This document shows positions 1 to 64,000 of a stretch of DNA of 64,000 nt, one piece after another. The notes under the pieces were generated by a model that was not told the DNA's origin, searched no databases, and worked only from the letters and a program-made list of their open reading frames with translations. Positions within the stretch are counted from its first letter, which is position 1, and each line of letters begins with the position of its first letter. Made by a program: the position numbers and the translations under genes. The stretch is from Cyanobacteria bacterium FACHB-502. Lineage in GTDB: Bacteria; Cyanobacteriota; Cyanobacteriia; Elainellales; Elainellaceae. The DNA lies in NCBI GenBank assembly GCA_014695325.1, contig JACJNZ010000039.1, forward strand, positions 558,001 to 622,000, given 5' to 3'.

Positions 1-1
1 G

Positions 2-574
2 TGGCAAGGCTGGCGATCGGCGCAGCAGGTTCAATGCTACCCCTGTGAAGCCGTGGCTCAAACGAGCGGTCATCTGCTTGAAACCGAGATTCCGTTTGCA
101 GCGCAGGTAGGCTTCTGGCGATCGAAACTCGTGGTCAGTCGCGGCTTATTGAATCAGCTCAACTCCGAACAGCTCGAAGCCGTCCTCACCCATGAGCGGG
201 CACACGCCCACTATCGCGATACTTTCTGGTTTTTTTGGCTGGGCTGGTTAGAACAAATCACCTTCTGGCTGCCCCAAACCGAAGCCCTCTGGCAAGAACT
301 GCTGCTGTTGCGAGAACTGCGGGCAGACGCTTGGGCAGCTCAGCGCGTTGATCCGATCGTCGTTGCAGAATCTCTGCTGCAAATTGTCCAGAACATCCAA
401 ACTCCGTTTCCCACCCTACAGGCAGGCTTCAACACTGATCTAACGCTCGATCGTTTGGAAGAACGAATCGAGGCATTGCTCTCTCCTGATCAGCAGATAG
501 GGCGTCAGGGGCGATCGTGGCTCTGGCTGGGACTGGGACTGCTACCGCTGCTAACGCTGCCGCTTCACGTCTAA
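2..574 (+). CDS. M56-type membrane metallopeptidase, C-terminal part (5' end outside window)
   Basis: The reading frame is open from the first bases of the window, so the true start lies upstream. The protein carries HERAH, a variant of the HExxH zinc motif, followed after about 55 residues by RELRADAWA, which resembles the downstream glutamate helix of M56/M48-type peptidases. A hydrophobic segment (WLWLGLGLLPLLTLPL) lies at the C-terminus. This fits the BlaR1/MecR1-like M56 family, which cyanobacteria often pair with a BlaI-type repressor; that partner would be upstream and is not visible. Membrane location and proteolysis are inferred from the family. The substrate is unknown. Confidence 0.7.
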   Translation, partial: WQGWRSAQQVQCYPCEAVAQTSGHLLETEIPFAAQVGFWRSKLVVSRGLLNQLNSEQLEAVLTHERAHAHYRDTFWFFWLGWLEQITFWLPQTEALWQELLLLRELRADAWAAQRVDPIVVAESLLQIVQNIQTPFPTLQAGFNTDLTLDRLEERIEALLSPDQQIGRQGRSWLWLGLGLLPLLTLPLHV

Positions 575-599
575 GTTCATTAGGGTTAATGGGCTGCTA

Positions 600-1250
600 A
601 CGGCTCCTGGACTCGATCGCGTTAAAGGCAAAGCGATCGGAGAAACGCTGATCACTCCCCGCGTTTACACTACAAACTTTGGCGTTGCTGCAAACCTTGG
701 TTTATCTCTTCAGGCGGCTGAGTTTGAAGCAATGTGGGCAGAGACGTGAGCAGACTACAATCTTAATCATTGCGGATGCGATGCTACTTTTGAAAAATTC
801 CGGGAACAAATTGACGGCAAAACTCGACAAAGATCTGTTCACTATCTAAAGCGATCGAGTGTTTCTGAATCTTCAGGATTTCTGCCGTTTAAAGAACTGT
901 CTCGTAAGCTAAAAAATCGAAATCTTGTCCTGGCTGAAATGTTTCATTTGATAGTACGAGATGAAGCTCGCCCTGCTGGATTTTTCAATAAACCGATGGA
1001 AGATTTCAACCGCACGCTTGACCTGGGCTATTTCACAAAAGCCCGCAGCGACACCTTCTTCCCGATCGATTGGATTATTTACACGGTTGCTCGCAGTTTT
1101 TCCGCCGCCTGTATCACTGCGCTGACTTGAACTTAAAGCGCATGGCGATCGAGCAGGCAGACTACCCCAAATGGCTTAAATCGCTGCGAAAGTTGCTTCC
1201 AGTGGGCGATCGGTGGTCATTTGCTCCGGTTCTATCTACTTGCATCCAAA
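600..1250 (+). pseudogene. Decayed acsF/chlE-type Mg-protoporphyrin IX monomethyl ester cyclase
   Basis: One frame (positions divisible by 3) reads PGLDRVKGKAIGETLITPR, then YTTNFG, ADYNLNH, IDGKTRQ, SGFLPFKELSRKLKN, LAEMF, DEARPAGFFNKPMEDFN and LDLGYFTKARSDTFF. In order, these match the N-terminal half of AcsF, the oxygen-dependent cyclase of chlorophyll synthesis. A TGA stands at 747 where the family has Arg. The conserved diiron motif DEARHAGF has become DEARPAGF, so a metal-ligand His is lost. The frame ends at 1130. A second frame from about 1098 to 1245 (MAIEQADYPKWLKSLRKL) resembles the C-terminal tail, so roughly 100 central residues, including the second half of the metal site, are deleted. 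It cannot make a working enzyme. A functional copy must be elsewhere. Confidence 0.8.
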
Positions 1251-1823
1251 AACACAAAAGCATTAAAAGGAACAGTTCGGTAAAAAATAACTGTTAACGA
1301 TCTACAGGCTGCCAATAAAGCAGCGTCTATCTAAAGGCGGACTTTGGAGGCTGTATTAATTACACCCTTTTATTGCTGTTTCTACAGAGATAAGAATTGT
1401 ATTACAGTCATTAAACTGTCCTAATTATTTAAATTAAAACTGTAGTTTGTTTATACAAACCTTTGGTTCTTCTCTTTGGTTCTTCTAAGTAGTCAACACT
1501 TAAAACATACTCAGAATAGGCCCTTTGCCAGAGGGTTTATAGCGAGAAGCAAGAGATTCATTCTTTCGATAGACAAATAAAAGAACGGGCTGTTTTATCG
1601 TGTCTTAATAGGAGCGAAGGCAGTGCTATAGTCCTTAACTTCCAAGAGAAGGAAAGATGTTTCTGCACTGCAAGCTGATAACAAAGAAGACTTCCTTTGT
1701 TCATTCTTCTAGGCTACTTCAGCGGCTGACTTGCCATTAATTCTGTCAGCAAACCTTTTCTGCTCATCCTGGTTCATGAGCGGATTTCACACATATTCAG
1801 CAACTTTTCTTGAGGAACGTTTT
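1251..1823. other. Intergenic region before glycine-rich gene
   Basis: No convincing gene is seen here. The DNA is AT-rich compared with its surroundings and probably holds the promoter of the glycine-rich protein gene. It contains a perfect 13-bp tandem duplication at 1461-1486. Confidence 0.5.
1461..1486. repeat. Perfect 13-bp tandem duplication
   Basis: CTTTGGTTCTTCT is present twice head to tail. It is one of many short tandem duplications in the intergenic DNA of this window. Confidence 0.9.
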
Positions 1824-2744
1824 ATGTATCAGAAGCGCGATCGAATGGCGGTGAAGAAGCTGCTTAGCTTTGTAGGACTTTTGAGTGCAGGTGTGTTAGT
1901 CAGCCTCCCAGCACTGGCACTGGGGCAGTTAAATGAAGCTCCGTCTCATGCTGATGAAAGTCAGCTCATCGCTACTGGCGGTGGCGGCGGTGGTGCTGGT
2001 GGTGGTGGCGGCGGTGCTGGCGGCGGCGGTGGCGCTGGTGGCGGCGGTAATAGCGGCGGCGGTGCTGGCGGCGGTAACAGTGGCGGCGGCGGTGGCGATA
2101 GCAGCACTGGTGGCGGTGCTGGCGGCACGGCTGGCGGTGACAGCGGCGGTGCTGGTGGCAGCAGTGGCGGCGGCGGTGGCGGCGGTAGCGCTACTGGTGG
2201 CGGTGCTGGTGGCAATGCTGGTGGTGACAGCGGCGGTGCTGGTGGCAACAGCAGTGGCGGCGGTGCTGGTGGCAACAGCAGTGGCGGCGATAATGGCGGT
2301 GTTGGTAGCGATGGCGATGGCTCATCCGATGGCACTGGACCCAACGATCCGCGGGGCGTTTTCAACAATCCCAGCAATATTCCTTCCCAGTCCAATCCTA
2401 ATGTACCAAACTCCAACTCACCGGATTTTGGCACCCAAAACCGGACCAATACGGGTGGTTCGTCCAGCGGCTTCGGTTCTGGCTCAGGGGCAGGTGGCAC
2501 GACGACCTCTCCCAGCACCATTACTCGACCCGGTACGACAACTCCCGGAACAAATGGTACGTTCAACAACGATACTCGCCGGGTTGTCCCTGAGCAAAAC
2601 CCCACTACCGGAACTTCGGGTACATCTGGCACAGGGTTCGGTACAGGCACAGGCAGTACAGGCACGAGCGGCACAGGTCTGGGTACAGGCACGGGCAGCA
2701 CAGGTGTAACTCGCCCGGCGGCTCCAGTTCGCGGTCTGTGGTAA
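1824..2744 (+). CDS. Secreted glycine-rich protein
   Basis: The 306-residue protein is preceded by GAGGA seven bases before the ATG at 1824; an earlier in-frame ATG at 1731 has no such site. Residues 1-35 form a typical signal peptide (basic start, hydrophobic LLSFVGLLSAGVLVSLPALAL). Then comes about 120 residues of almost pure Gly with Ala, Ser and Asn, a central Asn/Pro/Ser-rich linker, and a Thr/Gly/Ser-rich tail with GTGTGSTGTSGTG-like repeats. No Cys or catalytic motif is visible. It is likely exported to the periplasm, outer surface or sheath. Function is unknown, and repeat expansion is likely given the GGY/GGC codon runs. A strong terminator follows, so it is probably transcribed alone. 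Confidence 0.75.
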   Translation: MYQKRDRMAVKKLLSFVGLLSAGVLVSLPALALGQLNEAPSHADESQLIATGGGGGGAGGGGGGAGGGGGAGGGGNSGGGAGGGNSGGGGGDSSTGGGAGGTAGGDSGGAGGSSGGGGGGGSATGGGAGGNAGGDSGGAGGNSSGGGAGGNSSGGDNGGVGSDGDGSSDGTGPNDPRGVFNNPSNIPSQSNPNVPNSNSPDFGTQNRTNTGGSSSGFGSGSGAGGTTTSPSTITRPGTTTPGTNGTFNNDTRRVVPEQNPTTGTSGTSGTGFGTGTGSTGTSGTGLGTGTGSTGVTRPAAPVRGLW

Positions 2745-2819
2745 TTCGGGCTAGTAAAAGCTGAATAGAGGATTGGTAGCAACTGTTTCCTTGATTCAGC
2801 TTGCTCGTCATCTACCTGA

Positions 2820-2845
2820 AAGGGGGCTTTGCCCCCTTATTTTTT
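2820..2845 (+). terminator. Rho-independent terminator after glycine-rich gene
   Basis: An 8-bp perfect stem (AAGGGGGC / GCCCCCTT) with a TTT loop is followed by ATTTTTT. It lies 75 bases after the stop codon. Confidence 0.9.
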
Positions 2846-3445
2846 GTGAATATCTTTTTTTGAATATCTAGGTGGGCTGCACGCTGTACCCAGGTACTTC
2901 GCAGTTGCCCGAAGGGTAATCGCTAATTTCCTGCCCGATCGCGTCAGGAAGTGGGTAGACGACGAGCGGGTTTGAATGCTGCTAAAACTTACGATTGTGT
3001 AAATAAGATAAGCAGTCAGAAGCAGAAAACCGAATTTGTTGTGTTTAAAGTTGACAAAAACGATGATCGCAGCGCAATAAAAGATAAGAAAGTGGTTGAG
3101 CACTCTTCATGGCAGCTTGAACTAAGGACAAGCACGCTTTAATTAGTTGATTTCCTAGATTTAGCAGCCTTTCCACCGATCGTCTCCAACAGAGTTATTC
3201 TACGGTTCGTCCTCCGCTATGACAGACCAAGCTGCCAATTCAATCGAAAATTCACGATCGCAGAGGGATTCTACGGTCGCGTTGTTGATTTCCCGCTTTT
3301 TACACTGGAAGTCGAGTTGCTTTGCAAGTAACTTCCTCGCTTTGGCAATCTCTGCTTAACCAATATGACTGCTAGTCGTGATTTACTCAGTATTCGTTCC
3401 CCGGGTTTCTCCCTTCCTCTAGCTCCTCTAGCAGAGGAATTCTCC
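2846..3445. other. Intergenic region, no recognised gene
   Basis: Short open frames on both strands (about 60-90 codons) show no family resemblance and no good ribosome sites. I see no tRNA or structured RNA. The region presumably contains the promoter of the gene starting at 3446. Confidence 0.4.
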
Positions 3446-3790
3446 ATGCCTTATCTAGATGCTGTTATTGGTGCAGCAATTTTTGATCTGAGCGGTCTGC
3501 CTAAAGAATATCTAGCCTCTCAGGAAAATCCTGATTTGAGCTGGGTGCAGGCTATTTTTCAGGCACTCGGCTTGCAGTCCCTGCTTGGATCTTCTCTGCG
3601 ATTAGAGGGACTGCGCTATGCAGTTGCACATGGCATCGAGTTTCAGGCGATCGTTGTCCGGCAGGAGGCTTGTTACACCGCTTTGCTAATTCGCAGCAGC
3701 GAGGCTCAGCTTGATCCGCAGTTTATTCAATGGGCAAAACAACTTGAACCCACCAGCCTAAAAGGAAATTTGCGCTTCATCTCAAAGTAA
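3446..3790 (+). CDS. Roadblock/LC7-like cyanobacterial protein
   Basis: This is a 114-residue protein. I prefer the ATG at 3446 because GAGGA lies seven bases upstream and the family similarity starts there (MPYLDAVIGAAIFDLSGLPKEYL). The in-frame ATG at 3365 would add 27 residues of poor sequence. The pattern of an N-terminal strand, a central helix (WVQAIFQALGLQSLL) and further strands resembles small Roadblock/LC7 proteins, which in bacteria often modulate GTPases or signalling. No catalytic residues are evident. It stands alone between intergenic stretches. The family assignment is moderate and no role is assigned. Confidence 0.6.
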   Translation: MPYLDAVIGAAIFDLSGLPKEYLASQENPDLSWVQAIFQALGLQSLLGSSLRLEGLRYAVAHGIEFQAIVVRQEACYTALLIRSSEAQLDPQFIQWAKQLEPTSLKGNLRFISK

Positions 3791-3918
3791 TTTCAGGCGG
3801 ACGAGTCAGCGCAGCCTCTCTGCTGCCCAACAAATTCACAGCAGCTTTATCAGATCGGTTCAGCATTACAAGCAAAAACTTCCGGGTTGCGACTGCTCAC
3901 GATCGGAAGCTGACCCTC

Positions 3919-3924
3919 TACAAT
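3919..3924 (+). promoter_or_regulatory. Candidate -10 box of the hli gene
   Basis: TACAAT lies 28 bases before the hli start codon. No convincing -35 box is present at the normal distance, so this is a weak call. Confidence 0.3.
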
Positions 3925-3951
3925 AGGGATGAAGTTTTGTGAACTTAGTCG

Positions 3952-4128
3952 ATGGTCTCTTCTCAATCTCAACCAACCGTAAATCCTAGCCTGCCAGAAC
4001 CCAAGTTTGGCTTCAACGCTTATGCAGAAAAGCTTAATGGTCGAGCTGCGATGATTGGTTTCGTCGCAACGATCGCGATCGAATATTTCACGGGACAAGG
4101 GTTATTGTCCTGGCTGGGATTAATTTAG
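3952..4128 (+). CDS. High-light-inducible protein (Hli/Scp, one-helix LHC-like)
   Basis: This 58-residue gene is easy to miss because it is so short. The product ends in AEKLNGRAAMIGFVATIAIEY followed by a hydrophobic C-terminus. The E-x-x-N-G-R element in a single membrane helix is the chlorophyll-binding signature of high-light-inducible (small CAB-like) proteins. These bind chlorophyll and carotenoid in the thylakoid and protect photosystem II assembly and chlorophyll synthesis under stress. The N-terminus is Ser/Pro/Gln rich as usual. Family membership is certain; which hli paralogue it is cannot be told. Confidence 0.93.
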   Translation: MVSSQSQPTVNPSLPEPKFGFNAYAEKLNGRAAMIGFVATIAIEYFTGQGLLSWLGLI

Positions 4129-4226
4129 TAGTGAGTGAGTAAGGAAGGGAGTAGGTGAGTCAGGAAGCGAACGGGTGAAAGGGGATCATGACAGGTTGAA
4201 CGGCGCAGGAACCGAGTGAAACCAGG

Positions 4227-6023
4227 TCAAAATTTCAACTCTTGGGACAGTTCTGCTGCTCTACCCCGCTTCACTTGCGATTCCAAAATGACTCCATAAA
4301 GCGGACTGGTTCGCATTAGCTCTTCGTGGGTTCCCTGGGCGACGAGTCTGCCTTTGTCCATCAGCAGAATGCGATCGGCGTTGCGAACGGTGCTAATGCG
4401 CTGAGCAATCACGAAAGACGTGCAGGTTTTGCGGCGCATCAGATCATCGAGGGCGGTTTGAATTTCGTTAGCGGTGCGAGCATCAACAGCTGAGGTGCTG
4501 TCATCCAAAATGAGGATGCTGTAGCTGGTGAGCAGGGTGCGGGCGATCGCGATTCGCTGTTTTTGTCCGCCAGATAAGCCAATGCCCCGTTCTCCAACGA
4601 TCGTGCTGTAACCGTCGGGCAGGCTAGTGATGAAGTCGTGCATTTGAGCGGTTTTGGCGACGGAGATCACTTCCTCCAGGGTAGCTTCGGGCTTGGCATA
4701 GGCAATATTTTCGCGAATCGTGCCGGAGAATAGCGTGGTTTCCTGAAAGACGGTGCCAATCTTCGATCGCAGGCTGTTGAGCTGAAAATCGCGCACATCT
4801 CGTCCGTCGATTCGCACGCCTCCCTGGGTAACGTCATAAAATCGCGGGATCAGGTTCATGATCGTGCTTTTGCCCGATCCAGTCATGCCTAAAATCGCGA
4901 TCAGTTCCCTGGGTTTGGTTTCAAACGAAATCCCCTTGAGTGCTTCCGTACTGGCACCGGGATAGCGAAACCAAACATTTTCAAAGGTGATTCTGCCGCC
5001 GCAGGTCTCAAACAAAACGGCATTGGGGCGATCGCGAATTTCCACCGCCGCATCAACCACTTCATACACCCTTTCTGCCGAAGCCACCGCCTGGGCAATA
5101 GCGGGAGCCGCAAACCCAATCAGCAAAATTGGCTGCAAAATCAGCAGCAGGTAAGAATTAAACGCCACCAGTTGACCGATCGAAAACCTGCCGTCAATCA
5201 CTGCCGCGCCACCATAGCCAATGACCACGACCGTGACCAGATTGCTCAGCAGAAAAATGTAGGGAAACGTATTGCGAATCGCCCGAATCGTCTGCATATT
5301 GGTTTGGATCAGGCGATCGTTCAGTCGCGTATAGCGATCGGATTCCGGCTGTTCACGCACAAAGGCTTTCACAACTCGCACACCAAACAGATTTTCTTGC
5401 AGCACCGCATTCAGATCGCCTAACTGCTCCTGCACCCGCCGAAACAAATCGCTATTGCGGGTGAGAAATTGCGCCATGAGCCAGGCAGACATGGGCACAA
5501 CGGTGAGCGTAATCAGGGCAAGCTCCCAGTTCATCAAAATTAGAATGGTGGCGATCGTAATCAGCGTCACCAAGCCACTAATCACCTGGATCAAACTGGT
5601 GCTGAGAAACGATCGAATCTGCTCGATATCGCTGGTGACGCGGGTTAGAAGCTGGGACGTTTGCGATCGATCGTGATAGCTAAAGCTAAGGTTTTGAATC
5701 TTGCCAAAAATCCGATTTCGTAGATCGTAAGCCACCCCCTGCGATGCCGCTTCTGCCCAGTAGCTTTGCCCAAAGTTGAACAGTCCCCGCGCGATCGCCG
5801 CCAGCACCATTGCCCCAGCGCACAGCAGAACCACCCTGGAATTTTGCGCTGCAATGCCGCGATCGATCCCCCACCGAAACAATTGAGGCGTGACTGCATA
5901 GGCAGCCGTCAGCAGCAAAGAACTGAGCAACGCGCCGCTTGCCAGCCAACGATAGTGTCTGAGACTGCCCAACACGCGCAGCAGCGAATTCATGGAAGAT
6001 TGGGGGTGAGGAGAAGAAGTCAA
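4227..6023 (-). CDS. Half-size ABC exporter (membrane domain fused to ATPase)
   Basis: This 598-residue protein has an N-terminal six-helix exporter domain (about residues 20-310) and a C-terminal nucleotide-binding domain. The ATPase has Walker A GMTGSGKST, signature LSGGQKQRIA and Walker B ILILDDSTSAVD. The residue after the Walker B aspartate is Asp rather than the usual catalytic Glu. That is typical of the degenerate half of heterodimeric exporters of the BmrCD or TM287/288 type. No partner half-transporter lies next to it. It is MdlB/MsbA-like and probably exports a lipid, drug or peptide; the substrate is unknown. Its upstream region carries a 10-bp repeat. Confidence 0.9.
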   Translation of the reverse strand: MTSSPHPQSSMNSLLRVLGSLRHYRWLASGALLSSLLLTAAYAVTPQLFRWGIDRGIAAQNSRVVLLCAGAMVLAAIARGLFNFGQSYWAEAASQGVAYDLRNRIFGKIQNLSFSYHDRSQTSQLLTRVTSDIEQIRSFLSTSLIQVISGLVTLITIATILILMNWELALITLTVVPMSAWLMAQFLTRNSDLFRRVQEQLGDLNAVLQENLFGVRVVKAFVREQPESDRYTRLNDRLIQTNMQTIRAIRNTFPYIFLLSNLVTVVVIGYGGAAVIDGRFSIGQLVAFNSYLLLILQPILLIGFAAPAIAQAVASAERVYEVVDAAVEIRDRPNAVLFETCGGRITFENVWFRYPGASTEALKGISFETKPRELIAILGMTGSGKSTIMNLIPRFYDVTQGGVRIDGRDVRDFQLNSLRSKIGTVFQETTLFSGTIRENIAYAKPEATLEEVISVAKTAQMHDFITSLPDGYSTIVGERGIGLSGGQKQRIAIARTLLTSYSILILDDSTSAVDARTANEIQTALDDLMRRKTCTSFVIAQRISTVRNADRILLMDKGRLVAQGTHEELMRTSPLYGVILESQVKRGRAAELSQELKF

Positions 6024-6049
6024 AGCAAACGCCTCAATACGCGAAATAA

Positions 6050-6089
6050 CTGAAACTCACTCAAACTGACTGAAACTTACTGAAACAGA
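6050..6089. repeat. 10-bp tandem repeat, four copies
   Basis: The units CTGAAACTCA, CTCAAACTGA, CTGAAACTTA and CTGAAACAGA follow each other exactly. The array lies between the small membrane gene and the ABC exporter start, that is, in the exporter's 5' region. The 10-bp period is close to one helical turn. Confidence 0.85.
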
Positions 6090-6223
6090 AAGCCCGACAG
6101 CAGCAGGGGCAGCAGCAGCAGCGCGAAAATTGCCACCACGACAGTCACTGGCTCGATTCGGATCGTATTTTTGTCAATATTTTGCTCCATCTTGCGGTTC
6201 GCTTTTCGATCGAGGCTAGGCAT
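6077..6223 (-). CDS. Small single-helix membrane protein
   Basis: A 48-residue product is read from the ATG at 6223, which has CAGGAG eight bases upstream; a longer in-frame start at 6268 lacks this. The N-terminal half is polar (MPSLDRKANRKMEQ) and the C-terminal half is one membrane helix (VTVVVAIFALLLLPLLLSGFLF). I do not recognise the family. Its stop codon lies inside the 10-bp repeat array ahead of the ABC exporter, so the two could be co-transcribed. Confidence 0.5.
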   Translation of the reverse strand: MPSLDRKANRKMEQNIDKNTIRIEPVTVVVAIFALLLLPLLLSGFLFQ

Positions 6224-6363
6224 GGGGTTGCTCCTGCGCTGTGTGAAGGTTGCGTTGCACGGGGTCAAGGTCTAAAACCGTTTTGCTTACTTAGACCTTC
6301 TATTATGATTGGTCAGCAGATTTCTCAACTGCTTCGCTTGTCCAAAGACGATCGGCTGTCGGC

Positions 6364-7020
6364 TTAAAGCTTTTCAAACACCACCGAAAAATTATTGGCA
6401 GGCATTTCCCAGGTTTTGAGAAACGACAAGCCTTCTGCCGCTGCTGCCGCCACCACCGCTTCCAGATCACGCACGCCCCAGTCTGGATTCTGCATCTGCA
6501 AGCTCTGATCAAACGCGGCATTACTCGGGGCCGTATGCCTGCCGTTCTGCCGATAGGGACCGTACAGATACAAAATTCCACCCCCTGGCAACAAACGAGA
6601 CACGCCTGCCATCAGTCCCAGCGTTGCAGACCAGGGCGAGATGTGGATCATATTGATGTTGACGATCGCCCGAATCGGATTTCGGTTCAGGTTAAGTCCT
6701 TGCAGCTCCTCGGGGAGGGGATTTTGCTCTACTGCCCACACCGGATCGCGGACATCCAGAGCAATTGGCGGATAGAGATTTTCAGCCGGGATTTGCTGTC
6801 GCCATGCCGCAATACTGGCACGGGCTTGCGGATTAGGATCAGAAGGCAGCCACAAACGCGGAGCAAGCCGGGGCGCAAAAAAAACAGCGTGTTCCCCCGT
6901 CCCGCTCGAAATCTCCAAAACCGTTCCATCCGGCGGCAACACCTGACGCAGCACATTTAAGATCGGCTCACGGTTTCGCTCAGTTGCCGGGGCATATTGA
7001 CGGGCATCAGGAAAAGACAT
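6364..7020 (-). CDS. DUF938-family SAM-dependent methyltransferase
   Basis: This is a 218-residue protein. The N-terminus has the DUF938 hallmark DARQYAPATERNREPIL, followed by the SAM-binding strand and loop VLEISSGTGEHAVFFA. Further on are NINMIHISPW and GGGILYLYGPYR, all characteristic of this family. The fold is class I methyltransferase. The substrate is not known for the family, so no function is claimed beyond probable methyl transfer. It lies 66 bases downstream of the ribokinase-like gene on the same strand and may be co-transcribed with it. Confidence 0.85.
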   Translation of the reverse strand: MSFPDARQYAPATERNREPILNVLRQVLPPDGTVLEISSGTGEHAVFFAPRLAPRLWLPSDPNPQARASIAAWRQQIPAENLYPPIALDVRDPVWAVEQNPLPEELQGLNLNRNPIRAIVNINMIHISPWSATLGLMAGVSRLLPGGGILYLYGPYRQNGRHTAPSNAAFDQSLQMQNPDWGVRDLEAVVAAAAAEGLSFLKTWEMPANNFSVVFEKL

Positions 7021-7086
7021 TGGGGTTTAGCGTGGCATAGTTTTCACTCATCCTACTGTTCTAACGCTTTTACTTTCCTCCTCCCC

Positions 7087-8010
7087 TCATCTCCCCATCT
7101 CTTCAAGAAACCGCTCAACCTCCTCTCGGGTTGGCATCGAAGGCTGCGCCCCCGTCTGGGTAACAGAAAGGGCAGCAACCGCAGCCGCTTGAATCAGAGC
7201 CGCTTGAAGCGACAAACCGCTTGCGAGTCCAGCCGCAAGTCCCCCGTTAAAGGCATCTCCTGCCGCAACCGTATCAATTGCTTGCACCGGAAAGGCTTCG
7301 ATCGCAAACGCCTCTGTTGCGGTCTGAACCCATGCCCCCTGTTTGCCGCGCTTGATTACCACTGTCTGCACGCCGCGCTGATGTAGAATTTGTCCGGCAC
7401 GAACCACCTCAGCTTCGGTGTCGATCGCAAACCCCACAAGCTGACTGGCTTCCACCTGGTTTGGCGTCAGAATATCAATCAGCGAGTAAAGTTCAGCGGG
7501 GAAATCCGATTGGGCTGGAGCCGGATCGAGAATTACTGGGATGCCTGCCTGTTTTGCCGCCTGAGCTGCTGCCTCGATGGCTGCCAGAGGTACCTCAAGC
7601 TGAAGCAGCAGTACCTTTGCGTCCGACAAAACCGATCGCAGACGATGCACCTCTGCCTCGCCAACCTGTCCGTTTGCACCAGAAATCACAATGATCTGAT
7701 TCTCGCTGGCATCATCGACGGTAATCAGCGCCACGCCCGAATGACTCGCCTCATCGATCGCTACACCTTCGCAGTGAACACCATCGCTCTGAAGGGATTG
7801 AAGCAGCGTTTGCCCAAACCGATCGCCCCCCACTCGCCCAATCAAGTGCGTTGAAATGCCAAGCCGAGCGGCTGCCACTGCTTGATTTGCGCCCTTACCG
7901 CCTGGAATCGTCTCAAACGAGTATCCGGTCAATGTTTCACCGGGCATCGGGAGCCGAGGTGTTCGGGCAACCAGATCGAGATTAAGGCTACCAAAGACAA
8001 TGACACTCAT
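7087..8010 (-). CDS. rbsK: Ribokinase (PfkB family)
   Basis: The 307-residue protein begins with IVFGSLNLDLVARTPRLP and carries the PfkB signature 1 around PGGKGANQAVAAARLG (residues 35-50). Near the C-terminus it has the ATP/anion-hole signature DTVAAGDAFNGGLAAG, with the catalytic Asp in GDAF. Length and motifs fit ribokinase, which phosphorylates ribose at O5. Other PfkB sugar or nucleoside kinases are possible. No ribose transporter is adjacent, although a nucleoside-type importer lies about 25 kb away. It may supply ribose 5-phosphate from nucleoside breakdown; that is inference. Confidence 0.82.
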   Translation of the reverse strand: MSVIVFGSLNLDLVARTPRLPMPGETLTGYSFETIPGGKGANQAVAAARLGISTHLIGRVGGDRFGQTLLQSLQSDGVHCEGVAIDEASHSGVALITVDDASENQIIVISGANGQVGEAEVHRLRSVLSDAKVLLLQLEVPLAAIEAAAQAAKQAGIPVILDPAPAQSDFPAELYSLIDILTPNQVEASQLVGFAIDTEAEVVRAGQILHQRGVQTVVIKRGKQGAWVQTATEAFAIEAFPVQAIDTVAAGDAFNGGLAAGLASGLSLQAALIQAAAVAALSVTQTGAQPSMPTREEVERFLEEMGR

Positions 8011-8229
8011 GCGGAATACTCATACGGCAAAATTATGGGGCAAAACTGGGAAAAAGCGCGATCGAAAACGGCAAACGAGCGGGGAATGGAGCAGTTGAGG
8101 GGCGATCGGCACTCAAAAGCATTTCTTTCGACGGAGGGCTGTTTACATTAGACCTTTGGAAAGAGGGTTGAGGCAAATCAAGCTTTTTATGCTGATCGTC
8201 GTACCGTTCTTCCTACAAAGGATTATCCC

Positions 8230-8898
8230 ATGGCAGCTAAAGAAGAAAAGAGCAAGCCGACTGCTGAAGATCAGCATGAAAAGCATAATCAAAAAGCCAA
8301 AGAGAATGCGGCTGAATCGCGTGCAAAAGCAAAAGACAAAACTGACGGTGAAGCGAAGCACGTAGAGAAAGACGATCAGAAAGAAAAGCACAATCAAAAA
8401 GCAAAGGAAAACACGGCTGAATCGCGCCCAGAGTCGAAAGGCAAAAAAGACGATCACGCAAAAGCCAGCAAGAACGACCCTGCGAAAGCAGAAAAGTCTC
8501 ACTCTGAGAACGAAATCGATGAAGCACAAGAGCTAGACGGTTTGCTCGAAATCTTTGCCGCACACAACATTACCGAAATGGATGCGGAAGTCGCAGTCGG
8601 CATGATCGACGAATGGTACGACATCCTGCATAAGTCCAAAGACGAGTCCTACAAAGAAGTTGCTGCGAACCTGAAACAGCTTAAAAAGTTGCTGTCGGGC
8701 AAGAAAGACCAGAGCGAAGACGTTATCGAACTACTGGACGAACTGGGCGAACAAACCGACGAACTCGCTAACGAGGCTCAGCGCGGCTACAAGGGCAAAC
8801 TGCACAAGCTGGGCAATGCGTTCCGTCATGCAGCTCAGTCGATCGATGAAGCGCTCGATGTGGACGACGACGAAATCGAAGAAGACGAAGAAATCTAA
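8230..8898 (+). CDS. Highly charged repeat protein of unknown function
   Basis: This is a 222-residue protein with AAAGGA about eight bases before the ATG. Residues 1-90 are Lys/Glu/Asp/Ala rich and almost certainly disordered. They contain an imperfect 35-residue tandem repeat: EKHNQKAKEN begins at residue 17 and again at 52. Residues 95-200 look helical (LDGLLEIFAAHNITEMDAEVAVGMIDEWYD, quoted here only to show composition: start LDGLLEIFAAH) and could form a small bundle. The C-terminus is extremely acidic (DDDEIEEDEEI). There is no signal peptide or membrane helix. I do not recognise the family. A strong terminator follows, suggesting a single-gene unit. Confidence 0.75.
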   Translation: MAAKEEKSKPTAEDQHEKHNQKAKENAAESRAKAKDKTDGEAKHVEKDDQKEKHNQKAKENTAESRPESKGKKDDHAKASKNDPAKAEKSHSENEIDEAQELDGLLEIFAAHNITEMDAEVAVGMIDEWYDILHKSKDESYKEVAANLKQLKKLLSGKKDQSEDVIELLDELGEQTDELANEAQRGYKGKLHKLGNAFRHAAQSIDEALDVDDDEIEEDEEI

Positions 8899-9015
8899 GG
8901 CAATGCGAGAACCCTAAGCCGCACTGTTTTTAAGTTTTTAAGCCTGAATAGATGGCGATTCGTGCGGCGATTCGTCTAGCGATTAAACAATCAAACTGCA
9001 TCTAACCCCATCCTC

Positions 9016-9046
9016 GGAGGTACGGCTAAGCTGTATCTCCTTTTTT
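9016..9046 (+). terminator. Rho-independent terminator after charged repeat protein
   Basis: An 11-bp stem (GGAGGTACGGC with GCTGTATCTCC, two G-U pairs, TAA loop) is followed by TTTTTT. Confidence 0.9.
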
Positions 9047-9050
9047 GTGT

Positions 9051-9081
9051 CTTTTGCCTCGCTTTTGCCTCGCTTTTGCAG
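9051..9081. repeat. 11-bp tandem repeat, about 2.8 copies
   Basis: CTTTTGCCTCG occurs twice and is followed by a partial third copy. It lies directly after the terminator at 9016-9046 and before mnmE. Confidence 0.85.
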
Positions 9082-9185
9082 GGCTGAAGCTTGCATTCGT
9101 GCCATTGCCGCTCTGGGGCTGGAGTAGGATGAAAGAGACAATCTCGTCAGGGATTTACCCAGCATCAAGGAATCAAGCAAACCGC

Positions 9186-10574
9186 ATGGGTCATCCAGCT
9201 CCAGCCAAAATTTATCAGGGCGAAACGATCGCCGCTATTGCCACAGCCGTTGTGCCTCAGCAGGGCAGCGTTAGCATTGTGCGGCTTTCAGGTCGAGGGG
9301 CACTGGCGATCGCCCGATCGCTGTTTGATGCACCTGGAAATCAGACCTGGGAAAGTCACCGCATTCTTTATGGGCAGGTGCGCCATCCCCAAACCCGGCA
9401 GGGGATCGATGAAGCGTTGCTGATGCTGATGCTCTCTCCCCGTTCCTATACTCGTGAAGACGTGGTGGAATTTCACTGTCACGGCGGCATGATGGCAGTG
9501 CAGCAGGTGCTTCAGCTTTGCCTGGAGCAGGGCGCAAGACTGGCACAGCCCGGAGAATTCACACTGCGAGCGTTTCTCAATGGTCGGATCGATCTCACCC
9601 AGGCAGAAAGCATTTCCGATCTGGTAGGGGCACAGTCTACCCAGGCTGCCCAAACCGCACTGGCAGGACTTCAGGGCAAGCTAGCCCAGCCCATTCGCCA
9701 CCTGCGATCGATCGGTCTGGAAATTCTGGCAGAAGTCGAAGCCCGGATTGATTTTGAGGACGATCTGCCGCCGCTCGACGAAGACTGGATTCGGGTACAA
9801 ATTGATGAAGTTCGGCGATCGGTTCAGCAAATTCTTGCGACAGCCGATCGAGGAGAACTGCTGCGAACGGGCGTGAAGGTGGCGATCGTGGGTCGTCCCA
9901 ATGTCGGCAAATCCAGTTTGCTCAATGCCTGGAGCCGTACCGATCGCGCCATCGTCACGGATCTACCCGGAACCACCCGCGACGTGGTGGAATCTTATCT
10001 GGTGGTGCAGGGCATTCCGGTTCAGGTACTCGACACCGCAGGCATTCGGGAAGCCGCTGATCGCGTCGAGCAAATCGGCGTCGAACGATCGCACCAAGCC
10101 GCCCAGACTGCCGATCTGGTTCTGCTAACCGTTGATGCTGAAGCAGGCTGGACCGCAGAAGACCTCGAAATTTATCAGCAGGTCAAGCACCGTCCGCTCA
10201 TTCTGGTGCTCAATAAAATTGACCTCATTGATACCCTGCCCGACCTTCCTGCCGGACACCCAATCGTTAAAACCGCCGCTGCCCAGCAAAAAGGTATTGA
10301 AGATTTAGAGAAGGCGATCGTTGCTATTATTCACGCAGATCAACTTCAGGCAGCGAACCTCGACTTTGCCATCAACCAGCGACAAGCTGCCGCCCTCACC
10401 CGCGCCCAGAGCGCACTCGCCCAAGTTCAGGAGACGATCGCCGCTCAATTGCCACTCGATTTTTGGACGATCGATTTGCGCTCAGCAATCCAGGCTCTAG
10501 GAGAAATTACCGGAGAAGAAGTGACCGAAGCTGTGCTGGATCAAATCTTTAGCAAGTTCTGCATCGGCAAGTAA
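9186..10574 (+). CDS. mnmE: tRNA uridine-5-carboxymethylaminomethyl modification GTPase MnmE
   Basis: From the ATG at 9186 the product is 462 residues, normal for MnmE; upstream in-frame ATGs would add sequence unlike the family. The N-terminal tetrahydrofolate-binding domain starts with [16 protein letters not shown] and SIVRLSG. The G domain has P-loop GRPNVGKSS, switch [13 protein letters not shown] and NKID. The C-terminus is the conserved FCIGK, whose Cys is needed for modification. With MnmG it modifies the wobble uridine of several tRNAs in the cytoplasm. MnmG is not in this window. Confidence 0.97.
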
Positions 10575-10769
10575 CTTCACTCTTTAAACCGTCCCAGATT
10601 ACCTAGATGGGTCGAGAAAGCTGCTTCGCAGTGCCCTTACAGCCAGGAAACTTCAGGCAAACCGCAGGCTTCGTCGCCCCCGATTGCTTTTTGCCCAAAC
10701 AAGGTATGCTATTGCATAGCTTCAGCACGATCTGCGTTTCTTCTTTCGCTGATTGCCCCGATATCTCCT

Positions 10770-11630
10770 ATGCCAGAATTAATCGCTTATCTGGGACCCA
10801 CAGGAACCTATACCGAGAGTGCTGCGATTGCTTGCGCTCAGTGGTTGTCCCAAACCAAGGGCATAACGCTGCCTTTAATGCCTTACCCCAGCATTGCTCA
10901 AGCGATTCGTGCTGTCGCACAGCAAGAAGTCCCGGTTGCCGTCGTCCCAGTCGAAAATTCAACCGAGGGCAGTGTTCGGATGACGCTTGATACGGTCTGG
11001 CAGTTTGACGCGCTCCAAATTCAGCAGGCACTTGTTTTGCCGATTTCCCATGCGCTGCTGTCCCGTGCGTCCGGGTTAGAGGCGATCGAAATCGTCTACT
11101 CTCACCCACAAGCAATTTCCCAATGTCAGGGCTGGCTCGAAAAATTTCTGCCCACGGCTCAGCTGATTCCAACCAACTCCACCACAGAAGCACTCCAGCA
11201 CTTGGACAACCCGCACATCGGTGCAATTTCGTCTGAGCGAGCGGCTCACCTTTATAATTTGCCAATCTTGGCTCATCCCATTAACGACCTGCCTGACAAC
11301 TGCACCCGCTTCTGGATTATCAGCCTCGAACCTGCCTCTACTGGAAAACACACTTCGCTTGCCTTCAATCTGCCTGCCAACGTGCCCGGTTCTTTAGTGA
11401 AGACGCTGGATGTGCTGGCAAGACGCAATATTAACCTTAGCCGCATTGAATCTCGCCCCACAAAGCGAGCCATTGGAGATTACTTGTTTTTTGTGGATCT
11501 AGAAGCCGATTTGCAGTCCGAGGCAGTGCAGTCTGCCCTAGCAGAACTAAGAAGCTGCACCGAAACTCTGAAGATCTTCGGCAGCTACAACATTCAGACC
11601 GTAGTCAATGGACAGCTAAAGCCAGAGTGA
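10770..11630 (+). CDS. pheA: Prephenate dehydratase with ACT domain
   Basis: The 286-residue protein has the catalytic domain at residues 1-180, with AYLGPTGTYTESAA, VPVENSTEGSV and the TRF motif in NCTRFWII. The C-terminal ACT domain carries the phenylalanine-binding ESRPTK motif. It converts prephenate to phenylpyruvate in phenylalanine synthesis, with feedback control by Phe through the ACT domain. There is no chorismate mutase domain, so this is the monofunctional form usual in cyanobacteria. It appears to be transcribed alone; 195 bases separate it from mnmE. Confidence 0.96.
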   Translation: MPELIAYLGPTGTYTESAAIACAQWLSQTKGITLPLMPYPSIAQAIRAVAQQEVPVAVVPVENSTEGSVRMTLDTVWQFDALQIQQALVLPISHALLSRASGLEAIEIVYSHPQAISQCQGWLEKFLPTAQLIPTNSTTEALQHLDNPHIGAISSERAAHLYNLPILAHPINDLPDNCTRFWIISLEPASTGKHTSLAFNLPANVPGSLVKTLDVLARRNINLSRIESRPTKRAIGDYLFFVDLEADLQSEAVQSALAELRSCTETLKIFGSYNIQTVVNGQLKPE

Positions 11631-11719
11631 GTTGATCACAACAGGATCACACACGGGCACAACAGTCTTAACACCGGGCTTTCTTAACGCTGTAGTTGGT
11701 TAAGCAGAAGGCGATCGAG

Positions 11720-11747
11720 TCATAGAAATCAAGTCACAGAAATTGAG
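11720..11747. repeat. Imperfect 14-bp tandem duplication
   Basis: TCATAGAAATCAAG is followed directly by TCACAGAAATTGAG. It lies between the convergent pheA and LON-domain genes. Confidence 0.7.
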
Positions 11748-11808
11748 TGACAAAAGTTGTTTCGCACTTCTTAATCAATTTGGCTTCCTGAGTGCAGCAG
11801 GTCGAATG

Positions 11809-12450
11809 CTATTGAAACACGTCCTTCAACGCAGTCCGAGCAGCAAGATGATTCCGAGTCGAAGTAAGAATTTCAGCTTCTCGCTCTAGTCGGGCTACCG
11901 TGTCCTGCAATTCCAGAAGAGCTTGCTGTTCCTGAGGAACGCCCTGCAGATTCGACGCCACCCAGTAGGACAGCTCGATCGGCGAACTGGGAATATCGTC
12001 CGGCAGTTCAATTTCCTGCCCGGTTAACTTTGTGGAAAGTTTCACCACATCTTCTAAAAGCTGATTCACATCTCCTGCAAGACCTCGTAAATCTTGCTCT
12101 GACGGGTGATCCTCGATCCACTCGACCAAGCCCACGTAATAGGGTCGCTCCCGCACGTATTCCAGCACCCGAAACCGCTGCTGCCCGATCGTCTCAACAT
12201 ACATTCGATCGTCTGAGGTACGCTTATGCTGAACAATCTCGGCGCAGCATCCAATTCCAGAAACATTCCCCTCCGCCGGATCAACCATCAGCACTCCAAA
12301 GCGACGATCGCCCTGAAGAACCGTATTCATCAGGATCCGATAGCGAAACTCAAAGATATGAAGGGGGAGGCGACGACCAGGAAATAAAACAACTTCGGGA
12401 AGGGGAAAGAGGGGCAGTTCACGAACGGCGATCGATGAGGAAAAAGTCAT
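11809..12450 (-). CDS. LON substrate-binding-domain protein (lone N-terminal LON domain)
   Basis: A 213-residue product is read from the ATG at 12450 (MTFSSSIAVRELPLFPLPEVVLFPGRRLPLHIFE begins the family similarity; key part ELPLFPLPEVVLFPG). The LON/PUA-like domain spans about residues 8-200. There is no AAA+ or protease domain, so it is not a Lon protease. The C-terminus has a helical region with a heptad-like pattern. It lies after the str operon but is separated from rpsJ by a good terminator, so it probably has its own promoter. Such proteins are conserved in cyanobacteria and plastids; the substrate is unknown. Confidence 0.85.
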   Translation of the reverse strand: MTFSSSIAVRELPLFPLPEVVLFPGRRLPLHIFEFRYRILMNTVLQGDRRFGVLMVDPAEGNVSGIGCCAEIVQHKRTSDDRMYVETIGQQRFRVLEYVRERPYYVGLVEWIEDHPSEQDLRGLAGDVNQLLEDVVKLSTKLTGQEIELPDDIPSSPIELSYWVASNLQGVPQEQQALLELQDTVARLEREAEILTSTRNHLAARTALKDVFQ

Positions 12451-12526
12451 TGCAGTCTCTATCCCTAACGGCAAACAGATACGTTTTAACCCCAGTGGGC
12501 AGCTTCGCACCCGCAAAGGTCTAATG

Positions 12527-12563
12527 CAAAAAGAGTAGCCATCTTGAAAGATTAAGCTACTCT
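12527..12563 (-). terminator. Terminator of the str operon
   Basis: On the minus strand, AGAGTAGC pairs with GCTACTCT, with an inner stem (ATCTT / AAGAT) and a following run of five T. It sits about 50 bases beyond the rpsJ stop. Confidence 0.85.
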
Positions 12564-12614
12564 TCACAGTCTATCGTATTCGTGAAGGCAATCCCAAGCG
12601 GAGAGCTCGACGAT

Positions 12615-12932
12615 TTACAGCTTCACTTCAATGTCCACGCCTGCGGGCAGATCCAGCTTCATCAACGCATCGATCGTCTTAGATGAAGGCTGGTAAATGT
12701 CAATAATACGGCGGTGCGTCCGGGTTTCAAAGTGCTCCCGCGAGTCTTTGTCTACGTGCGGCGATCGCAGCAAGCAGTAAATCCGACGCTTCGTGGGGAG
12801 AGGAATTGGACCGATCGCAGTCGCATTGGTGCGGTTTGCCGTGTCTACAATCTTTTCGCAGGAAGTATCCAGTAAGCGGCGATCGAACGCCTTCAGTCGA
12901 ATCCGAATTTTTTGCTGTTGAATCGTTGCCAT
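12615..12932 (-). CDS. rpsJ: 30S ribosomal protein S10
   Basis: This 105-residue protein has [15 protein letters not shown] at the start, [29 protein letters not shown] (key part GPIPLPTKR) in the middle and RTHRRIIDI near the end, all diagnostic for S10 (NusE). It is the last gene of the str operon. The rpsJ position after tuf, rather than at the head of an S10 operon, is the usual cyanobacterial and plastid order. Besides its ribosomal role, S10 takes part in transcription antitermination. Confidence 0.98.
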
Positions 12933-13097
12933 GAGCGTTCCCGTTAAGTTGTCTAGGTTCAGTTTGTCGGTTCAATCTGGTTTAATCCAGAGAGGCGGCT
13001 TTGCAGCGTGTCGCCTGATCTAGTGTACTGCTTTATGGAAGTTTTGGAGAGGAGTTGTCTGAGCAGGTATTGCCACAGGATGGGTACACCCTGCATC

Positions 13098-13137
13098 GCC
13101 CCCTAAATCCCTCAATACTAGGGGAATGGGACTTTCA
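13098..13137 (+). repeat. Degenerate copy of CCCCCTAAATCC...GGGGGACTTT intergenic repeat
   Basis: GCCCCCTAAATCCCTCAATA is followed by CTAGGGGAATGGGACTTTCA, an inverted-repeat core ending in GACTTT. Related copies occur at 18221, 19759, 59153 and 59294. This resembles a small repeat common in many cyanobacterial genomes. Confidence 0.6.
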
Positions 13138-13153
13138 CGGCGTCAAAGAAGAA

Positions 13154-13182
13154 CAGCAGCCAGCCCAAAGACCAACTGCTGC
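13154..13182 (-). terminator. Weak hairpin downstream of tuf
   Basis: On the minus strand CAGCAG pairs with CTGCTG across a 17-base loop and is followed by TTCTTCTTT. It may slow or partly end transcription between tuf and rpsJ. Confidence 0.3.
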
Positions 13183-13224
13183 CCATGTTTTATTCAAACG
13201 ATTGCCCTAAGACTCAATCTTGAA

Positions 13225-14454
13225 TTACTTGAGGATCTTAGAAACCACGCCTGCACCGATCGTCCGACCGCCCTCACGGATTGCGAAGCGCATTCCCTGC
13301 TCAATTGCGATCGGGTTGATCAGCTTCACATTCATTTTGATACGATCGCCAGGCATCACCATTTCGGCGTTGCTGCCGTCGTCTGCGGTGAAGGATTCGA
13401 TCGAACCCGTCACGTCAGTTGTCCGTACATAGAACTGGGGCTTGTAGCCTGCGAAGAACGGCGTCTTACGACCACCTTCTTTCTCGGTCAGAACGTACAC
13501 TTCACCCTCAAATTCGGTGTGAGGCGTAATCGAACCGGGCTTCGCCAGCACCATGCCACGCTCGATGTCTTCTTTCTTCAGACCCCGCAGCAGCAGACCC
13601 GCGTTGTCCCCTGCCATCCCTTCTTCGAGACTCTTCTTGAACATCTCGATTCCGGTCACAGTTGTATTACGGGTGTCGCGAATGCCAACCAATTCAATGT
13701 TGTCGCCAATCTTCACCTTTCCACGCTCGATCCGTCCAGTTGCGACCGTTCCCCGACCCGTGATCGTGAATACGTCCTCAACCGCCATCAGGAAGGGCTT
13801 GTCCACATCCCGCTCAGGCGTGGGAATGAAGGAGTCTACCGCATCCATCAGTTCGTAGATCTTGTCAACCCAGTCATTTTCGCCGCGACCCGTCTTCGGA
13901 TTAGCGATCATCGCTTCCAGAGCCTTCAGGCCGGAACCACGCACGATCGGCAGATCATCACCGGGGAACTCGTATTCGCTGAGCAGTTCGCGCAGTTCGA
14001 GTTCAACCAGTTCGAGCAATTCTTCGTCATCCACCATGTCTACCTTGTTCAGGAAGACCACGATGCTGGGTACGCCGACCTGCTTCGCCAGCAGAATGTG
14101 CTCCTTGGTTTGGGGCATTGCACCGTCGGTCGCTGCTACCACCAGGATTGCACCGTCCATCTGTGCTGCACCCGTGATCATGTTCTTCACGTAGTCAGCG
14201 TGTCCCGGACAGTCCACATGGGCGTAGTGCCGATTTTCAGTTTCGTACTCTACGTGAGCGGTGTTGATCGTAATACCCCGTGCCTTCTCTTCGGGAGCCG
14301 CATCGATTTCATCGTATTTTCTCGCTTGCGCCTGTCCAAGAGCAGCCAGGGTCATTGTGATCGCAGCCGTCAGCGTGGTTTTGCCGTGGTCAACGTGACC
14401 GATCGTACCGATGTTGACGTGGGGTTTAGTCCGTTCAAACTTTGCGCGTGCCAT
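13225..14454 (-). CDS. tuf: Elongation factor Tu
   Basis: This 409-residue protein starts [19 protein letters not shown]. It has P-loop [17 protein letters not shown] and NKVD, then full beta-barrel domains II and III ending in [10 protein letters not shown]. It delivers aminoacyl-tRNA to the ribosome. It lies 25 bases after fusA in the str operon. The length is normal and no odd residues are seen. Confidence 0.99.
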
Positions 14455-14479
14455 GTATCTATCCGTTCCTCTTTACTGA

Positions 14480-16600
14480 CTATGCGTTCCCTTTGCTCTT
14501 TGCGATGATGGTTTCAGCCACGTTACGAGGAACCTCGTCGTAGTTGCTGAATTCCATCGTGAATATGCCGCGACCCTGGGTTTTAGACCGGATATCGGTA
14601 GCATATCCAAACATCTCTGCGAGAGGGACTTTAGAAGTCACCTTTGCAATTCCCTGCTCGGTGTCCTGTCCTTCGATTTGACCTCTTCGAGAGTTAAGGT
14701 CGCCAATGACGTTTCCAATGAAGTCTTCGGGAACTTCGACCTCAACTTTCATCATAGGCTCTAACAGAACAGGCGATGCCTTCATCACAGCATCCTTGAT
14801 TGCCATTGAGCCAGCAATCTTGAAAGCCATTTCAGAAGAGTCAACCTCGTGGAACGACCCATCTACTAATCTTACCTTCAAGTCAATCACTGGATACCCA
14901 GCAATGATGCCGGACTCGCAGGCTTCTTTCATCCCTTGCTCAGCCGGGGCAACATATTCTTTTGGAATCGCACCGCCGACGACCTTCGAGACAAATTCAA
15001 AGCCCGATCCTGGTTTACCCGGTTCGACCTCAATGACCACATGACCGTACTGACCCTTACCGCCGCTCTGACGCACGAATTTGCCTTCCGTCCGAACAGG
15101 TTTACGAATGGTTTCACGGTATGCCACCTGAGGCGCACCAATGTTTGCCTCAACCTTGTATTCCCGCTTCATTCGATCGACCAGGATGTCCAGGTGAAGC
15201 TCACCCATTCCGGCAATCTCGGTTTGATTCGTTTCGGGATTAACCGTAACGCGGAAGGTGGGATCCTCCTCCGACAGAGCTTGCAGTGCTTTGGAGAGCT
15301 TGTCCATGTCCTGCTTAGTCTTCGGCTCAACTGCAACCGAGATCACGGGCTCAGGAACGAACAGCGATTCCAGGATGATGGTTGAGTTCTCGTCGCAGAT
15401 CGTGTCTCCGGTAAAGGTGTCCTTCAGTCCAAGAGCTGCACCGAGATCGCCTGCCCGCAGTTCGTCTACTTCCTGGCGATCGTCTGCCTTCAGTATGATC
15501 AGGCGCGAAATCCGCTCTTTCTTGCCCTTCGTTGCATTGTAGACATAGCTGCCCTTCGTCAGAACACCAGAATACACGCGCACAAAGGTCAAGCGACCGT
15601 AAGGGTCTGCCATGATCTTGAACGCCAGCGCAGACAGCGGCTCATTGTCGTTTGCATGACGCACTGCTTCGCTGCCATCGGGCAGGGTGCCCTGAATCGG
15701 AGGGACTTCAGAAGGCGCAGGCAGATAGTCAATCACCGCATCCAGCATGAGCTGCACGCCCTTATTCTTAAAGGCAGAACCGCACAGCATGGGGACGATC
15801 GTTCCCGCAATAGTTCCCTTTCTTAAACCTGCCCGAATCTCGTCTTCGGTAAGTTCTTCGCCGCCCAGGTACTTTTCGATTAATTTGTCGTCAGTTTCGG
15901 CAACAGATTCGATCAGCTTTGTGCGATATTCCTGCACCAGATCTTGCATCTCTTCCGGGATATCCGTGACTTGAACATCCGTACCGAGATCGTTGGCGTG
16001 GATATATGCCTTCATCCGCACCAGATCTACAATGCCGCGCAGCTGGTCTTCAGCCCCGATCGGAAGTTGAATCGGCACAGCGTTTGCCCGCAGGCGATCG
16101 ACTACCTGGCTGTAAACCTTGTAGAAATTCGCGCCCGTCCGATCCATCTTATTAACGAAGATGAAGCGAGGCACTCTATAGCGATCGGCTTGCCGCCAAA
16201 CAGTTTCTGTCTGGGGTTGAACGCCGCCGACTGAGCAAAGCACAGTAATTACACCGTCCAGCACCCGCATCGATCGCTCGACTTCGATAGTGAAGTCTAC
16301 GTGACCCGGCGTGTCGATGATATTAATGCGATATTCGGGTTCACCGGGCATCGGCTGAGTTGGATCATCAGGATTTCGACGAGTCCACTGCGTACTGATT
16401 GCAGCAGCCGTAATCGTGATGCCCCGTTCCCGTTCCTGTTCCATCCAGTCGGTGACGGCAGTTCCTTCGTGAACCTCACCCATCTTGTGAACCACACCGG
16501 AGTAAAACAGAATTCGTTCAGTTGTCGTCGTTTTACCCGCGTCGATATGCGCGGCAATGCCAATGTTTCTCACCCGTTCTAGCGGGACGGTCCGTGCCAC
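14480..16600 (-). CDS. fusA: Elongation factor G
   Basis: The start is the GTG at 16600: AAGGAGGT, a perfect anti-16S match, lies seven bases upstream, and the product then begins (M)[19 protein letters not shown] as in other cyanobacteria. A longer in-frame ATG at 16648 would add 16 unrelated residues. The 706-residue protein has [17 protein letters not shown] and NKMD in the G domain, and the domain IV element [12 protein letters not shown]. It drives ribosomal translocation. The 263 bases between rpsG and fusA may hold an internal promoter. Confidence 0.98.
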
Positions 16601-16615
16601 AGCTACCTCCTTAGT
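16593..16615 (-). promoter_or_regulatory. Perfect Shine-Dalgarno fixing a GTG start for fusA
   Basis: On the minus strand AAGGAGGT is followed by AGCT-spaced bases and GTG. This decides the start codon over the ATG 48 bases upstream. Confidence 0.85.
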
Positions 16616-16863
16616 CTCTGCTGCATCTTTATGCTTAGCGACAAGCACTGTTAAGATTCTATACTTTTGTCCCTGGCTCTGTGTAGTTTCTGCGAACTCT
16701 CACGATTGCGGATTTCCAACCTTATTGGATGGGTATCCTCACCAATCGCAAGCGGCAAGTGATTCAGCTTAGTGAACTGGGCGGGCAAGATGCCTACTCC
16801 CCAGGAAACACTGCTGGTGCAAATCACTCGCCTGACTGCGATCGCAATCTCGCCAGAGCAAAT

Positions 16864-17334
16864 TTAGTAACGGTAGTGGGCGAACGCTTTGTTAGCTTCT
16901 GCCATCCGGTGGGTTTCTTCCCGCTTTTTGATTGTGCTGCCTGTTTCGTTAGCGGCATCCATCAGTTCGTTTGCCAGACGGCTTGCCATCGATTTGCCGG
17001 GACGCGCTCGGGAATAGGTCGTAAGCCAGCGCAGGGCCAGTGCCGTGCCGCGATCGGAGCGAACTTCCATCGGAACCTGATAAGTTGCACCACCCACCCG
17101 GCGAGCTTTCACTTCGACCAGGGGAGTGGCATTTTTGATTGCCCGCTCAAACACTTCAAGCGGTTCGTTGCCCGTGCGATCCTGAATAATCTTGAACGCA
17201 TCGTAAACAATTCGGTAAGAGATGGATTTCTTGCCGCTTCTCATCAGGCGGACGACCATCATATTAACGAGGCGGCTGTTGTGTACCGGATCGGGCGGAG
17301 TTGGGCGTTTTTGAACAGTTGTACGACGAGACAT
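16864..17334 (-). CDS. rpsG: 30S ribosomal protein S7
   Basis: This 156-residue protein starts [20 protein letters not shown] and contains [23 protein letters not shown] and the C-terminal [15 protein letters not shown], all standard for S7. It nucleates assembly of the 30S head by binding 16S rRNA. It is the second gene of the str operon. Confidence 0.99.
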
Positions 17335-17666
17335 AAGCTTTGACCTTGATCTTGCTTGACTTTGATTGCGGAGCCGCCCTTAAGGACAGCAGGTTTTTAG
17401 GTTTTTACAGGGAGTACAGTTTACCGAAGAAATACAGGAAACGCATCGCTTCGGCTGGTCTCCCCAATAGTTTTTTTGTCCGCTCAGCCGCATGAGCAGG
17501 AAATGGTCCCACACATTGCTTCAAGCAGCCCAGGCAATCAGGACTGCTTAAAGAGTCGAACGTTAAACAGTTAGAGCATAAAGCTGAGCAGTAGACTGCA
17601 GGCATTTGCAGAACTCAGATTGCTCAGCAGACAGCGACGAGACGCAGCGAAACATTGATGAACTAT
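17335..17666. other. Long spacer between rpsL and rpsG
   Basis: The spacer is 332 bases. A 66-codon minus-strand frame inside it looks like chance: it is Cys-rich, has no ribosome site and no family resemblance. No clear promoter or terminator is seen. Confidence 0.4.
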
Positions 17667-18050
17667 CTACTTAGTTGCTGCCTTGGGACGCTTCGCGCCG
17701 TACTTCGATCGACCCTGCTTGCGGTCTTTCACGCCTGCGGTGTCCAGCGTTCCACGGATAATGTGATAGCGAACGCCCGGAAGGTCTTTAACCCGTCCAC
17801 CCCGAATCATAACAACCGAGTGTTCCTGCAAGTTGTGACCAATACCGGGGATATATGCCGTAACTTCAAATCCCGAAGTAAGGCGAACCCGCGCCACCTT
17901 CCGCAGGGCTGAGTTCGGCTTTTTGGGCGTAGTCGTGTAAACCCTCGTGCAGACGCCACGACGCTGAGGGCAGCTCTTCAAAGCTGGGGACTTGGTTTTC
18001 TTAGTAATTTTCTGGCGTTCGGTGTGGATTAGCTGCTGAATCGTTGGCAT
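17667..18050 (-). CDS. rpsL: 30S ribosomal protein S12
   Basis: This 127-residue protein starts [20 protein letters not shown]. It has the streptomycin-site segments [12 protein letters not shown] and [13 protein letters not shown]. It is the decoding-centre protein and the first gene of the str operon. The C-terminus ([10 protein letters not shown]) is normal. The lysines at the two streptomycin-sensitive positions are the wild-type ones. Confidence 0.99.
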
Positions 18051-18105
18051 GAGTTAGAGCAGGTCTTGCCGCTTGAGTATTTTCCTAAAGTTTTCACAGT
18101 CTACT

Positions 18106-18135
18106 AATATATCAATTTTATTGAAAATCCGTCAA
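18106..18135 (-). promoter_or_regulatory. Sigma-70-type promoter of the str operon
   Basis: On the minus strand TTGACG (18135-18130) is followed after 18 bases by TATATT (18111-18106). The -10 box lies about 56 bases before the rpsL start codon. Confidence 0.6.
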
Positions 18136-18220
18136 TTCTGCCGATCGGGTTTGTGTGGTCATCTCAAGCTGCTCCCCTAACCCCCTCATTCTGAAAGAAG
18201 TGAGCCAGAGCACTACTGGC

Positions 18221-18250
18221 TTTCAAAGTTCTCCCAAATCGGGAATTTCG
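18221..18250 (-). repeat. Degenerate intergenic repeat copy, reverse orientation
   Basis: TTTCAAAGTTCTCCCAAATC followed by GGGAATTTCG is the reverse complement of the CCCAAATTTGGGGACTTTGAAA-type repeat seen at 19759 and 59153. Confidence 0.45.
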
Positions 18251-18266
18251 AGAGCAATTCAGGAGG

Positions 18267-19430
18267 TCAAAGACTCCTCAACCTACCTCCCAGTGAGAGA
18301 ACTGCCTGATTATCGATCGCCTCACCTACAACCTCTTCATTCTCCTGAAGAGCGATCGCACCAAACTGAGCAAAGTATCGGTTGAGCCGCGGTGGAAATT
18401 CTGGGAAATAAAATTGACTGTCTCCCTTCGCAATATCTGCCCAAAAATATCTGAGGGAGGGTACGTATTGCTCAGCCGCTTCCAGAGGCAAATTCAAAGG
18501 AGGTTGGGTCAGAAGCTTGAGCATAAAGGAGCGCGATCGATCGCCCATCCATTCCCGCGAAGTGTGAGATAAATCTGGGAAACCGGGAACCGATGTAATG
18601 TGATGGGATTGGATTTCGAGCTGGGTGTCGTGCGTGCTTTGCAGTTCTCCGTTAGGGGAATCATCCTGGTAGAATTCGAGCACTCGATAGGGATGGGGAT
18701 AGCTGACCAGAGAACCCGTTGTAATTTCGTAGAGATTTCCTTGCTGCGCGACATCCTGAACGTGCAGATGCCCGGTTAATAAAAGCTGTACGCCTGCCTG
18801 TCGCAGTAGAGCCAGCAGTTCCGGCGCGTTGGATAGCATATATCGCTGCCCCATCGGGTTTTGGGACTGTCCGGGCAGATGCTCTAGGACATTATGATGT
18901 ACCATCACCAGAACAAATTCGCCTGCTGTTTCAGATAACACCTGCTGAAGCCAGGCGAACTGATTGTCGTCTAAACGACCTGTGGCTATTTGCTGTCCGG
19001 CAGCATCGAAGAAATTAGAATTTAGCCCGATCAGCCGCACTCCGGGCAGCAGTTTGCAGGTGTAGTAGGGTTGGTTGGGATCGCTGTAGCCAAATTTCTG
19101 GTAGTAGTGGGGAAACTCTTTGAGTCCGATCGATTTATCAGTTGCAAAAGCGTGAGGAATATCGTGATTGCCAGGAATCACATAGGCAGGAAACGGCAGC
19201 CGCGAAAGGCGATCGGCGAGCCAGGCATGATTTTCCGGTTCACCGTGCTGAGTCAGATCACCAGGTAGCAGCAGGAAATCTAAGTCGAGCTGGGTGAGGT
19301 GATCCAGAACTTGTTCGATCGCCGGAATGCTGACTTCGACCAGATGAAAGCGGTGGGGCGAATCCCAAATTGTGTGAGGTAAAGCGATGTGAGGATCGCT
19401 GATAATTCCAAAACGAAAGCGGAGCGACAT
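18267..19430 (-). CDS. Calcineurin-like metallophosphoesterase
   Basis: This 387-residue protein has all the metal-site motifs in order: DPHI near the start, PGDLTQHG, IPGNHD, VMVHHN and LLTGHLH. They form the two-metal centre of the 3',5'-cAMP phosphodiesterase (CpdA)/Icc-like branch. The C-terminal 130 residues after the core look variable. It could hydrolyse a cyclic nucleotide or another phosphodiester; the substrate is not determined. No signal peptide is seen, so it is likely cytoplasmic. Confidence 0.85.
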   Translation of the reverse strand: MSLRFRFGIISDPHIALPHTIWDSPHRFHLVEVSIPAIEQVLDHLTQLDLDFLLLPGDLTQHGEPENHAWLADRLSRLPFPAYVIPGNHDIPHAFATDKSIGLKEFPHYYQKFGYSDPNQPYYTCKLLPGVRLIGLNSNFFDAAGQQIATGRLDDNQFAWLQQVLSETAGEFVLVMVHHNVLEHLPGQSQNPMGQRYMLSNAPELLALLRQAGVQLLLTGHLHVQDVAQQGNLYEITTGSLVSYPHPYRVLEFYQDDSPNGELQSTHDTQLEIQSHHITSVPGFPDLSHTSREWMGDRSRSFMLKLLTQPPLNLPLEAAEQYVPSLRYFWADIAKGDSQFYFPEFPPRLNRYFAQFGAIALQENEEVVGEAIDNQAVLSLGGRLRSL

Positions 19431-19583
19431 GAAATTTTGAATATTAAAAGGCTTGGTGCGAGTATAACTTCTGGACGGGGAGCTTGAAAATTAGGGATAT
19501 CGTGCGAGTTGCAATGATTTGAATCTCGATGGCTTGTCGGATCGGTTGCTTGAATGCCCCGCTCCAAAAGGCAAGATGATCAT

Positions 19584-19622
19584 TTCACAAGAAGCCCGAA
19601 TTGAAGCTTCACAAGAAGCCCG
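19584..19622. repeat. Direct repeat of 15 bp with 24-bp period
   Basis: TTCACAAGAAGCCCG occurs at 19584 and again at 19608. Confidence 0.75.
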
Positions 19623-19758
19623 GATAAGGTTGTTGATTACATGCATTCTGAGGGAGCGGATTGCATTGGTCGATTCAGCGATCGATTAGGCTAGGAAAGG
19701 TATGAACGCAGCCTGGTATGGCATGAGGGATATTTGAGGAGGTGAAGGGTACTCCATT

Positions 19759-19795
19759 GCTCCCCAAATCCTTCAACACCAGGGGACTTTGAAAG
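19759..19795 (+). repeat. Cyanobacterial intergenic repeat copy
   Basis: GCTCCCCAAATCCTTCAACA followed by CCAGGGGACTTTGAAAG. It has the same core as the copies at 13098 and 59153. Confidence 0.6.
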
Positions 19796-19796
19796 C

Positions 19797-19844
19797 GTGA
19801 GACGCTGGTAGCGAAAGACGTTGGTAGTGAGAGACGTTGAGGTA
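19797..19844. repeat. 16-bp tandem repeat, three copies, in the trmB leader
   Basis: GTGAGACGCTGGTAGC, GAAAGACGTTGGTAGT and GAGAGACGTTGAGGTA are contiguous. The last copy supplies the GAGGTA that may act as the ribosome site for the GTG at 19850. Confidence 0.8.
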
Positions 19845-19849
19845 GATTT

Positions 19850-20488
19850 GTGGCAACCGTTCGAGTGCGTCAGCATGTTAATCCGCTTAGCGATAAGTAT
19901 CAGCAGCCTGCGCCTGTGCCTGAGTGGGAGAAGGTTTATGCGGATCTGAATCAGCCGCTGCATCTGGATATTGGCTGCGCGCGGGGTCAGTTTGTGCTGG
20001 AGATGGCGCAGCAGTTTCCCCAGTGGAATTTTCTAGGACTCGAAATCAGGGAACCGCTCGTCATCCAGGCAAATAAGCTGCGCGAGGAAGTGGGTTTGAC
20101 GAATCTCCACTATTTGTTTTGTAATGCGAATAATTCAGCGCGATCGCTCCTTCAGTCCCTACCGGCAAACGTTTTACAGCGTGTCAGCATTCAGTTTCCC
20201 GATCCTTGGTTTAAAAAGCGACACCAGAAGCGGCGAGTGGTGCAGCCAGAACTTGTGGCAGAACTGGCAAAATTTTTAATTCCAGGGGGAACAGTGTTTT
20301 TGCAGTCGGATGTGGAAGCGGTGGCGATCGAGATGAGCGATCGGTTTCAGGAGCATCCAGCATTTGTGCGGCAGAGTCAGGAGTGGCTAGCAGAGAATCC
20401 GCTGGGAATTCAGACCGAACGGGAGCGATCGACCCTGGAGCGAGGAGAACCTGTTTATCGTGCTGTGTTTGAGCGGGCAAGTCGTTAA
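19850..20488 (+). CDS. trmB: tRNA (guanine-N7-)-methyltransferase
   Basis: This 212-residue protein starts at GTG 19850, with GAGGTA in the repeat just upstream. The SAM-binding motif is [17 protein letters not shown], and the TrmB signature is [14 protein letters not shown] with the following [10 protein letters not shown]. It methylates G46 in the variable loop of tRNAs. Its stop codon overlaps the stop of the convergent glycosyltransferase gene (TTAA shared at 20485-20488), so there is no room for a separate terminator. Confidence 0.95.
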
Positions 20489-21954
20489 ATCCAGGAGGGA
20501 AACCACCGACGCAGGGCGATCGCTTCAGGGGTCAGCGGCAGTCCGAGGTAGAGCGGCATCCAGAAGATAAAGGCAATCAGCAGCGTTAGTAAAACCCCAA
20601 GCGCAGTTACTTTCCGCCAGTAAACCGAACTTTGCAGCCAGCGATCGAGGATAAAGGCGAGTGCCAGAATCGCGAATATCAGCGACGGCATATAGTGATA
20701 CAGAAACGTGCAGCGTTTGACGCTGAGCCAGGGAAGCAGGTTCGCTGCCCAACTGAGGGCAAGATAGGCAACGATCCAGCGAGTTGAGTTAGGTCGAAAG
20801 GCTGACCCTGATTCATCCGGTTGAGGGCGGATCATTTGCCGAAGCTGAACCAGAAACACACCCAAAAAGAGCAGAATGGCGAGCGTGGAAAACCACCAGA
20901 GCAGGGGATTTCCCATTGCATGAACATCAAAGACAAAGTTGCTCTGACCGGGAACCGCAGCCACTCCCGCAATCACTGCCGGATCGTTCGGAGAGGAACC
21001 GACCTGGTAAAAATAGGCAACCGGACGAAACATCACTAACCAGCTAAACCAGAGCGAGCAATAGGGATGCGCCTCTAAACCGCCAACACGACGGTGATAG
21101 TCATAGGTTTGGTACTGAAGTTCCCAGAAATTGAGAGCAGAGCCATCGACCTGCATATAGGGAATCCAGCTTACGTAATAAGTAAGCGCGGGGACGATCG
21201 CCAGCGGAATCAAAAAATGTCCGAGGTGGAGCTGGGTTAGCTTTTGCAGAGGAAGCTGCGTTTCAGCAAAACCTTGAGTTGGGAATCGCCATTGCCAGAG
21301 CCATGCCCCTATCCAAAGCAGGTAGATTCCCAGCAGAAAGCCCAGCCCGTTCCATTTGATCGCTGCCGTTGCGCCAAACCAAACGCCTGCAAAAATTAGC
21401 CAGAGCCATCGTCTGAGCGATTCCGTTTGCAGAGCCGCCAGAAACGCCGACTGTCCCAGCAGTCCAAACAGCACCAGGTAGATATTATTCAGCGCGTAGC
21501 GAGACTCGACCAGAAATAAACCGTCGATCGCCATTAGAAACCCGGCAATCAGGGCAAAACTACGGCGATGGGTGATTTGATAGGCGATCGCCGCCCCAAT
21601 CAGCGGAATGAAAGCTCCAGTCACCGCATTCAGCCAGCGATAGCTAAACGGAGAAACCGTCAGACCTGCCAAGCCGTTTTTGACTTCGCCGCTCCAGGGC
21701 AGCTTTTCGCCCAGCCAGATGCCAAAAGCAATGATGTAGGTGCTCAGGGGCGGATGTCCGGTAAAGATGATTTCTTCCTTCAACCAGTTACTTGCAAACT
21801 TGGCGTAGTAGACCTCATCAAACACCAGGGTATTAAAACGGCTCAATTCCCAGAACCGCAGCCCCAGAGAACCAAGAAAGATTAAAACGAGACCCAAGCT
21901 AAACCAGGGAAAAGCGTCAGAGCCAGGCTTGGGTTTTAAGGCGATCGAAGGCAT
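20485..21954 (-). CDS. PMT-family dolichyl-phosphate-mannose--protein mannosyltransferase-like membrane glycosyltransferase
   Basis: I take the ATG at 21954 ([15 protein letters not shown]), giving 489 residues; the ATG at 22134 would add 60 residues of non-family sequence. The first membrane helix is followed by the conserved acidic pair in [25 protein letters not shown] follows, then about ten membrane helices. This matches bacterial PMT proteins (GT39/GT-C fold), which move sugars from polyprenyl phosphate to proteins at the outer face of the membrane. Acceptor and sugar are unknown. The gene ends inside the trmB stop overlap. Confidence 0.88.
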
Positions 21955-22229
21955 GGTCGCAACAAGGGAGGAAACGGCTAGGGAAAAACACCCTAAACAA
22001 ACATCCCAATTGTGCCTTCTTCGGGGAATAACCGGAAGTCGTTTGGGTCGATCGCAAGCAGTTTGGCCTGAACAATTTTTCTCCTTTAAAAAAGGAAAGG
22101 CACACTCTCTGTGTGCCCAAAGTTCACCACCCAAACTTTAATTTCTGAATCGATCGTTGAACCAGAAAGCAGAAGATTGTTAACGGCTATTTCTAAAATA
22201 ATGCTCAATCTGGGGTTAAGAACCAGTTA

Positions 22230-22619
22230 TTAAGCAAGCGTTTCGGGACAATAGCCTAAGCCCTGCACAAACTGTTTGCGGAAGTCCTCAATTTCGCTGC
22301 GATCGGGGTTTCCATGCGACACAACTGCCACCTGATATCGACGCATTACCTCCACTGGAGTCTGCCCGGTCTCTAGTCCCCAGAGCGCCATTCTTACGCG
22401 AATCTCAGGTTCGTAAGGAATACCTAGCTCGTTGAGAAACGATCGAAAGTCTCCATCGTCTTGAGCGTCGAGTGGGCGGCTTAGCTTTACCTTAATGACC
22501 CAACCATCAATTTGATGAATCACCGTGACAAAGCGAACAGGGAGCCAGGGCATTGAATGGAGATATTCCACGATTCTCAATGTCAGGCTGGCATTTGCGA
22601 GGTAGTAGATATAATCCAT
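22230..22619 (-). CDS. Conserved cyanobacterial protein of unknown function
   Basis: This is a 129-residue protein from the ATG at 22619 (MDYIYYLANASLTLRIVEYL). An in-frame ATG at 22667 is less likely. The sequence is an ordinary globular mix, with a possible strand-rich middle (RFVTVIHQIDGWVIKVKLSRP) and no membrane helix or catalytic motif. It stands between divergent or neighbouring genes with about 150 bases on each side. I do not recognise the family. Confidence 0.6.
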   Translation of the reverse strand: MDYIYYLANASLTLRIVEYLHSMPWLPVRFVTVIHQIDGWVIKVKLSRPLDAQDDGDFRSFLNELGIPYEPEIRVRMALWGLETGQTPVEVMRRYQVAVVSHGNPDRSEIEDFRKQFVQGLGYCPETLA

Positions 22620-22774
22620 AACTTCTTGTCGTATCCTGCAAATGCTACTCTTTAATCTTCTCGTCATAGTCCCAGAAGGAATAGGGGAAAAGCCCCCTAA
22701 CCTGCATAGGGAATTTCACCCAACTTGATGACCATTGGGTTAGTTTATCGATCGTTTCAAAAAGACCTGACGCA

Positions 22775-23920
22775 ATGCCTGAAAATTCTGATCTCCTGCT
22801 GGAATCCTACGACTACGTTTTGCCACCAGAGCGGATTGCTCAAAATCCAGCCGTGCCGCGCGATAGTTCCCGGTTGCTGGTTGTGGGTACGAAAGACTAT
22901 CAGCATCGCAGTTTCCGCGATCTGCCCGAACTGCTTCAGCCGGGAGATTTGCTAGTGCTCAACAACACTCGCGTGATTCCTGCCCGTTTGTTTGGACGAA
23001 AGCCGAATGGCGGCAACGTTGAAGTTTTGCTGTTAGAAGAACAGCCTCAGATCAATCAATGGCTTGCTCTGGTAAAACCAGGTCGGCGGGTGAAGGTGGG
23101 GACGCAAATCGAGTTTTGGGGCAACGAAATTCCCGAAATATCTGAGCATTCTCCAGATGAAAATTCTCCTGGTTTTGCCGCAAACGAAACCGATCGACCT
23201 CGCCCCAAACTAACAGCAAAGGTATTAGCCGTTGAACCCGCAACCGGGGGACGCTATCTGGAATTTGACTTGCCGCCCGGTCAATCGCTGCTGCCGCTGT
23301 TGGCGGATCTGGGTCATGTGCCTTTGCCGCCCTATATCCATGAGTCTGAAGCGGATGCGGAGCAATATCAAACTGTTTATGCCGATCGCCCCGGTTCTGC
23401 GGCGGCTCCAACGGCAGGACTGCACTTTACCCCAGAACTGCTGCAACGGTTAGATGAAGCCGGGATTCAGCGCGCCTTTATTACGCTCCATGTGGGAGTG
23501 GGCACATTTCGTCCAGTCGAGTCGAGCGACATTACGCAGCACCAGATGCACGGCGAATGGCTGGAGATTCCTGTCGAAACCGTAGACAAGATTCAGCAAA
23601 CCCAGGCGAACGGAGGACGAGTGATTGCAGTCGGCACAACAGCCGTGCGATCGCTCGAAGGGGCAGCCGCTCAAACCGGAACCCTGCAACCCTACTGCGG
23701 CAAAACGAATTTGTACATCTATCCCGGCTTTCAGTGGCGCGTGGTCGAAGGGCTAATTACCAACTTCCATTTGCCCAAGTCGAGTTTAATGATGCTCGTG
23801 AGTGCTTTGATTGGGCGACAACGACTTCTCGATCTGTATCAAATGGCGATCGAGGAGGAGTATCGTTTTTATTCCTTTGGAGATGCGATGCTGATTTTGC
23901 CAGAAGCCCGCTTGACCTGA
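22775..23920 (+). CDS. queA: S-adenosylmethionine:tRNA ribosyltransferase-isomerase
   Basis: This 381-residue protein has [15 protein letters not shown] at the start, then [35 protein letters not shown] and [16 protein letters not shown], all QueA signatures. It transfers the ribosyl part of SAM to preQ1 in tRNA, forming epoxyqueuosine. An insertion of about 30 residues (around 120-150, rich in Glu/Ser/Asn) separates the first strands from the core, as is common in cyanobacteria. No riboswitch is visible ahead of the gene. Confidence 0.96.
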
Positions 23921-23940
23921 GAGCTGATTAGTTCATCAAA

Positions 23941-23970
23941 ACTTATCGGTTCAGGACTTATCGGTTTAGG
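23941..23970. repeat. 15-bp tandem duplication overlapping a stop codon
   Basis: ACTTATCGGTTCAGG is followed by ACTTATCGGTTTAGG. The second copy encodes the last residues and stop of the lipoprotein gene on the minus strand. Confidence 0.85.
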
Positions 23971-25421
23971 AAGGTCAGGAAGCGTGGAATCGGGGCAGGC
24001 AATCGCGAAGGGGGGGGAGCAGGCGTTGTCGGAATGTCCGGCTCCTCAATGATTTCGGGCAGGGTAGGCGGCAGGTCGTCTTGCTTAGGCGTTGAGGGAA
24101 GGACAGGCGGTTTTGCCTGGGGAGCTGCGTCCGGAGCATTGGGTTGAGCGGATTCGGGAGCAGGCTGCTCTACCGGGCGAATCAGGAGGGGCGAGCGATC
24201 GTCCTTGGCTTTCCCTGCTGCTTCCGATGGGGATGCTTCAAGTTCGTTTTGAAGCTGCTCTTTCACTTCATCGGCTAACTCTTCTCGAATACTTTCCTCA
24301 TCGTCGGGCTGCTCTAATTCAGCCGGAATTTCTACGGGAGTCTGTTCAGTTGCGCGATCGAAAGCATTGGGGATGGCTTGGGGCTGCAGTTCAGTCATTT
24401 CGTTCCCGGTTTTCTCGGGCAAAGTTTCCTGATCTGGTTCTCGCGTTTTTGCGGGGGTCACTTCTTCGAGCGTTTCTTCGACCGCAGCGGGTTCGGGGGC
24501 AGGTGGCGTGTAGTTGGGGTCGGTAAGGCGACGGGCGATCGTCAGCGGAATTTCTCCCCGAATCAAGCGGGATAGGGCATCGGTGCCGTTGGGCTGATAG
24601 TTGACGATGCGAATCGTGTTATTAAACGCATTGGGCAGCGGGTTGCCGTTTTCATCCAGCAGTTCGAGCTGAACCCAGTTTCTTCCAGGCTTTAAGCCTT
24701 GTAGATAAATCGGCTCCCAGCGATCGAAAGTAAAGCTTTCTCCGTTAATGGTGCAGCGAATTTGCCAGTCGGGAATCGCGTCCTCACTATTTTCTTGAGC
24801 GACAAAGTGAAGCGGTGCGTTCGTAAGATAAAAATCAAGCAGGACAGGTTCCGCACCGTAGTTCCCTTTGGGACGGCTGTAGGTCAGCAAGGGCTGGTGA
24901 GGGTCGGGATTGTTTTCAGGGGTTTTGGCAAAGATGTGGAAGGTAGTTTCAGCAAAGGCTCCTTCGTTTTTAAAGCTCTCGTGCCAGGGACGGGAGGCAA
25001 AAACGCGGATGGTATGGGTTCCGGGTTCGAGGTCGCTTAGAACGATCGGCTCATCGACATCAAAAATCGCCTGATAGGGCTGGTTGTCCAAAATAAAGTG
25101 CAGATGATAGCCCAGCTCAAATTCCTCGTCCTTAAACAAGGGCAGATCGCGCACCTGAAGCTTAACAGAGGTTTGCGTGTCTTCCAGCACCTCGTCAGAA
25201 CGTGGACTCAAGATCGTCACTTGCGGCTGATAAATGTCGGTGTACTGCTTGAGTTCCTGAATCATGCTAGGCGGCGCAATTTCTGCCAGTCGATTTCCCG
25301 ATCGCGACAGCAGCGGCTTGCGGGCGATACTGCCAGACTGACTACAGCTCACCATTGCCCAACTCAACACCAGCACCAGCATCGGAGCCAGTACGCGCTT
25401 CACCACACTCCGCCATTTCAT
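23958..25421 (-). CDS. Large lipoprotein with Pro/Glu-rich C-terminal half
   Basis: A 487-residue product is read from the ATG at 25421, which puts a basic stretch, a hydrophobic core and the lipobox VSCS at a normal distance (Cys at about residue 27). Residues 40-300 form a globular part with Ig-like wording (PQVTILSPRSDEVLEDTQ, LEPGTHTIRVFA, GLKPGRNWVQLELLDENG) that suggests two beta-sandwich repeats. The last 180 residues are rich in Pro, Glu and Ala and probably span the periplasm. I do not recognise a named family. It is probably anchored in the plasma, thylakoid or outer membrane. Confidence 0.75.
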   Translation of the reverse strand: MKWRSVVKRVLAPMLVLVLSWAMVSCSQSGSIARKPLLSRSGNRLAEIAPPSMIQELKQYTDIYQPQVTILSPRSDEVLEDTQTSVKLQVRDLPLFKDEEFELGYHLHFILDNQPYQAIFDVDEPIVLSDLEPGTHTIRVFASRPWHESFKNEGAFAETTFHIFAKTPENNPDPHQPLLTYSRPKGNYGAEPVLLDFYLTNAPLHFVAQENSEDAIPDWQIRCTINGESFTFDRWEPIYLQGLKPGRNWVQLELLDENGNPLPNAFNNTIRIVNYQPNGTDALSRLIRGEIPLTIARRLTDPNYTPPAPEPAAVEETLEEVTPAKTREPDQETLPEKTGNEMTELQPQAIPNAFDRATEQTPVEIPAELEQPDDEESIREELADEVKEQLQNELEASPSEAAGKAKDDRSPLLIRPVEQPAPESAQPNAPDAAPQAKPPVLPSTPKQDDLPPTLPEIIEEPDIPTTPAPPPSRLPAPIPRFLTFLNR

Positions 25422-25926
25422 CCTGTCCCGCTCCCTAAACGATCGCCTGTGTGAACAAAACGAGTCAATCAACCCCGATTGATCGAAGTATCAAAGTGAT
25501 GATTTATCACTAGGGAACATTTTGCCTTAATCAGGAAGCGTTGACGTAGCACGCAGGCAGCAATTTTGGCATTGTTTGCCTGATTCATTGCTCTTTCCTA
25601 GCATTGAGTGATGAACTGGGATTGATCGCATTCCCATCGGCAGGGCGCAAGTGTTAGGAAACTGGCACAGAATTGCAGCTTTTAGCAGGCTTAGGGGCAG
25701 CGTTATTGCAGGTTTAGATTGATTTGAAGAATTGTGTCGAAACTCAGCAAATTATCAATTTTCGATCGGGTTGATGTCCGATCAAAAACGGTTTAAGGTG
25801 TAAGACGATTCCTGTCTGTTTTCTTCCCCAGATCATCGACCTTTCGATAGATTTTCTATTGATTGGAATGGATTGAATCTGGCGGAATTGATTTTTAATC
25901 AAAGCAAATCCCAAAGGAAAAGAGCC
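25422..25926. other. Divergent regulatory region between lipoprotein gene and psaE
   Basis: About 500 bases contain no supported gene. The stretch must hold the promoters of both divergent genes. AT-rich stretches at 25730-25780 and 25840-25900 are likely psaE promoter and leader DNA, but I cannot place boxes with confidence. Confidence 0.45.
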
Positions 25927-26175
25927 ATGGTTCAACGCGGTTCAAAGGTTCGAGTCCTCCGCCAAACGTCCTTCTGGTACAACGAAGTCGGAACGGTCGC
26001 CTCGATCGATCAAAGCGGCATTCGCTATCCAGTAGTTGTCCGGTTTGACTCCGTGAATTACAGCGGATACAGCGGTTCGGCAGGCGGCGTGAACACCAAC
26101 AATTTCGCCCTCAACGAGCTAGTAGAAGTTGAAGCTCCGGCAAAGCCTGCTACCAAGCCAGCCGCCAAAGCTTAA
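25927..26175 (+). CDS. psaE: Photosystem I reaction centre subunit IV
   Basis: This 82-residue protein starts at ATG 25927 with AAGGAAAAG upstream; a longer in-frame start adds unrelated residues. The SH3-like core is [21 protein letters not shown], then [14 protein letters not shown] and [12 protein letters not shown], all diagnostic of PsaE. The C-terminal tail ([13 protein letters not shown]) is Ala/Lys/Pro rich, longer than in some species. PsaE sits on the stromal face of PSI, helps ferredoxin docking and supports cyclic electron flow. A terminator-like structure follows, so it is a single-gene unit, as is usual. Confidence 0.98.
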
Positions 26176-26185
26176 GTTACTAAAG

Positions 26186-26265
26186 GCTAGAATGGGAATC
26201 GGAACTTGTCTAAAGCATTGCAGCCTATCGCTGTAAAGTTTTCTAGCAGTCCTGTTCCCATTTTT
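26186..26265 (+). terminator. psaE terminator with overlapping alternative stems
   Basis: AATGGGAA (26191-26198) pairs with TTCCCATT (26255-26262) and is followed by TTT. A second pairing, GCTAGAA (26186-26192) with TTCTAGC (26241-26247), interleaves with the first, giving a pseudoknot or mutually exclusive arrangement. A small CAGC/GCTG hairpin lies in the loop. Confidence 0.65.
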
Positions 26266-26273
26266 GTTTAGCC

Positions 26274-27128
26274 GTGCCTGAGCTGCCTGAAGTTGAAACC
26301 GTATGTCGGGGTCTAAATCGCGTGACCCTGAATCAATCGATCAGGGGTGGGACTGTGCTGCTTGATCGCACGATCGCCTACCCCTTTTCTGCTGCGGAAT
26401 TTGTAGAAGGCATAATGGGTCAATCGATCGTCCAGTGGCAGCGTCGCGGCAAATATCTGCTGGCAGAACTGGTAAACGATGCTGGAAAACCTGCGGGCTG
26501 GCTAGGAGTTCATCTGCGAATGACCGGACAGTTGCTCTGGATGTTGCAGGATGAGCCGCTGCAAAAGCACTGTCGCGTCAGGCTCTTTTTCCCCAACGAT
26601 CGTGAACTGCGATTTGTCGATCAGCGCACCTTTGGTCAGATGTGGTACGTGCCGCCCGATCGATCGCCTGGATCGGTGATTTCTGGACTGCAAGGCTTGG
26701 GCGTAGAGCCGCTTTCACCGGATTTCACGGTTGAGTATCTCGCAGAGCGACTGCAAAACCGCAAGCGTCCGATCAAAAACGCGCTGCTGGATCAAGCGAT
26801 CGTCGCAGGCATTGGCAATATTTATGCAGATGAGTCCCTGTTTCTGAGCCAGATTCGCCCGGAAACGCTGGCAGCCAATCTCACTCCAGAGCAGGTCAAA
26901 CAGCTTCATCAGGCAATTATCAAAGTGTTGCAAGACAGCATTGGCGCAGGCGGAACCACCTTTAGCGACTTTCGAGACATCCAGGGCATTAACGGTAACT
27001 ACGGCGGCATTGCCTGGGTTTATGATCGCAAAGGCGAACCCTGCCGCAACTGCGAAACCCCGATCGAGCGAATTAAATTAGCGGGGCGATCGGCGCATTA
27101 TTGCCCGACCTGTCAGCCCTCTGCTTAA
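26274..27128 (+). CDS. mutM: Formamidopyrimidine-DNA glycosylase
   Basis: The 284-residue protein starts at GTG 26274, which places the catalytic Pro and Glu at positions 2 and 3 (PELPEVETVCRGL). RGKYLLAEL gives the conserved Lys. The helix-two-turn-helix is followed by the zinc finger CRNC...CPTC at the C-terminus. It removes oxidised purines such as 8-oxoG from DNA and nicks the abasic site. It begins nine bases beyond the psaE terminator and must have its own promoter or depend on readthrough. Confidence 0.97.
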   Translation: MPELPEVETVCRGLNRVTLNQSIRGGTVLLDRTIAYPFSAAEFVEGIMGQSIVQWQRRGKYLLAELVNDAGKPAGWLGVHLRMTGQLLWMLQDEPLQKHCRVRLFFPNDRELRFVDQRTFGQMWYVPPDRSPGSVISGLQGLGVEPLSPDFTVEYLAERLQNRKRPIKNALLDQAIVAGIGNIYADESLFLSQIRPETLAANLTPEQVKQLHQAIIKVLQDSIGAGGTTFSDFRDIQGINGNYGGIAWVYDRKGEPCRNCETPIERIKLAGRSAHYCPTCQPSA

Positions 27129-27255
27129 CCATTTCCCTAATGCAGAATGGGTTGGTTCAACGTAATGAAATAGAGGATCAGTGAAGTAATAGGGCAACAC
27201 TTTACGGCGATCGGCAAGATAGCTACAGTTTAGTAACTGTGGTTGGTAAATCTTT

Positions 27256-27576
27256 ATGCAAGTGGAGGATGAACGCAAAATTGTTTTCAATGCCTTCCTG
27301 ATAGTCGTGTTTAATCTAGTTGTTGCCTGCTTCGGAATTGCTCTTTTTGCATGGTATTACACCCCTGGAAATCCTATACGTCCCAACCGTGTTGACATAA
27401 ACCTAGTTGGTTTTACAGGAATATTTATAGGGGTATCTCAAGCCCTGTATCTTACTCCATTACTGATTTATGCGGCTCGCTCACGAAAGTGGGATTTAGT
27501 TAAAGGTGCAGCTTTGGGAGGTATTGTAACTGCGCTGCTAAATGTCGTTCTTCTGCTCATTCTTTCCGAGGGGTAA
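27256..27576 (+). CDS. Small membrane protein of unknown function
   Basis: A 106-residue protein with a polar start (MQVEDERKIVF) and three predicted membrane helices: VVFNLVVACFGIALFAWYY, GFTGIFIGVSQALYLTPLL and LGGIVTALLNVVLLLIL. No family is recognised. It lies next to a dead methyltransferase gene and has few HIP1 words, so this short stretch may be accessory DNA. Confidence 0.6.
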   Translation: MQVEDERKIVFNAFLIVVFNLVVACFGIALFAWYYTPGNPIRPNRVDINLVGFTGIFIGVSQALYLTPLLIYAARSRKWDLVKGAALGGIVTALLNVVLLLILSEG

Positions 27577-27801
27577 TGTTGTCGGTTAGATGTTGGGTGA
27601 GGCTCAGTCCTAGTTACCGTACCCCAACCCTTCATTGCACCGGACTGTTGAAAGCGATCGGCTAGGATGAGAGGCTACTGGCAGCCGGTGAATGTCGCCG
27701 TTATACAACTCAGCCCTGAGTGGAGACAGTACCCTTCAGTTATTAGTTATTGGTGAGACGCAATTGTAGAAATTCACGCAATAATTTGCTGGAGTGAAGA
27801 G

Positions 27802-28536
27802 ATGCAAAATTGGTACAAGGAAGACCTTGCATACATTCATGATGTTGGTCACAGCGAATATGCTCTCAAATCCGCTCCTGGCATCCTTGATATTTTGGAT
27901 CAAAACAGGATTCGAGAAGGTTTAGTAGTGGACTTGGGATGTGGAAGTGGATTATCAGCCTTAGAGCTTAGCAAGGCTCATTATCATGTTCTTGGAATCG
28001 ATATTTCTGAGCCTCTGGTTGCAATTGCTCGAACCAGAGTTCCGGGTGCTGAGTTTCGAGTGGAGTCATTGTTTAAGACCAACATCCCGTCTTGCAATGC
28101 TGTTGTCTCAATTGGTGAATGTTTCAACTATCTATTTGATACAGATAACAATTGCCACACGCTGACTCAACTCTTCGATCGCATCTACAGCGCATTAACT
28201 CCAGGAGGTGTGTTCCTCTTTGATATTGCAGAACCAGGATAGGGGATGCAAGGAAATAAAACTCAGAGTTTTACTGAAGGGAAAGACTGAATAGTTCTTG
28301 TTGAGAAGGAGGAGAATCAAGAGCAGTCAATATTGATTCGTCGCATTATCACTTTACGAAAAGTGGGAGAACATTACAGGCGAGATGAAGAAGTACATCA
28401 TTTACGACTGTACAAGGCGAAAGACATGGCTGAAAAACTTCGTGAGATAGGGTTCCAGATTCCAGTCATGCGTAGTTATGGTCAATATAAACTACCAAAA
28501 GCCCATGCTGCCTTTATTGCACATAAATCAAGATGA
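27802..28536 (+). pseudogene. Class I SAM methyltransferase with two in-frame nonsense codons
   Basis: A single frame runs from the ATG at 27802 to the stop at 28536 (about 245 codons). It is interrupted only by TAG at 28240 and TGA at 28288. Before the stops it has the SAM-binding motif VVDLGCGSGLSALELSK, ISIGECFNYLF-like residues and PGGVFLFDIAEPG. After them it continues with the normal tail (RRIITLRKVGEHYRRDEEVHHL). Relatives have an Arg after EPG, where TAG now stands, and a Trp in the stretch where TGA stands. No frameshift is seen, so the decay is recent. A sequencing error at both sites is less likely but possible. Confidence 0.75.
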
Positions 28537-28794
28537 AATTGCAAATGAGCAAGCGATCGCCGTATAACAACCGTGTTAGAGCGGATTGAAGAAGTCCTGA
28601 TGTGGTCTCAGAAATTTTTGCAACCGCTTATCTTGGTCATTAGACCGATAGAGCAAGCGATCGCCCCTCACCTTTCTCGCCCGCCTGCTCCTCCGCTCCT
28701 CTGCTCCCCACAAATCCTGTAATCCTGACAATTCCCTGTCCCACTCCCACCGATCGCGCTCTAATATAGATAACGCTGACTTTCATGAGAACCT

Positions 28795-29952
28795 ATGCTC
28801 TTTTCAGATGCCAAACCTGCCCTGCTTGTCCTTGCGGATGGAACCAGCTTTCAGGGATGGTCGTTTGGGGCGACCGGAACGACGATCGGTGAAGTCGTTT
28901 TTAATACGGGCATGACAGGCTATCAGGAAGTGCTGACCGACCCCAGCTACGAGGGGCAGATTGTCACCTTTACTTATCCAGAGCTAGGCAATACCGGAGT
29001 AAACCCGGACGACGAAGAATCAATTCGTCCTCATGTGCGGGGGGCGATCGCCAAAAACATCTGTTACCGTCCGAGCAACTGGCGATCGACTGAATCCTTG
29101 CCCGACTATCTGAAGCGACATCACATTATTGGAATTTACGGCATTGATACCCGCGCGCTGACGCGCAAGATTCGAGCAACGGGGGCAATGAACGGGGCAA
29201 TTTCAACCGAAGTGCTTGATCCGGCGGATTTGCTGCTTCAGGTGCAGCGAGCTCCGAGCATGGCAGGCTTGAACTTAGTGCGGGGAGTGACAACGCAAAA
29301 AGTCTACGAATGGGCTGACCCGACTGAATCGTCCTGGGAGTTTCGCCCAACGTTAGACAGTGCTACTGGGGAACAGTTGACCGTAGTGGCGATCGACTTT
29401 GGCATCAAACGCAACATCCTGCGGCGGTTGGCAAGCTACGGGTGTCGAGTGATTGTGGTTCCGGCAGATACGCCGCCAGAGGAAATCCTCAAGTTCAATC
29501 CAGACGGAATTTTCCTCTCGAATGGACCGGGCGATCCTGCCGCAGTGACCGAGGGCATCGAGACAGCAAGAGCCTTGCTGGAAAGCGAGAAGCCGATGTT
29601 TGGCATTTGTATGGGACACCAGATTCTCGGTCTATCGCTGGGGGGTGAAACGTTTAAGCTCAAGTTTGGGCATCGCGGCTTAAATCAGCCCTGCGGGTTG
29701 CATCAGCGCGTGGAAATTACTAGTCAGAATCACGGATTTGCGATCGACGCAGACTCCCTGCCAGATGCAGACGTAGAAATTACGCATCTGAATTTGAACG
29801 ATCGTACAGTTGCCGGATTGCGTCACAAGTCGCTGCCGCTGTTCTCGGTACAGTATCACCCGGAAGCCAGCCCTGGTCCCCACGACGCAGATTATTTGTT
29901 CGATAACTTTGTGCAGTCCATGCGCGAACATCGCCAGCAAAGGGCAGGATAG
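28795..29952 (+). CDS. carA: Carbamoyl-phosphate synthase small subunit
   Basis: This 385-residue protein has an N-terminal CarA domain ([32 protein letters not shown]). The C-terminal class I glutaminase has FLSNGPGDP, the nucleophile Cys in [12 protein letters not shown], and the [10 protein letters not shown] His/Glu pair. It supplies ammonia from glutamine to CarB for arginine and pyrimidine synthesis. CarB is not in this window, so the subunits are unlinked, as is usual in cyanobacteria. Confidence 0.97.
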
Positions 29953-29989
29953 GGTAATTCTTGCTGATTTTTAATCCGGTTTCCTGACC

Positions 29990-30949
29990 ATGCATAAAGT
30001 TAAGAAAACGCAGCAATCCTGGTTTCGATCGGCGCTGCGGCTGCGAGGATCGGTGATTCCGGCGGTTTTGCCGCGTACCTTGGTGTGTGGACTCTTTGCG
30101 ATCGGCGTTGTGCTGTTCGATCGATTGGGTTATCCAGTAGGTCTGCCTGTGTTAGCGGGCGTGATTCCAAATGTCGTCTTGGGGCTGATGCTGGTGTTTC
30201 GCACCAATACTGCCTACGAGCGGTTTTGGGAGGGACGGAAGCTGTGGGGCAGTCTTGTGAACGCCACTCGCAATTTGGCACGACAAATTTGGGTTTCGGT
30301 TATTGAAAAAGATCTGCAAGATCGCCAGAATAAGCAAATTATTTTGTCTTTGCTAGCTGGATTTTCAGTTGCAGTGAAGCGGCATCTGAGGCAGGAACCG
30401 GTAAATGAGGAGCTAGAAAAATTAGTGCCTCATTCGCAGTACTGCACGCTTAAAACACTGCATAATCCGCCGCTCGAAATTGCCTTCTGGATTCAGGATT
30501 ATTTGCAGTATCAATATCAGCGGGAATGCCTGAATGTCTATCAGTTTTCTCAGATGCAGCAGTCGCTCAATGCAATGGTAGATTGTCTGGGAGGCTGCGA
30601 ACGCATTTTGAAAACGCCCATGCCGCTGGCTTACGGAATTCACCTCAAGCAGGTTTTGCTACTTTATTCCCTGACGCTGCCATTTCAATTTGTGGCAGAG
30701 CTGCATGGATGGACAGTGGCGATCGTCATTTTAATTAGCTTCATTATGTTTGGGATCGAGGAAATTGGAATTGAGATTGAAAATCCTTTTGGTCACGACG
30801 CAAACGACTTACCGCTCGATAGCATTTGTGCCACCATCCAACAAAACATTGAGGAACTGATGCTGCTGGAGCCAAGCAGCGCCCTGCAAAGAAAGCGGCA
30901 TATTCCCCCTTTTCTAGAGCAAACTTCTCAGCGTGAAAGCGTGAGTTAA
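29990..30949 (+). CDS. Bestrophin-family anion channel
   Basis: This 319-residue protein begins after a basic stretch with WFRSALRLRGSVIPAVLPRTL. The family core GLMLVFRTNTAYERFWEGRKLWGSLVNATRNLARQ (key part FRTNTAYERFWEGR) lies around residue 65-100. Helical hydrophobic segments occur at 25-75 and 215-255, and PFQFVAELHGW plus IGIEIENPFG near the C-terminus are typical. Cyanobacterial and plant members are pentameric anion channels, thought to tune ion balance across the thylakoid. It follows carA by 37 bases and may share its transcript. Confidence 0.92.
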   Translation: MHKVKKTQQSWFRSALRLRGSVIPAVLPRTLVCGLFAIGVVLFDRLGYPVGLPVLAGVIPNVVLGLMLVFRTNTAYERFWEGRKLWGSLVNATRNLARQIWVSVIEKDLQDRQNKQIILSLLAGFSVAVKRHLRQEPVNEELEKLVPHSQYCTLKTLHNPPLEIAFWIQDYLQYQYQRECLNVYQFSQMQQSLNAMVDCLGGCERILKTPMPLAYGIHLKQVLLLYSLTLPFQFVAELHGWTVAIVILISFIMFGIEEIGIEIENPFGHDANDLPLDSICATIQQNIEELMLLEPSSALQRKRHIPPFLEQTSQRESVS

Positions 30950-31092
30950 CTTTAAGCTCAATCGAATTTGATGTAAGGAAATCGCTCGACGAAAAGGCTG
31001 AAGAAGAAGCATCTGCTGTTTGGTAGATAATTACTCCTTGCGAATAATTGCAAATGATTTCTATTAGATTACTGCAAAGTATTTTTTAATAG

Positions 31093-31122
31093 TTGACGGT
31101 TCGATAAACTCTCCTCTAGATT
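31093..31122 (+). promoter_or_regulatory. Candidate promoter of dps
   Basis: TTGACG at 31093-31098 and TAGATT at 31117-31122 are 18 bases apart, with the start codon about 100 bases downstream. Confidence 0.5.
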
Positions 31123-31225
31123 AAAGGCAAAGCAGGAATTATCAATGTTGAATCGTTGATCTTTCCTCACCCGGATAACAGCCAACGATAGCTAGCAGTT
31201 CTATCTGCTGAGAGAGGAAACTTAT

Positions 31226-31780
31226 ATGGTAACGATCGCATCCGCTATTCAAGCTTTCGACCAGGTTCGGGACAATCCAATCCTGCTGGAGAAAAACGTT
31301 ACCACAGCGATTTGTGAAGGACTAAATATCACTTTAGCGAGCTTTCAAGCCCTCTATTTGCAATATCAAAAGCATCATTTTGTGGTGGAAGGTGCAGAAT
31401 TTTATTCGCTGCATCAGTTCTTTGATGAGGCATACGGAAAAGTGCAGGATCACGTTCACGCCATTGGTGAGCGGCTCAACGGTCTGGGCGGCGTTCCAGC
31501 AGCAAGCTTCACCAAACTGGCAGAACTCTGCTGCTTCACTGTAGAACCGGACGGTATTTTCTCTTGTCGAGATATGGTTGTCCATGACTTAGCAGCAGAG
31601 CAGGCAATCATTGGAGTCATTCGGCAGCAGGCAGCTCAAGCAGAGAGTTTAGGCGATCGAGCCACGCGCCTGCTCTATGAGCAAATCTTGCTGCAAACCG
31701 AAGATCGAGCGTTCCACCTGGATCACTTCCTGGCGCATGACAGCCTGACTCCGGCATTTACGCTAGCGAGTGTCAATTAG
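31226..31780 (+). CDS. dps: Dps-family ferritin-like DNA/iron protection protein
   Basis: The 184-residue protein has GAGAGAGGAAA before the ATG. It has the Dps pattern [22 protein letters not shown] (key residues His, Asp and Glu of the inter-subunit ferroxidase site), then [17 protein letters not shown] and a long C-terminal helix with [21 protein letters not shown]. Dps dodecamers oxidise and store iron and detoxify peroxide. There is no Lys-rich N-tail, so DNA binding is uncertain. It probably forms its own unit, with the terminator at 31929. Confidence 0.88.
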
Positions 31781-31928
31781 CCGTTTTTGGGTTAACCTCC
31801 CAGAGTAACGCTGCAAGGCGAAGCAGTTCCCCCTTACAGGGATTCCCCTTGTAGATATTTGGTCAAGGGCAACAGTAACTCCTCAAGTCCTTAGCCCAAT
31901 TCCCCAGGGAAAATAAGTAGAGAAAATA

Positions 31929-31964
31929 AGCTGTCTCTCCCGTGATGGGATGGGCGGCTTTTTT
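31929..31964 (+). terminator. Rho-independent terminator downstream of dps
   Basis: AGCTGTCTCTCCC pairs with GGGATGGGCGGCT (12 of 13 pairs, several G-U), with the loop GTGAT, followed by TTTTTT. It lies about 150 bases beyond the dps stop. Confidence 0.8.
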
Positions 31965-32202
31965 GTAGAACCGGGATGCTCACACTTCATCCGATCGAGC
32001 GACTCATTCAGTTTGTACGACTGTAATTTGAACTACAATTTCCGACTGGGTCAGCAATCATAATGAGGCTGTTTGTTGTGATCACTACCGTTTATTGAAA
32101 AGGCAGATTAAGCGATCGAAAGGAATCTCAAAGTTAGGTAATTTCTGGCTTCCACAGATTAAAATTCCTTTGCTGCCAGGTTCTCAACTTTTCGCCTATG
32201 AT

Positions 32203-32224
32203 CAGCCTAGTGCCAGCCTAGTGC
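32203..32224. repeat. 11-bp tandem duplication
   Basis: CAGCCTAGTGC occurs twice, then AGCCTATAATC continues as a partial third copy. Confidence 0.85.
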
Positions 32225-32319
32225 AGCCTATAATCAACGGGTGATGCATGCGTTTTACGGCGATCGACAACATCGCTTGTCCAAACGTCTGCTGACCGTC
32301 AGTTGATTGGGCGAGGCAA

Positions 32320-32354
32320 TTGGGCAGGGTGCTTGGGCAGGGTGCTTGGGCAGG
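32320..32354. repeat. 13-bp tandem repeat, about 2.7 copies
   Basis: TTGGGCAGGGTGC occurs twice, followed by TTGGGCAGG. Confidence 0.9.
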
Positions 32355-32406
32355 ATAGTAAAGTTTTGATCGGGGTTTATTAGATTGCTTTCCCTAAATC
32401 ATTCGT

Positions 32407-32436
32407 AAACAATCTGTGCGTGAACAATCTGTGCGT
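32407..32436. repeat. 15-bp tandem duplication
   Basis: AAACAATCTGTGCGT is followed by GAACAATCTGTGCGT. Confidence 0.85.
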
Positions 32437-32583
32437 AAGTCAAGTGTGACCTTTAAACCATCTGCGAATCCTGCTGCTCTGCCAAAGCGGGTTGAGCATC
32501 GTATCCTAAAAGTTTTGTAACGAAGTTCTGTTCAATTTCTGCAATTGTGCCATTCGTTGGTTTTTGCGTCTCAAACTAATTCA

Positions 32584-33876
32584 ATGAACAAGATGATTCG
32601 CTTGTTAGAGCAAATAGTTTCTCCGGTACGGTTTTATCTGCGTGGGTTCTGGCGCAGCGTTGCGCTGTTTTCCATTACGCTTGGCCTAATTGTCGGCTGC
32701 GGTACTTCTTCAAACTCCCCCACGGCAACCACTTCGAGTCCGGCGGCGGATGGTGCAGCGGCGGGGGGCGGTGATCCCTTTACGGTCGGGATGGTGCTGG
32801 TGGGTCCGCGCAACGATTCGGGTTGGAACCAGGCACACTACGACGGAATGCAGGAAGTTCTCCAAAGAATGCCCGACCTCAAGTTTGAGTATGTGGATAA
32901 GGTCAACCCTGCCGATCGCCCCAACATCACAGGCGCACAGGTTGCTGATGATCTGATTTCTAAAGGCGCAAAAATGGTCATCTTCAACTCGGATGACTTT
33001 AAAGACGATGCGCTGGAGACGGCAAAAAAGCATTCTGATGTGGCGGTCGTTCATGCGTCGGGCGACTATGCCTGGAAAGAGGGTCAGAACTTCAAGAATC
33101 AGCCGAACCTGGGTAATATCATGGGGCGGATGGAGTACGGCAAAATGATTGCAGGCTGTGCCGCTGCCCTGGGTTCCGAGAGCGGCAAGATCGGCTACGT
33201 TGGTCCGTTGATCAACGATGAAACTCGTCGATACACTTCCGCGGCTTATCTGGGCGCAAAGCACTGCTGGGAAAACTATCGCAACAAGGCAGCGGCTGAC
33301 CTGGATTTCAAAGTCACCTGGATCGGCTTCTGGTTTAACATTCCGGGTAAAACGCTCGACCCGACTAAAGTGGCAGATGACTATTACAACGGCGGCTACG
33401 ATGTGGTGATGTCGGGAATTGACACGCCCGAAGTGTCTGCCCAGGCGAAGAAAGCGGCGGAGGCAGGCAAAGCCGTGAAGTATGTCCACTACGACTTTAA
33501 GGGCGGCTGCGATCTGGCTCCTGATATCTGCTTAGGCGTGCCCTACTACAACTGGGGAATTCCTTATGAGACGGCGATCCAGAAAACGATGGGCGGTGAA
33601 ATGCCAAGTGAGTTTGTCTGGCTCGGTCCCGACTGGAAGGACATTAACGCCCCAGCCTCGATGATTGGCTTCCTGCCGGGGAACGCGCTAGGCGACCAGA
33701 AAGCCTCGCTGGACAAGTTCATTCAGGGCTTGGGCGATGGCAGCATTAACCCGTACAAGGGTCCGATTAAGCTCCAAGACGGCAGCACCTTTGTAGCAGA
33801 TGGTAAGACGGCAACCGATCAAGAGATTTGGTATATGCCCCAGCTATTAGAGGGAATGGAAGGAGCCAGCAAGTAA
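32584..33876 (+). CDS. BMP/PnrA-family substrate-binding lipoprotein
   Basis: From the ATG at 32584 the product is 430 residues, with a signal peptide and lipobox (LGLIVGC). A Ser/Thr/Ala/Gly linker follows, then the BMP fold: FTVGMVLVGPRNDSGWNQAHYDG, KMVIFNSDDFKDDAL, GRMEYGKMIAGCAAAL and GKIGYVGPLINDETRR. The family (BmpA/PnrA/Med) binds purine nucleosides and related compounds for ABC import. It heads a complete importer with the three genes downstream. A hairpin terminator right after the stop suggests it is made in excess of the membrane parts. Confidence 0.92.
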   Translation: MNKMIRLLEQIVSPVRFYLRGFWRSVALFSITLGLIVGCGTSSNSPTATTSSPAADGAAAGGGDPFTVGMVLVGPRNDSGWNQAHYDGMQEVLQRMPDLKFEYVDKVNPADRPNITGAQVADDLISKGAKMVIFNSDDFKDDALETAKKHSDVAVVHASGDYAWKEGQNFKNQPNLGNIMGRMEYGKMIAGCAAALGSESGKIGYVGPLINDETRRYTSAAYLGAKHCWENYRNKAAADLDFKVTWIGFWFNIPGKTLDPTKVADDYYNGGYDVVMSGIDTPEVSAQAKKAAEAGKAVKYVHYDFKGGCDLAPDICLGVPYYNWGIPYETAIQKTMGGEMPSEFVWLGPDWKDINAPASMIGFLPGNALGDQKASLDKFIQGLGDGSINPYKGPIKLQDGSTFVADGKTATDQEIWYMPQLLEGMEGASK

Positions 33877-33893
33877 ATCAGCTCATAATAAAG

Positions 33894-33934
33894 AAAGGGG
33901 GGTCAGACCAATGGCTGATCCCTTTGCCTTTTTT
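33894..33934 (+). terminator. Intra-operon terminator/attenuator after the binding-protein gene
   Basis: AGGGGGGTCAG pairs with CTGATCCCTTT (with G-U pairs) around an eight-base loop and is followed by GCC and six T. It lies between the binding protein and the ATPase gene of the same strand. Confidence 0.75.
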
Positions 33935-33973
33935 CTGCCGCCTTTCAGGAATTTGCCTCTTCAGGGATTTGCT

Positions 33974-35518
33974 ATGAGAGTTGAACTTCAGGACATCAGC
34001 AAGCGGTTCGGCACGGTTCAGGCAAACGATCGCATTTCGCTTACGGTCGAGGCAGGGAGCATCCACGGACTGCTGGGCGAAAACGGTGCGGGAAAAAGTA
34101 CACTGGTCAAGATTCTCAGCGGCTTTATCACCAAGGATTCCGGTCGATTGCTGCTGGACGGTAGGGAAACCGAGATTCGCACACCCGCCGATGCGATGAA
34201 GGTCGGAATCGGAATGCTGCACCAAGATCCGCTCGATTTTCCGCCCCTAAGCGTCCTGGAAAATTTTATGGTGGGCAAGTCGGGCAGTCTGCTAATGGCT
34301 CGATCGCGGGTCGTGCGGCAGTTTCGGGAGCTAGCAGCTCAATTTAATTTTGATTTGAATCTCTACGCCAAAGTGGGCAATCTTACCGTCGGCGAACGGC
34401 AGCAGCTTGAGATTTTGCGCTTGCTTTCACTGGGCGTGAATACGCTGATTTTGGATGAGCCAACAACTGGCATTTCGGCAGCCCAGAAAGACGCTTTGTT
34501 TGCAGCAGCGCGCAAGTTAGCAGACCAGGGTAAATCGGTGATTTTTGTATCGCACAAGCTCGAAGACGTGAATCAGTTGTGCGACCGCCTCACTGTGATG
34601 CGTCAGGGTCAGGTGGTGGGAAATTTGCCCGTGCCCTGTGCTGAGGCTGAGCTAATTAACCTGATCTTTGGACATGAACTGGCTCCTCCCGTCAAACCGC
34701 CGACCCAGCGAGACCAAATTGCCCTCGATCTGGAAAACGTGATGCTGATCAGCGATCGGCTTCAGATTCGGATCGATCGGCTCACGGTGAATCAGGGCGA
34801 GGTCGTTGGCTTAGCCGGGCTCGAAGGCAGCGGTCAACAGCTTTTGCTTCAGCTTTGCGCCGGACTGCTCAAAACGCCTACCGGACAAATTTGCGTTAAC
34901 GGACAAAACCTCACGCAGCAGCCTTATCCGGCGTATCTGAATGGGGGAATTGGCTACTCGCCCGCCGATCGCCTCCGAGAAGGACTGATTCCGGGTTTAA
35001 CCATTCAAGAGCACGTTGCCCTGCGGACTCCTGCGAAAAGCTGGTTTATTGATTGGAAAGACATTCTGGACAAAACCCAGCGATCGATCGCCCTGTTTAA
35101 CATTCGTGGCAAACCGAGCAGCACAGTCGAGCGGCTTTCCGGCGGCAACCAGCAGCGTACCCAGCTTTCGCTTTTACCTGTCCCGCTCAACCTCCTGTTA
35201 ATGGAACAGCCGACTCGCGGCTTGGATATTGAGTCTACGCTGTGGGTCTGGCAGCAGTTGATTGCCCGATGCGAAGGCGGCACAACGATCTTGTTTACCT
35301 CTTCCGATCTCGATGAGATTATGCAGTACAGCGATCGGGTGATTGTATTCAGCAGTGGGAAAATGTCTCAGCCGATTGATGCTTCACAGTTGACAGTCGA
35401 TCGCCTGGGACAGATGATTGGCGGTCGATTTGATGCGCTGCTCAACGCAGATAGCCCGCCTGATTACCCTACACCGGAAATTGCAAAGCAATCGACCAAG
35501 CAAAACGTCATGGGTTAG
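33974..35518 (+). CDS. Nucleoside-type ABC transporter ATPase with two ABC domains
   Basis: A 514-residue product is read from the ATG at 33974 (MRVELQDISKRFGTVQAND); an upstream in-frame ATG lies inside the terminator hairpin. Domain 1 has GLLGENGAGKSTL, LTVGERQQLEI and LILDEPTTG. Domain 2 has a degenerate P-loop (GLAGLEGSGQQ), LSGGNQQRTQLS and LLMEQPTRGLD. This duplicated arrangement with a changed second site is typical of YufO/RbsA-like ATPases that partner BMP-type binding proteins. It energises uptake through the two permeases that follow. Confidence 0.92.
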   Translation: MRVELQDISKRFGTVQANDRISLTVEAGSIHGLLGENGAGKSTLVKILSGFITKDSGRLLLDGRETEIRTPADAMKVGIGMLHQDPLDFPPLSVLENFMVGKSGSLLMARSRVVRQFRELAAQFNFDLNLYAKVGNLTVGERQQLEILRLLSLGVNTLILDEPTTGISAAQKDALFAAARKLADQGKSVIFVSHKLEDVNQLCDRLTVMRQGQVVGNLPVPCAEAELINLIFGHELAPPVKPPTQRDQIALDLENVMLISDRLQIRIDRLTVNQGEVVGLAGLEGSGQQLLLQLCAGLLKTPTGQICVNGQNLTQQPYPAYLNGGIGYSPADRLREGLIPGLTIQEHVALRTPAKSWFIDWKDILDKTQRSIALFNIRGKPSSTVERLSGGNQQRTQLSLLPVPLNLLLMEQPTRGLDIESTLWVWQQLIARCEGGTTILFTSSDLDEIMQYSDRVIVFSSGKMSQPIDASQLTVDRLGQMIGGRFDALLNADSPPDYPTPEIAKQSTKQNVMG

Positions 35519-35535
35519 TTTCCCATCTTCTCGCC

Positions 35536-36579
35536 ATGCCCAAACTTTCTCAATCGACTGTTTATCAAGCCAGCGCGATCGTTTTATCGCTGCTGTTTAT
35601 TGCCGTTGTCATTGTTCTGGTGGGCGGTTCTCCGATCGAGGTGCTGACGAATATGTTTTCTGGGGCATTTAGCACTTCTGATCAGGTTGCGCGGGTCGTG
35701 ATGACGCTGGTTCCGCTCGTGCTTTGCACCTGTGGACTGCTGTTTACCTTCACGGCTGGGCTGTATAACCTGGGCATTGAGGGACAGATTTCCTTCGGGG
35801 CGATCGCCTCCATGGTTCCGATTCAATTGTTTCAGGATGTGCTGCCGCCGTTTGTGGTGATTGTGCTGGCAATTGGGGCAGGCATTGTGGGCGGGGCATT
35901 GTGGGGACTGCTGACAGGCATCCTCAACGTCTACGGGCGCATCAATGAAATCTTTGCCGGACTAGGACTTAACTTTGTCGCCGACGGGCTGGCAATTTAT
36001 CTGATTTTTGGTCCCTGGAAACGTCCGGGCGTTGCCTCCATGAGCGGCACAGAGCAGTTTAGCGAATCCCTCTGGCTACCTACCTTTGGCAGCACAGGAG
36101 CAAGTCCGATCGCCTTAATTCTGGCTCTGCTGGTGCTGGCAGCGACGATCGTGGTCATGCGCGGTACTTACTTCGGGCTGAAGCTCAAAGCGGTGGGTCA
36201 AAACCTGCGAGCCTCCTACGTTCTCGGCATCCCATCCATTCAGCAGCTTTTGAGCGCGTTTGCGATTTGCGGAGCCTGTGCCGGACTCGCGGGCGCATTG
36301 CAGGTGCTTGCCGTCTTCCATCGCTTGATTCCCACCGTTTCCAGCAATCTGGGCTATTTGTCGCTGCTGATCGCCATGCTCATCGGCTCGAATGCGTGGC
36401 TGATTCTCCCGATCGGCTTTTTCTTCAGTGCCCTCAACATTGGCAGCCTTCAACTTCCCCTCGCGCTCGATCTAGAATCCTCTCTCTCCGGCGTCATCCA
36501 GGGCACGATCGTTCTCTTCGCCCTCCTGGGACGGGGCTTCAGCCAGCGCAAACAATCGCCTACGCAACCCACAAGCTAA
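35536..36579 (+). CDS. ABC transporter permease (nucleoside uptake, first subunit)
   Basis: This 347-residue protein has eight to ten hydrophobic helices and the BPD_transp_2 family features FTFTAGLYNLGIEGQISFGAIAS (key part AGLYNLGIEGQ) and RGTYFGLKLKAVGQNLRASYVLGI (key part GLKLKAVGQN, the ATPase-contact loop). It is YufP-like. It starts 18 bases after the ATPase stop and would pair with the next permease. Confidence 0.9.
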   Translation: MPKLSQSTVYQASAIVLSLLFIAVVIVLVGGSPIEVLTNMFSGAFSTSDQVARVVMTLVPLVLCTCGLLFTFTAGLYNLGIEGQISFGAIASMVPIQLFQDVLPPFVVIVLAIGAGIVGGALWGLLTGILNVYGRINEIFAGLGLNFVADGLAIYLIFGPWKRPGVASMSGTEQFSESLWLPTFGSTGASPIALILALLVLAATIVVMRGTYFGLKLKAVGQNLRASYVLGIPSIQQLLSAFAICGACAGLAGALQVLAVFHRLIPTVSSNLGYLSLLIAMLIGSNAWLILPIGFFFSALNIGSLQLPLALDLESSLSGVIQGTIVLFALLGRGFSQRKQSPTQPTS

Positions 36580-36632
36580 CCCAAAAATTTGCGGCGATGG
36601 GCACGTCAGGACACCCACTCCACAAGATCCTG

Positions 36633-36698
36633 AATCCTATTCCCTGCTCCTCCCATTTCCCCGTCCCCTCACCCTTCCACTCATCCCCTCTCTACCCG
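36633..36698 (+). repeat. Pyrimidine-rich low-complexity leader tract
   Basis: The stretch is almost entirely C and T (for example CCCCGTCCCCTCACCCTTCC) and runs up to the start codon of the second permease. Similar tracts occur at 28676, 47414 (minus strand sense) and 53036. Confidence 0.6.
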
Positions 36699-36699
36699 C

Positions 36700-37692
36700 A
36701 TGACTCCTGCCCAAATCATCGCCATTCTCGCCGTCGCGATCGCTACCTCCACGCCCCTGATTTTTGCTGCCGTTGGCGAAACGATTACCGAACGGGCTGG
36801 CGTCATCAACCTCTCTGCTGAAGGAACCATTTTGCTTTCAGCCATGGTCGGCTTTGCAGTCGCGAAAACCACTGAAGGAATGGGTACAGTGCCCTGCTTG
36901 CTGCTGGGATTTGGGGCGGCGGCGATTACGGGGGCAGCGATCGCGCTCATCGTGGCTTTTGGGGCACTGACGCTTCAGCAATCTCAGGTGGCGATCGGGT
37001 TTGTGCTGGCATTGCTCTGTGCCGATTTGTCTTCGTTTTTGGGCAACCCGTTTGTGCGAATTCCGGGGCCGGTTGTGCCCAGTTTCAAGCTGCCGCTGCT
37101 GCAAAATATTCCGCTCTTGGGACCGCTTTTGTTTCAAAGCGATTTGCTCGTGTATTGCAGCTATCTGCTGATTATTGGCACGGCGTTTTTCTTTTATCGC
37201 ACCCGTCCAGGACTGATGCTAAGGGCGATCGGCGAACAGCCTGCAGCGGCATTTGTGCGCGGAACGAATGTGGTGCTGATGCGCTATCTTTATACCCTGT
37301 TGGGCGGCGCGTTGATGGGCATTGCCGGAGCAGCGTTTTCGCTCGACTTCAAAGCGGGCTGGAGTCATCGGCATACCGCAGGCTATGGCTGGATTGTATT
37401 GGCGATCGTCATTTTCGGCGGCTGGAATCCGTTACGGGCTGCGTTTGGCTGCTATCTGTTTGGCATTCTCCAATCTTTAGCCAGCGTTGCCCAAAGTGCG
37501 TTACCCAACGTTCCCACGCAGGTTCTCACCGTTGCTCCATTTGTATTGATGATTTTATTCCTCGTATTGACTTCGAGTGAATGGCTCGAACGTCTCCTCA
37601 AACGTCTTCCGCCTGCTGTCAGTCGATCGATCGGGCAAATGATTCACAGTACGCCGCCTGCCGCCTTGGGACGGGTGTTTCAGCAGGATTAA
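36700..37692 (+). CDS. ABC transporter permease (nucleoside uptake, second subunit)
   Basis: This 330-residue protein resembles YufQ. It has GETITERAGVINLSAEGTILLSA near the start (key part GVINLSAEG), an internal RTRPGLMLRAIGEQPAAAF cytoplasmic loop, and multiple hydrophobic helices. It completes the importer. It follows the first permease by 120 bases, of which about 65 are a pyrimidine tract. It lies 24 bases before the Rieske oxygenase gene, which implies co-transcription with that gene. Confidence 0.9.
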   Translation: MTPAQIIAILAVAIATSTPLIFAAVGETITERAGVINLSAEGTILLSAMVGFAVAKTTEGMGTVPCLLLGFGAAAITGAAIALIVAFGALTLQQSQVAIGFVLALLCADLSSFLGNPFVRIPGPVVPSFKLPLLQNIPLLGPLLFQSDLLVYCSYLLIIGTAFFFYRTRPGLMLRAIGEQPAAAFVRGTNVVLMRYLYTLLGGALMGIAGAAFSLDFKAGWSHRHTAGYGWIVLAIVIFGGWNPLRAAFGCYLFGILQSLASVAQSALPNVPTQVLTVAPFVLMILFLVLTSSEWLERLLKRLPPAVSRSIGQMIHSTPPAALGRVFQQD

Positions 37693-37716
37693 ACAGGGTT
37701 AAATAGGAGGAACACG

Positions 37717-38718
37717 ATGCAGCAAACTGTTCAGCAGAAAGCTCTAGCGGATTCTGTGATCTGGAATGACTGGTATGGGGTTGCCCGTTCCGTCGATCTT
37801 CAGCCGGGGGTTCTCGTTCCTGTGCGTCTTTTGGATGCCAATGTGGTACTTTGGCGGACTGAATCGGGTGAGGTTTGTGCCTGGGACGATCGCTGTCCCC
37901 ATCGCAGTGTGCAGCTCTCTCAGGGAAAAATTGTCGATGATCGCGTCATTTGCAGCTATCACGGGTTAGCCTATGCCCCGGACGGTCGATGTGTTGATGT
38001 GCCTGCTCATCCAGATTACATTCCGCCCAAGCAAGCCTGCGTTCGCCGCTATGCCGTGCAGGAAAAATATGGACTGGTGTTTGTTTCTCTAGGAGAACCG
38101 CAGCAGGAGATTCCCGACTTTGCTGAGTGGCATGATCCGGCGTACGGTCGCGTGATTACTGGACCTCATCCCTGTAGCGCGAACGGCTATCGGGCGATCG
38201 AAAACTTCCTCGACGTGGCGCATTTCTCCTTTGTGCATGAGGGCATTTTGGGCAGCCGCGAAAAGCCGGAAGTGGGAGATTACCAGGTGACGATCGATCA
38301 GTCTGGCGTGTGGCTCCACGACATTCGCTACTGGCAGCCCGACCCCGACGGTACAGGGCAGGGTGCGTTTGTGCAGTATGACTACTGGGCACTGCGTCCA
38401 CTCGTTGCCGTGCTGCGAAAGACAATGCCAAATGGACATTTGCTCAATATTTTCTACTTTGTTACACCGGTCAGCGAAGTTGAGATGATTGGCTGGATGT
38501 GCCTCACGTTCAACTTCAAAGAAGAAATGGATGAAGCTGCCGCCCAAGCATTTCAGGAAAAAGTTTTTGCTCAAGATGGTGCAAACCTGGAATCCCACTC
38601 GCCTCAACAATTGCCGCTCTATACCCCGCAGCTCGAATTTCATTTGCCCTGCGATCGAGGGTCGCTTGCCTATCGCAAATGGCTCAAACAGTTAGGCGTT
38701 ACTTATGGCACGATCTGA
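37717..38718 (+). CDS. Rieske non-haem iron oxygenase (VanA/PaO-like)
   Basis: This 333-residue protein has AGGAGG just ahead of the ATG. The Rieske cluster ligands are Cys60-Pro-His62 and Cys79-x2-His82 (CPHRS and CSYHG). The mononuclear iron site follows the N-x2-D-x2-H-x4-H pattern in NFLDVAHFSFVHEG (Asp166, His169, His174). The size and single-chain form resemble oxygenase subunits that demethylate or hydroxylate aromatic or heterocyclic compounds. A reductase or ferredoxin partner is not adjacent; photosynthetic ferredoxin could serve. Because it is tied to a nucleoside-type importer, a modified purine or nucleoside is a reasonable guess at the substrate, but this is inference. Confidence 0.9.
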   Translation: MQQTVQQKALADSVIWNDWYGVARSVDLQPGVLVPVRLLDANVVLWRTESGEVCAWDDRCPHRSVQLSQGKIVDDRVICSYHGLAYAPDGRCVDVPAHPDYIPPKQACVRRYAVQEKYGLVFVSLGEPQQEIPDFAEWHDPAYGRVITGPHPCSANGYRAIENFLDVAHFSFVHEGILGSREKPEVGDYQVTIDQSGVWLHDIRYWQPDPDGTGQGAFVQYDYWALRPLVAVLRKTMPNGHLLNIFYFVTPVSEVEMIGWMCLTFNFKEEMDEAAAQAFQEKVFAQDGANLESHSPQQLPLYTPQLEFHLPCDRGSLAYRKWLKQLGVTYGTI

Positions 38719-38751
38719 TCTAATAACGTATTAATTTGAGTTAGAAATTCT

Positions 38752-39114
38752 ATGTTTCAGCGCATTGTTGAACTGATGTATTTTGTACCCGATCGTCATG
38801 AAGCAACCGCTTGGTATGCCAAACTATTTGATGCTCCCATCACCTATCTCGATCATCCCGATCATTTTTTTGTGTTGGTGGGTGATCAGGAAATCTGGTT
38901 TAGTGAAGCCGATCGCAAAGTCTCTGCCGGAACTGCCGGGCAGGTCGCTTACTGGCGTGTTGACTGTTTCGATACTGCACTGGAAAAAGCGATGCAAATG
39001 GGTGCAGTTTTATATCGCGGTCCGCTCGATCGCGGCGATGGAAGCTGGATGTGCCAGGTCAAAGATCCGTTTGGCAATTTGTTAGGTTTCTTTGGGACTC
39101 GACGCAGCGAGTAA
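38752..39114 (+). CDS. VOC-superfamily (glyoxalase/dioxygenase-fold) protein
   Basis: This 120-residue protein has VELMYFVPDRHEATAWYAKLF at the start, matching VOC domains. The end is KDPFGNLLGFFG, the usual last strand, where a metal-ligand Glu would often be found; here the position reads LGFF, so metal binding is uncertain. It follows the Rieske gene by 33 bases and probably works with it, for example on the oxidised product. The reaction is not known. Confidence 0.8.
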   Translation: MFQRIVELMYFVPDRHEATAWYAKLFDAPITYLDHPDHFFVLVGDQEIWFSEADRKVSAGTAGQVAYWRVDCFDTALEKAMQMGAVLYRGPLDRGDGSWMCQVKDPFGNLLGFFGTRRSE

Positions 39115-39116
39115 TA

Positions 39117-39395
39117 CTATTCGGGTCGCGTATTCTGCTCGATTCGACTCAGTAAATCAACGATCGCAATCAATCCCTGAGTTGCTAAATAAATAATTCC
39201 AATCAGCACGACAATCAGCAAAAACAAAACCATAATCAGCGACAGCGGAACGGGTGCGCCGACCACTCGAACACTGGTTAAAAAGAAAACGACGATCGCT
39301 ACAATCAACAAACAGCCGACAATTTGAAGGGTTTTGGCGATCGCAACAAAGCGAGTATAGAGACGTTCAGATTCTAAGTTTTCAGGAGTCATCAT
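39117..39395 (-). CDS. Small membrane protein of unknown function
   Basis: This 92-residue protein (two adjacent Met starts at 39395 and 39392) has two membrane helices: TLQIVGCLLIVAIVVFFLTSV and LIMVLFLLIVVLIGIIYLATQ. The C-terminal part is amphipathic and acidic (SRIEQNTRPE). It is convergent with the VOC gene, with two bases between stops. It lies directly after the chlB terminator and so is probably transcribed from its own start. Confidence 0.6.
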   Translation of the reverse strand: MMTPENLESERLYTRFVAIAKTLQIVGCLLIVAIVVFFLTSVRVVGAPVPLSLIMVLFLLIVVLIGIIYLATQGLIAIVDLLSRIEQNTRPE

Positions 39396-39400
39396 TCAAC

Positions 39401-39434
39401 AAAAAATAAGGGCAGGCTTAGCCCACCCCTTATT
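39401..39434 (-). terminator. Terminator of chlB
   Basis: On the minus strand AATAAGGGGTGGGC and GCCTGCCCTTATT form a stem around TAA and are followed by TTTTT. It lies about 45 bases beyond the chlB stop. Confidence 0.85.
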
Positions 39435-39478
39435 CTAAAGGACTTCACTCATTCTGATGTCAAACACCGTCTCAAAAC

Positions 39479-41005
39479 TTATGCACCAACTGCTTCTTTT
39501 GCAGCATATAAAACCTCAGCCGTAATCGATTCAATTCCTCGATCGCGGGCAAACTTTTCGGTATTTCGCTTCACTTTGCCGCGCACAAATCCGGGAATTT
39601 TATTCAGTTCGGCTAAGCCATCTTTGCTCCAGTTGAGGTCAGATTCTGCCGACATGCCTTTGGTAATCACTTCTTTGGTATCGTGACCGCCAAAGATTTC
39701 CAGCAGGTGATCTTCCATGCCCAACGTGAAGGAGTTATACACCAGATCCACAAGCTGGTTTGCGCCTTCATAGCCCACGTACGGACGATAGCCAACCGGG
39801 AAGTTCTGAATATGAATCGGAGCCGCAATCACGCCGCAGGGAATATCCAGACGCTTGCCGACGTGGCGTTCCATTTGCGTTCCAAAAATGGCGGCAGGTT
39901 CTAAACGGGCGATCGCATTTCCGATTTCGGCGTTATCTTCGCTGATTAAGATTTCATCACAGTATTCGCTGACCTGTTCCCTAAACCATTCCGCATCGTA
40001 TTTACAGTACGTTCCCGCCAGCACAACGCGAATGCCCATTTCTCTTGCCAAAACTTTCGTTAAAGCAGCCGCGTGCGTATTGTCGCCAAACACGACCGCT
40101 TTTTTTCCAGTCAGGTTCTGACAGTCGATCGATCGCGAAAACCAGACCGCCTGCGACACAAATCGCGTTTGCTCATCGATAAAGGGTTCGTAATCTGCGC
40201 TGTGCCCTTGTGCGTTGACAATTTGCTGAATTGCCCGAATGCACCGTGCCGTTTCTACGACACCCATCGGCGTGATATCCACAAACGGAGTACCAAACTG
40301 CGCCTGCAAATATTCAGCGGTCATCAAGCCCAGTTCACGATAGGGTAGCAGGTTAAACCAGGCGCGCGGCAGGGTTTTCAGCTCATGCACCGAAGCCTGG
40401 TCAGGAATCACGACATTCACCTCAATGCCCAGATCGCCCATCAGCTTTCGCAGTTCGCGGCAGTCGTGCTGATTGTGGAAGCCCAGGGTTGAGATACCGA
40501 TGATATTCACCGAAGGTTTCTCGGTTTTGTCGGTGATCAGTTCACCTTTTTTGCGAGCTTTGTCGATGTAGAACCGAACGATTTGCTGAAGCGTACGATC
40601 GGCTGCCTGAAGCTCATTGAAGCGATAGTGATTCACATCCGCCAGCAGCACATCGCCTTTTGCCTCGATCTGGGCACGCTCGACAAAGTTTTGCAAGTCT
40701 TCCTGAAGAATGCTGGAGGTGCAGGTTGGCGTCAGCACAATCAGATCGGGGTGCTCTTCGGCATCTTTGCGTGTGATGTTGTCCACCACTTTTTCCTGCG
40801 ATCCCCGCGCTAATACATGGCGATCGACCACGCTTGTCGTCACGGGCGTAAAGTCGCGCTCTCGCTCCAGCATGGAACGCATGACGTTAAAATAATCGTC
40901 CCCCAGAGGCGCGTGCATGATGGCATGAACGTTTTTAAAGGAGCTGGCAATGCGTAGCGTGCCAATGTGAGCGGGTCCGGCATACATCCAGTAAGCCAAT
41001 TTCAT
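39479..41005 (-). CDS. chlB: Light-independent protochlorophyllide reductase subunit B
   Basis: The 508-residue protein starts [20 protein letters not shown] and contains the cluster Cys in [54 protein letters not shown] and [20 protein letters not shown] (key part [10 protein letters not shown]) follow. With ChlN it forms the nitrogenase-like catalytic component that reduces protochlorophyllide in the dark, fed by ChlL. ChlL and ChlN are not nearby, which is normal in many cyanobacteria. It is transcribed alone, with its own terminator. Confidence 0.98.
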
Positions 41006-41381
41006 AAACCGAAAATCTCCGTATGCTGAGGGTCTTCACTCGACAAGGCAACGAGGCTGAGGATCAAGGTTGAAGCTGTTCTTGATTGTCTCAAACCTAC
41101 GGCAAACTGGGGAAAGCACTTCTGCAGATGCTTCACATATTTTGGCGTGGAAACGATCGCTCAAACTGTTCTCCTGGTTCGGCTGCGGCGTTTTACATGT
41201 GGGGAGAAGGAGGGCGATCGGGCAATAATTCTTGATGCTTCGTTACCGATTTTCAGAGATTGCTAGCAGAGTCGGGATTAACATCGATTCGAGTGAGGCA
41301 GAGCGTAAACCGACCCTTTGTTAGAGGTCGATCGCCTTACTCAACCTTTAGCCTGAAAGAGCCGTGTCCTAAAATTTCCTC
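41006..41381. other. Divergent region between chlB and a small membrane gene
   Basis: No gene is supported in these 376 bases. They should contain the chlB promoter and leader. I cannot point to a specific operator. Confidence 0.4.
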
Positions 41382-41549
41382 ATGAATCCGATCGTTACAG
41401 TGATTTTGCTGGCTCTGATTCTGGTTACGATCGTCTCTCCATTAGCTGCGCTTGCACCCTTGATGCTGATTGCAGCGTTTAGCGTACTGGCTTGGATGGG
41501 CTGGACGATTATTCGCGCCTTTTTTACGGGAGAAGTTGAGGGACGTTAG
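41382..41549 (+). CDS. Very small membrane protein
   Basis: This 55-residue frame starts at ATG 41382. The product is almost wholly hydrophobic (MNPIVTVILLALILVTIVSP, then LAPLMLIAAFSVLAWMGWTI) and ends IRAFFTGEVEGR. It probably forms two short membrane helices. I do not recognise the family, but the composition and clean ends favour a real gene. Confidence 0.55.
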   Translation: MNPIVTVILLALILVTIVSPLAALAPLMLIAAFSVLAWMGWTIIRAFFTGEVEGR

Positions 41550-41619
41550 CAGCTATCGGGAATCGCTCTCTAACTAAAAAGCTCTCTAAGAAGGGGCTAG
41601 GGATGAGGACAAATCTCAC

Positions 41620-41655
41620 TCACAAAATTAGAACTGATCACAAAATTAAAACCGG
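41620..41655. repeat. 18-bp imperfect tandem duplication
   Basis: TCACAAAATTAGAACTGA is followed by TCACAAAATTAAAACCGG. Confidence 0.7.
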
Positions 41656-41801
41656 ATAGATGCAGTTTTCTGGCATCCCTTTTAGGATGGAGAGTGATCG
41701 GTTAGATCAGGCGTTCTAGTCTTTTAACGTGCCCAAAATAGGCATTTTCCAGGCTGGAGCGTCTATGGTCTAATGATCATCGTGTCGCCTATCCTCCTTC
41801 C

Positions 41802-44507
41802 ATGACGGACTCTGCATCTCCCGATTTCTCAGAACTCACCAAAGATATTCCCGATCGCCTGATTAAGTATGCCGTGCGCTACGCCAACCATCGGGCAGTG
41901 AATCGGAATGATCTGACTCCGATGATTCGGCACTATGTCGAGATGAAGGATCAGTATCCACACGCGCTGCTGCTGTATCGGGTGGGCGATTTTTTTGAGA
42001 CGTTTTTTCAGGATGCGATCGTTGTTGCCCGCGAACTGGAACTCTTGCTGACTGCAAAAGATGCGGGGCAAAAAATTGGTAAAGTTCCTTTGGCAGGTAT
42101 TCCCCATCATGCGCTCGATCGCTACTGTGCCTTACTTGTCGAGCGGGGCTATGCAGTAGCAGTGTGTGACCAAACCGAGGATGCCGAAGAAGCGCAGGGG
42201 CGATTAGTGCAGCGGGAAGTCACCCGCGTGATTACGCCGGGCACTGTTCTGGAAGAAGGAATGCTAAACGCGCGGCGCAATAACTTTCTGGCAGCAGTGG
42301 TGATTGCCGGAAATCACTGGGGGTTAGCGATCGCTGATATCTCAACCGGTGAATTTTTGACGACGCAGGCAAGCGAACTCGAACAGCTCACTCAGGAACT
42401 CATGCGGCTTCAGCCCTCAGAAGTGCTGGTTCCCACCAACGCGCCGGATCTAGGCGAACTGCTGCGACCAGGCGAAAAATCTTCTCATTTGCCAGAATGT
42501 CTACCGCCTCAGTTTTGCTACACGCTGCGCCCCCAAACGCCTTTTACCCTGACCGAAGCTCGCCAGCGGATTCTGGAACGGTTCCGGGTTCGATCGCTGG
42601 AAGGCATGGGCTGTGAGCATCTGGCACTCGCAGTTCGGGCAGCAGGCGGATTATTGGAATATTTGGAAGACACTTCTGAGCGCAAGTTTGGCGAAGCTCA
42701 GGCGCAAAAAGTTCTGCTTCAGCCGCTCTGCACTTATACGATCACGGAATTTTTGACGATCGATCATCAGACTCGGCGCAATCTAGAAATTACTCAAACC
42801 GTGCGGGACGGAACCTTTCACGGGTCGCTGCTGTGGGCGATCGATAAAACGGTCACGGCAATGGGAAGTCGGGCACTGCGTCGCTGGCTGCTTCAGCCGC
42901 TGCTAGACATTGGGGCGATCGAGGCGCGACAGGACACAATTCAGGAACTGATCGAAGACGGATCGCTGCGGCAGTCGCTTCAGCATCTACTCAAGCAGAT
43001 TTATGACCTGGAACGCTTGACCGGACGCGCCGGATCAGGAACGGCAAATGCGCGGGATCTGATGGCACTGGCAGATTCGCTCGATCGTCTTCCCGATCTG
43101 GCAAGCCTTGTGAAGTCGGCAAAGTCTCCTTATCTGGTTGCGCTGCAAACCGTGCCCGATATTTTGCAGGAGTTAGGCGGCAAGCTGAAAGCACACCTGA
43201 AGGAAAATCCGCCAATCCACTTGCAGGACGGTCAGCTCATTCGCGATGGCGTCAACGAAGACCTCGATCGCCTGCGGCAGCAAATCGACACCGATCAGAA
43301 ATGGATCGCGGAACTGGAGACGATCGAGCGAGAACGCACTGGAATTCCGACGCTGAAGGTGAGCTTCAACAAAACCTTTGGCTATTACATCAGCATCTCC
43401 AAGGCAAAAGCAGGCGAAAAAGTGCCGGAGGGCTACACGCGCAAGCAAACGTTGACCAATGAGGAACGCTACATCACGCTGGAGCTAAAGGACAAAGAAA
43501 CCGCGCTGCAAATTGCGAAGGATCAGGCAAACAAGTTGGAATACGACCTGTTTGTCAAACTCCGATCGACTGTCAGCGATCAGGCAGCTCCAATTCGGCA
43601 GGTGGCGCAGGCAATTGCGGCGATCGATGCCCTTTGTTCTCTGGCAGAAATTGCGGCGTTTCGCGGCTATGTGCGTCCCCAGATCGTGCCCACTCGTGAA
43701 TTGACGATCGCAGCCGGTCGGCATCCGGTGGTCGAGCAATCGCTTCCGGCAGGATTCTTTGTGCCGAATTCGACGGAAATGGGAGGCGGAAAAGGCGAAA
43801 CTGCGCCAGATCTGATTGTGCTGACAGGCCCAAACGCGAGCGGCAAGAGCTGCTATTTGCGACAGGTGGGGCTGATTCAGCTTTTGGCACAGGTAGGAAG
43901 CTTTGTTCCGGCAAATGGGGCGACGCTGGGCGTATGCGATCGCATCTTTACCCGTGTGGGTGCAGTCGATGACCTGGCAACCGGACAATCGACCTTTATG
44001 GTGGAAATGAACGAAACGGCAAATATTCTCAATCATGCCACGGCGCATTCGCTGGTGCTGCTGGATGAAATCGGCCGGGGAACGGCGACATTTGATGGAC
44101 TGTCGATCGCCTGGGCAGTGGCGGAACACTTAGCCAGCGAGCTTCGCGCCCGCACAATTTTTGCCACCCACTATCACGAGCTCAATGAGCTTGCCTCAAT
44201 TCTGCCGAACGTTGCCAACTATCAGGTGACGGTGAAGGAGCTGCCGGATCAAATCATCTTCCTGCATCAAGTACGTCCTGGTGGAGCCGATCGCTCCTAT
44301 GGCATCGAAGCCGGACGACTCGCCGGACTGCCTGCCTCGGTGATCGATCGTGCCCGTCAGGTGATGACGCAGATCGAGAAGCATTCCCGGATTGCGGTGG
44401 GTCTACGGCAGGGAACACTGCCCAAAGCAGACCGAAAGGCGCAGGAGCGCAATGGTCACTATCGAACGGTGGCTGAGCCGAGTGAACAGCTTGATATTTT
44501 TGGTTGA
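41802..44507 (+). CDS. mutS: DNA mismatch repair protein MutS
   Basis: The 901-residue protein is slightly longer than the usual 850-880 because of an N-terminal extension before [20 protein letters not shown]. The mismatch-binding Phe-x-Glu is in GDFFETFF. The ATPase has [15 protein letters not shown] (Walker A, in the form common in cyanobacteria) and [16 protein letters not shown] (Walker B), then [12 protein letters not shown]. It recognises mismatches. MutL is not in the window. It is transcribed on its own. Confidence 0.97.
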
Positions 44508-44722
44508 AGCTGCGGGGAGATTTTGAGATTGGGGGTGAAAGACTAGGGCTACTTCCTTTGTCGTTTATTTTGATCGATCGCATTCTTCCCTGCCGCGATC
44601 GTGGCTATAAAAGCTTTGCCTTGAGTAAAAAGGATAGAAACTTTTGCCAATGCCAATGCCGCTCCTAGCCAGAGGTGGCAAAATGAGCAATGACTCAGCT
44701 TGCAGCAACACTGTGAAACGCC

Positions 44723-45040
44723 GTGAAATACTTTTTTCTTTCAGAAGGATGGACGATCGGGCGCGTGTGGGAATTTGGAGGTCTATGGAATGAAGCAGCC
44801 TGGCGGCGTAAGCCAGAAATTCAGCAAACCAATCTTTGCATCATCGAAAACAGCGAAAAGCTGTGGCTCTATCGAGTTGAGGATGAGGTAATCATGGTCG
44901 AAGTTAAGCGGATCGACTCTGACAGCAGCAAGCCCGAAGCGCGATCGATCGGTCAGGTAGTGCTGAAACGGTTGATCGATGCAGACCAAGCGATCGAAAT
45001 GCTGGGCAAGTCTGAGGCTTTCTTTAAGGCAGAGACATAA
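44723..45040 (+). CDS. Conserved cyanobacterial protein of unknown function
   Basis: This 105-residue protein starts at GTG 44723 with the strongly conserved wording KYFFLSEGWTIGRVWEFGG, then LWNEAAWRRKPEIQ and LWLYRVEDEVIMVEVK. It is rich in Trp. No enzyme motif or membrane helix is present. Relatives with this opening occur widely in cyanobacteria, so I am sure it is a gene but cannot name a role. It is convergent with the HlyD gene. Confidence 0.7.
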   Translation: MKYFFLSEGWTIGRVWEFGGLWNEAAWRRKPEIQQTNLCIIENSEKLWLYRVEDEVIMVEVKRIDSDSSKPEARSIGQVVLKRLIDADQAIEMLGKSEAFFKAET

Positions 45041-45060
45041 CTTTTGATAAAGTAGCTTGC

Positions 45061-46431
45061 CTAGCGCGTTGAGAATGCCTCACTAAAGCGGCGAGTAATC
45101 GGCTCTAGCAGGAAGGTCAACACCGATCGCTGGCGAGTCACAAGTTCTGCGGTTGCCGCCATACCGGGCGCAAACGGAACCTCGCGACCCTGCACTTGCA
45201 TCGCTACTTGGTTAAGCTTGACCCGCGCTGAGTAAACCAAGCCTAAGTCCCTATCCAGCGTGGCGTTGGGGCTAATTTGCAGCACTTCTCCATCGATCAC
45301 ACCGAATTCCTGAAACGGAAAGGTTGCTAGCTTTACTTTTGCCCGCATTCCCTCATGGATAAAACCAATGTCACGGTTCAGGACTTTGACTTCCAGCACC
45401 AAGTTTTGACCTTCCGGCAAAATGGACAGGAGTTCCTCCCCAGGTTCAACCGATCGCTCTGCCACACTCGTCTGAATGTTATAGATCTTGCCGGCAATGG
45501 GAGCGGTAATTACTTGCCCCTCGCTGCGGAGCTGTGCCTGCTTGAGTTGACCTTCCACGTTTGAGAGTTCTTCACGCCGTTGGTTGAGCTGGGTGAGAAT
45601 CTCGCTCTGCCGCTGGGAGCCGAGCTGCTGACGGGCTTGTTGTGCGCCCTGATATGCTTGCTCTGCCTGGCGAATTGCTTGCTGTTGCCCTGCGATTTCT
45701 TGTTGCAGTGTGGAGACCCGATCTTGAGCTTCAGTGAGCCGATCCTTTGCCTCCAGATAATCAAAGCGGGGAATTGCGCCGTCAATTAATCCGCGCAGGC
45801 TGGATTCTCGCTCCTGGGCATTGGTGAGCTGGGTGCGAGCATTTACCAAATTTTCTTGCAGTTTAGCAAGCTGGGTGCGGGCTTCTTCGATCGCAGCAGC
45901 CTGTCTCTGAACTTCGGTGGCGGCGGTTGCTTGGCGGCTATCAAACTCTCGCAGCCGGGCTTCAAGGAGCTGATTTTGTAGATTGCTGCCCGCATCCATT
46001 TTGCCCGATCGCTCGGCTTCCAGACGGGCAATGTCTTGCTTAATCAAGTTTGCTGCCTGAGCCAGTCGCGTCACTTCAGATTCTGACAGGGTGAGGTCTT
46101 GCTCAATCAGCACATCACCCTTTTTAATTTCATCGCCCTCTTTGACCTTAATTTCTCGAATTACGCCACCTTCCAGTGCCCGTACGGGTCGCACTTGAGC
46201 AGCCGGAATCAGTTCGCCCTGAGTCACTGCTACTTCGTCTACTTTGCTAAAGTATGCCCAGCCCAAAGCTCCCAAAACGAGTGCCGTTAGCGTTCCTGCC
46301 AGCAGACGAGTATAGAGCGGCGGCAGTTCTCGTACCGCTTTGCCCAGCTCATAGGACAAATAATCTTCCGGGTTGACAAACTGCTGTCGCGTCTGGCGAG
46401 CTTGAGCCGGATTGTTTTGGTTGGCATCCAT
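45061..46431 (-). CDS. HlyD-family membrane fusion (periplasmic adaptor) protein
   Basis: This 456-residue protein has a cytoplasmic N-tail and a membrane helix at about 42-62 (LLAGTLTALVLGALGWAYF). A lipoyl half-motif (GGVIREIKVKEGDEIKKGDVLIEQD, key part VREG-like KVKEGDEIKKGD) is followed by a long coiled coil (residues 120-310, rich in Gln/Glu/Ala/Arg). The second lipoyl half is at AGKIYNIQTSVAERSVEPG. It would link an inner-membrane ABC exporter to an outer-membrane TolC-like channel. No exporter ATPase or protease is adjacent. Its 5' leader on the sense strand is pyrimidine-rich. Confidence 0.9.
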   Translation of the reverse strand: MDANQNNPAQARQTRQQFVNPEDYLSYELGKAVRELPPLYTRLLAGTLTALVLGALGWAYFSKVDEVAVTQGELIPAAQVRPVRALEGGVIREIKVKEGDEIKKGDVLIEQDLTLSESEVTRLAQAANLIKQDIARLEAERSGKMDAGSNLQNQLLEARLREFDSRQATAATEVQRQAAAIEEARTQLAKLQENLVNARTQLTNAQERESSLRGLIDGAIPRFDYLEAKDRLTEAQDRVSTLQQEIAGQQQAIRQAEQAYQGAQQARQQLGSQRQSEILTQLNQRREELSNVEGQLKQAQLRSEGQVITAPIAGKIYNIQTSVAERSVEPGEELLSILPEGQNLVLEVKVLNRDIGFIHEGMRAKVKLATFPFQEFGVIDGEVLQISPNATLDRDLGLVYSARVKLNQVAMQVQGREVPFAPGMAATAELVTRQRSVLTFLLEPITRRFSEAFSTR

Positions 46432-46615
46432 AGGATTCAGGCGAGAAAAGGAATGGGGAGGAAAACAAGGGAGTCAGGCAGAGTGTACCCATATCTGCTG
46501 CAATAAAACGGGGGCGTCAGCGTTCCACCCATTCTATCGCCGTCGTTTGGCTTCGCTGCGAATTAGTAGACGATCGTTGAGCTGGTTAAGTTCTTCAGCG
46601 CGTTCTGTTCATCTT

Positions 46616-46912
46616 CTAAGCCGAGCGCATGACTTCAAACTGCTTCAACCCTTCGAATGGTTCGTGGTTTACCGTCACTTCCTTCACGATCGCCGCAGGG
46701 GGACCCTGATGACACCAGCGCAGCATTTCCTCAACCTGATAGGCTGCCCCTTCAAACACTGCCTCGACTCGCCCATCGCGCAAATTTCGCACCCAGCCAT
46801 TCAGCTTTAGCAGTTGCGCCATGTCCCAGGTTGAAGCCCGATACCCCACCCCCTGCACTTTGCCCGCCACAAATACATGAACGCGAATCTGATCGTCTAA
46901 AGATAAACTCAT
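46616..46912 (-). CDS. acyP: Acylphosphatase
   Basis: A 98-residue product is read from the ATG at 46912, where GGAGG lies six bases upstream. It has the VFVAGKVQGVGYRAST motif with the catalytic Arg, and GWVRNLRDGRVEAVFEG with the catalytic Asn. It hydrolyses acyl phosphates such as carbamoyl phosphate. An in-frame ATG at 46930 is less likely because it would precede the ribosome site. It is located next to HlyD, with no obvious functional tie. Confidence 0.93.
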   Translation of the reverse strand: MSLSLDDQIRVHVFVAGKVQGVGYRASTWDMAQLLKLNGWVRNLRDGRVEAVFEGAAYQVEEMLRWCHQGPPAAIVKEVTVNHEPFEGLKQFEVMRSA

Positions 46913-46972
46913 CGATCGCCTCCGACTCAAACCATTCCAGAACTACCGTGATTGCCAATGCTCCATATCACC

Positions 46973-47038
46973 TGCTCATCCCCTTATCTCCCCATCTCCT
47001 CGCCTCCCCACTTCCCACTTCCTCCCGCTCCCATCCCC
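46973..47038. repeat. Pyrimidine-rich low-complexity tract
   Basis: On the plus strand CATCTCCTCGCCTCCCCACT-type sequence continues to the end of the tract. It lies between acyP and the next minus-strand gene. Confidence 0.6.
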
Positions 47039-47413
47039 CTATAACTTCTCCTCCAACGGCTTACAAAACGCTTCAATCCCCGTCTTCACCACATAAATTG
47101 CGATCGGCGTTGCTAAAGCCGAGGGTAGCGTCGTTTCGACCGAGAGTGCCCGTACCAGTTCAACCACTGACCCCTTGGCAAGCGAAGGTTTTGCGTCCGA
47201 TTGGCAGATAAACACGCGCCACCGCTTCGCCAATCCATCCAGCCACTGATCCGATCGATTCGGCTCCTGTCCAACCTGGAGTGCCAGTGTAATCGCAGCA
47301 TCTTCGAGATCGCCGTCGCAGTCTTCGATCATGTCCAGAGTACGCAGGGCAATCGGGTCTGCGGCAAGCTGCGATCGGAATTGGGCAATTTCGGCGAGGG
47401 TAAGGATGAACAT
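47039..47413 (-). CDS. Conserved hypothetical protein
   Basis: This 124-residue protein starts MFILTLAEIAQFRSQLAADP, with MIEDCDGDLEDAAITLALQ, FICQSDAKPSLAKGSVVELV and a hydrophobic LPSALATPIAIYVVKTG. The composition is that of a soluble protein, mostly helical. Wording like this occurs in several cyanobacteria, but I know no function. It is the upstream neighbour of acyP on the same strand. Confidence 0.6.
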   Translation of the reverse strand: MFILTLAEIAQFRSQLAADPIALRTLDMIEDCDGDLEDAAITLALQVGQEPNRSDQWLDGLAKRWRVFICQSDAKPSLAKGSVVELVRALSVETTLPSALATPIAIYVVKTGIEAFCKPLEEKL

Positions 47414-47475
47414 GAAGGCGGAGGGGTAGAGGGGTAGAGAGATAGAGGGGTAAAGCAGTAGGTGAGGAGATGAGG
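47414..47475. repeat. Purine-rich tract on plus strand, pyrimidine-rich leader of the gene below it
   Basis: GGGGTAGAGGGGTAGAGAGA and similar wording fills the leader. In the sense of the minus-strand gene at 47413 this is a CT-rich leader. Confidence 0.6.
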
Positions 47476-47478
47476 GGG

Positions 47479-47661
47479 TTAGCGGCGGGTGCTCAGTAAG
47501 CCGTTGACGATCGCTGTGCCGACGGTGGCAAGGATAAGGAACCAGATCAGGCTACCTGGAACGAAAGTGAGAATGCCTAGACCGCGCAATACCCAAATGA
47601 AAACGGTGAGCAAAAGACAGGCAAGAAAAATGGTGGTCTCGGGACGCAGGGATTTCAGCAT
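47479..47661 (-). CDS. Small membrane protein, two helices
   Basis: A 60-residue protein: MLKSLRPETTIFLACLLLTV, then FIWVLRGLGILTFVPG and SLIWFLILATVGTAIVNGLL, ending STRR. It looks like two membrane helices with a short loop. I do not recognise a named family, but the hydrophobic pattern is that of a conserved cyanobacterial membrane protein. Confidence 0.55.
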   Translation of the reverse strand: MLKSLRPETTIFLACLLLTVFIWVLRGLGILTFVPGSLIWFLILATVGTAIVNGLLSTRR

Positions 47662-47760
47662 GGGGCATTATTGGGACATTTCTTGGGCTTTGGCTCTAAG
47701 TCGCGGAAGGCTAACAGGCATCATTAGGCAATTTTTGGCAGGGAACACTAGAGGAGGGTT

Positions 47761-47943
47761 CTACCGATTGCGAATGCCTGCCAGAATGCCTGCACCAATC
47801 GACAGCAGCACCACTGCCCAGATTGCAGGCTCTGGTACTCGGACATTAAAGGCTTGCAGCATGAGCACGATCGCCATCATGACCAGCAAGATTCCAGCAA
47901 TATACAGAAAGATCGTAACGCCCAGATTGGGGGAATGCCTCAC
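47761..47943 (-). CDS. Small membrane protein, two helices, GTG start
   Basis: A 60-residue product is read from GTG 47943, preceded by AGGAGG seven bases away. The product is (M)RHSPNLGVTIFLYIAGILLV, then MMAIVLMLQAFNVRVPEPAI and WAVVLLSIGAGILAGIRNR. It is similar in size and helix layout to its neighbour at 47479. A longer open frame upstream lacks family-like sequence. Its role is unknown. Confidence 0.6.
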   Translation of the reverse strand: MRHSPNLGVTIFLYIAGILLVMMAIVLMLQAFNVRVPEPAIWAVVLLSIGAGILAGIRNR

Positions 47944-48233
47944 ACCATGCCTCCTGCAAACAGGAAATAGACGGGAATTGACGCAACCTATTTTGACATG
48001 GGGGTGTAGAGATTGAGCAGGACAGGCAGACAATTTGCCCAGCGGCGATCGAAACTAAAAGGCGATCCCCCGATAGAATTGCTGTGTTAGCGGCAGAAAG
48101 TTTGCGAGAATTTTACAATTGCTCACCCGATTGGCGGTTGTATCTTCAGTTGACAGCGACTACAACGGACTGTAGGTCAGCCTGATAGCAAGAAAGGGTT
48201 TCGTGAATAAGCCGCTTGAGTCTGGCAGATCGT

Positions 48234-48257
48234 GCAGTGAGGAGAGCAGTGAGGAGA
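48234..48257. repeat. 12-bp tandem duplication carrying the ribosome site
   Basis: GCAGTGAGGAGA occurs twice, so the GAGGAGA ribosome site of the next gene is duplicated. Confidence 0.85.
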
Positions 48258-48262
48258 AATGT

Positions 48263-48859
48263 ATGGGAAGTATGCTGGCATCTGCCTTGATCGATCCGGT
48301 GCAGTTCAACGATTCAGACACGCTGGGGATTGATTCCCGTCGCAATCAGGACAGGCTGCTCAATGGTGAGGTGCTGCTGCAAACTCGATCGCACTCGCTT
48401 TGGGGCGGAGCCGTTACCACGCAAATCTATTTGCCCATCGATCGATCGCTGGCATGGCAGCAAATTACAGACTATCCGCGCTGGGTGCAGTATTTCCCCG
48501 ATATGACGCGTAGCGAAGTTCTGAGCGTCAGCAGTTCCCGGCAGGATAAACGACTGTATCAGGTTGCCCGCAAAGCGTTTTTCCTGTTCGCAGCCCAGGT
48601 CGAAATTTATCTTAAAGTGTTTGAAACGGCGCAGACAACCTGGCAGCAAATTCAGTTTCAGCTAGAGCAAGGCAGCTTTAACGACTTTAGCGCAACCCTG
48701 AAGCTGCATGATTTTTATCAAGGTACACTGCTCACCTACTCAGTACAGGCAACGCCGATGATCCCGATTCCGACCCAGTTCATTCAGGAAGCGATCAAGC
48801 TAGATTTGCCCAACAATATGCGGCAAATGCGGCGTGTCCTTTGTCAGTTACCTGCATGA
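48263..48859 (+). CDS. SRPBCC/START-like protein (cyclase/dehydrase family)
   Basis: A 198-residue product is read from the ATG at 48263, six bases after GAGGAG; a GTG at 48203 in frame would add 20 residues. It has VTTQIYLPIDRSLAWQQITDYPRWVQYFPDMTRSEVL (key part DYPRWVQYFPDM). The WxxxPxM-like region is typical of polyketide cyclase/dehydrase and aromatase SRPBCC domains, which bind hydrophobic ligands. It is unlikely to be a polyketide enzyme here, since no such cluster is near. It is probably co-transcribed with surE, from which it is separated only by a 16-bp repeat array. Confidence 0.78.
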   Translation: MGSMLASALIDPVQFNDSDTLGIDSRRNQDRLLNGEVLLQTRSHSLWGGAVTTQIYLPIDRSLAWQQITDYPRWVQYFPDMTRSEVLSVSSSRQDKRLYQVARKAFFLFAAQVEIYLKVFETAQTTWQQIQFQLEQGSFNDFSATLKLHDFYQGTLLTYSVQATPMIPIPTQFIQEAIKLDLPNNMRQMRRVLCQLPA

Positions 48860-48892
48860 CCTGCTACCTGCATAACCAGTTACCCGCATGAC
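48845..48892. repeat. 16-bp repeat, three copies, spanning a stop/start junction
   Basis: CAGTTACCTGCATGAC, CTGCTACCTGCATAAC and CAGTTACCCGCATGAC follow each other. The first copy carries the TGA of the SRPBCC gene, the third the ATG of surE. Copy 1 also contains ATGA, so an ancestral 4-bp ATGA overlap of the two genes is likely. Confidence 0.88.
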
Positions 48893-49604
48893 GATCGTTC
48901 TTACTAACGACGACGGCATCGACGCGCCCGGAATTCGATCGCTGAAACGGGCGGTGAGTGAGGCTGCAAGCCAACAAGCGATCGTCGTTGCGCCCAAATT
49001 GCCCCATTCTGGCTGCGGGCATCAGGTGACAACCCATCGCGGCATTCACGTCGAGCGACGATTCCCTCCTGGAGAAACTGCGGAGCAACCAGATCGGGAA
49101 ATTGCGATCGAAGGAACTCCGGCAGACTGCACCCGGATTGCGGTGACGCAGCTCTTTTCTCCTGTGGACTGGGTGATTTCAGGGATCAATGCCGGGGGCA
49201 ATTTGGGGGCAGATGTATATATCTCTGGAACCGTTGCGGCAGTCCGCGAGGCAGCGTTTCACCGGATTCCGGGAATTGCGATTTCTCACTACATTCACCG
49301 CAGACGGGCGATCGATTGGGCGTTGGCAGAGCGGCTCACCGTGCGCGTCCTGGAAAAGCTGATGTCGCTGCCGCTCGAACTCGGCACGTTCTGGAATGTC
49401 AATCTGCCCCATCTGGAAGCGGGAATGCCTGAGCCGGAAATCGTCTTTTGTCCGCTCTGCACCCAGCCTTTGCCCACAAGCTATCGGCAAGAGGGCGAGT
49501 ATCTGTATTACGCTGGGGACTACAGCCAGCGCGATCGAGATGCAGATTCAGATGTTGCTGTTTGCTTTGATGGACAGATTGCTGTGTCGCAAATTCGGGT
49601 TTGA
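48888..49604 (+). CDS. surE: 5'/3'-nucleotidase SurE
   Basis: This 238-residue protein has LTNDDGIDAPGI at the start with the metal-binding Asp pair, APKLPHSGCGHQVT, IEGTPADCTRIAV and VISGINAGGNLGADVYISGTVAAVREAAF (key part SGINAGGNLGADVYISGTV), all SurE signatures. It removes phosphate from nucleoside monophosphates and is linked to stationary-phase survival. It probably shares a transcript with the SRPBCC gene. Confidence 0.96.
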   Translation: MTIVLTNDDGIDAPGIRSLKRAVSEAASQQAIVVAPKLPHSGCGHQVTTHRGIHVERRFPPGETAEQPDREIAIEGTPADCTRIAVTQLFSPVDWVISGINAGGNLGADVYISGTVAAVREAAFHRIPGIAISHYIHRRRAIDWALAERLTVRVLEKLMSLPLELGTFWNVNLPHLEAGMPEPEIVFCPLCTQPLPTSYRQEGEYLYYAGDYSQRDRDADSDVAVCFDGQIAVSQIRV

Positions 49605-49699
49605 GGGCAAACTAATAGAAAAGTTTGGGTTTCGGCTGTTCTAAACTGCTGTTCCTGGGCTGGATGTTTGTTTCTTATTTCTGCGCCGTCTCTCTTCCT

Positions 49700-50632
49700 A
49701 TGACGAATGCTTTTTCGGGTCGAACTGCTCTGCTGCTGTCGAGCCTGGGTCTGGTGCTGCTGACAGGATGCGATCGTCGTTTGATTCAGGCATTTTCTCC
49801 CGTGCCGCCTGTGGTGTCAGCCTCTCCAGTAAATTCCCCAGCAAATTCTCAGACAAAAACCATTGCGGCTCCAACAACCGCGGCTGCGGGTCAAACCTCT
49901 AGAGCCTATGCTCAAGCACTCGATCGGGCAAAAAGTGCCGCTGGCATCGCGCAGTCTGCCCAGTCAAAAGACGATTGGCAGTTGGTGACAAATCGCTGGC
50001 AGCAGGCGATCGATCTGATGAAAACCGTGCCCCAGTCTAGCAAAGAATATTCCCAGGCACAGCAAAAATTGAAGGACTATCGCCGCGCTCTAGCTCAGGC
50101 ACAGCAGCAAGCGAACCGTGCTAATTTGCCGAAAGATCCCGATGCGATCATTGTTTTGCCTGCTCCTCCACCTCCACCCGCTCCTCGTCCGGTGACACGG
50201 GCTACTGCAACTCCGGCTCGACCTCCTGCGGCAGCCAATCCATCCAGTCCTCGCGCCTTTTCTGCCCCGATCGTGCGGCGAGCAGGCAATACGCCCGTGA
50301 TTCGCGTCACGTTTAATGGTAGTCAGCCTTTTGAGATGATTCTAGATACGGGAGCAAGCGGCACATTGATTACGCGGCAGATGGCAAATGCTTTGGGCGT
50401 TGTTCCAGTCAGTGAAGCAGTCGTCAATACTGCCAGCGATCGCAGCGTTTCTTTTCCGCTGGGCTATGTGCAGTCGATCGAGGTAGGCGGGGCAGTGGCT
50501 CAAAATGTTCTGGTGGCGATCGCCGGACCCGAACTGGATCTTGGACTGCTGGGACACGATTTCTTTGGTCACTATGACATTATGATTCGTGCTGATCGCG
50601 TGGAGTTTCGAGAGCGGCAGAGCCAGGGATAA
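49700..50632 (+). CDS. Retropepsin-like aspartic protease, lipoprotein
   Basis: A 310-residue product is read from the ATG at 49700, which gives a clean signal with lipobox (LVLLTGC). An earlier in-frame ATG at 49625 would place the signal too far in. Residues 30-150 form a disordered or helical linker rich in Ala, Gln and Pro. The C-terminal domain has MILDTGASGTLIT, the Asp-Thr-Gly active site of retropepsins, one per chain, so it should act as a dimer. It is likely anchored at the membrane and cleaves unknown proteins. Confidence 0.85.
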   Translation: MTNAFSGRTALLLSSLGLVLLTGCDRRLIQAFSPVPPVVSASPVNSPANSQTKTIAAPTTAAAGQTSRAYAQALDRAKSAAGIAQSAQSKDDWQLVTNRWQQAIDLMKTVPQSSKEYSQAQQKLKDYRRALAQAQQQANRANLPKDPDAIIVLPAPPPPPAPRPVTRATATPARPPAAANPSSPRAFSAPIVRRAGNTPVIRVTFNGSQPFEMILDTGASGTLITRQMANALGVVPVSEAVVNTASDRSVSFPLGYVQSIEVGGAVAQNVLVAIAGPELDLGLLGHDFFGHYDIMIRADRVEFRERQSQG

Positions 50633-50744
50633 GCGAAGGCGATGAGCGTTAAGGCATGAACGTCGGGTATGAGCAACAATCATAGGCAAGACGATTCTTA
50701 AGAAGCGGGATAGGATCAAAAAACAACCCACCCTCAAACGCGCT

Positions 50745-51212
50745 ATGTCTCGCCGCCGCTCCAGCCGGATTTTTGCTCAACCCCTGACCGTGCTGGTTGT
50801 GGGGCTATTTGTTCTTGCTTTTGCGATCGCGCTGCTCCGGCTTTTGTTGCCTTTTCTGATGCTGGGTAGCGTAGCTTACATAGGCTGGCGATTTTGGCAG
50901 TGGCAGCAGCAGCGAAGTCAGGAACAGGAGGAAGCCCGACAGGCGAGGGAGAGACAGCTTGACGGAATTTTTTACCGTCTGGTGCAGGAGCATCGCGGTG
51001 AACTGTCTGTGCTTGATTTTGCAATGGAAACCCATTCATCTGCCGAATTTGCCAAGCAGTTTCTCGATCGAAAGGCGATCGAATTTGACGCGCAGTTTAA
51101 AACGACGCTAGAAGGGCAAGTGCTGTACTGCTTCTACAGCCAAAAAATTCCTGCCCAGCCTGCTTCGCCCAGACATGAAACAGAATTATCTGAAAGACCG
51201 GAGCAGAATTAA
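50745..51212 (+). CDS. Conserved cyanobacterial membrane-anchored protein
   Basis: This 155-residue protein has a basic start (MSRRRSSRIFAQP) and two close membrane helices (LTVLVVGLFVLAFAIALLRL and LLPFLMLGSVAYIGWRFWQW). A coiled-coil stretch (QQRSQEQEEARQARERQLDG) and a C-terminal globular part follow, with ELSVLDFAMETHSSAEFAKQFLD (helical) and GQVLYCFYSQKIP. The part from ELSVLDFA to the end resembles a short winged-helix-like or DNA-binding-like domain, but this is weak. The function is unknown. Confidence 0.6.
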   Translation: MSRRRSSRIFAQPLTVLVVGLFVLAFAIALLRLLLPFLMLGSVAYIGWRFWQWQQQRSQEQEEARQARERQLDGIFYRLVQEHRGELSVLDFAMETHSSAEFAKQFLDRKAIEFDAQFKTTLEGQVLYCFYSQKIPAQPASPRHETELSERPEQN

Positions 51213-51369
51213 CCGGGCATAAGTTTGTTTTGCTAAAGTTTTGTTTCCAGGATTTTCACTGCTCTAACGTTTTGTAACGGTTCTGCAAGTCCCCACTCCA
51301 GGCGAGGGATCTGAGAGTGATAAGCTAACAAACGTGCTGAACGATCGATTTAACAAAAGTGGAGTTGAG

Positions 51370-52431
51370 ATGACCGGATCACAACAAGTTCCTTACTTGC
51401 TGCGGGCTGCGCGAGGTGAAGTGTTAAATCGTCCGCCCGTGTGGATGATGCGGCAGGCGGGACGCTATATGAAAGTCTATCGGGATTTGCGCGACAAGTA
51501 TCCCTCGTTTCGGGAGCGATCGGAGAATCCCGACATTGCGGTAGAAATTTCGCTTCAGCCCTGGCGTGCTTTCCGTCCAGACGGCGTGATTTTGTTCTCC
51601 GATATTCTGACTCCGCTTCCCGGAATTGGCATTCCCTTTGACATCATTGAAAGCCGGGGACCAATCATCGACCCGCCCATTCGCTCTCAAGAGCAGATCG
51701 ACAAACTCACTCCGCTCGACCCCGACGCTTCGCTGCCCTTTATCCGCCAAATTCTGCAAACGCTGCGCGGGGAAGTTGGCAATGAAGCTGCTGTGCTGGG
51801 CTTTGTCGGCGCACCCTGGACGCTAGCGGCTTATGCAATTGAAGGCAAAAGCTCTAAGGACTACACCATTATCAAGAGCATGGCTTTCTCGGAGCCTGCA
51901 ATGCTGCACTCCTTCCTGGGCAAAATCGCAGACTCGATCGCCACTTATGCCTGCTATCAGATCGACTGCGGCGCACAAGTCGTCCAGATGTTTGATTCTT
52001 GGGCAGGCCAGCTCAGCCCTCAAGACTACAAGGAGTTTGCCCTTCCTTATCAGCAGCGTGTTGTGCAGCAGGTGAAAGCAACTCACCCCGATACACCTAT
52101 GATTCTCTACATCAGCGGCAGCGCAGGCGTGTTGGAACTGATGGGTCAGTCGGGTGTAGATATTGTCAGCGTCGACTGGACAGTAGACATGGCAGATGCC
52201 CGGCGGCGGTTAGGACCGAATGTGGGCGTTCAGGGCAATATTGATCCCTGTGTCCTGTTTGGTTCGCAGCCGTTTATCCGCGATCGAATTATCGACACGA
52301 TTAAGAAAGCCGGAAACCGGGGACATATCCTCAACCTCGGGCACGGAATTCTGCCCAAAACCCCAGAAGAAAACGCTGCCTATTTCTTTGAGACGGCAAA
52401 GCAAATCGATAAGCTTCTGGTGAGTGCATAA
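51370..52431 (+). CDS. hemE: Uroporphyrinogen decarboxylase
   Basis: A 353-residue product is read from the ATG at 51370, just after GGAG; a GTG at 51334 would add 12 residues and lies upstream of this site. It has [36 protein letters not shown] (with the active-site Asp), [15 protein letters not shown] and [12 protein letters not shown]. It removes four carboxyl groups from uroporphyrinogen III to make coproporphyrinogen III for haem and chlorophyll. It is followed by a strong terminator. Confidence 0.98.
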
Positions 52432-52504
52432 TCTATCGGTCTTTTAGACTCCCGTAAAACAAACGATGTAAGCAGCGGTGTTTCTGCTGTACTCATCCCC
52501 TTAG

Positions 52505-52528
52505 TCCCCCACACCTGGGGGATTTTTT
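52505..52528 (+). terminator. Terminator of hemE
   Basis: TCCCCC pairs with GGGGGA around ACACCT and is followed by TTTTTT. Confidence 0.9.
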
Positions 52529-52554
52529 ATTGGGAAATTGCCCTAATTCGCTTC

Positions 52555-52582
52555 GTTAAGCAATCGGTGTTAAGCAATCCGT
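52555..52582. repeat. 14-bp tandem duplication
   Basis: GTTAAGCAATCGGT is followed by GTTAAGCAATCCGT. Confidence 0.8.
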
Positions 52583-52632
52583 GACTAACCTTTTATATCC
52601 CGGTAGGCAAAGGATAACTTTAAGCAGTACAA

Positions 52633-53034
52633 TTGAACTATAAAGCGGTGGGAGGAAACAAGCTGCTGGATTGCCTGAAGAATCGGACTGAAATCATCTG
52701 CTGTAATCATGGAATGCCGGAAATGAGCCGCAACATCAACTTTTACCAAAACGTGCTGAAGCTTGAAGTCCTCAATTGCTACGAGGCTGAGGGGCAGTTG
52801 AGCTGGGCGTTACTGAGAACAGGAGAAGTAGAGTTTATGGTCGTTGGGGCAGAACCGACCGAGAACGACGATCGCGACCTGCTCATTTACTTTCAGACAG
52901 AAGATATGCCGCTTGTTCAGCATGCCGTACAAACTGCAGGTTATTCCCTTGAAGCATTTCGCGAAGCGATTTATGAACCTGCGTATGAACTAGTTCGTCA
53001 GCATCAGCATCAAAAAGCCGCCGCCGCCGCCTAA
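52633..53034 (+). CDS. VOC-like protein
   Basis: The frame is 133 codons from a TTG at 52633. A GTG at 52648 is also possible, and neither has a decisive ribosome site, so the start is uncertain. The core reads EIICCNHGMPEMSRNINFYQ, a VOC opening strand and helix. It continues with SWALLRTGEVEFMVVGAEPT and LLIYFQTEDMPLVQHAVQTAGY. The C-terminus is HQHQKAAAAA. It is probably a lone VOC (glyoxalase-fold) domain of unknown reaction. Metal ligands are not clear. Confidence 0.65.
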   Translation: MNYKAVGGNKLLDCLKNRTEIICCNHGMPEMSRNINFYQNVLKLEVLNCYEAEGQLSWALLRTGEVEFMVVGAEPTENDDRDLLIYFQTEDMPLVQHAVQTAGYSLEAFREAIYEPAYELVRQHQHQKAAAAA

Positions 53035-53035
53035 A

Positions 53036-53098
53036 CTCTCCCTGCCCTCCCCATCCCCTCATCCCCTGACCCCCTCGTTCTCCTTTTTCCCCGAACCT
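53036..53098 (+). repeat. Pyrimidine-rich low-complexity tract before sufU
   Basis: CCCTCCCCATCCCCTCATCC and similar sequence fill the leader region ahead of the sufU promoter zone. Confidence 0.6.
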
Positions 53099-53148
53099 CC
53101 GCAACGCTGATACGATGAGAAAGGAGAGTCATCACAGCCAATAGATCT

Positions 53149-53619
53149 ATGTCCCTGGACAACCTGCGCGATCTTTATCAACAGGTGATTCTGGAACGCT
53201 ACAAAAAGCCCCGGAATCGCGGTAAAACTGACCCGATCGATCGCTATCAAAAAGGTCACAATCCCTCTTGCGGGGACACGATCGAGCTAACCCTGCATCT
53301 GAGTGAGGCAGGCGATCGCATTGAGGACGTGAAATTTGAGGGCGAAGGCTGTGCGATCGCAATGGCATCAGTTGATCTCATGGCAGACGCGCTGCGTGGC
53401 AAAACTGTCACTGAGGCTTTAGAAATGGTGCAGCGGTTCCAGGCAATGATGCGCGGCGAAGCCGAATTTCCGCAGGAGCTTCGCAAGCTAAACGTGATGC
53501 AGGGCGTAGCACAGTTTCCCGTACGGATTAAATGCGCGAATTTGTCCTGGCATACCCTGAAGGCGGCGATCGAACTTGCCAAGGACATTCAGCCTGCGGG
53601 CTTTGTCAGTAACGAATAA
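53149..53619 (+). CDS. sufU: SufU-type iron-sulfur assembly scaffold
   Basis: This 156-residue protein has LYQQVILERYKKPRNRG at the start and the three Cys positions NPSCGDTIELTL, GEGCAIAMAS and IKCANLSWHTL of SufU. The loop that separates it from IscU is present. It receives sulfur from a SufS desulfurase and zinc may occupy the site. SufS and SufBCD are not in the window. It is followed after 57 bases by ycf51. Confidence 0.94.
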   Translation: MSLDNLRDLYQQVILERYKKPRNRGKTDPIDRYQKGHNPSCGDTIELTLHLSEAGDRIEDVKFEGEGCAIAMASVDLMADALRGKTVTEALEMVQRFQAMMRGEAEFPQELRKLNVMQGVAQFPVRIKCANLSWHTLKAAIELAKDIQPAGFVSNE

Positions 53620-53676
53620 TTTTTAAGAATAAGTTCTCGGTTCTTCTGTTTCCTTTCTTTTGATCATTATTGAGTC

Positions 53677-54207
53677 ATGCTAACGACTTCTGCTTTCCTT
53701 CAATACGCTCAATGGACTGCGATCGCCGCGCTGGTGCTAGCAGGTTTGACGGGGCTGGCTTTTCTGCTGAAGTGGGGCATTCGCTTCCGTCTGGTGGGCG
53801 TGACGGGCTTTACGCTGGTGCTGGCAGTCGGTCTGTTTGCGCTAGGGGTGGTTCCCTTTACCCGCGTAAGGATTCCGGGAGCAGTGCGCTTTTCGACGGT
53901 GTACGATGCGGGTTCGACGCTGGCGGTGATTGCCGTACCACCCACCGTGACTGAGGAGCAGCTTGAAGCAACGCTCAAACAGGCAGCGTATGATTTGTAT
54001 TCCTACGGACGGCTCAGCCGGGGCGATGAGAAATTGCTGATTCGGGCAAGGACGATCGTGCATCCAGAGCCAGGATTAAGCCAGTTGCTCGTTGTGGGCG
54101 AAGTGCGGCGATCGCTCGAAGTGCGAGACGATGAGGAGATGGCAATTCACGTTTTTACTGAAAATCTGGCAAAGCTACCGCAGCCTGAATCTAGTGCTGC
54201 AAGCTGA
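53677..54207 (+). CDS. ycf51: Ycf51-family (DUF2518) membrane protein
   Basis: This 176-residue protein has two N-terminal membrane helices (TAIAALVLAGLTGLAFLLKW and LVGVTGFTLVLAVGLFALGV) and then the family core FTRVRIPGAVRFSTVYDAGS. ATLKQAAYDLYSYGRLSRGD and ARTIVHPEPGLSQLLVVGEV follow. Ycf51 is conserved in cyanobacteria and some red-algal plastids; its function is not known. Here it follows sufU, but no common role is implied. Confidence 0.85.
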   Translation: MLTTSAFLQYAQWTAIAALVLAGLTGLAFLLKWGIRFRLVGVTGFTLVLAVGLFALGVVPFTRVRIPGAVRFSTVYDAGSTLAVIAVPPTVTEEQLEATLKQAAYDLYSYGRLSRGDEKLLIRARTIVHPEPGLSQLLVVGEVRRSLEVRDDEEMAIHVFTENLAKLPQPESSAAS

Positions 54208-54309
54208 TTTATCCAGTAACTTGCCGAGGCGAGATTCCGTTGCCCTGTAGTAAAGTGGTCTATAGTTTCGATTGACTTTTACCTGATTTTTGTACCTTTT
54301 GCCTGTTCT

Positions 54310-55512
54310 ATGACTGATTCTGATTTATCGCTTCCTGTGTTGACGATCGCACCTGCTCAAGTTGCCAGAGGCACAGGAATTCTGGCGCAGATGGGAAGTG
54401 CGATTGCCCGGTTTGGTCAGCGTTTTCTGGTGATTGGCGGCGATCGATCGCTGGCGGTAATGCGTCCTTTGCTGGAGCCGATCGCAATCGAACAGGGACT
54501 TGCCCTGGCAGAAGCATCCTACGGACGGGATTGTAGCGAGGCAGGAATTGCAGCACTGCGGCAGGCGGCGGCAGACCATCAGGCAGAAGTAATTATGGGG
54601 GTTGGTGGCGGTAAAGCATTGGATGCAGCAAAGCTCGTGGCGCATCAGTGCAATTTGCCGATCGTCACCATTCCGACCTCCGGGGCAACCTGCGCTGCCT
54701 GGACTGCGCTCTCAAATGTATATTCTGACGAAGGCGCGTTTCTCTACGATGTGCCTTTGCCCCACTGCCCAAATTTGCTGATTCTGGACTACTCGATTGT
54801 CGAAACGGCATCGCGCCGCACCCTGGTTGCAGGGATCGGGGACGCACTGGCGAAGTGGTATGAAGCATCGGTGAGCAGCGGACATTCTGACCAGACTTTA
54901 ATTATTGGGGCAGTACAGCAGGCACGGGTCTTGCGAGATTTGCTGCTGCAAAAGTCGATCGAGGCTCTGAAGTTGCCGGGGAGTGCCGTTTGGCGAGAAG
55001 TGGTCGATGCCTCGGTGCTGATGGCGGGGGTCATTGGCGGCATGGGTGGAGCGCAGTGTCGAACTGTGGCAGCTCACGCGGTTCACAACGGGCTGACGCA
55101 TCTCTTGCAAAGTCACGGCACACTGCACGGGGAAAAAGTCGCCTTTGGCATTCTGGTGCAGCTTCGGCTGGAAGAAATGGTGCAGGGCAGTATCCTGGCA
55201 GCCACGTCAAGACAGCAGCTTTTGAAGTTTTACGGTGAAATTGGGCTACCGCAAACGCTGGCAGATTTGGGACTGATTAACGTAACGCTGGCAGACCTTC
55301 AGCGATCGGCAGAAATTGCCTGTCGTCCCAGTTCAGATATCCACCGTTTGCCTTTTACTGTCACGCCCGATCAGCTTATGGCGGCGATGGTGTCTACAAC
55401 GGCTCCCAGTGAGGCTCGAAACCAGAGCATCAGCCACCTTAGAAATTCGGTTGCGGCAGATGCGATCGATTCCCCTTCTGAAGCATCTTCTGTAAACGAG
55501 GTGAAGCCATGA
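54310..55512 (+). CDS. Iron-containing alcohol dehydrogenase, GldA-like
   Basis: The 400-residue protein has the NAD-binding GVGGGKALDAAKLV (about residue 100), TIPTSGATCAAWTALSNVY, GDALAKWYE and the metal-ligand helices AAHAVHNGLTHL and HGTLHGEKVAFG. It is glycerol-dehydrogenase-like (metal-dependent, two His ligands) and could act on glycerol or another polyol. The C-terminal 40 residues are a Ser/Ala/Glu tail not seen in GldA. Its last four bases overlap the ATG of the aminotransferase gene, so the two are translationally linked. Confidence 0.85.
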   Translation: MTDSDLSLPVLTIAPAQVARGTGILAQMGSAIARFGQRFLVIGGDRSLAVMRPLLEPIAIEQGLALAEASYGRDCSEAGIAALRQAAADHQAEVIMGVGGGKALDAAKLVAHQCNLPIVTIPTSGATCAAWTALSNVYSDEGAFLYDVPLPHCPNLLILDYSIVETASRRTLVAGIGDALAKWYEASVSSGHSDQTLIIGAVQQARVLRDLLLQKSIEALKLPGSAVWREVVDASVLMAGVIGGMGGAQCRTVAAHAVHNGLTHLLQSHGTLHGEKVAFGILVQLRLEEMVQGSILAATSRQQLLKFYGEIGLPQTLADLGLINVTLADLQRSAEIACRPSSDIHRLPFTVTPDQLMAAMVSTTAPSEARNQSISHLRNSVAADAIDSPSEASSVNEVKP

Positions 55513-56693
55513 CGCTGAGTTGGATCACCCCGGCTGAACGGCTGCAAGCCCTGCCTCCTTACGTCTTTGCTCGACTGGACGAACTGAAAGCCCGCGCCCG
55601 CGAAAAAGGTCTGGACTTGATTGATCTGGGCATGGGCAACCCCGATGGAGCCACCCCAGAACCGATCGTCGAAGCGGCAGTTCAGGCGCTCAAAAATCCG
55701 GCAAACCATGGTTATCCGCCCTTTGAAGGCACGGCAAGCTTTCGTCGCGCCATTACCGACTGGTACTATCGCCGCTACAATGTGGCACTTGACCCGGACG
55801 GTGAGGCACTGCCCCTCCTGGGTTCCAAAGAAGGGCTAGGACATTTGGCGATTGCCTATATCAATCCGGGCGATTTAATCCTGGTTCCCAGTCCGTCTTA
55901 CCCGGTGCATTTTCGGGGTCCGGTGATTGCAGGCGGCAAGATTCATCCGATCGTTCTGTCAGCAGAAAACGACTGGCTGATTGACTTAACCAAGATTCCC
56001 GATGCCGTTGCGGAACAGGCAAAAATTTTCTTTTTCAACTATCCCAGCAACCCTACCACCGCGACTGCCCCCCGCGAATTCTTTGAAGAGATTGTCGCCT
56101 TTGCCCGTCGCTACGAAATTCTGCTGGTTCACGATCAGGCGTATGCAGAGCTGGCGTTTGACGGTTTCCAGCCGACCAGTCTCTTAGAAATTCCGGGCGC
56201 AAAAGATATTAGCGTCGAGTTTCACACCATGTCTAAAACCTACAACATGGCAGGCTGGCGAGTCGGCTTTGTAGTGGGCAATCGCCATGTGATTCAGGGA
56301 CTTCGTACGCTGAAAACCAATCTGGACTACGGCATTTTTGCAGCCCTTCAGGCAGCTGCTGAAACCGCTCTTCAACTTCCGGATCACTATGTGCATGAAG
56401 TTCAGGAGCGCTACCGTACCCGCCGTGATTTCCTGATTCAGGGCTTGGCAGACCTGGGCTGGAACATCCCTAAAACCAAAGCCACGATGTATTTGTGGAT
56501 TCCCTGTCCCTCTGGCATCAGCTCCACTGATTTTGCCCTATCCGTGCTTCAGCAGACGGGCGTCGTTGTCACTCCGGGCAATGCCTTTGGTGCGGGCGGC
56601 GAGGGCTATGTGCGAATTAGCTTGATTGCAGACTGCGATCGGCTTCAGCAAGCACTCGATCGCTTAAAGCAAGCCGGAATCCGCTATTCGTAA
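55509..56693 (+). CDS. Class I/II PLP aminotransferase (LL-DAP aminotransferase/AlaC-like)
   Basis: This 394-residue protein has LIDLGMGNPDGATPEPIVEA, the PLP-phosphate contact region LGSKEGLGHLAIA, NYPSNPTTATAPREFFE and the Schiff-base Lys in FHTMSKTYNMAGWRVGFV. It fits the family that includes LL-diaminopimelate aminotransferases and alanine/aspartate aminotransferases; which activity is right cannot be read. It overlaps the dehydrogenase gene by 4 bp and is followed after one base by the peptidase gene. Confidence 0.88.
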   Translation: MTLSWITPAERLQALPPYVFARLDELKARAREKGLDLIDLGMGNPDGATPEPIVEAAVQALKNPANHGYPPFEGTASFRRAITDWYYRRYNVALDPDGEALPLLGSKEGLGHLAIAYINPGDLILVPSPSYPVHFRGPVIAGGKIHPIVLSAENDWLIDLTKIPDAVAEQAKIFFFNYPSNPTTATAPREFFEEIVAFARRYEILLVHDQAYAELAFDGFQPTSLLEIPGAKDISVEFHTMSKTYNMAGWRVGFVVGNRHVIQGLRTLKTNLDYGIFAALQAAAETALQLPDHYVHEVQERYRTRRDFLIQGLADLGWNIPKTKATMYLWIPCPSGISSTDFALSVLQQTGVVVTPGNAFGAGGEGYVRISLIADCDRLQQALDRLKQAGIRYS

Positions 56694-56694
56694 A

Positions 56695-57753
56695 ATGTCC
56701 TCCTTCGATCGCCTCTTCGACACCATTACCGAACTCGTCCTCTGCCACTCTCCCAGCGGTGCAGAGCAGGAAATCAACGACTATTTACTGCGGCAGTTTG
56801 AAGCACTGGGAATCGAAGCCTGGATCGATGCGGCGGATAATGTGATCGCGAAAATTTCAGCAGGTTCCAATGGGGATTCTGCTGAGGCAAAGCGATCGAT
56901 TGCCATCACCGCCCACAAAGACGAGATCGGCGGCATTGTGAAATCGATTGAATTAGACGGGCGGCTGCACGTTCGCAGGTTGGGCGGCGCGTATCCCTGG
57001 GTTTATGGCGAAGGCGTGGTTGATATTTTGGGCGATCGATCGACGGTGAGCGGCATTCTCAGCTTTGGGTCGCGTCATGTGTCGCACGAGTCCCCTCAGA
57101 AGGCATTGCAGGAAGATAAGCCCCTGACCTGGGAAGCTGCCTGGGTTGAAACCAAACGATCTGCGGCAGAGCTGGCGGAGACGGGTGTGCGACCAGGAAC
57201 GCGAGTGGTCATCGGAAAACATCGCAAGCAGCCTTTTCGCCTGAACGACTACATCGCCAGCTACACACTGGACAACAAAGCCTCGATCGCCATTCTGCTG
57301 TCCCTGGCGGAGACGCTCAAGCAGCCTGCAATGGATGTGTATCTGGTGGCTTCTGCCAAAGAAGAAGTTGGGGCGATCGGTGCAATGTATTTCACCCAAA
57401 AACAGTCTTTAGATGCCCTGATTGCTCTCGAAATCTGCCCCCTCTCGGCGGAATACCCGATCGAAGACGGTACAACCCCCGTGTTGCTGGTGCAGGATAG
57501 CTACGGCATTTATGATGAAGCCCTCAACGCCCAGCTTCTACAAGCTGCCGATCGCCAGAATCTCTCGCTGCAAATGGCAGTTCTGAGCGGGTTTGGCAGC
57601 GATGGCTCGATCGCGATGAAATTTGGTCATGTGCCCCGTGCTGCCTGTCTCAGCTTTCCGACACAAAACACGCACGGTTATGAGATTGCCCATCTGGGCG
57701 CGATCGACCACTGTGTGGCGGTGCTGCGATCGTTCTGTGAATCTCAACGATGA
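56695..57753 (+). CDS. M42-family metallo-aminopeptidase
   Basis: This 352-residue protein has AHKDEIGGIV (first metal-ligand His and Asp), LDNKASIAILLSLAETL (bridging Asp), SAKEEVGAIGAMYF (catalytic and ligand Glu) and FPTQNTHGYEIAHL (last ligand His). This is the M42 glutamyl/tetrahedral aminopeptidase pattern. It probably trims peptides in the cytoplasm. It starts one base after the aminotransferase stop, making a three-gene operon with that enzyme and the GldA-like dehydrogenase. Confidence 0.9.
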   Translation: MSSFDRLFDTITELVLCHSPSGAEQEINDYLLRQFEALGIEAWIDAADNVIAKISAGSNGDSAEAKRSIAITAHKDEIGGIVKSIELDGRLHVRRLGGAYPWVYGEGVVDILGDRSTVSGILSFGSRHVSHESPQKALQEDKPLTWEAAWVETKRSAAELAETGVRPGTRVVIGKHRKQPFRLNDYIASYTLDNKASIAILLSLAETLKQPAMDVYLVASAKEEVGAIGAMYFTQKQSLDALIALEICPLSAEYPIEDGTTPVLLVQDSYGIYDEALNAQLLQAADRQNLSLQMAVLSGFGSDGSIAMKFGHVPRAACLSFPTQNTHGYEIAHLGAIDHCVAVLRSFCESQR

Positions 57754-57879
57754 ATCTCTGGCATAAATTGTTATTTAAATCGTGAGGGGAAATCCTCCAG
57801 GGGGCTGTTTCTGCCTCGGCTACAATTCTCTAGAATGAAGGCAATTTTAATTCCTTGCGAACCGCATCGCTAAGTGCTT

Positions 57880-58356
57880 ATGGTTACAACCGTTGCAGAT
57901 GTTATGACCGCAGATCCAATCGTGGTCAAGCCAGAAACACCGCTTAATGAAGCGATTCAAATTCTGGCAGAGAAACGAATCAGCGGTCTGCCTGTGGTTA
58001 ACGACAGCGGCAGTCTGGTGGGCGTTATTTCTGAAACTGACCTGATGTGGCAGGAAACCGGAGCTACCCCACCCGCTTATATCAAAATTTTGGACAGCGT
58101 CATTTATCTGGAAAATCCTGCCCGCTACGAGCGCGAACTGCACAAAGCCCTGGGGCAAACGGTCGGCGAAGTTATGACCGATCGCGATATTGTCACGATC
58201 AAGCCCGACAAATCCTTGCGCGAGGCAGCTCAGCTCATGCACGATCGCAGCGTTCATCGATTGCCCGTACTCAGCAACGACGGTAAATTAATTGGCATTC
58301 TCACCCGCGGCGACATTGTGCGCTTTATGGCAGCGCAGCAGGGTATGGGAGAATAG
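57880..58356 (+). CDS. CBS-domain pair protein
   Basis: A 158-residue product is read from the ATG at 57880 (a GTG at 57874 is also in frame). It has CBS repeat 1 at [38 protein letters not shown] (key part [10 protein letters not shown]) and repeat 2 at [39 protein letters not shown] (key part [10 protein letters not shown]). The two repeats form a Bateman module that binds adenosyl nucleotides and would sense energy state or redox. No other domain is attached. It precedes nblB by 28 bases and may share a transcript with it. Confidence 0.88.
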
Positions 58357-58384
58357 CTAAAAACTCAAAATTGACGATTAAAAA

Positions 58385-59047
58385 ATGAGCGTTACCCCCG
58401 AATCTGTTCAGGAGCTTTTAAGTTCAGAAGACTTTGGACATCGGTTGAGCGGTGTCAATCAACTTCGTCAGATCGAACCGTCGATCGCCTTTGACCTGAT
58501 CCAGCCGCTGGTGGTCGATCGCAATGTACGAGTGCGATATGCGGCAGTGAGCCAGCTTTCGAGCTTGGGGCGACAAAATCCCTCCACAGCGCTCGAAATT
58601 CTACGTCGTGCCCTCACCGAAGACCCTGAACCCGATGTGCAAGCAGCAGCCGCAGACTCAATCGGTGCATTAAAGCTAACAGAAGCATTCAATGATCTTC
58701 AGCAGCTTTACCATCGCTCCTCAGAGTGGCTGGTGCAGTTCAGCGTGATTGCGGCACTGGGCGAACTGGGTGACCCGCAATCGTTTGATCTGCTCCAAAC
58801 CGCTCTCCAATCCGAGAATGAACTGGTAAAAACGGCAGCGATCGGCTCGCTTGGGGAATTGGGAGACGATCGGGCAGTTAACTTACTTCTACCCTATATC
58901 TCAGATTCAGACTGGCAAATTCGCTACCGAGTGGCTCAAGCACTCAGCCGTTTCAATCATCCTGAAGCGCGGTCTGCACTGGGGCGGCTTGCTCAGGACG
59001 AGATGCAGGCAGTCGCTCAGGAAGCTCAGAGCTATCTGGCAAAGTAG
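58385..59047 (+). CDS. nblB: NblB-like HEAT-repeat protein of phycobilisome degradation
   Basis: This 220-residue protein begins MSVTPESVQELLSSEDFGHR and is built from HEAT/PBS-lyase repeats, for example VRVRYAAVSQLSSLG, PDVQAAAADSIGALK, LVQFSVIAALGELGD and LVKTAAIGSLGELGD. Length and opening match cyanobacterial NblB. NblB helps remove chromophores during the breakdown of phycobilisomes under nutrient stress; related CpcE/F lyases have similar repeats, so a lyase subunit is a possible alternative. Confidence 0.85.
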   Translation: MSVTPESVQELLSSEDFGHRLSGVNQLRQIEPSIAFDLIQPLVVDRNVRVRYAAVSQLSSLGRQNPSTALEILRRALTEDPEPDVQAAAADSIGALKLTEAFNDLQQLYHRSSEWLVQFSVIAALGELGDPQSFDLLQTALQSENELVKTAAIGSLGELGDDRAVNLLLPYISDSDWQIRYRVAQALSRFNHPEARSALGRLAQDEMQAVAQEAQSYLAK

Positions 59048-59110
59048 ACTGGGTCAATTCTTAGCAGGATCGCAATCTTGTAGGGTGGCAATGGCTTATT
59101 ACCGATCTGT

Positions 59111-59142
59111 TTAATCACTCGTAGAATTAATCAGTCGTAGCA
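59111..59142. repeat. 16-bp tandem duplication
   Basis: TTAATCACTCGTAGAA is followed by TTAATCAGTCGTAGCA. Confidence 0.8.
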
Positions 59143-59152
59143 GTCCTGCCTT

Positions 59153-59187
59153 GCCCCCAAGTTCCTAATGCTGGGGGACTTTGAAAT
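59153..59187 (+). repeat. Cyanobacterial intergenic repeat copy
   Basis: GCCCCCAAGTTCCTAATGCT followed by GGGGGACTTTGAAAT. It resembles the copies at 13098 and 19759. Confidence 0.6.
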
Positions 59188-59293
59188 TCGGAAGAGTAGG
59201 GTTCTCCCAAGGGTGGCTACCGTATACAATCATCTGTGGATTGCCCTCCCAATTTTGTTAGCCTTTCAACCTCATGCTGGAGGCTTTCCACTG

Positions 59294-59325
59294 CTCAAAG
59301 TTCCCCATTTATAGAAGATTTAGGA
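59294..59325 (-). repeat. Cyanobacterial intergenic repeat, reverse copy
   Basis: CTCAAAGTTCCCCATTTATA followed by GAAGATTTAGGA is the reverse orientation of the copy at 59153. The pair forms a potential inverted repeat about 105 bp apart. Confidence 0.5.
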
Positions 59326-59360
59326 AGCTGCAACGCAAACTTCCTCTCACCCATCAAAAC

Positions 59361-60227
59361 TTAGACAAGTGACATCGATCGCATTTGCTGACGGTAGTTC
59401 AGGTAATCGTTGGCTGTAATAGTTTTGTTACAAAGTTTTAAATAAACCTCATTGACCCAGGGAATATCCGTCTGAACGTCTTTTGATCGATCACCATGAT
59501 GATAATGCTCAGTTTGAACCACAGCTGCTGCTTTCTCAGCGAGAGAAACATTCAGTGATAGTGCAGTGACAAGCTGGACAACTTCTTCTAACGAAAACTG
59601 CATCAAACGATCATAGTTCAGGAGGTGAAGCGGATAACGTCGTGTGAAATAGACTGCTGCTAGATTAAATTGAAGCCAAAGATGCAGATGTTGATCGATC
59701 GTCCACCCTTCCCATTGATGAAATAACTTCTGATTTGAGTGTAGAAATCCAGCGGGCGATCGAAACGGTTGAACAACCTGAATTGAATAGCCTCGCGCTA
59801 GCAAAACAGGCTCCCAGATGGGAAACGTGAGTGAAATTCTTGGATCTTTAATACCGATGATGAAGTCTTGCGAATCTGCTGCTGCGATCGGCTTGAAAGG
59901 GAAACTGGTTCGCACCACCTGATCGTGCCATTCATTCTGAATCAATCGATGAATGTCTGCCTGAATCGCCTGAATCTGCGGCTGGATTTTAGGAGCCATA
60001 AAGTCAGCTTCGAGTGGCAGAAAAAAATCGATGTACTGATGACCGATCGCCTTCACAATCTGATTATTCAGTTCGTTTACCCATGGCAACTCAAAGAAGA
60101 TCGGATTGTGATCAAACTGAATAAATCGATCGCGGTCTCCAAACTGCACGCTAAGTTCTGACAGTACATGGCTGGTGACAGAAGTGCCGCTGCGCTGTGC
60201 CCCTAAAACAAAAATTGCCCGCTTCAT
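59361..60227 (-). CDS. Sulfotransferase-family protein
   Basis: This 288-residue protein starts MKRAIFVLGAQRSGTSVTSH, the 5'-phosphosulfate-binding loop of PAPS-dependent sulfotransferases. The later residues (QVVQPFRSPAGFLHSNQKLF, which contains the PAPS-3'-phosphate Arg/Ser region in degenerate form) fit the family. The substrate is unknown and the reaction could be on a lipid, sugar or other small molecule. It stands alone between repeat-rich intergenic DNA and the signalling genes. Confidence 0.82.
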   Translation of the reverse strand: MKRAIFVLGAQRSGTSVTSHVLSELSVQFGDRDRFIQFDHNPIFFELPWVNELNNQIVKAIGHQYIDFFLPLEADFMAPKIQPQIQAIQADIHRLIQNEWHDQVVRTSFPFKPIAAADSQDFIIGIKDPRISLTFPIWEPVLLARGYSIQVVQPFRSPAGFLHSNQKLFHQWEGWTIDQHLHLWLQFNLAAVYFTRRYPLHLLNYDRLMQFSLEEVVQLVTALSLNVSLAEKAAAVVQTEHYHHGDRSKDVQTDIPWVNEVYLKLCNKTITANDYLNYRQQMRSMSLV

Positions 60228-60335
60228 CAGTTCTGTAAGAGAAAAACAGATTTTCTCACAGCATAGGCAGACTGTTCAGGATTTGAGTATCTGCTCAAAG
60301 AAGGAGCTTGCTTTGCAGAATAACCGTCGGCAACT

Positions 60336-60776
60336 TTAGCTGTTGACTGACACCACTTCGCGTTCTGGCAACGTTGTCTCTAGCCTCAGGCAATTGCGCC
60401 CGTTCACCCGCAGCCGGTACTCAACTCGATCCATCAAACGATTGAGAATCAGCCAGCCATAGCCCCCTTCCTGCTTATCTTGAGGAATTGGCGGCAAATA
60501 GGTTGAAAGGTCAAATCCCTGCCCGTGATCCCAAATTTCGAGTTGTAGGTTTCGTGCTTTCAGTTCGACCTTGATCATGACAGGCAGATCGGGCTGACCC
60601 TGATGAGCATGACGGACAACATTGGAGTAAGCTTCGACCAGAGCCAGCCGCAGCCGACAAGAGTGACGCTGCCAATCAACCTGTTCCTCAAGCTCCAGTG
60701 CGAGAGAATTCAGCAGCCAGTTCTCAATAATTGTTAGAAATCTCAAGTCGCTGGGAACTTGAATCTCGGTTCTCAT
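60336..60776 (-). CDS. RsbW-like anti-sigma-factor serine/threonine kinase
   Basis: This 146-residue protein has the GHKL ATPase boxes in order: N box EAYSNVVRHAHQ, G1 box EIWDHGQGFDL and G2 box GGYGWLILNRLMDRVEY. It starts three bases after the stop of the PP2C gene, so the two are one operon. In the partner-switching scheme, such a kinase phosphorylates a STAS-domain antagonist that the phosphatase reverses; no STAS gene is visible nearby. Confidence 0.88.
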   Translation of the reverse strand: MRTEIQVPSDLRFLTIIENWLLNSLALELEEQVDWQRHSCRLRLALVEAYSNVVRHAHQGQPDLPVMIKVELKARNLQLEIWDHGQGFDLSTYLPPIPQDKQEGGYGWLILNRLMDRVEYRLRVNGRNCLRLETTLPEREVVSVNS

Positions 60777-60779
60777 ACG

Positions 60780-62516
60780 CTAAAGCACCTCCAGAGTAAG
60801 TAGCGTTTGGTCGTCGTCCTGCACTGGGCAGTGACCGCGAATTTCTGCTAAAACATCGCCCAGATCAAAAGACGATCGCTGACGCAGGATCTCCCAAAGT
60901 CCGGCTGACCGCAGCAGCGGCAGAGCACTAGGAAAATCGCTGGCTCCAGGAGAACTGCTTTGGATTGCGGTGTCGCTCAACTCAGCTTCTGTAATGCCAT
61001 CGCTCACCAGCAGCACCACGTCGCCCGGATTGAGCATTTGCCGGCCAGACTCGGCCTGCCAAAGCGGCAAGATGCCCAGCGGCACACTCCGTACTTTGAG
61101 ATAGGTGGGTGCAGTTTCCTCCTGTCGCGATCGAGACCAGACGATCGGATAGACATGACCCGCATTCGCATAAACAAACTCTCCCGTTTCTGGGGTGTAG
61201 CAGCCGATCGCGATCGTGATCAGGCAACTGCTGCCAACTAGCTCTTGAAACAGGCTGTGGTTTAACTTTTGCAGCACTTCATCCGGCGTGGGCAGCATGT
61301 CTTGGCTCAGTTCTCGCCGCAGCAGCGAAATCGCGCTTGCCATTAGCAGGGCTGCCGGAACACCTTTGCCAGAAACATCGCCCACTGCGATCCATACATG
61401 ACCGTCGGGATGCTCGTACACCTCAAAAAAGTCACCGCCGATCTCCTGCGCCGGAATCGTTACCGCCTGGACTCTTGCCTGCTCTAGTTCCGGTAGGGTT
61501 TGCCGCAGTAGACTCGCCTGCACCTGCCGGGCAATGGCAAGCTGCGATCGCATCTGTTCAGTTTGAACCTGAAGCTGCTGATAAAGCTTTGCCTGAGAGA
61601 GGGCTAGGGCGACCTGTGCCGCGACCGTCTCAATTAAATCAAGGTCTTCGTTTGACCAGGCATTTTTGCCAAGCAATCGCAGAACCGCAAGCCGCTCCTG
61701 AGCATTGCGAGGATCGCAGAGGGGTACGGTGAGCACGTAGACGTTTCCCGCTGCCGAAGACAGAATCTCTGGCTGGATACCACTGGTTTCCTCGCTCAAA
61801 GACAGCCCGTGAGGCGATGCCACTGAGAATGATTTCAGGGATGTTTCTGAGAATTCTTCTGAGAGAAAGTCTGAAAACGTTTGTGGAAAACAAAACGGCA
61901 TTAGATCAGCTTTTTCTTCTGGATCACCTTCAGGCGTTGGGGAACTTTCAACGGCATCCACCGGGTACAGCAAACAGGCATCTACGGCAAAGGTAGTATA
62001 AAAGGTACGGACGATCGCCTGCAAAATAGCACGGTAATCCAGCGATTCGCGAATGGCAGACATGACCTCATTCAGGGCAGATTCACGTCGCAGGGAACGA
62101 TGCAGTTCGGCAGTTCTTTGTTTGACAACCTGATAAATTTCGCCCGCCTGCTGCACCGTTTGCCGCAGTTCCTCTGGGTCCCAGGGCTTGGTGATGTATT
62201 TAAAGACCTTGCTGCAATTGATAGCTCCAACCAGATCCTGCACATCGCTATAGCCTGTGAGCAGGATTCGCATCGTATCGGGAAAGCGATCGACTGTTTT
62301 GCTCAAAAAATCGGTGCCGTTCATTCGCGGCATTCGCTGATCAGAAATAATCACCGCCATTTCGCCCGCTTCGTCCAGCAGTTGAAGGGCTTCTAGCGCA
62401 CTATTTGCCCGATACACCGTAAACGATCGCCGAAAGGTGCGATCCAGCAAATCAAGATTATCGGATTCATCATCCACAATCATTAACGGCAGCTTACCCG
62501 ACGCAGAATGAGTCAT
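60780..62516 (-). CDS. Response regulator-GAF-PP2C (SpoIIE/RsbU-like) phosphatase
   Basis: A 578-residue product is read from the ATG at 62516. The N-terminal receiver (residues 10-130) has LMIVDDESDNLDLLD, IISDQRMPRMNG (phosphoacceptor Asp) and ITKPWDPEEL. A linker with a GAF-like domain (residues 160-320) follows. The C-terminal phosphatase has EIGGDFFEVY, WIAVGDVSGKGVPAALLMA and LVSDGITEA with the metal-binding Asp residues. It likely dephosphorylates an anti-sigma antagonist when its receiver is phosphorylated. It is co-transcribed with the RsbW-like kinase. Confidence 0.92.
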   Translation of the reverse strand: MTHSASGKLPLMIVDDESDNLDLLDRTFRRSFTVYRANSALEALQLLDEAGEMAVIISDQRMPRMNGTDFLSKTVDRFPDTMRILLTGYSDVQDLVGAINCSKVFKYITKPWDPEELRQTVQQAGEIYQVVKQRTAELHRSLRRESALNEVMSAIRESLDYRAILQAIVRTFYTTFAVDACLLYPVDAVESSPTPEGDPEEKADLMPFCFPQTFSDFLSEEFSETSLKSFSVASPHGLSLSEETSGIQPEILSSAAGNVYVLTVPLCDPRNAQERLAVLRLLGKNAWSNEDLDLIETVAAQVALALSQAKLYQQLQVQTEQMRSQLAIARQVQASLLRQTLPELEQARVQAVTIPAQEIGGDFFEVYEHPDGHVWIAVGDVSGKGVPAALLMASAISLLRRELSQDMLPTPDEVLQKLNHSLFQELVGSSCLITIAIGCYTPETGEFVYANAGHVYPIVWSRSRQEETAPTYLKVRSVPLGILPLWQAESGRQMLNPGDVVLLVSDGITEAELSDTAIQSSSPGASDFPSALPLLRSAGLWEILRQRSSFDLGDVLAEIRGHCPVQDDDQTLLTLEVL

Positions 62517-62845
62517 GAAATCAGGACACAAAATGGAAACTTAACTGCGATTGTGCCCAGGATTAGTCCAGCACTAACACCAGCACGAACAGAGCGAGGT
62601 CAGGGTTTCATGGCTGCTCTTGAAATCGCTGTCCCTTGAACTCTGCTGGCAACCGTATGGGATAATGCTAAACAATCTAAAAAATGGGACAGTCGGGTTG
62701 TCTGGGGTCTCCTGATAGGGTCTATAGCAATCCTTTATGGAGGTTGAACAGGGTGCAGGCATTCTACCCCTGCGCGGGAACAAGGCTTCTACACCCTCTG
62801 TTCAAAGCTATGATGTGAACGCTATAGGAGTTAGGGTTTAGGACG
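62517..62845. other. Intergenic region before ilvE
   Basis: This divergent region between the phosphatase gene and ilvE contains no supported gene. The right-hand third is occupied by the nested hairpin element at 62722-62827. Confidence 0.5.
62722..62827. repeat. Nested hairpin element upstream of ilvE
   Basis: CTATAGC at 62722-62728 pairs with GCTATAG at 62821-62827. TTGAACAG (62744-62751) pairs with CTGTTCAA (62798-62805), extended by GGTG / CACC. GCAGG (62755-62759) pairs with CCTGC (62769-62773). The result is a compound hairpin ending 19 bases before the ilvE start. It could be a MITE-like remnant or a leader RNA structure. Confidence 0.65.
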
Positions 62846-63760
62846 ATGCACAACTTTTTGCCGATCGCATATTTTCAAAACCAATTTGTGCCGTTTACCG
62901 ATGCGAAGATTTCGATCGCAACGCATGCGTTGCACTACGGTACAGGCGCGTTCGGCGGGCTGCGCGGCATTCCTGATCCCCAAAATCCTGATCAAGTGCT
63001 GCTGTTTCGGCTCGATCGCCACTGTCAACGCCTCAGCAACAGTGCTCGCTTCCTGCACTACGACCTTCCCGCCGATAAAATTCAGAGTATCATTATCGAT
63101 TTCGTTAGAAAGAATCAGCCGCGCACTTCGTTTTATATTCGTCCGTTTGTTTACACTTCTGATCTGGGCATTGCCCCTCGCCTGCACAATATTGACAAAG
63201 ACTTTTTTGTGTACGGCTTAGAGTTGGGCGATTACCTGTCCCCCGAAGGGGTGACCTGTCGGATTAGCTCATGGCATCGTCAGGAAGACCGCAGCCTGCC
63301 TCTGCGCGGCAAAGTGAGCGGTGCGTATATCACCTCCTCCCTGGCAAAAACCGAAGCAGTGGATTCTGGCTTTGATGAGGCCATTTTACTCAACTCTCAG
63401 GGCAAAGTCAGCGAAGCATCTGGCATGAATATCTTCGTAGTGCGAAATGGAACCATTATTTCTCCTGGCTTCGATCAGGACATCCTGGAGGGTATTACCC
63501 GCGATAGCGTGCTGACGATCGCCCGTAATTTTGGCATTCCCGTCGTTGAACGACCGGTTGATAAAACTGAACTGTTCATCGCTGATGAAGTCTTCCTGAG
63601 CGGCACGGCTGCAAAAGTTGCGCCTGTCTCCAGAATCGAAAACTATAAGCTGCCTGTCGATCGCCCCATCACCCTGAAACTAAGAGAAAAACTGACTGCC
63701 ATCACTGAAAATCGCGCTCCAGAGTATCAAGATTGGGTGTTTCCGGTTTCGATCGCGTGA
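62846..63760 (+). CDS. ilvE: Branched-chain-amino-acid aminotransferase
   Basis: This 304-residue protein has the fold-type IV signatures ALHYGTGAFGGLRG, RLSNSARFLHYD, RGKVSGAYITSSLAKTEAVD with the PLP Lys, and SEASGMNIFVVRNG. It performs the last step of leucine, isoleucine and valine synthesis. The start is the ATG at 62846. It lies just beyond the hairpin element and is followed by a four-helix-bundle gene on the same strand. Confidence 0.95.
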   Translation: MHNFLPIAYFQNQFVPFTDAKISIATHALHYGTGAFGGLRGIPDPQNPDQVLLFRLDRHCQRLSNSARFLHYDLPADKIQSIIIDFVRKNQPRTSFYIRPFVYTSDLGIAPRLHNIDKDFFVYGLELGDYLSPEGVTCRISSWHRQEDRSLPLRGKVSGAYITSSLAKTEAVDSGFDEAILLNSQGKVSEASGMNIFVVRNGTIISPGFDQDILEGITRDSVLTIARNFGIPVVERPVDKTELFIADEVFLSGTAAKVAPVSRIENYKLPVDRPITLKLREKLTAITENRAPEYQDWVFPVSIA

Positions 63761-63794
63761 TTGTTATGAATCCTGACCGCTATCGAAGCAGCGT

Positions 63795-64000
63795 ATGGAT
63801 GGGCATATGGATGACAGCCTCCAACAGCAGAGCTTTGAGTTTGCCCTTAGCATTGTCCGGCTCTACAAAAAGCTCCAGGCAAGACAAGAGCTAATCATTT
63901 CCCCTCAGTTGCTTAGAAGCGGGACGCGCATTGGCTTGTTGATTGAAGAAGCTTTTGTGGCTCCAGTTCCGCAGCAGTCAAAACAAATCGATATTGCCAA
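63795..64000 (+). CDS. Four-helix-bundle (S23/IVR-like) protein, 3' end outside window
   Basis: The frame runs from ATG 63795 (or ATG 63807 in frame) to the window edge. It reads QQQSFEFALSIVRLYKKLQA, SPQLLRSGTRIGLLIEEAFV and PVPQQSKQIDIA. The pattern of a helix starting SFEFA and the LLRSGTRIG motif is that of the small four-helix-bundle family first found in 23S rRNA intervening sequences. Its function is unknown. The C-terminal half is not seen. Confidence 0.75.
   Translation, partial: MDGHMDDSLQQQSFEFALSIVRLYKKLQARQELIISPQLLRSGTRIGLLIEEAFVAPVPQQSKQIDIA

What the first reader, a model, noticed from the sequence alone, without database searches (positions are those of the whole stretch)
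32584..39114. BMP/PnrA-type importer co-linear with a Rieske oxygenase and a VOC protein: candidate uptake-and-oxidation pathway
Seen: six plus-strand genes with short gaps (binding lipoprotein, double ATPase, two permeases, Rieske oxygenase, VOC protein); the second permease and the Rieske gene are 24 bp apart, and the Rieske and VOC genes 33 bp apart. Known: BMP/PnrA importers bind purine nucleosides and relatives, and single-chain Rieske oxygenases of this size demethylate or hydroxylate aromatic or N-heterocyclic compounds. Inference: the cluster imports a (methylated) purine, nucleoside or similar heterocycle and oxidises it, with the VOC protein acting on the product. I know of no described cyanobacterial pathway with this set.
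Basis: partly seen in the sequence, partly recalled or inferred. Interest (0 to 1): 0.62.

Follow-up and report, generated by a model that had tools for sequence, protein, structure and literature searches.

The report
Purine importer with linked Rieske oxygenase
A cyanobacterium carries a purine-type importer directly followed by an iron-sulphur oxygenase, a pairing that recurs in other bacteria next to purine-breakdown genes, so it probably scavenges a modified purine as a nitrogen source.

Summary
The six genes are real and lie where stated. The first five (binding lipoprotein, double ATPase, two permeases, Rieske oxygenase) form a unit found elsewhere. The VOC gene does not belong to it: a close homologue occurs in only 2 of 386 cyanobacterial genomes, the window's own included.

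The purine reading is well supported. The binding protein's best sequence and fold matches are guanine-binding AtzT and its relative 3s99. In one cyanobacterium (G296) the same operon lies beside a deaminase and xanthine dehydrogenase genes. Diverged Rieske-BMP clusters in proteobacteria carry nucleobase-type deaminases and xanthine dehydrogenase. Rieske subgroup, binding protein and deaminase each co-occur with xanthine dehydrogenase. NtcA-like sites suggest nitrogen control.

The Rieske protein's nearest solved relatives are the saxitoxin-tailoring enzymes SxtT/SxtDIOX, then methylxanthine demethylase NdmA. It lacks two SxtT substrate contacts and branches apart from that clade.

Best explanation: import of a modified, probably N-methylated, aminopurine, oxidative dealkylation, then deamination and oxidation via xanthine and urate. 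Substrate and dealkylation are inferred. Verdict: a new variant of a known kind.

The parts
32023..32064 (+). NtcA-like promoter candidate: GTA-N8-TAC (32023-32036), 22 nt, then CATAAT (32059-32064)
   Evidence: One of 3 exact GTAN8TAC copies in the 64-kb window; -10-like box at 22 nt. 547 nt upstream of the BMP ATG, so the link is weak; NtcA consensus recalled.
32584..33876 (+). BMP/PnrA-family binding lipoprotein, AtzT-like subgroup
   Evidence: Pfam Bmp 3.1e-12; PDB 3s99 6e-21 and AtzT 1e-15; AF2 model pLDDT 84; best folds 3s99/AtzT Z about 36 against 31 or less for nucleoside binders. Lipobox LIVGC by inspection.
33896..33925 (+). Terminator-like hairpin between binding-protein and ATPase genes (possible attenuator)
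   Evidence: 11-pair stem followed by T-rich tail; 17 such sites found in the region against 9.4 expected
33911..35518 (+). Double ABC ATPase (sugar/nucleoside importer type); start may be 33974
   Evidence: ABC_tran, two stretches; 70% identical in G296
35536..36579 (+). ABC permease 1
   Evidence: BPD_transp_2; 73% identical in G296
36700..37692 (+). ABC permease 2
   Evidence: BPD_transp_2; 85% identical in G296
37717..38718 (+). Rieske non-heme iron oxygenase (Rieske + VanA_C); C60/H62/C79/H82 cluster ligands, H169/H174/D287 iron ligands, D166 bridge
   Evidence: Pfam; PDB SxtT/SxtDIOX 1e-68, NdmA 1e-31; motifs invariant in an 18-sequence alignment; K235 and F279-Q280 in 18 of 18 BMP-linked homologues tested
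38752..39114 (+). VOC-fold protein: adjacent, but not a conserved member of the unit
   Evidence: Pfam Glyoxalase 6e-7; 2 of 386 genomes at E<=1e-10

Best explanation
This is a nitrogen-scavenging unit for a modified aminopurine. The BMP lipoprotein binds a free purine base, most likely guanine-like and carrying an extra small substituent such as N-methyl, and the ATPase and two permeases import it. The Rieske oxygenase, fed electrons by a ferredoxin or reductase encoded elsewhere, hydroxylates the substituent and so dealkylates the purine (releasing formaldehyde in the methyl case). The bare base is then deaminated by a cytidine-deaminase-fold deaminase and oxidised by xanthine dehydrogenase and HpxO urate hydroxylase, whose genes lie elsewhere in this genome. 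Shown by computation: the genes, their families, the recurring clustering with deaminase and xanthine dehydrogenase genes in other genomes, and the co-occurrence. Inferred: the substrate, the dealkylation, the deaminase's substrate, the electron donor and the nitrogen-source role. The VOC protein is taken to be a lineage-specific neighbour.
For: Conserved unit: BMP-ATPase-permease-permease-Rieske in G296 (67/70/73/85/54% identity); a different BMP transporter followed by the Rieske gene in G289 and on Leptolyngbya boryana plasmid pLBX. Purine neighbours: in G296 the operon has a CDA-fold deaminase directly upstream and, about 1.7 kb from the Rieske gene in convergent orientation, xdhA and xdhB (above curated cut-off) with an XdhC-like gene (below). 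Named genome loci: BMP in the DNA held around the Rieske hit in 21 of 45 (all 21 proteobacterial, 10 of them Gluconacetobacter); CDA or amidohydrolase deaminases in 9 of 45 (L039, L044, L046, L047, L048, L054, L058, L059, L071; 7 of these also have BMP); xdh genes in L048, L049, L054, L058; 8-oxoguanine deaminase above cut-off on a Paracoccus plasmid; adenosine deaminase above cut-off in L054. Window genome: xdhA, xdhB, HpxO and OHCU decarboxylase above cut-off plus an XdhC-like gene, and a 64% orthologue of the G296 deaminase. Co-occurrence with xdh (19 of 386): close Rieske 4 of 5 (p 2e-5), window-type BMP 6 of 10 (1e-6), deaminase 5 of 5 (2e-7). Binding-protein fold nearest to AtzT/3s99; AtzT was crystallised with guanine, KD about 110 nM (PMC6834077, passages). 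Window W81, W250, S136, E213 correspond to its Tyr45, Trp194, Ser97, Glu165 (my mapping). TadA-type purine deaminases, a purine ABC permease and xanthine dehydrogenase are described together in SAR11 (PMC11698098, passages). Exact NtcA-like sites within 700 bp upstream in 6 of 10 window-type BMP genes (p 3e-5; 5 of 9, p 2e-4, without a near-duplicate) and in the xdh/hpxO intergenic region.
Against: No direct evidence for a methyl group or any substrate. The nearest named NCBIfam models of the ATPase and permeases are a putative vitamin B6 transporter, though far below cut-off (332 of 670, 113 of 400, 142 of 465 bits). The CDA-fold deaminases match solved proteins labelled CMP/dCMP deaminase best; guanine deaminase comes lower. 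Close Rieske homologues L034, L079 and L081 have no BMP gene in the DNA held; L034's three scanned neighbours (threonine synthase, YfmF-type, XPB helicase) have no purine link and L081 has a ProV-like ATPase nearby. Of 10 window-type BMP genes 4 head a contiguous transporter operon, 1 is split by an insertion and 5 have no transporter gene in the DNA held; only 2 are next to the Rieske gene. No reductase is adjacent in the window or G296. In the window itself no deaminase or xdh gene is adjacent. More distant Rieske homologues do not follow xdh (2 of 16, p 0.18). Relatedness of genomes inflates the p-values. Two of six AtzT side-chain contacts are not kept. With a 450-bp limit, NtcA-like sites were seen in 3 of 8 window-type genes tested; the 700-bp limit was chosen later, and the background came from whole loci, coding DNA included.
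Confidence: 0.5

Rival explanations
1. The Rieske enzyme hydroxylates the purine ring itself (for example C8 of guanine or a related base) instead of removing a substituent; the product is then deaminated as an 8-oxopurine.
For: 8-oxoguanine-deaminase-family gene beside the pair on the Paracoccus plasmid (above cut-off) and an amidohydrolase 60% identical to it in Noviherbaspirillum massiliense; the closest solved relatives SxtT/GxtA hydroxylate ring C-H positions (PMC7293229, passages).
Against: Xanthine dehydrogenase is beside the pair in several loci and can already hydroxylate purine rings (recalled), so a second ring hydroxylase would be redundant; L054 carries an adenosine deaminase instead.
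Confidence: 0.2
2. Methylxanthine (purine alkaloid) catabolism of the NdmA/NdmB/NdmCDE kind: the substrate is a plant-type methylxanthine.
For: NdmA is the next structural relative; alphaproteobacterial clusters have a split Rieske/oxygenase pair plus a GST-like protein, as in NdmCDE, where NdmC lacks the Rieske cluster and NdmE is GST-like (PMC4408171, passages).
Against: Xanthines lack an exocyclic amino group, so the recurrent deaminases would have no role; no NdmD-type reductase is adjacent in the window; NdmA's E-value is about 37 orders of magnitude weaker than SxtT's.
Confidence: 0.12
3. Co-linearity only: the Rieske gene is transcribed with the transporter but acts on an unrelated substrate, and the purine links elsewhere reflect the transporter.
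For: Some close homologues sit without any BMP importer in the DNA held (L034, L079, L081).
Against: The Rieske family is paired with at least two different BMP transporter subfamilies in cyanobacteria and with others in alpha-, beta- and gammaproteobacteria; Rieske presence itself tracks xdh (4 of 5).
Confidence: 0.14
4. Biosynthetic tailoring of a guanidine alkaloid of the saxitoxin kind.
For: Best PDB matches are SxtT and SxtDIOX, 1e-68.
Against: Two substrate contacts named for SxtT and GxtA (PMC7293229, passages) are not kept in the window protein or its clade, whichever of two slightly different alignments is used; the tree separates the sxt-type pair (100/100) from the window clade (100/99); the neighbours are an importer and, in relatives, purine-catabolism genes. 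The whole genome was not searched for sxt genes.
Confidence: 0.04

Closest known systems
AtzT (PDB 6pi5) and 3s99, BMP-family binding proteins
   Same: Best sequence and fold matches of the binding protein; two stacking aromatics plus a serine and a glutamate of AtzT's guanine pocket kept or conservatively replaced. Ligand of 3s99 recalled as adenine, not seen in a call.
   Different: About 24-27% identity; Asn218 and Asn220 of AtzT are glycine and aspartate here, which may leave room for a different or larger ligand.
NdmA/NdmB methylxanthine N-demethylases and the NdmCDE N7-demethylase complex
   Same: Homologous Rieske oxygenases; alphaproteobacterial versions of this cluster have an NdmC-like Rieske-less subunit and an NdmE-like GST. 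PMC4408171 (passages) reports ndmCDE homologues of unknown function, many in Sinorhizobium and Mesorhizobium.
   Different: Here a BMP importer and, in relatives, deaminases and xanthine dehydrogenase accompany the oxygenase; no fused NdmD reductase; activity unknown.
SxtT and GxtA (SxtDIOX) Rieske hydroxylases
   Same: Closest solved relatives (1e-68), same length.
   Different: 36-38% identity to the sxt-type pair of genome G153, separate clade, two substrate contacts not kept, catabolic neighbourhood in relatives.
PnrA / BmpD nucleoside importers
   Same: Same transporter family and gene set.
   Different: Fold match weaker (Z 31 or less against 36).

Membership tests
BMP/PnrA-type ABC importer | Bmp-fold lipoprotein, double ATPase and two BPD_transp_2 permeases in one operon | tested here: met
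BMP/PnrA-type ABC importer | Binding and transport of purine nucleobases or nucleosides | not testable with these tools
   Only pocket and fold similarity to AtzT
Rieske non-heme iron oxygenase | C-x-H / C-x2-H cluster ligands, 2-His-1-carboxylate iron site and bridging Asp | tested here: met
   C60, H62, C79, H82, D166, H169, H174, D287 invariant in 18 aligned sequences
NdmA/NdmB-type purine N-demethylase | Sequence placement with NdmA/NdmB above other Rieske enzymes | tested here: inconclusive
   NdmA comes after SxtT and SxtDIOX; NdmA/NdmB were not in the tree
NdmA/NdmB-type purine N-demethylase | Demonstrated N-demethylation | not testable with these tools
   No assay possible
NdmCDE-type N7-demethylase (alphaproteobacterial relatives only) | Rieske-less oxygenase subunit, GST-like partner, Rieske domain on another protein | tested here: met
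   R. etli p42c; Paracoccus by annotation. Not met by the window protein, which is fused
NdmCDE-type N7-demethylase (alphaproteobacterial relatives only) | The missing Rieske domain is fused to the reductase (NdmD) | tested here: not met
   R. etli Rieske protein is 213 aa with a Rieske domain only; Paracoccus has a separate VanB-type reductase gene
Saxitoxin-tailoring Rieske hydroxylase | Guanidinium-contact residues shared by SxtT and GxtA | tested here: not met
   Contacts from PMC7293229 mapped
Saxitoxin-tailoring Rieske hydroxylase | Branches within the Sxt clade | tested here: not met
   Tree; sxt identity of the reference pair rests, which checked one of the two
Pao/CAO pigment oxygenase | PaO-type C-terminal domain | tested here: not met
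   Pfam gave VanA_C and, just above its cut-off, KshA_C; no PaO model at E<=0.001 (that Pfam holds a PaO model is recalled)
Purine catabolic gene cluster | Linkage to xanthine dehydrogenase and a nucleobase deaminase | tested here: met
   Met in G296 and several proteobacteria; in the window genome the same genes exist but unlinked

The most novel reading that the evidence does not exclude
A widespread, undescribed bacterial pathway scavenges methylated guanine-type bases (such as 7-methylguanine from RNA turnover) with a dedicated BMP importer and a Rieske N-demethylase feeding deaminase and xanthine dehydrogenase. The saxitoxin-tailoring oxygenases of cyanobacteria are an offshoot of this purine-handling enzyme family, recruited to a purine-like scaffold.
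Probability: 0.25. Interest if true: 0.75.

Novelty: new variant of a known kind. Interest (0 to 1): 0.55.

Why it matters
If true it explains what a broad class of Rieske oxygenases does, probably including the ndmCDE homologues that a 2015 review listed as of unknown function (PMC4408171, passages). It would give cyanobacteria and plant-associated proteobacteria a route to nitrogen in modified purines, and a catabolic family from which the SxtT/GxtA hydroxylases could have arisen. It also yields a directly testable substrate set: free methylated purine bases.

Tried and rejected
VOC as pathway enzyme: rejected as a conserved part. Nucleoside (PnrA-like) binding: less likely from fold ranking. 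Vitamin B6 transport: the NCBIfam models nearest to the ATPase and permeases, but far below cut-off. Sxt-type function: see rivals. Pigment (Pao/CAO) function: no domain match. NCBIfam's best model for the Rieske protein (4beta-methylsterol monooxygenase) was far below cut-off, 76 of 600 bits. The promoter scan was uninformative: 8 sites against 5.6 expected. The NtcA pattern with one mismatch is not enriched in the window: 119 against 107 expected.

Literature (held PubMed Central library only): no paper joined 7-methylguanine with Rieske (0 papers), or BMP family, Rieske, purine and ABC transporter. Searches gave listings; opened, as passages only, were PMC4408171, PMC7293229, PMC6834077 and PMC11698098. 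PMC11698098 has no occurrence of Rieske or BMP in its main text. No paper giving the NdmA/NdmB pocket residues was found. Structure prediction of the Rieske protein was not done.

Rows dropped or not examined. Of 391 plasmid records with a Rieske match I opened 7: 3 had a BMP transporter beside it (L. boryana, R. etli, Paracoccus) and 4 did not (Pantoea, Mycetohabitans, Rhodococcus, Nostoc). Of 45 named loci 24 showed no BMP hit, among them all 8 cyanobacterial ones and 7 partial matches to another Rieske group (L072-L078); some loci are cut short by contig ends. The ten window-type BMP genes were picked from the list by their low Pfam scores and then confirmed by 54-68% identity; most other Bmp genes of that list were not compared. 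L138 and L140 end inside or soon after the transporter genes. The tree used 46 sequences that I selected, without the split proteins. The residue check included 6 split proteins; nine further Gluconacetobacter ones were left out. Of four loci of the second Rieske subgroup (L095-L098) I scanned neighbours of two.
Full report
What is there. The window, from a 6.6-Mb genome of 100 contigs, carries six plus-strand genes at 32584-39114 as described: BMP lipoprotein, double ABC ATPase, two permeases, Rieske oxygenase, VOC protein; the Pfam assignments are above cut-off. A protochlorophyllide reductase subunit gene follows on the minus strand, and three contigs of the phylum sample have the same lengths as contigs of named cyanobacteria, so the host is taken to be a cyanobacterium. 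The permease-Rieske gap is 24 bp with an AGGAGG ribosome site and the Rieske-VOC gap is 33 bp; the two permeases are 120 bp apart. A terminator-like hairpin lies between the BMP and ATPase genes, which would suit excess expression of the binding protein (inference).

Is it more than one genome's accident? In 386 genomes the Rieske query matched 21 at E<=1e-40, in 25 places. Five places are at least 54% identical: the window, G060, G296, G011 and G289. Three of these five lie directly downstream of a BMP-type transporter; chance for three or more within 10 kb is about 8e-6 if genes were scattered at random. G296 has the same transporter (BMP 67%, ATPase 70%, permeases 73% and 85%). G289, and Leptolyngbya boryana plasmid pLBX, have a different BMP transporter (binding protein about 20% identical to the window's) in the same order before the Rieske gene. 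So at least two transporter subfamilies are paired with it. Among 45 named loci 21 have a BMP gene in the DNA held, all proteobacterial: Noviherbaspirillum, Herminiimonas, other beta- and gammaproteobacteria, Asaia, Rhodobacteraceae, Tabrizicola, and ten Gluconacetobacter that should count as one. None of the 8 cyanobacterial loci in that set has one. A VOC homologue is found in only 2 of 386 genomes.

What the neighbours say. In G296 a CDA-fold deaminase lies directly upstream of the BMP gene, and xdhA and xdhB (above curated cut-offs) with an XdhC-like gene lie about 1.7 kb beyond the Rieske gene, in convergent orientation. G133 has the same deaminase next to a window-type BMP gene. In Noviherbaspirillum humi (L048) and Herminiimonas (L044) the order is ATPase-permease-permease-BMP-CDA deaminase-Rieske, with xdh genes alongside in L048; Herminiimonas L049 has transporter, Rieske and xdh but no CDA hit. 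N. massiliense (L039) has an amidohydrolase 60% identical to the Paracoccus 8-oxoguanine deaminase, BMP, CDA deaminase and Rieske. L046 and L047 have the CDA deaminase and Rieske without a BMP hit. L054 has xdh on one side and an adenosine deaminase above cut-off on the other. In R. etli p42c and Paracoccus the oxygenase is split into a Rieske protein and a separate oxygenase subunit, followed by a GST-like protein, with an amidohydrolase of the 8-oxoguanine deaminase family (above cut-off in Paracoccus, below in R. etli) and the BMP transporter. This split resembles NdmC/NdmE, where NdmC lacks a Rieske cluster and NdmE is GST-like (PMC4408171, passages). The CDA-fold deaminases match solved CMP/dCMP-labelled deaminases and TadA as well as guanine deaminase, so their base is not settled; TadA-type genes are called purine deaminases beside xanthine dehydrogenase in SAR11 (PMC11698098, passages). 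The window genome has xdhA, xdhB, an XdhC-like gene, HpxO and OHCU decarboxylase together on another contig and a 64% orthologue of the G296 deaminase elsewhere.

Co-occurrence. Xanthine dehydrogenase (TIGR02965, E<=1e-150) is rare in this sample: 19 of 386, 18 above the family cut-off. It is present in 4 of 5 genomes with the close Rieske, 6 of 10 with the window-type BMP protein and 5 of 5 with the deaminase (p 2e-5, 1e-6 and 2e-7). More distant Rieske homologues do not track it (2 of 16, p 0.18). Relatedness is not corrected for.

The binding protein. By sequence its solved relatives are 3s99 and AtzT; by fold, from a confident model (pLDDT 84), the same two stand above the nucleoside binders (Z 36 against 31 or less). 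AtzT was found with guanine bound and binds it at about 110 nM (PMC6834077, passages). Mapping its side-chain contacts through the alignment (a five-residue numbering offset makes the named residues fit) gives W81 for Tyr45, W250 for Trp194, S136 for Ser97 and E213 for Glu165, kept or conservative, while Asn218 and Asn220 become G278 and D280, which are constant in all ten window-type proteins. A glycine there could leave room for a substituent; that is inference.

The oxygenase. All iron and cluster ligands are present. Its best solved relatives are SxtT and SxtDIOX, then NdmA. A tree of 46 selected homologues puts the window in a seven-row cyanobacterial clade (100/99) that holds all four cyanobacterial BMP-linked proteins; the sxt-type pair from genome G153 sits in a separate supported clade within the wider cyanobacterial group. 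Two substrate contacts shared by SxtT and GxtA (PMC7293229, passages) are not kept; the alignments differ by one column at one of them, with the same outcome. Instead K235 and F279-Q280 are present in 18 of 18 BMP-linked oxygenases tested, six split ones included, and absent from the sxt pair. They also occur in homologues without an adjacent BMP gene, so they mark a subgroup and not the linkage. Members of another Rieske subgroup lie beside a guanine deaminase in G289 and a cytosine deaminase in G011, both above cut-off (two of four such loci scanned), again a nucleobase context.

Regulation. Exact GTA-N8-TAC sites occur within 700 bp upstream of 6 of 10 window-type BMP genes against 0.079 expected each (p 3e-5; 5 of 9, p 2e-4 without a near-duplicate) and in the xdh/hpxO intergenic region of the window genome. 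A first look with 450 bp had found 3 of 8, so the limit was widened after looking. The window's own site is 547 nt upstream with a CATAAT box 22 nt below it. This suggests nitrogen control by NtcA (consensus recalled) but does not show it.

Mechanism proposed. Import of a free modified aminopurine, oxidative removal of its substituent by the Rieske enzyme, deamination, then xanthine dehydrogenase and HpxO. Handling of a purine-type ligand is well supported (my estimate 0.8); N-dealkylation rests on family and on the argument that ring hydroxylation would duplicate xanthine dehydrogenase (about 0.5 overall). 7-Methylguanine is my favoured candidate because it is a common RNA breakdown product (recalled) and the split relatives resemble an N7-demethylase, but nothing here singles it out.

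Counter-evidence. L034, L079 (G060) and L081 (G011) are close homologues without a BMP importer nearby; G060 has both parts on separate contigs; five of ten window-type BMP genes have no transporter genes beside them; no reductase gene is adjacent in the window; the nearest named models of the ATPase and permeases are a putative B6 transporter, below cut-off.

Verdict. It is a new variant of a known kind: known transporter and oxygenase families joined in a purine-linked unit for which I found no description in the held library.

Noticed in passing
L098 (G289) 9561-12248, minus strand: A Rieske paralogue of a second subgroup lies next to a guanine deaminase above curated cut-off; in G011 (L097) the same subgroup is downstream of a cytosine deaminase above cut-off.
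   Followed up: partly
L080 (G296) 8626-9054, plus strand: A fragment about 70% identical to part of the window ATPase lies between the XdhC-like gene and the Rieske gene, outside the operon's own ATPase gene: a duplicated or broken remnant.
   Followed up: no
L140 (G133) 11329-17657: About 6.3 kb, including a 1014-aa ORF, separates the window-type BMP gene from the ATPase gene: an insertion into the operon.
   Followed up: no
L137, L139, L141, L142, L143: Window-type BMP proteins encoded without transporter genes in the DNA held: apparent orphan binding proteins in five genomes.
   Followed up: partly
L061-L070 (Gluconacetobacter): Split oxygenase whose Rieske-domain gene lies several kb away on the opposite strand from the catalytic subunit, with the BMP operon between them.
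   Followed up: no
window genome, G000:C49:4326-5705: Two tandem Rieske genes of a distant subgroup.
   Followed up: no
window 29990-31780 and 39479-44507: Neighbours are a bestrophin-family gene, a DpsA gene, a protochlorophyllide reductase subunit gene on the minus strand and a mutS-like ORF (the last named by inspection); no purine gene among them.
   Followed up: partly
window genome, G000:C52:141-6991: XdhC-like, xdhB, xdhA facing hpxO and OHCU decarboxylase, with an exact palindromic NtcA-like site between them.
   Followed up: yes
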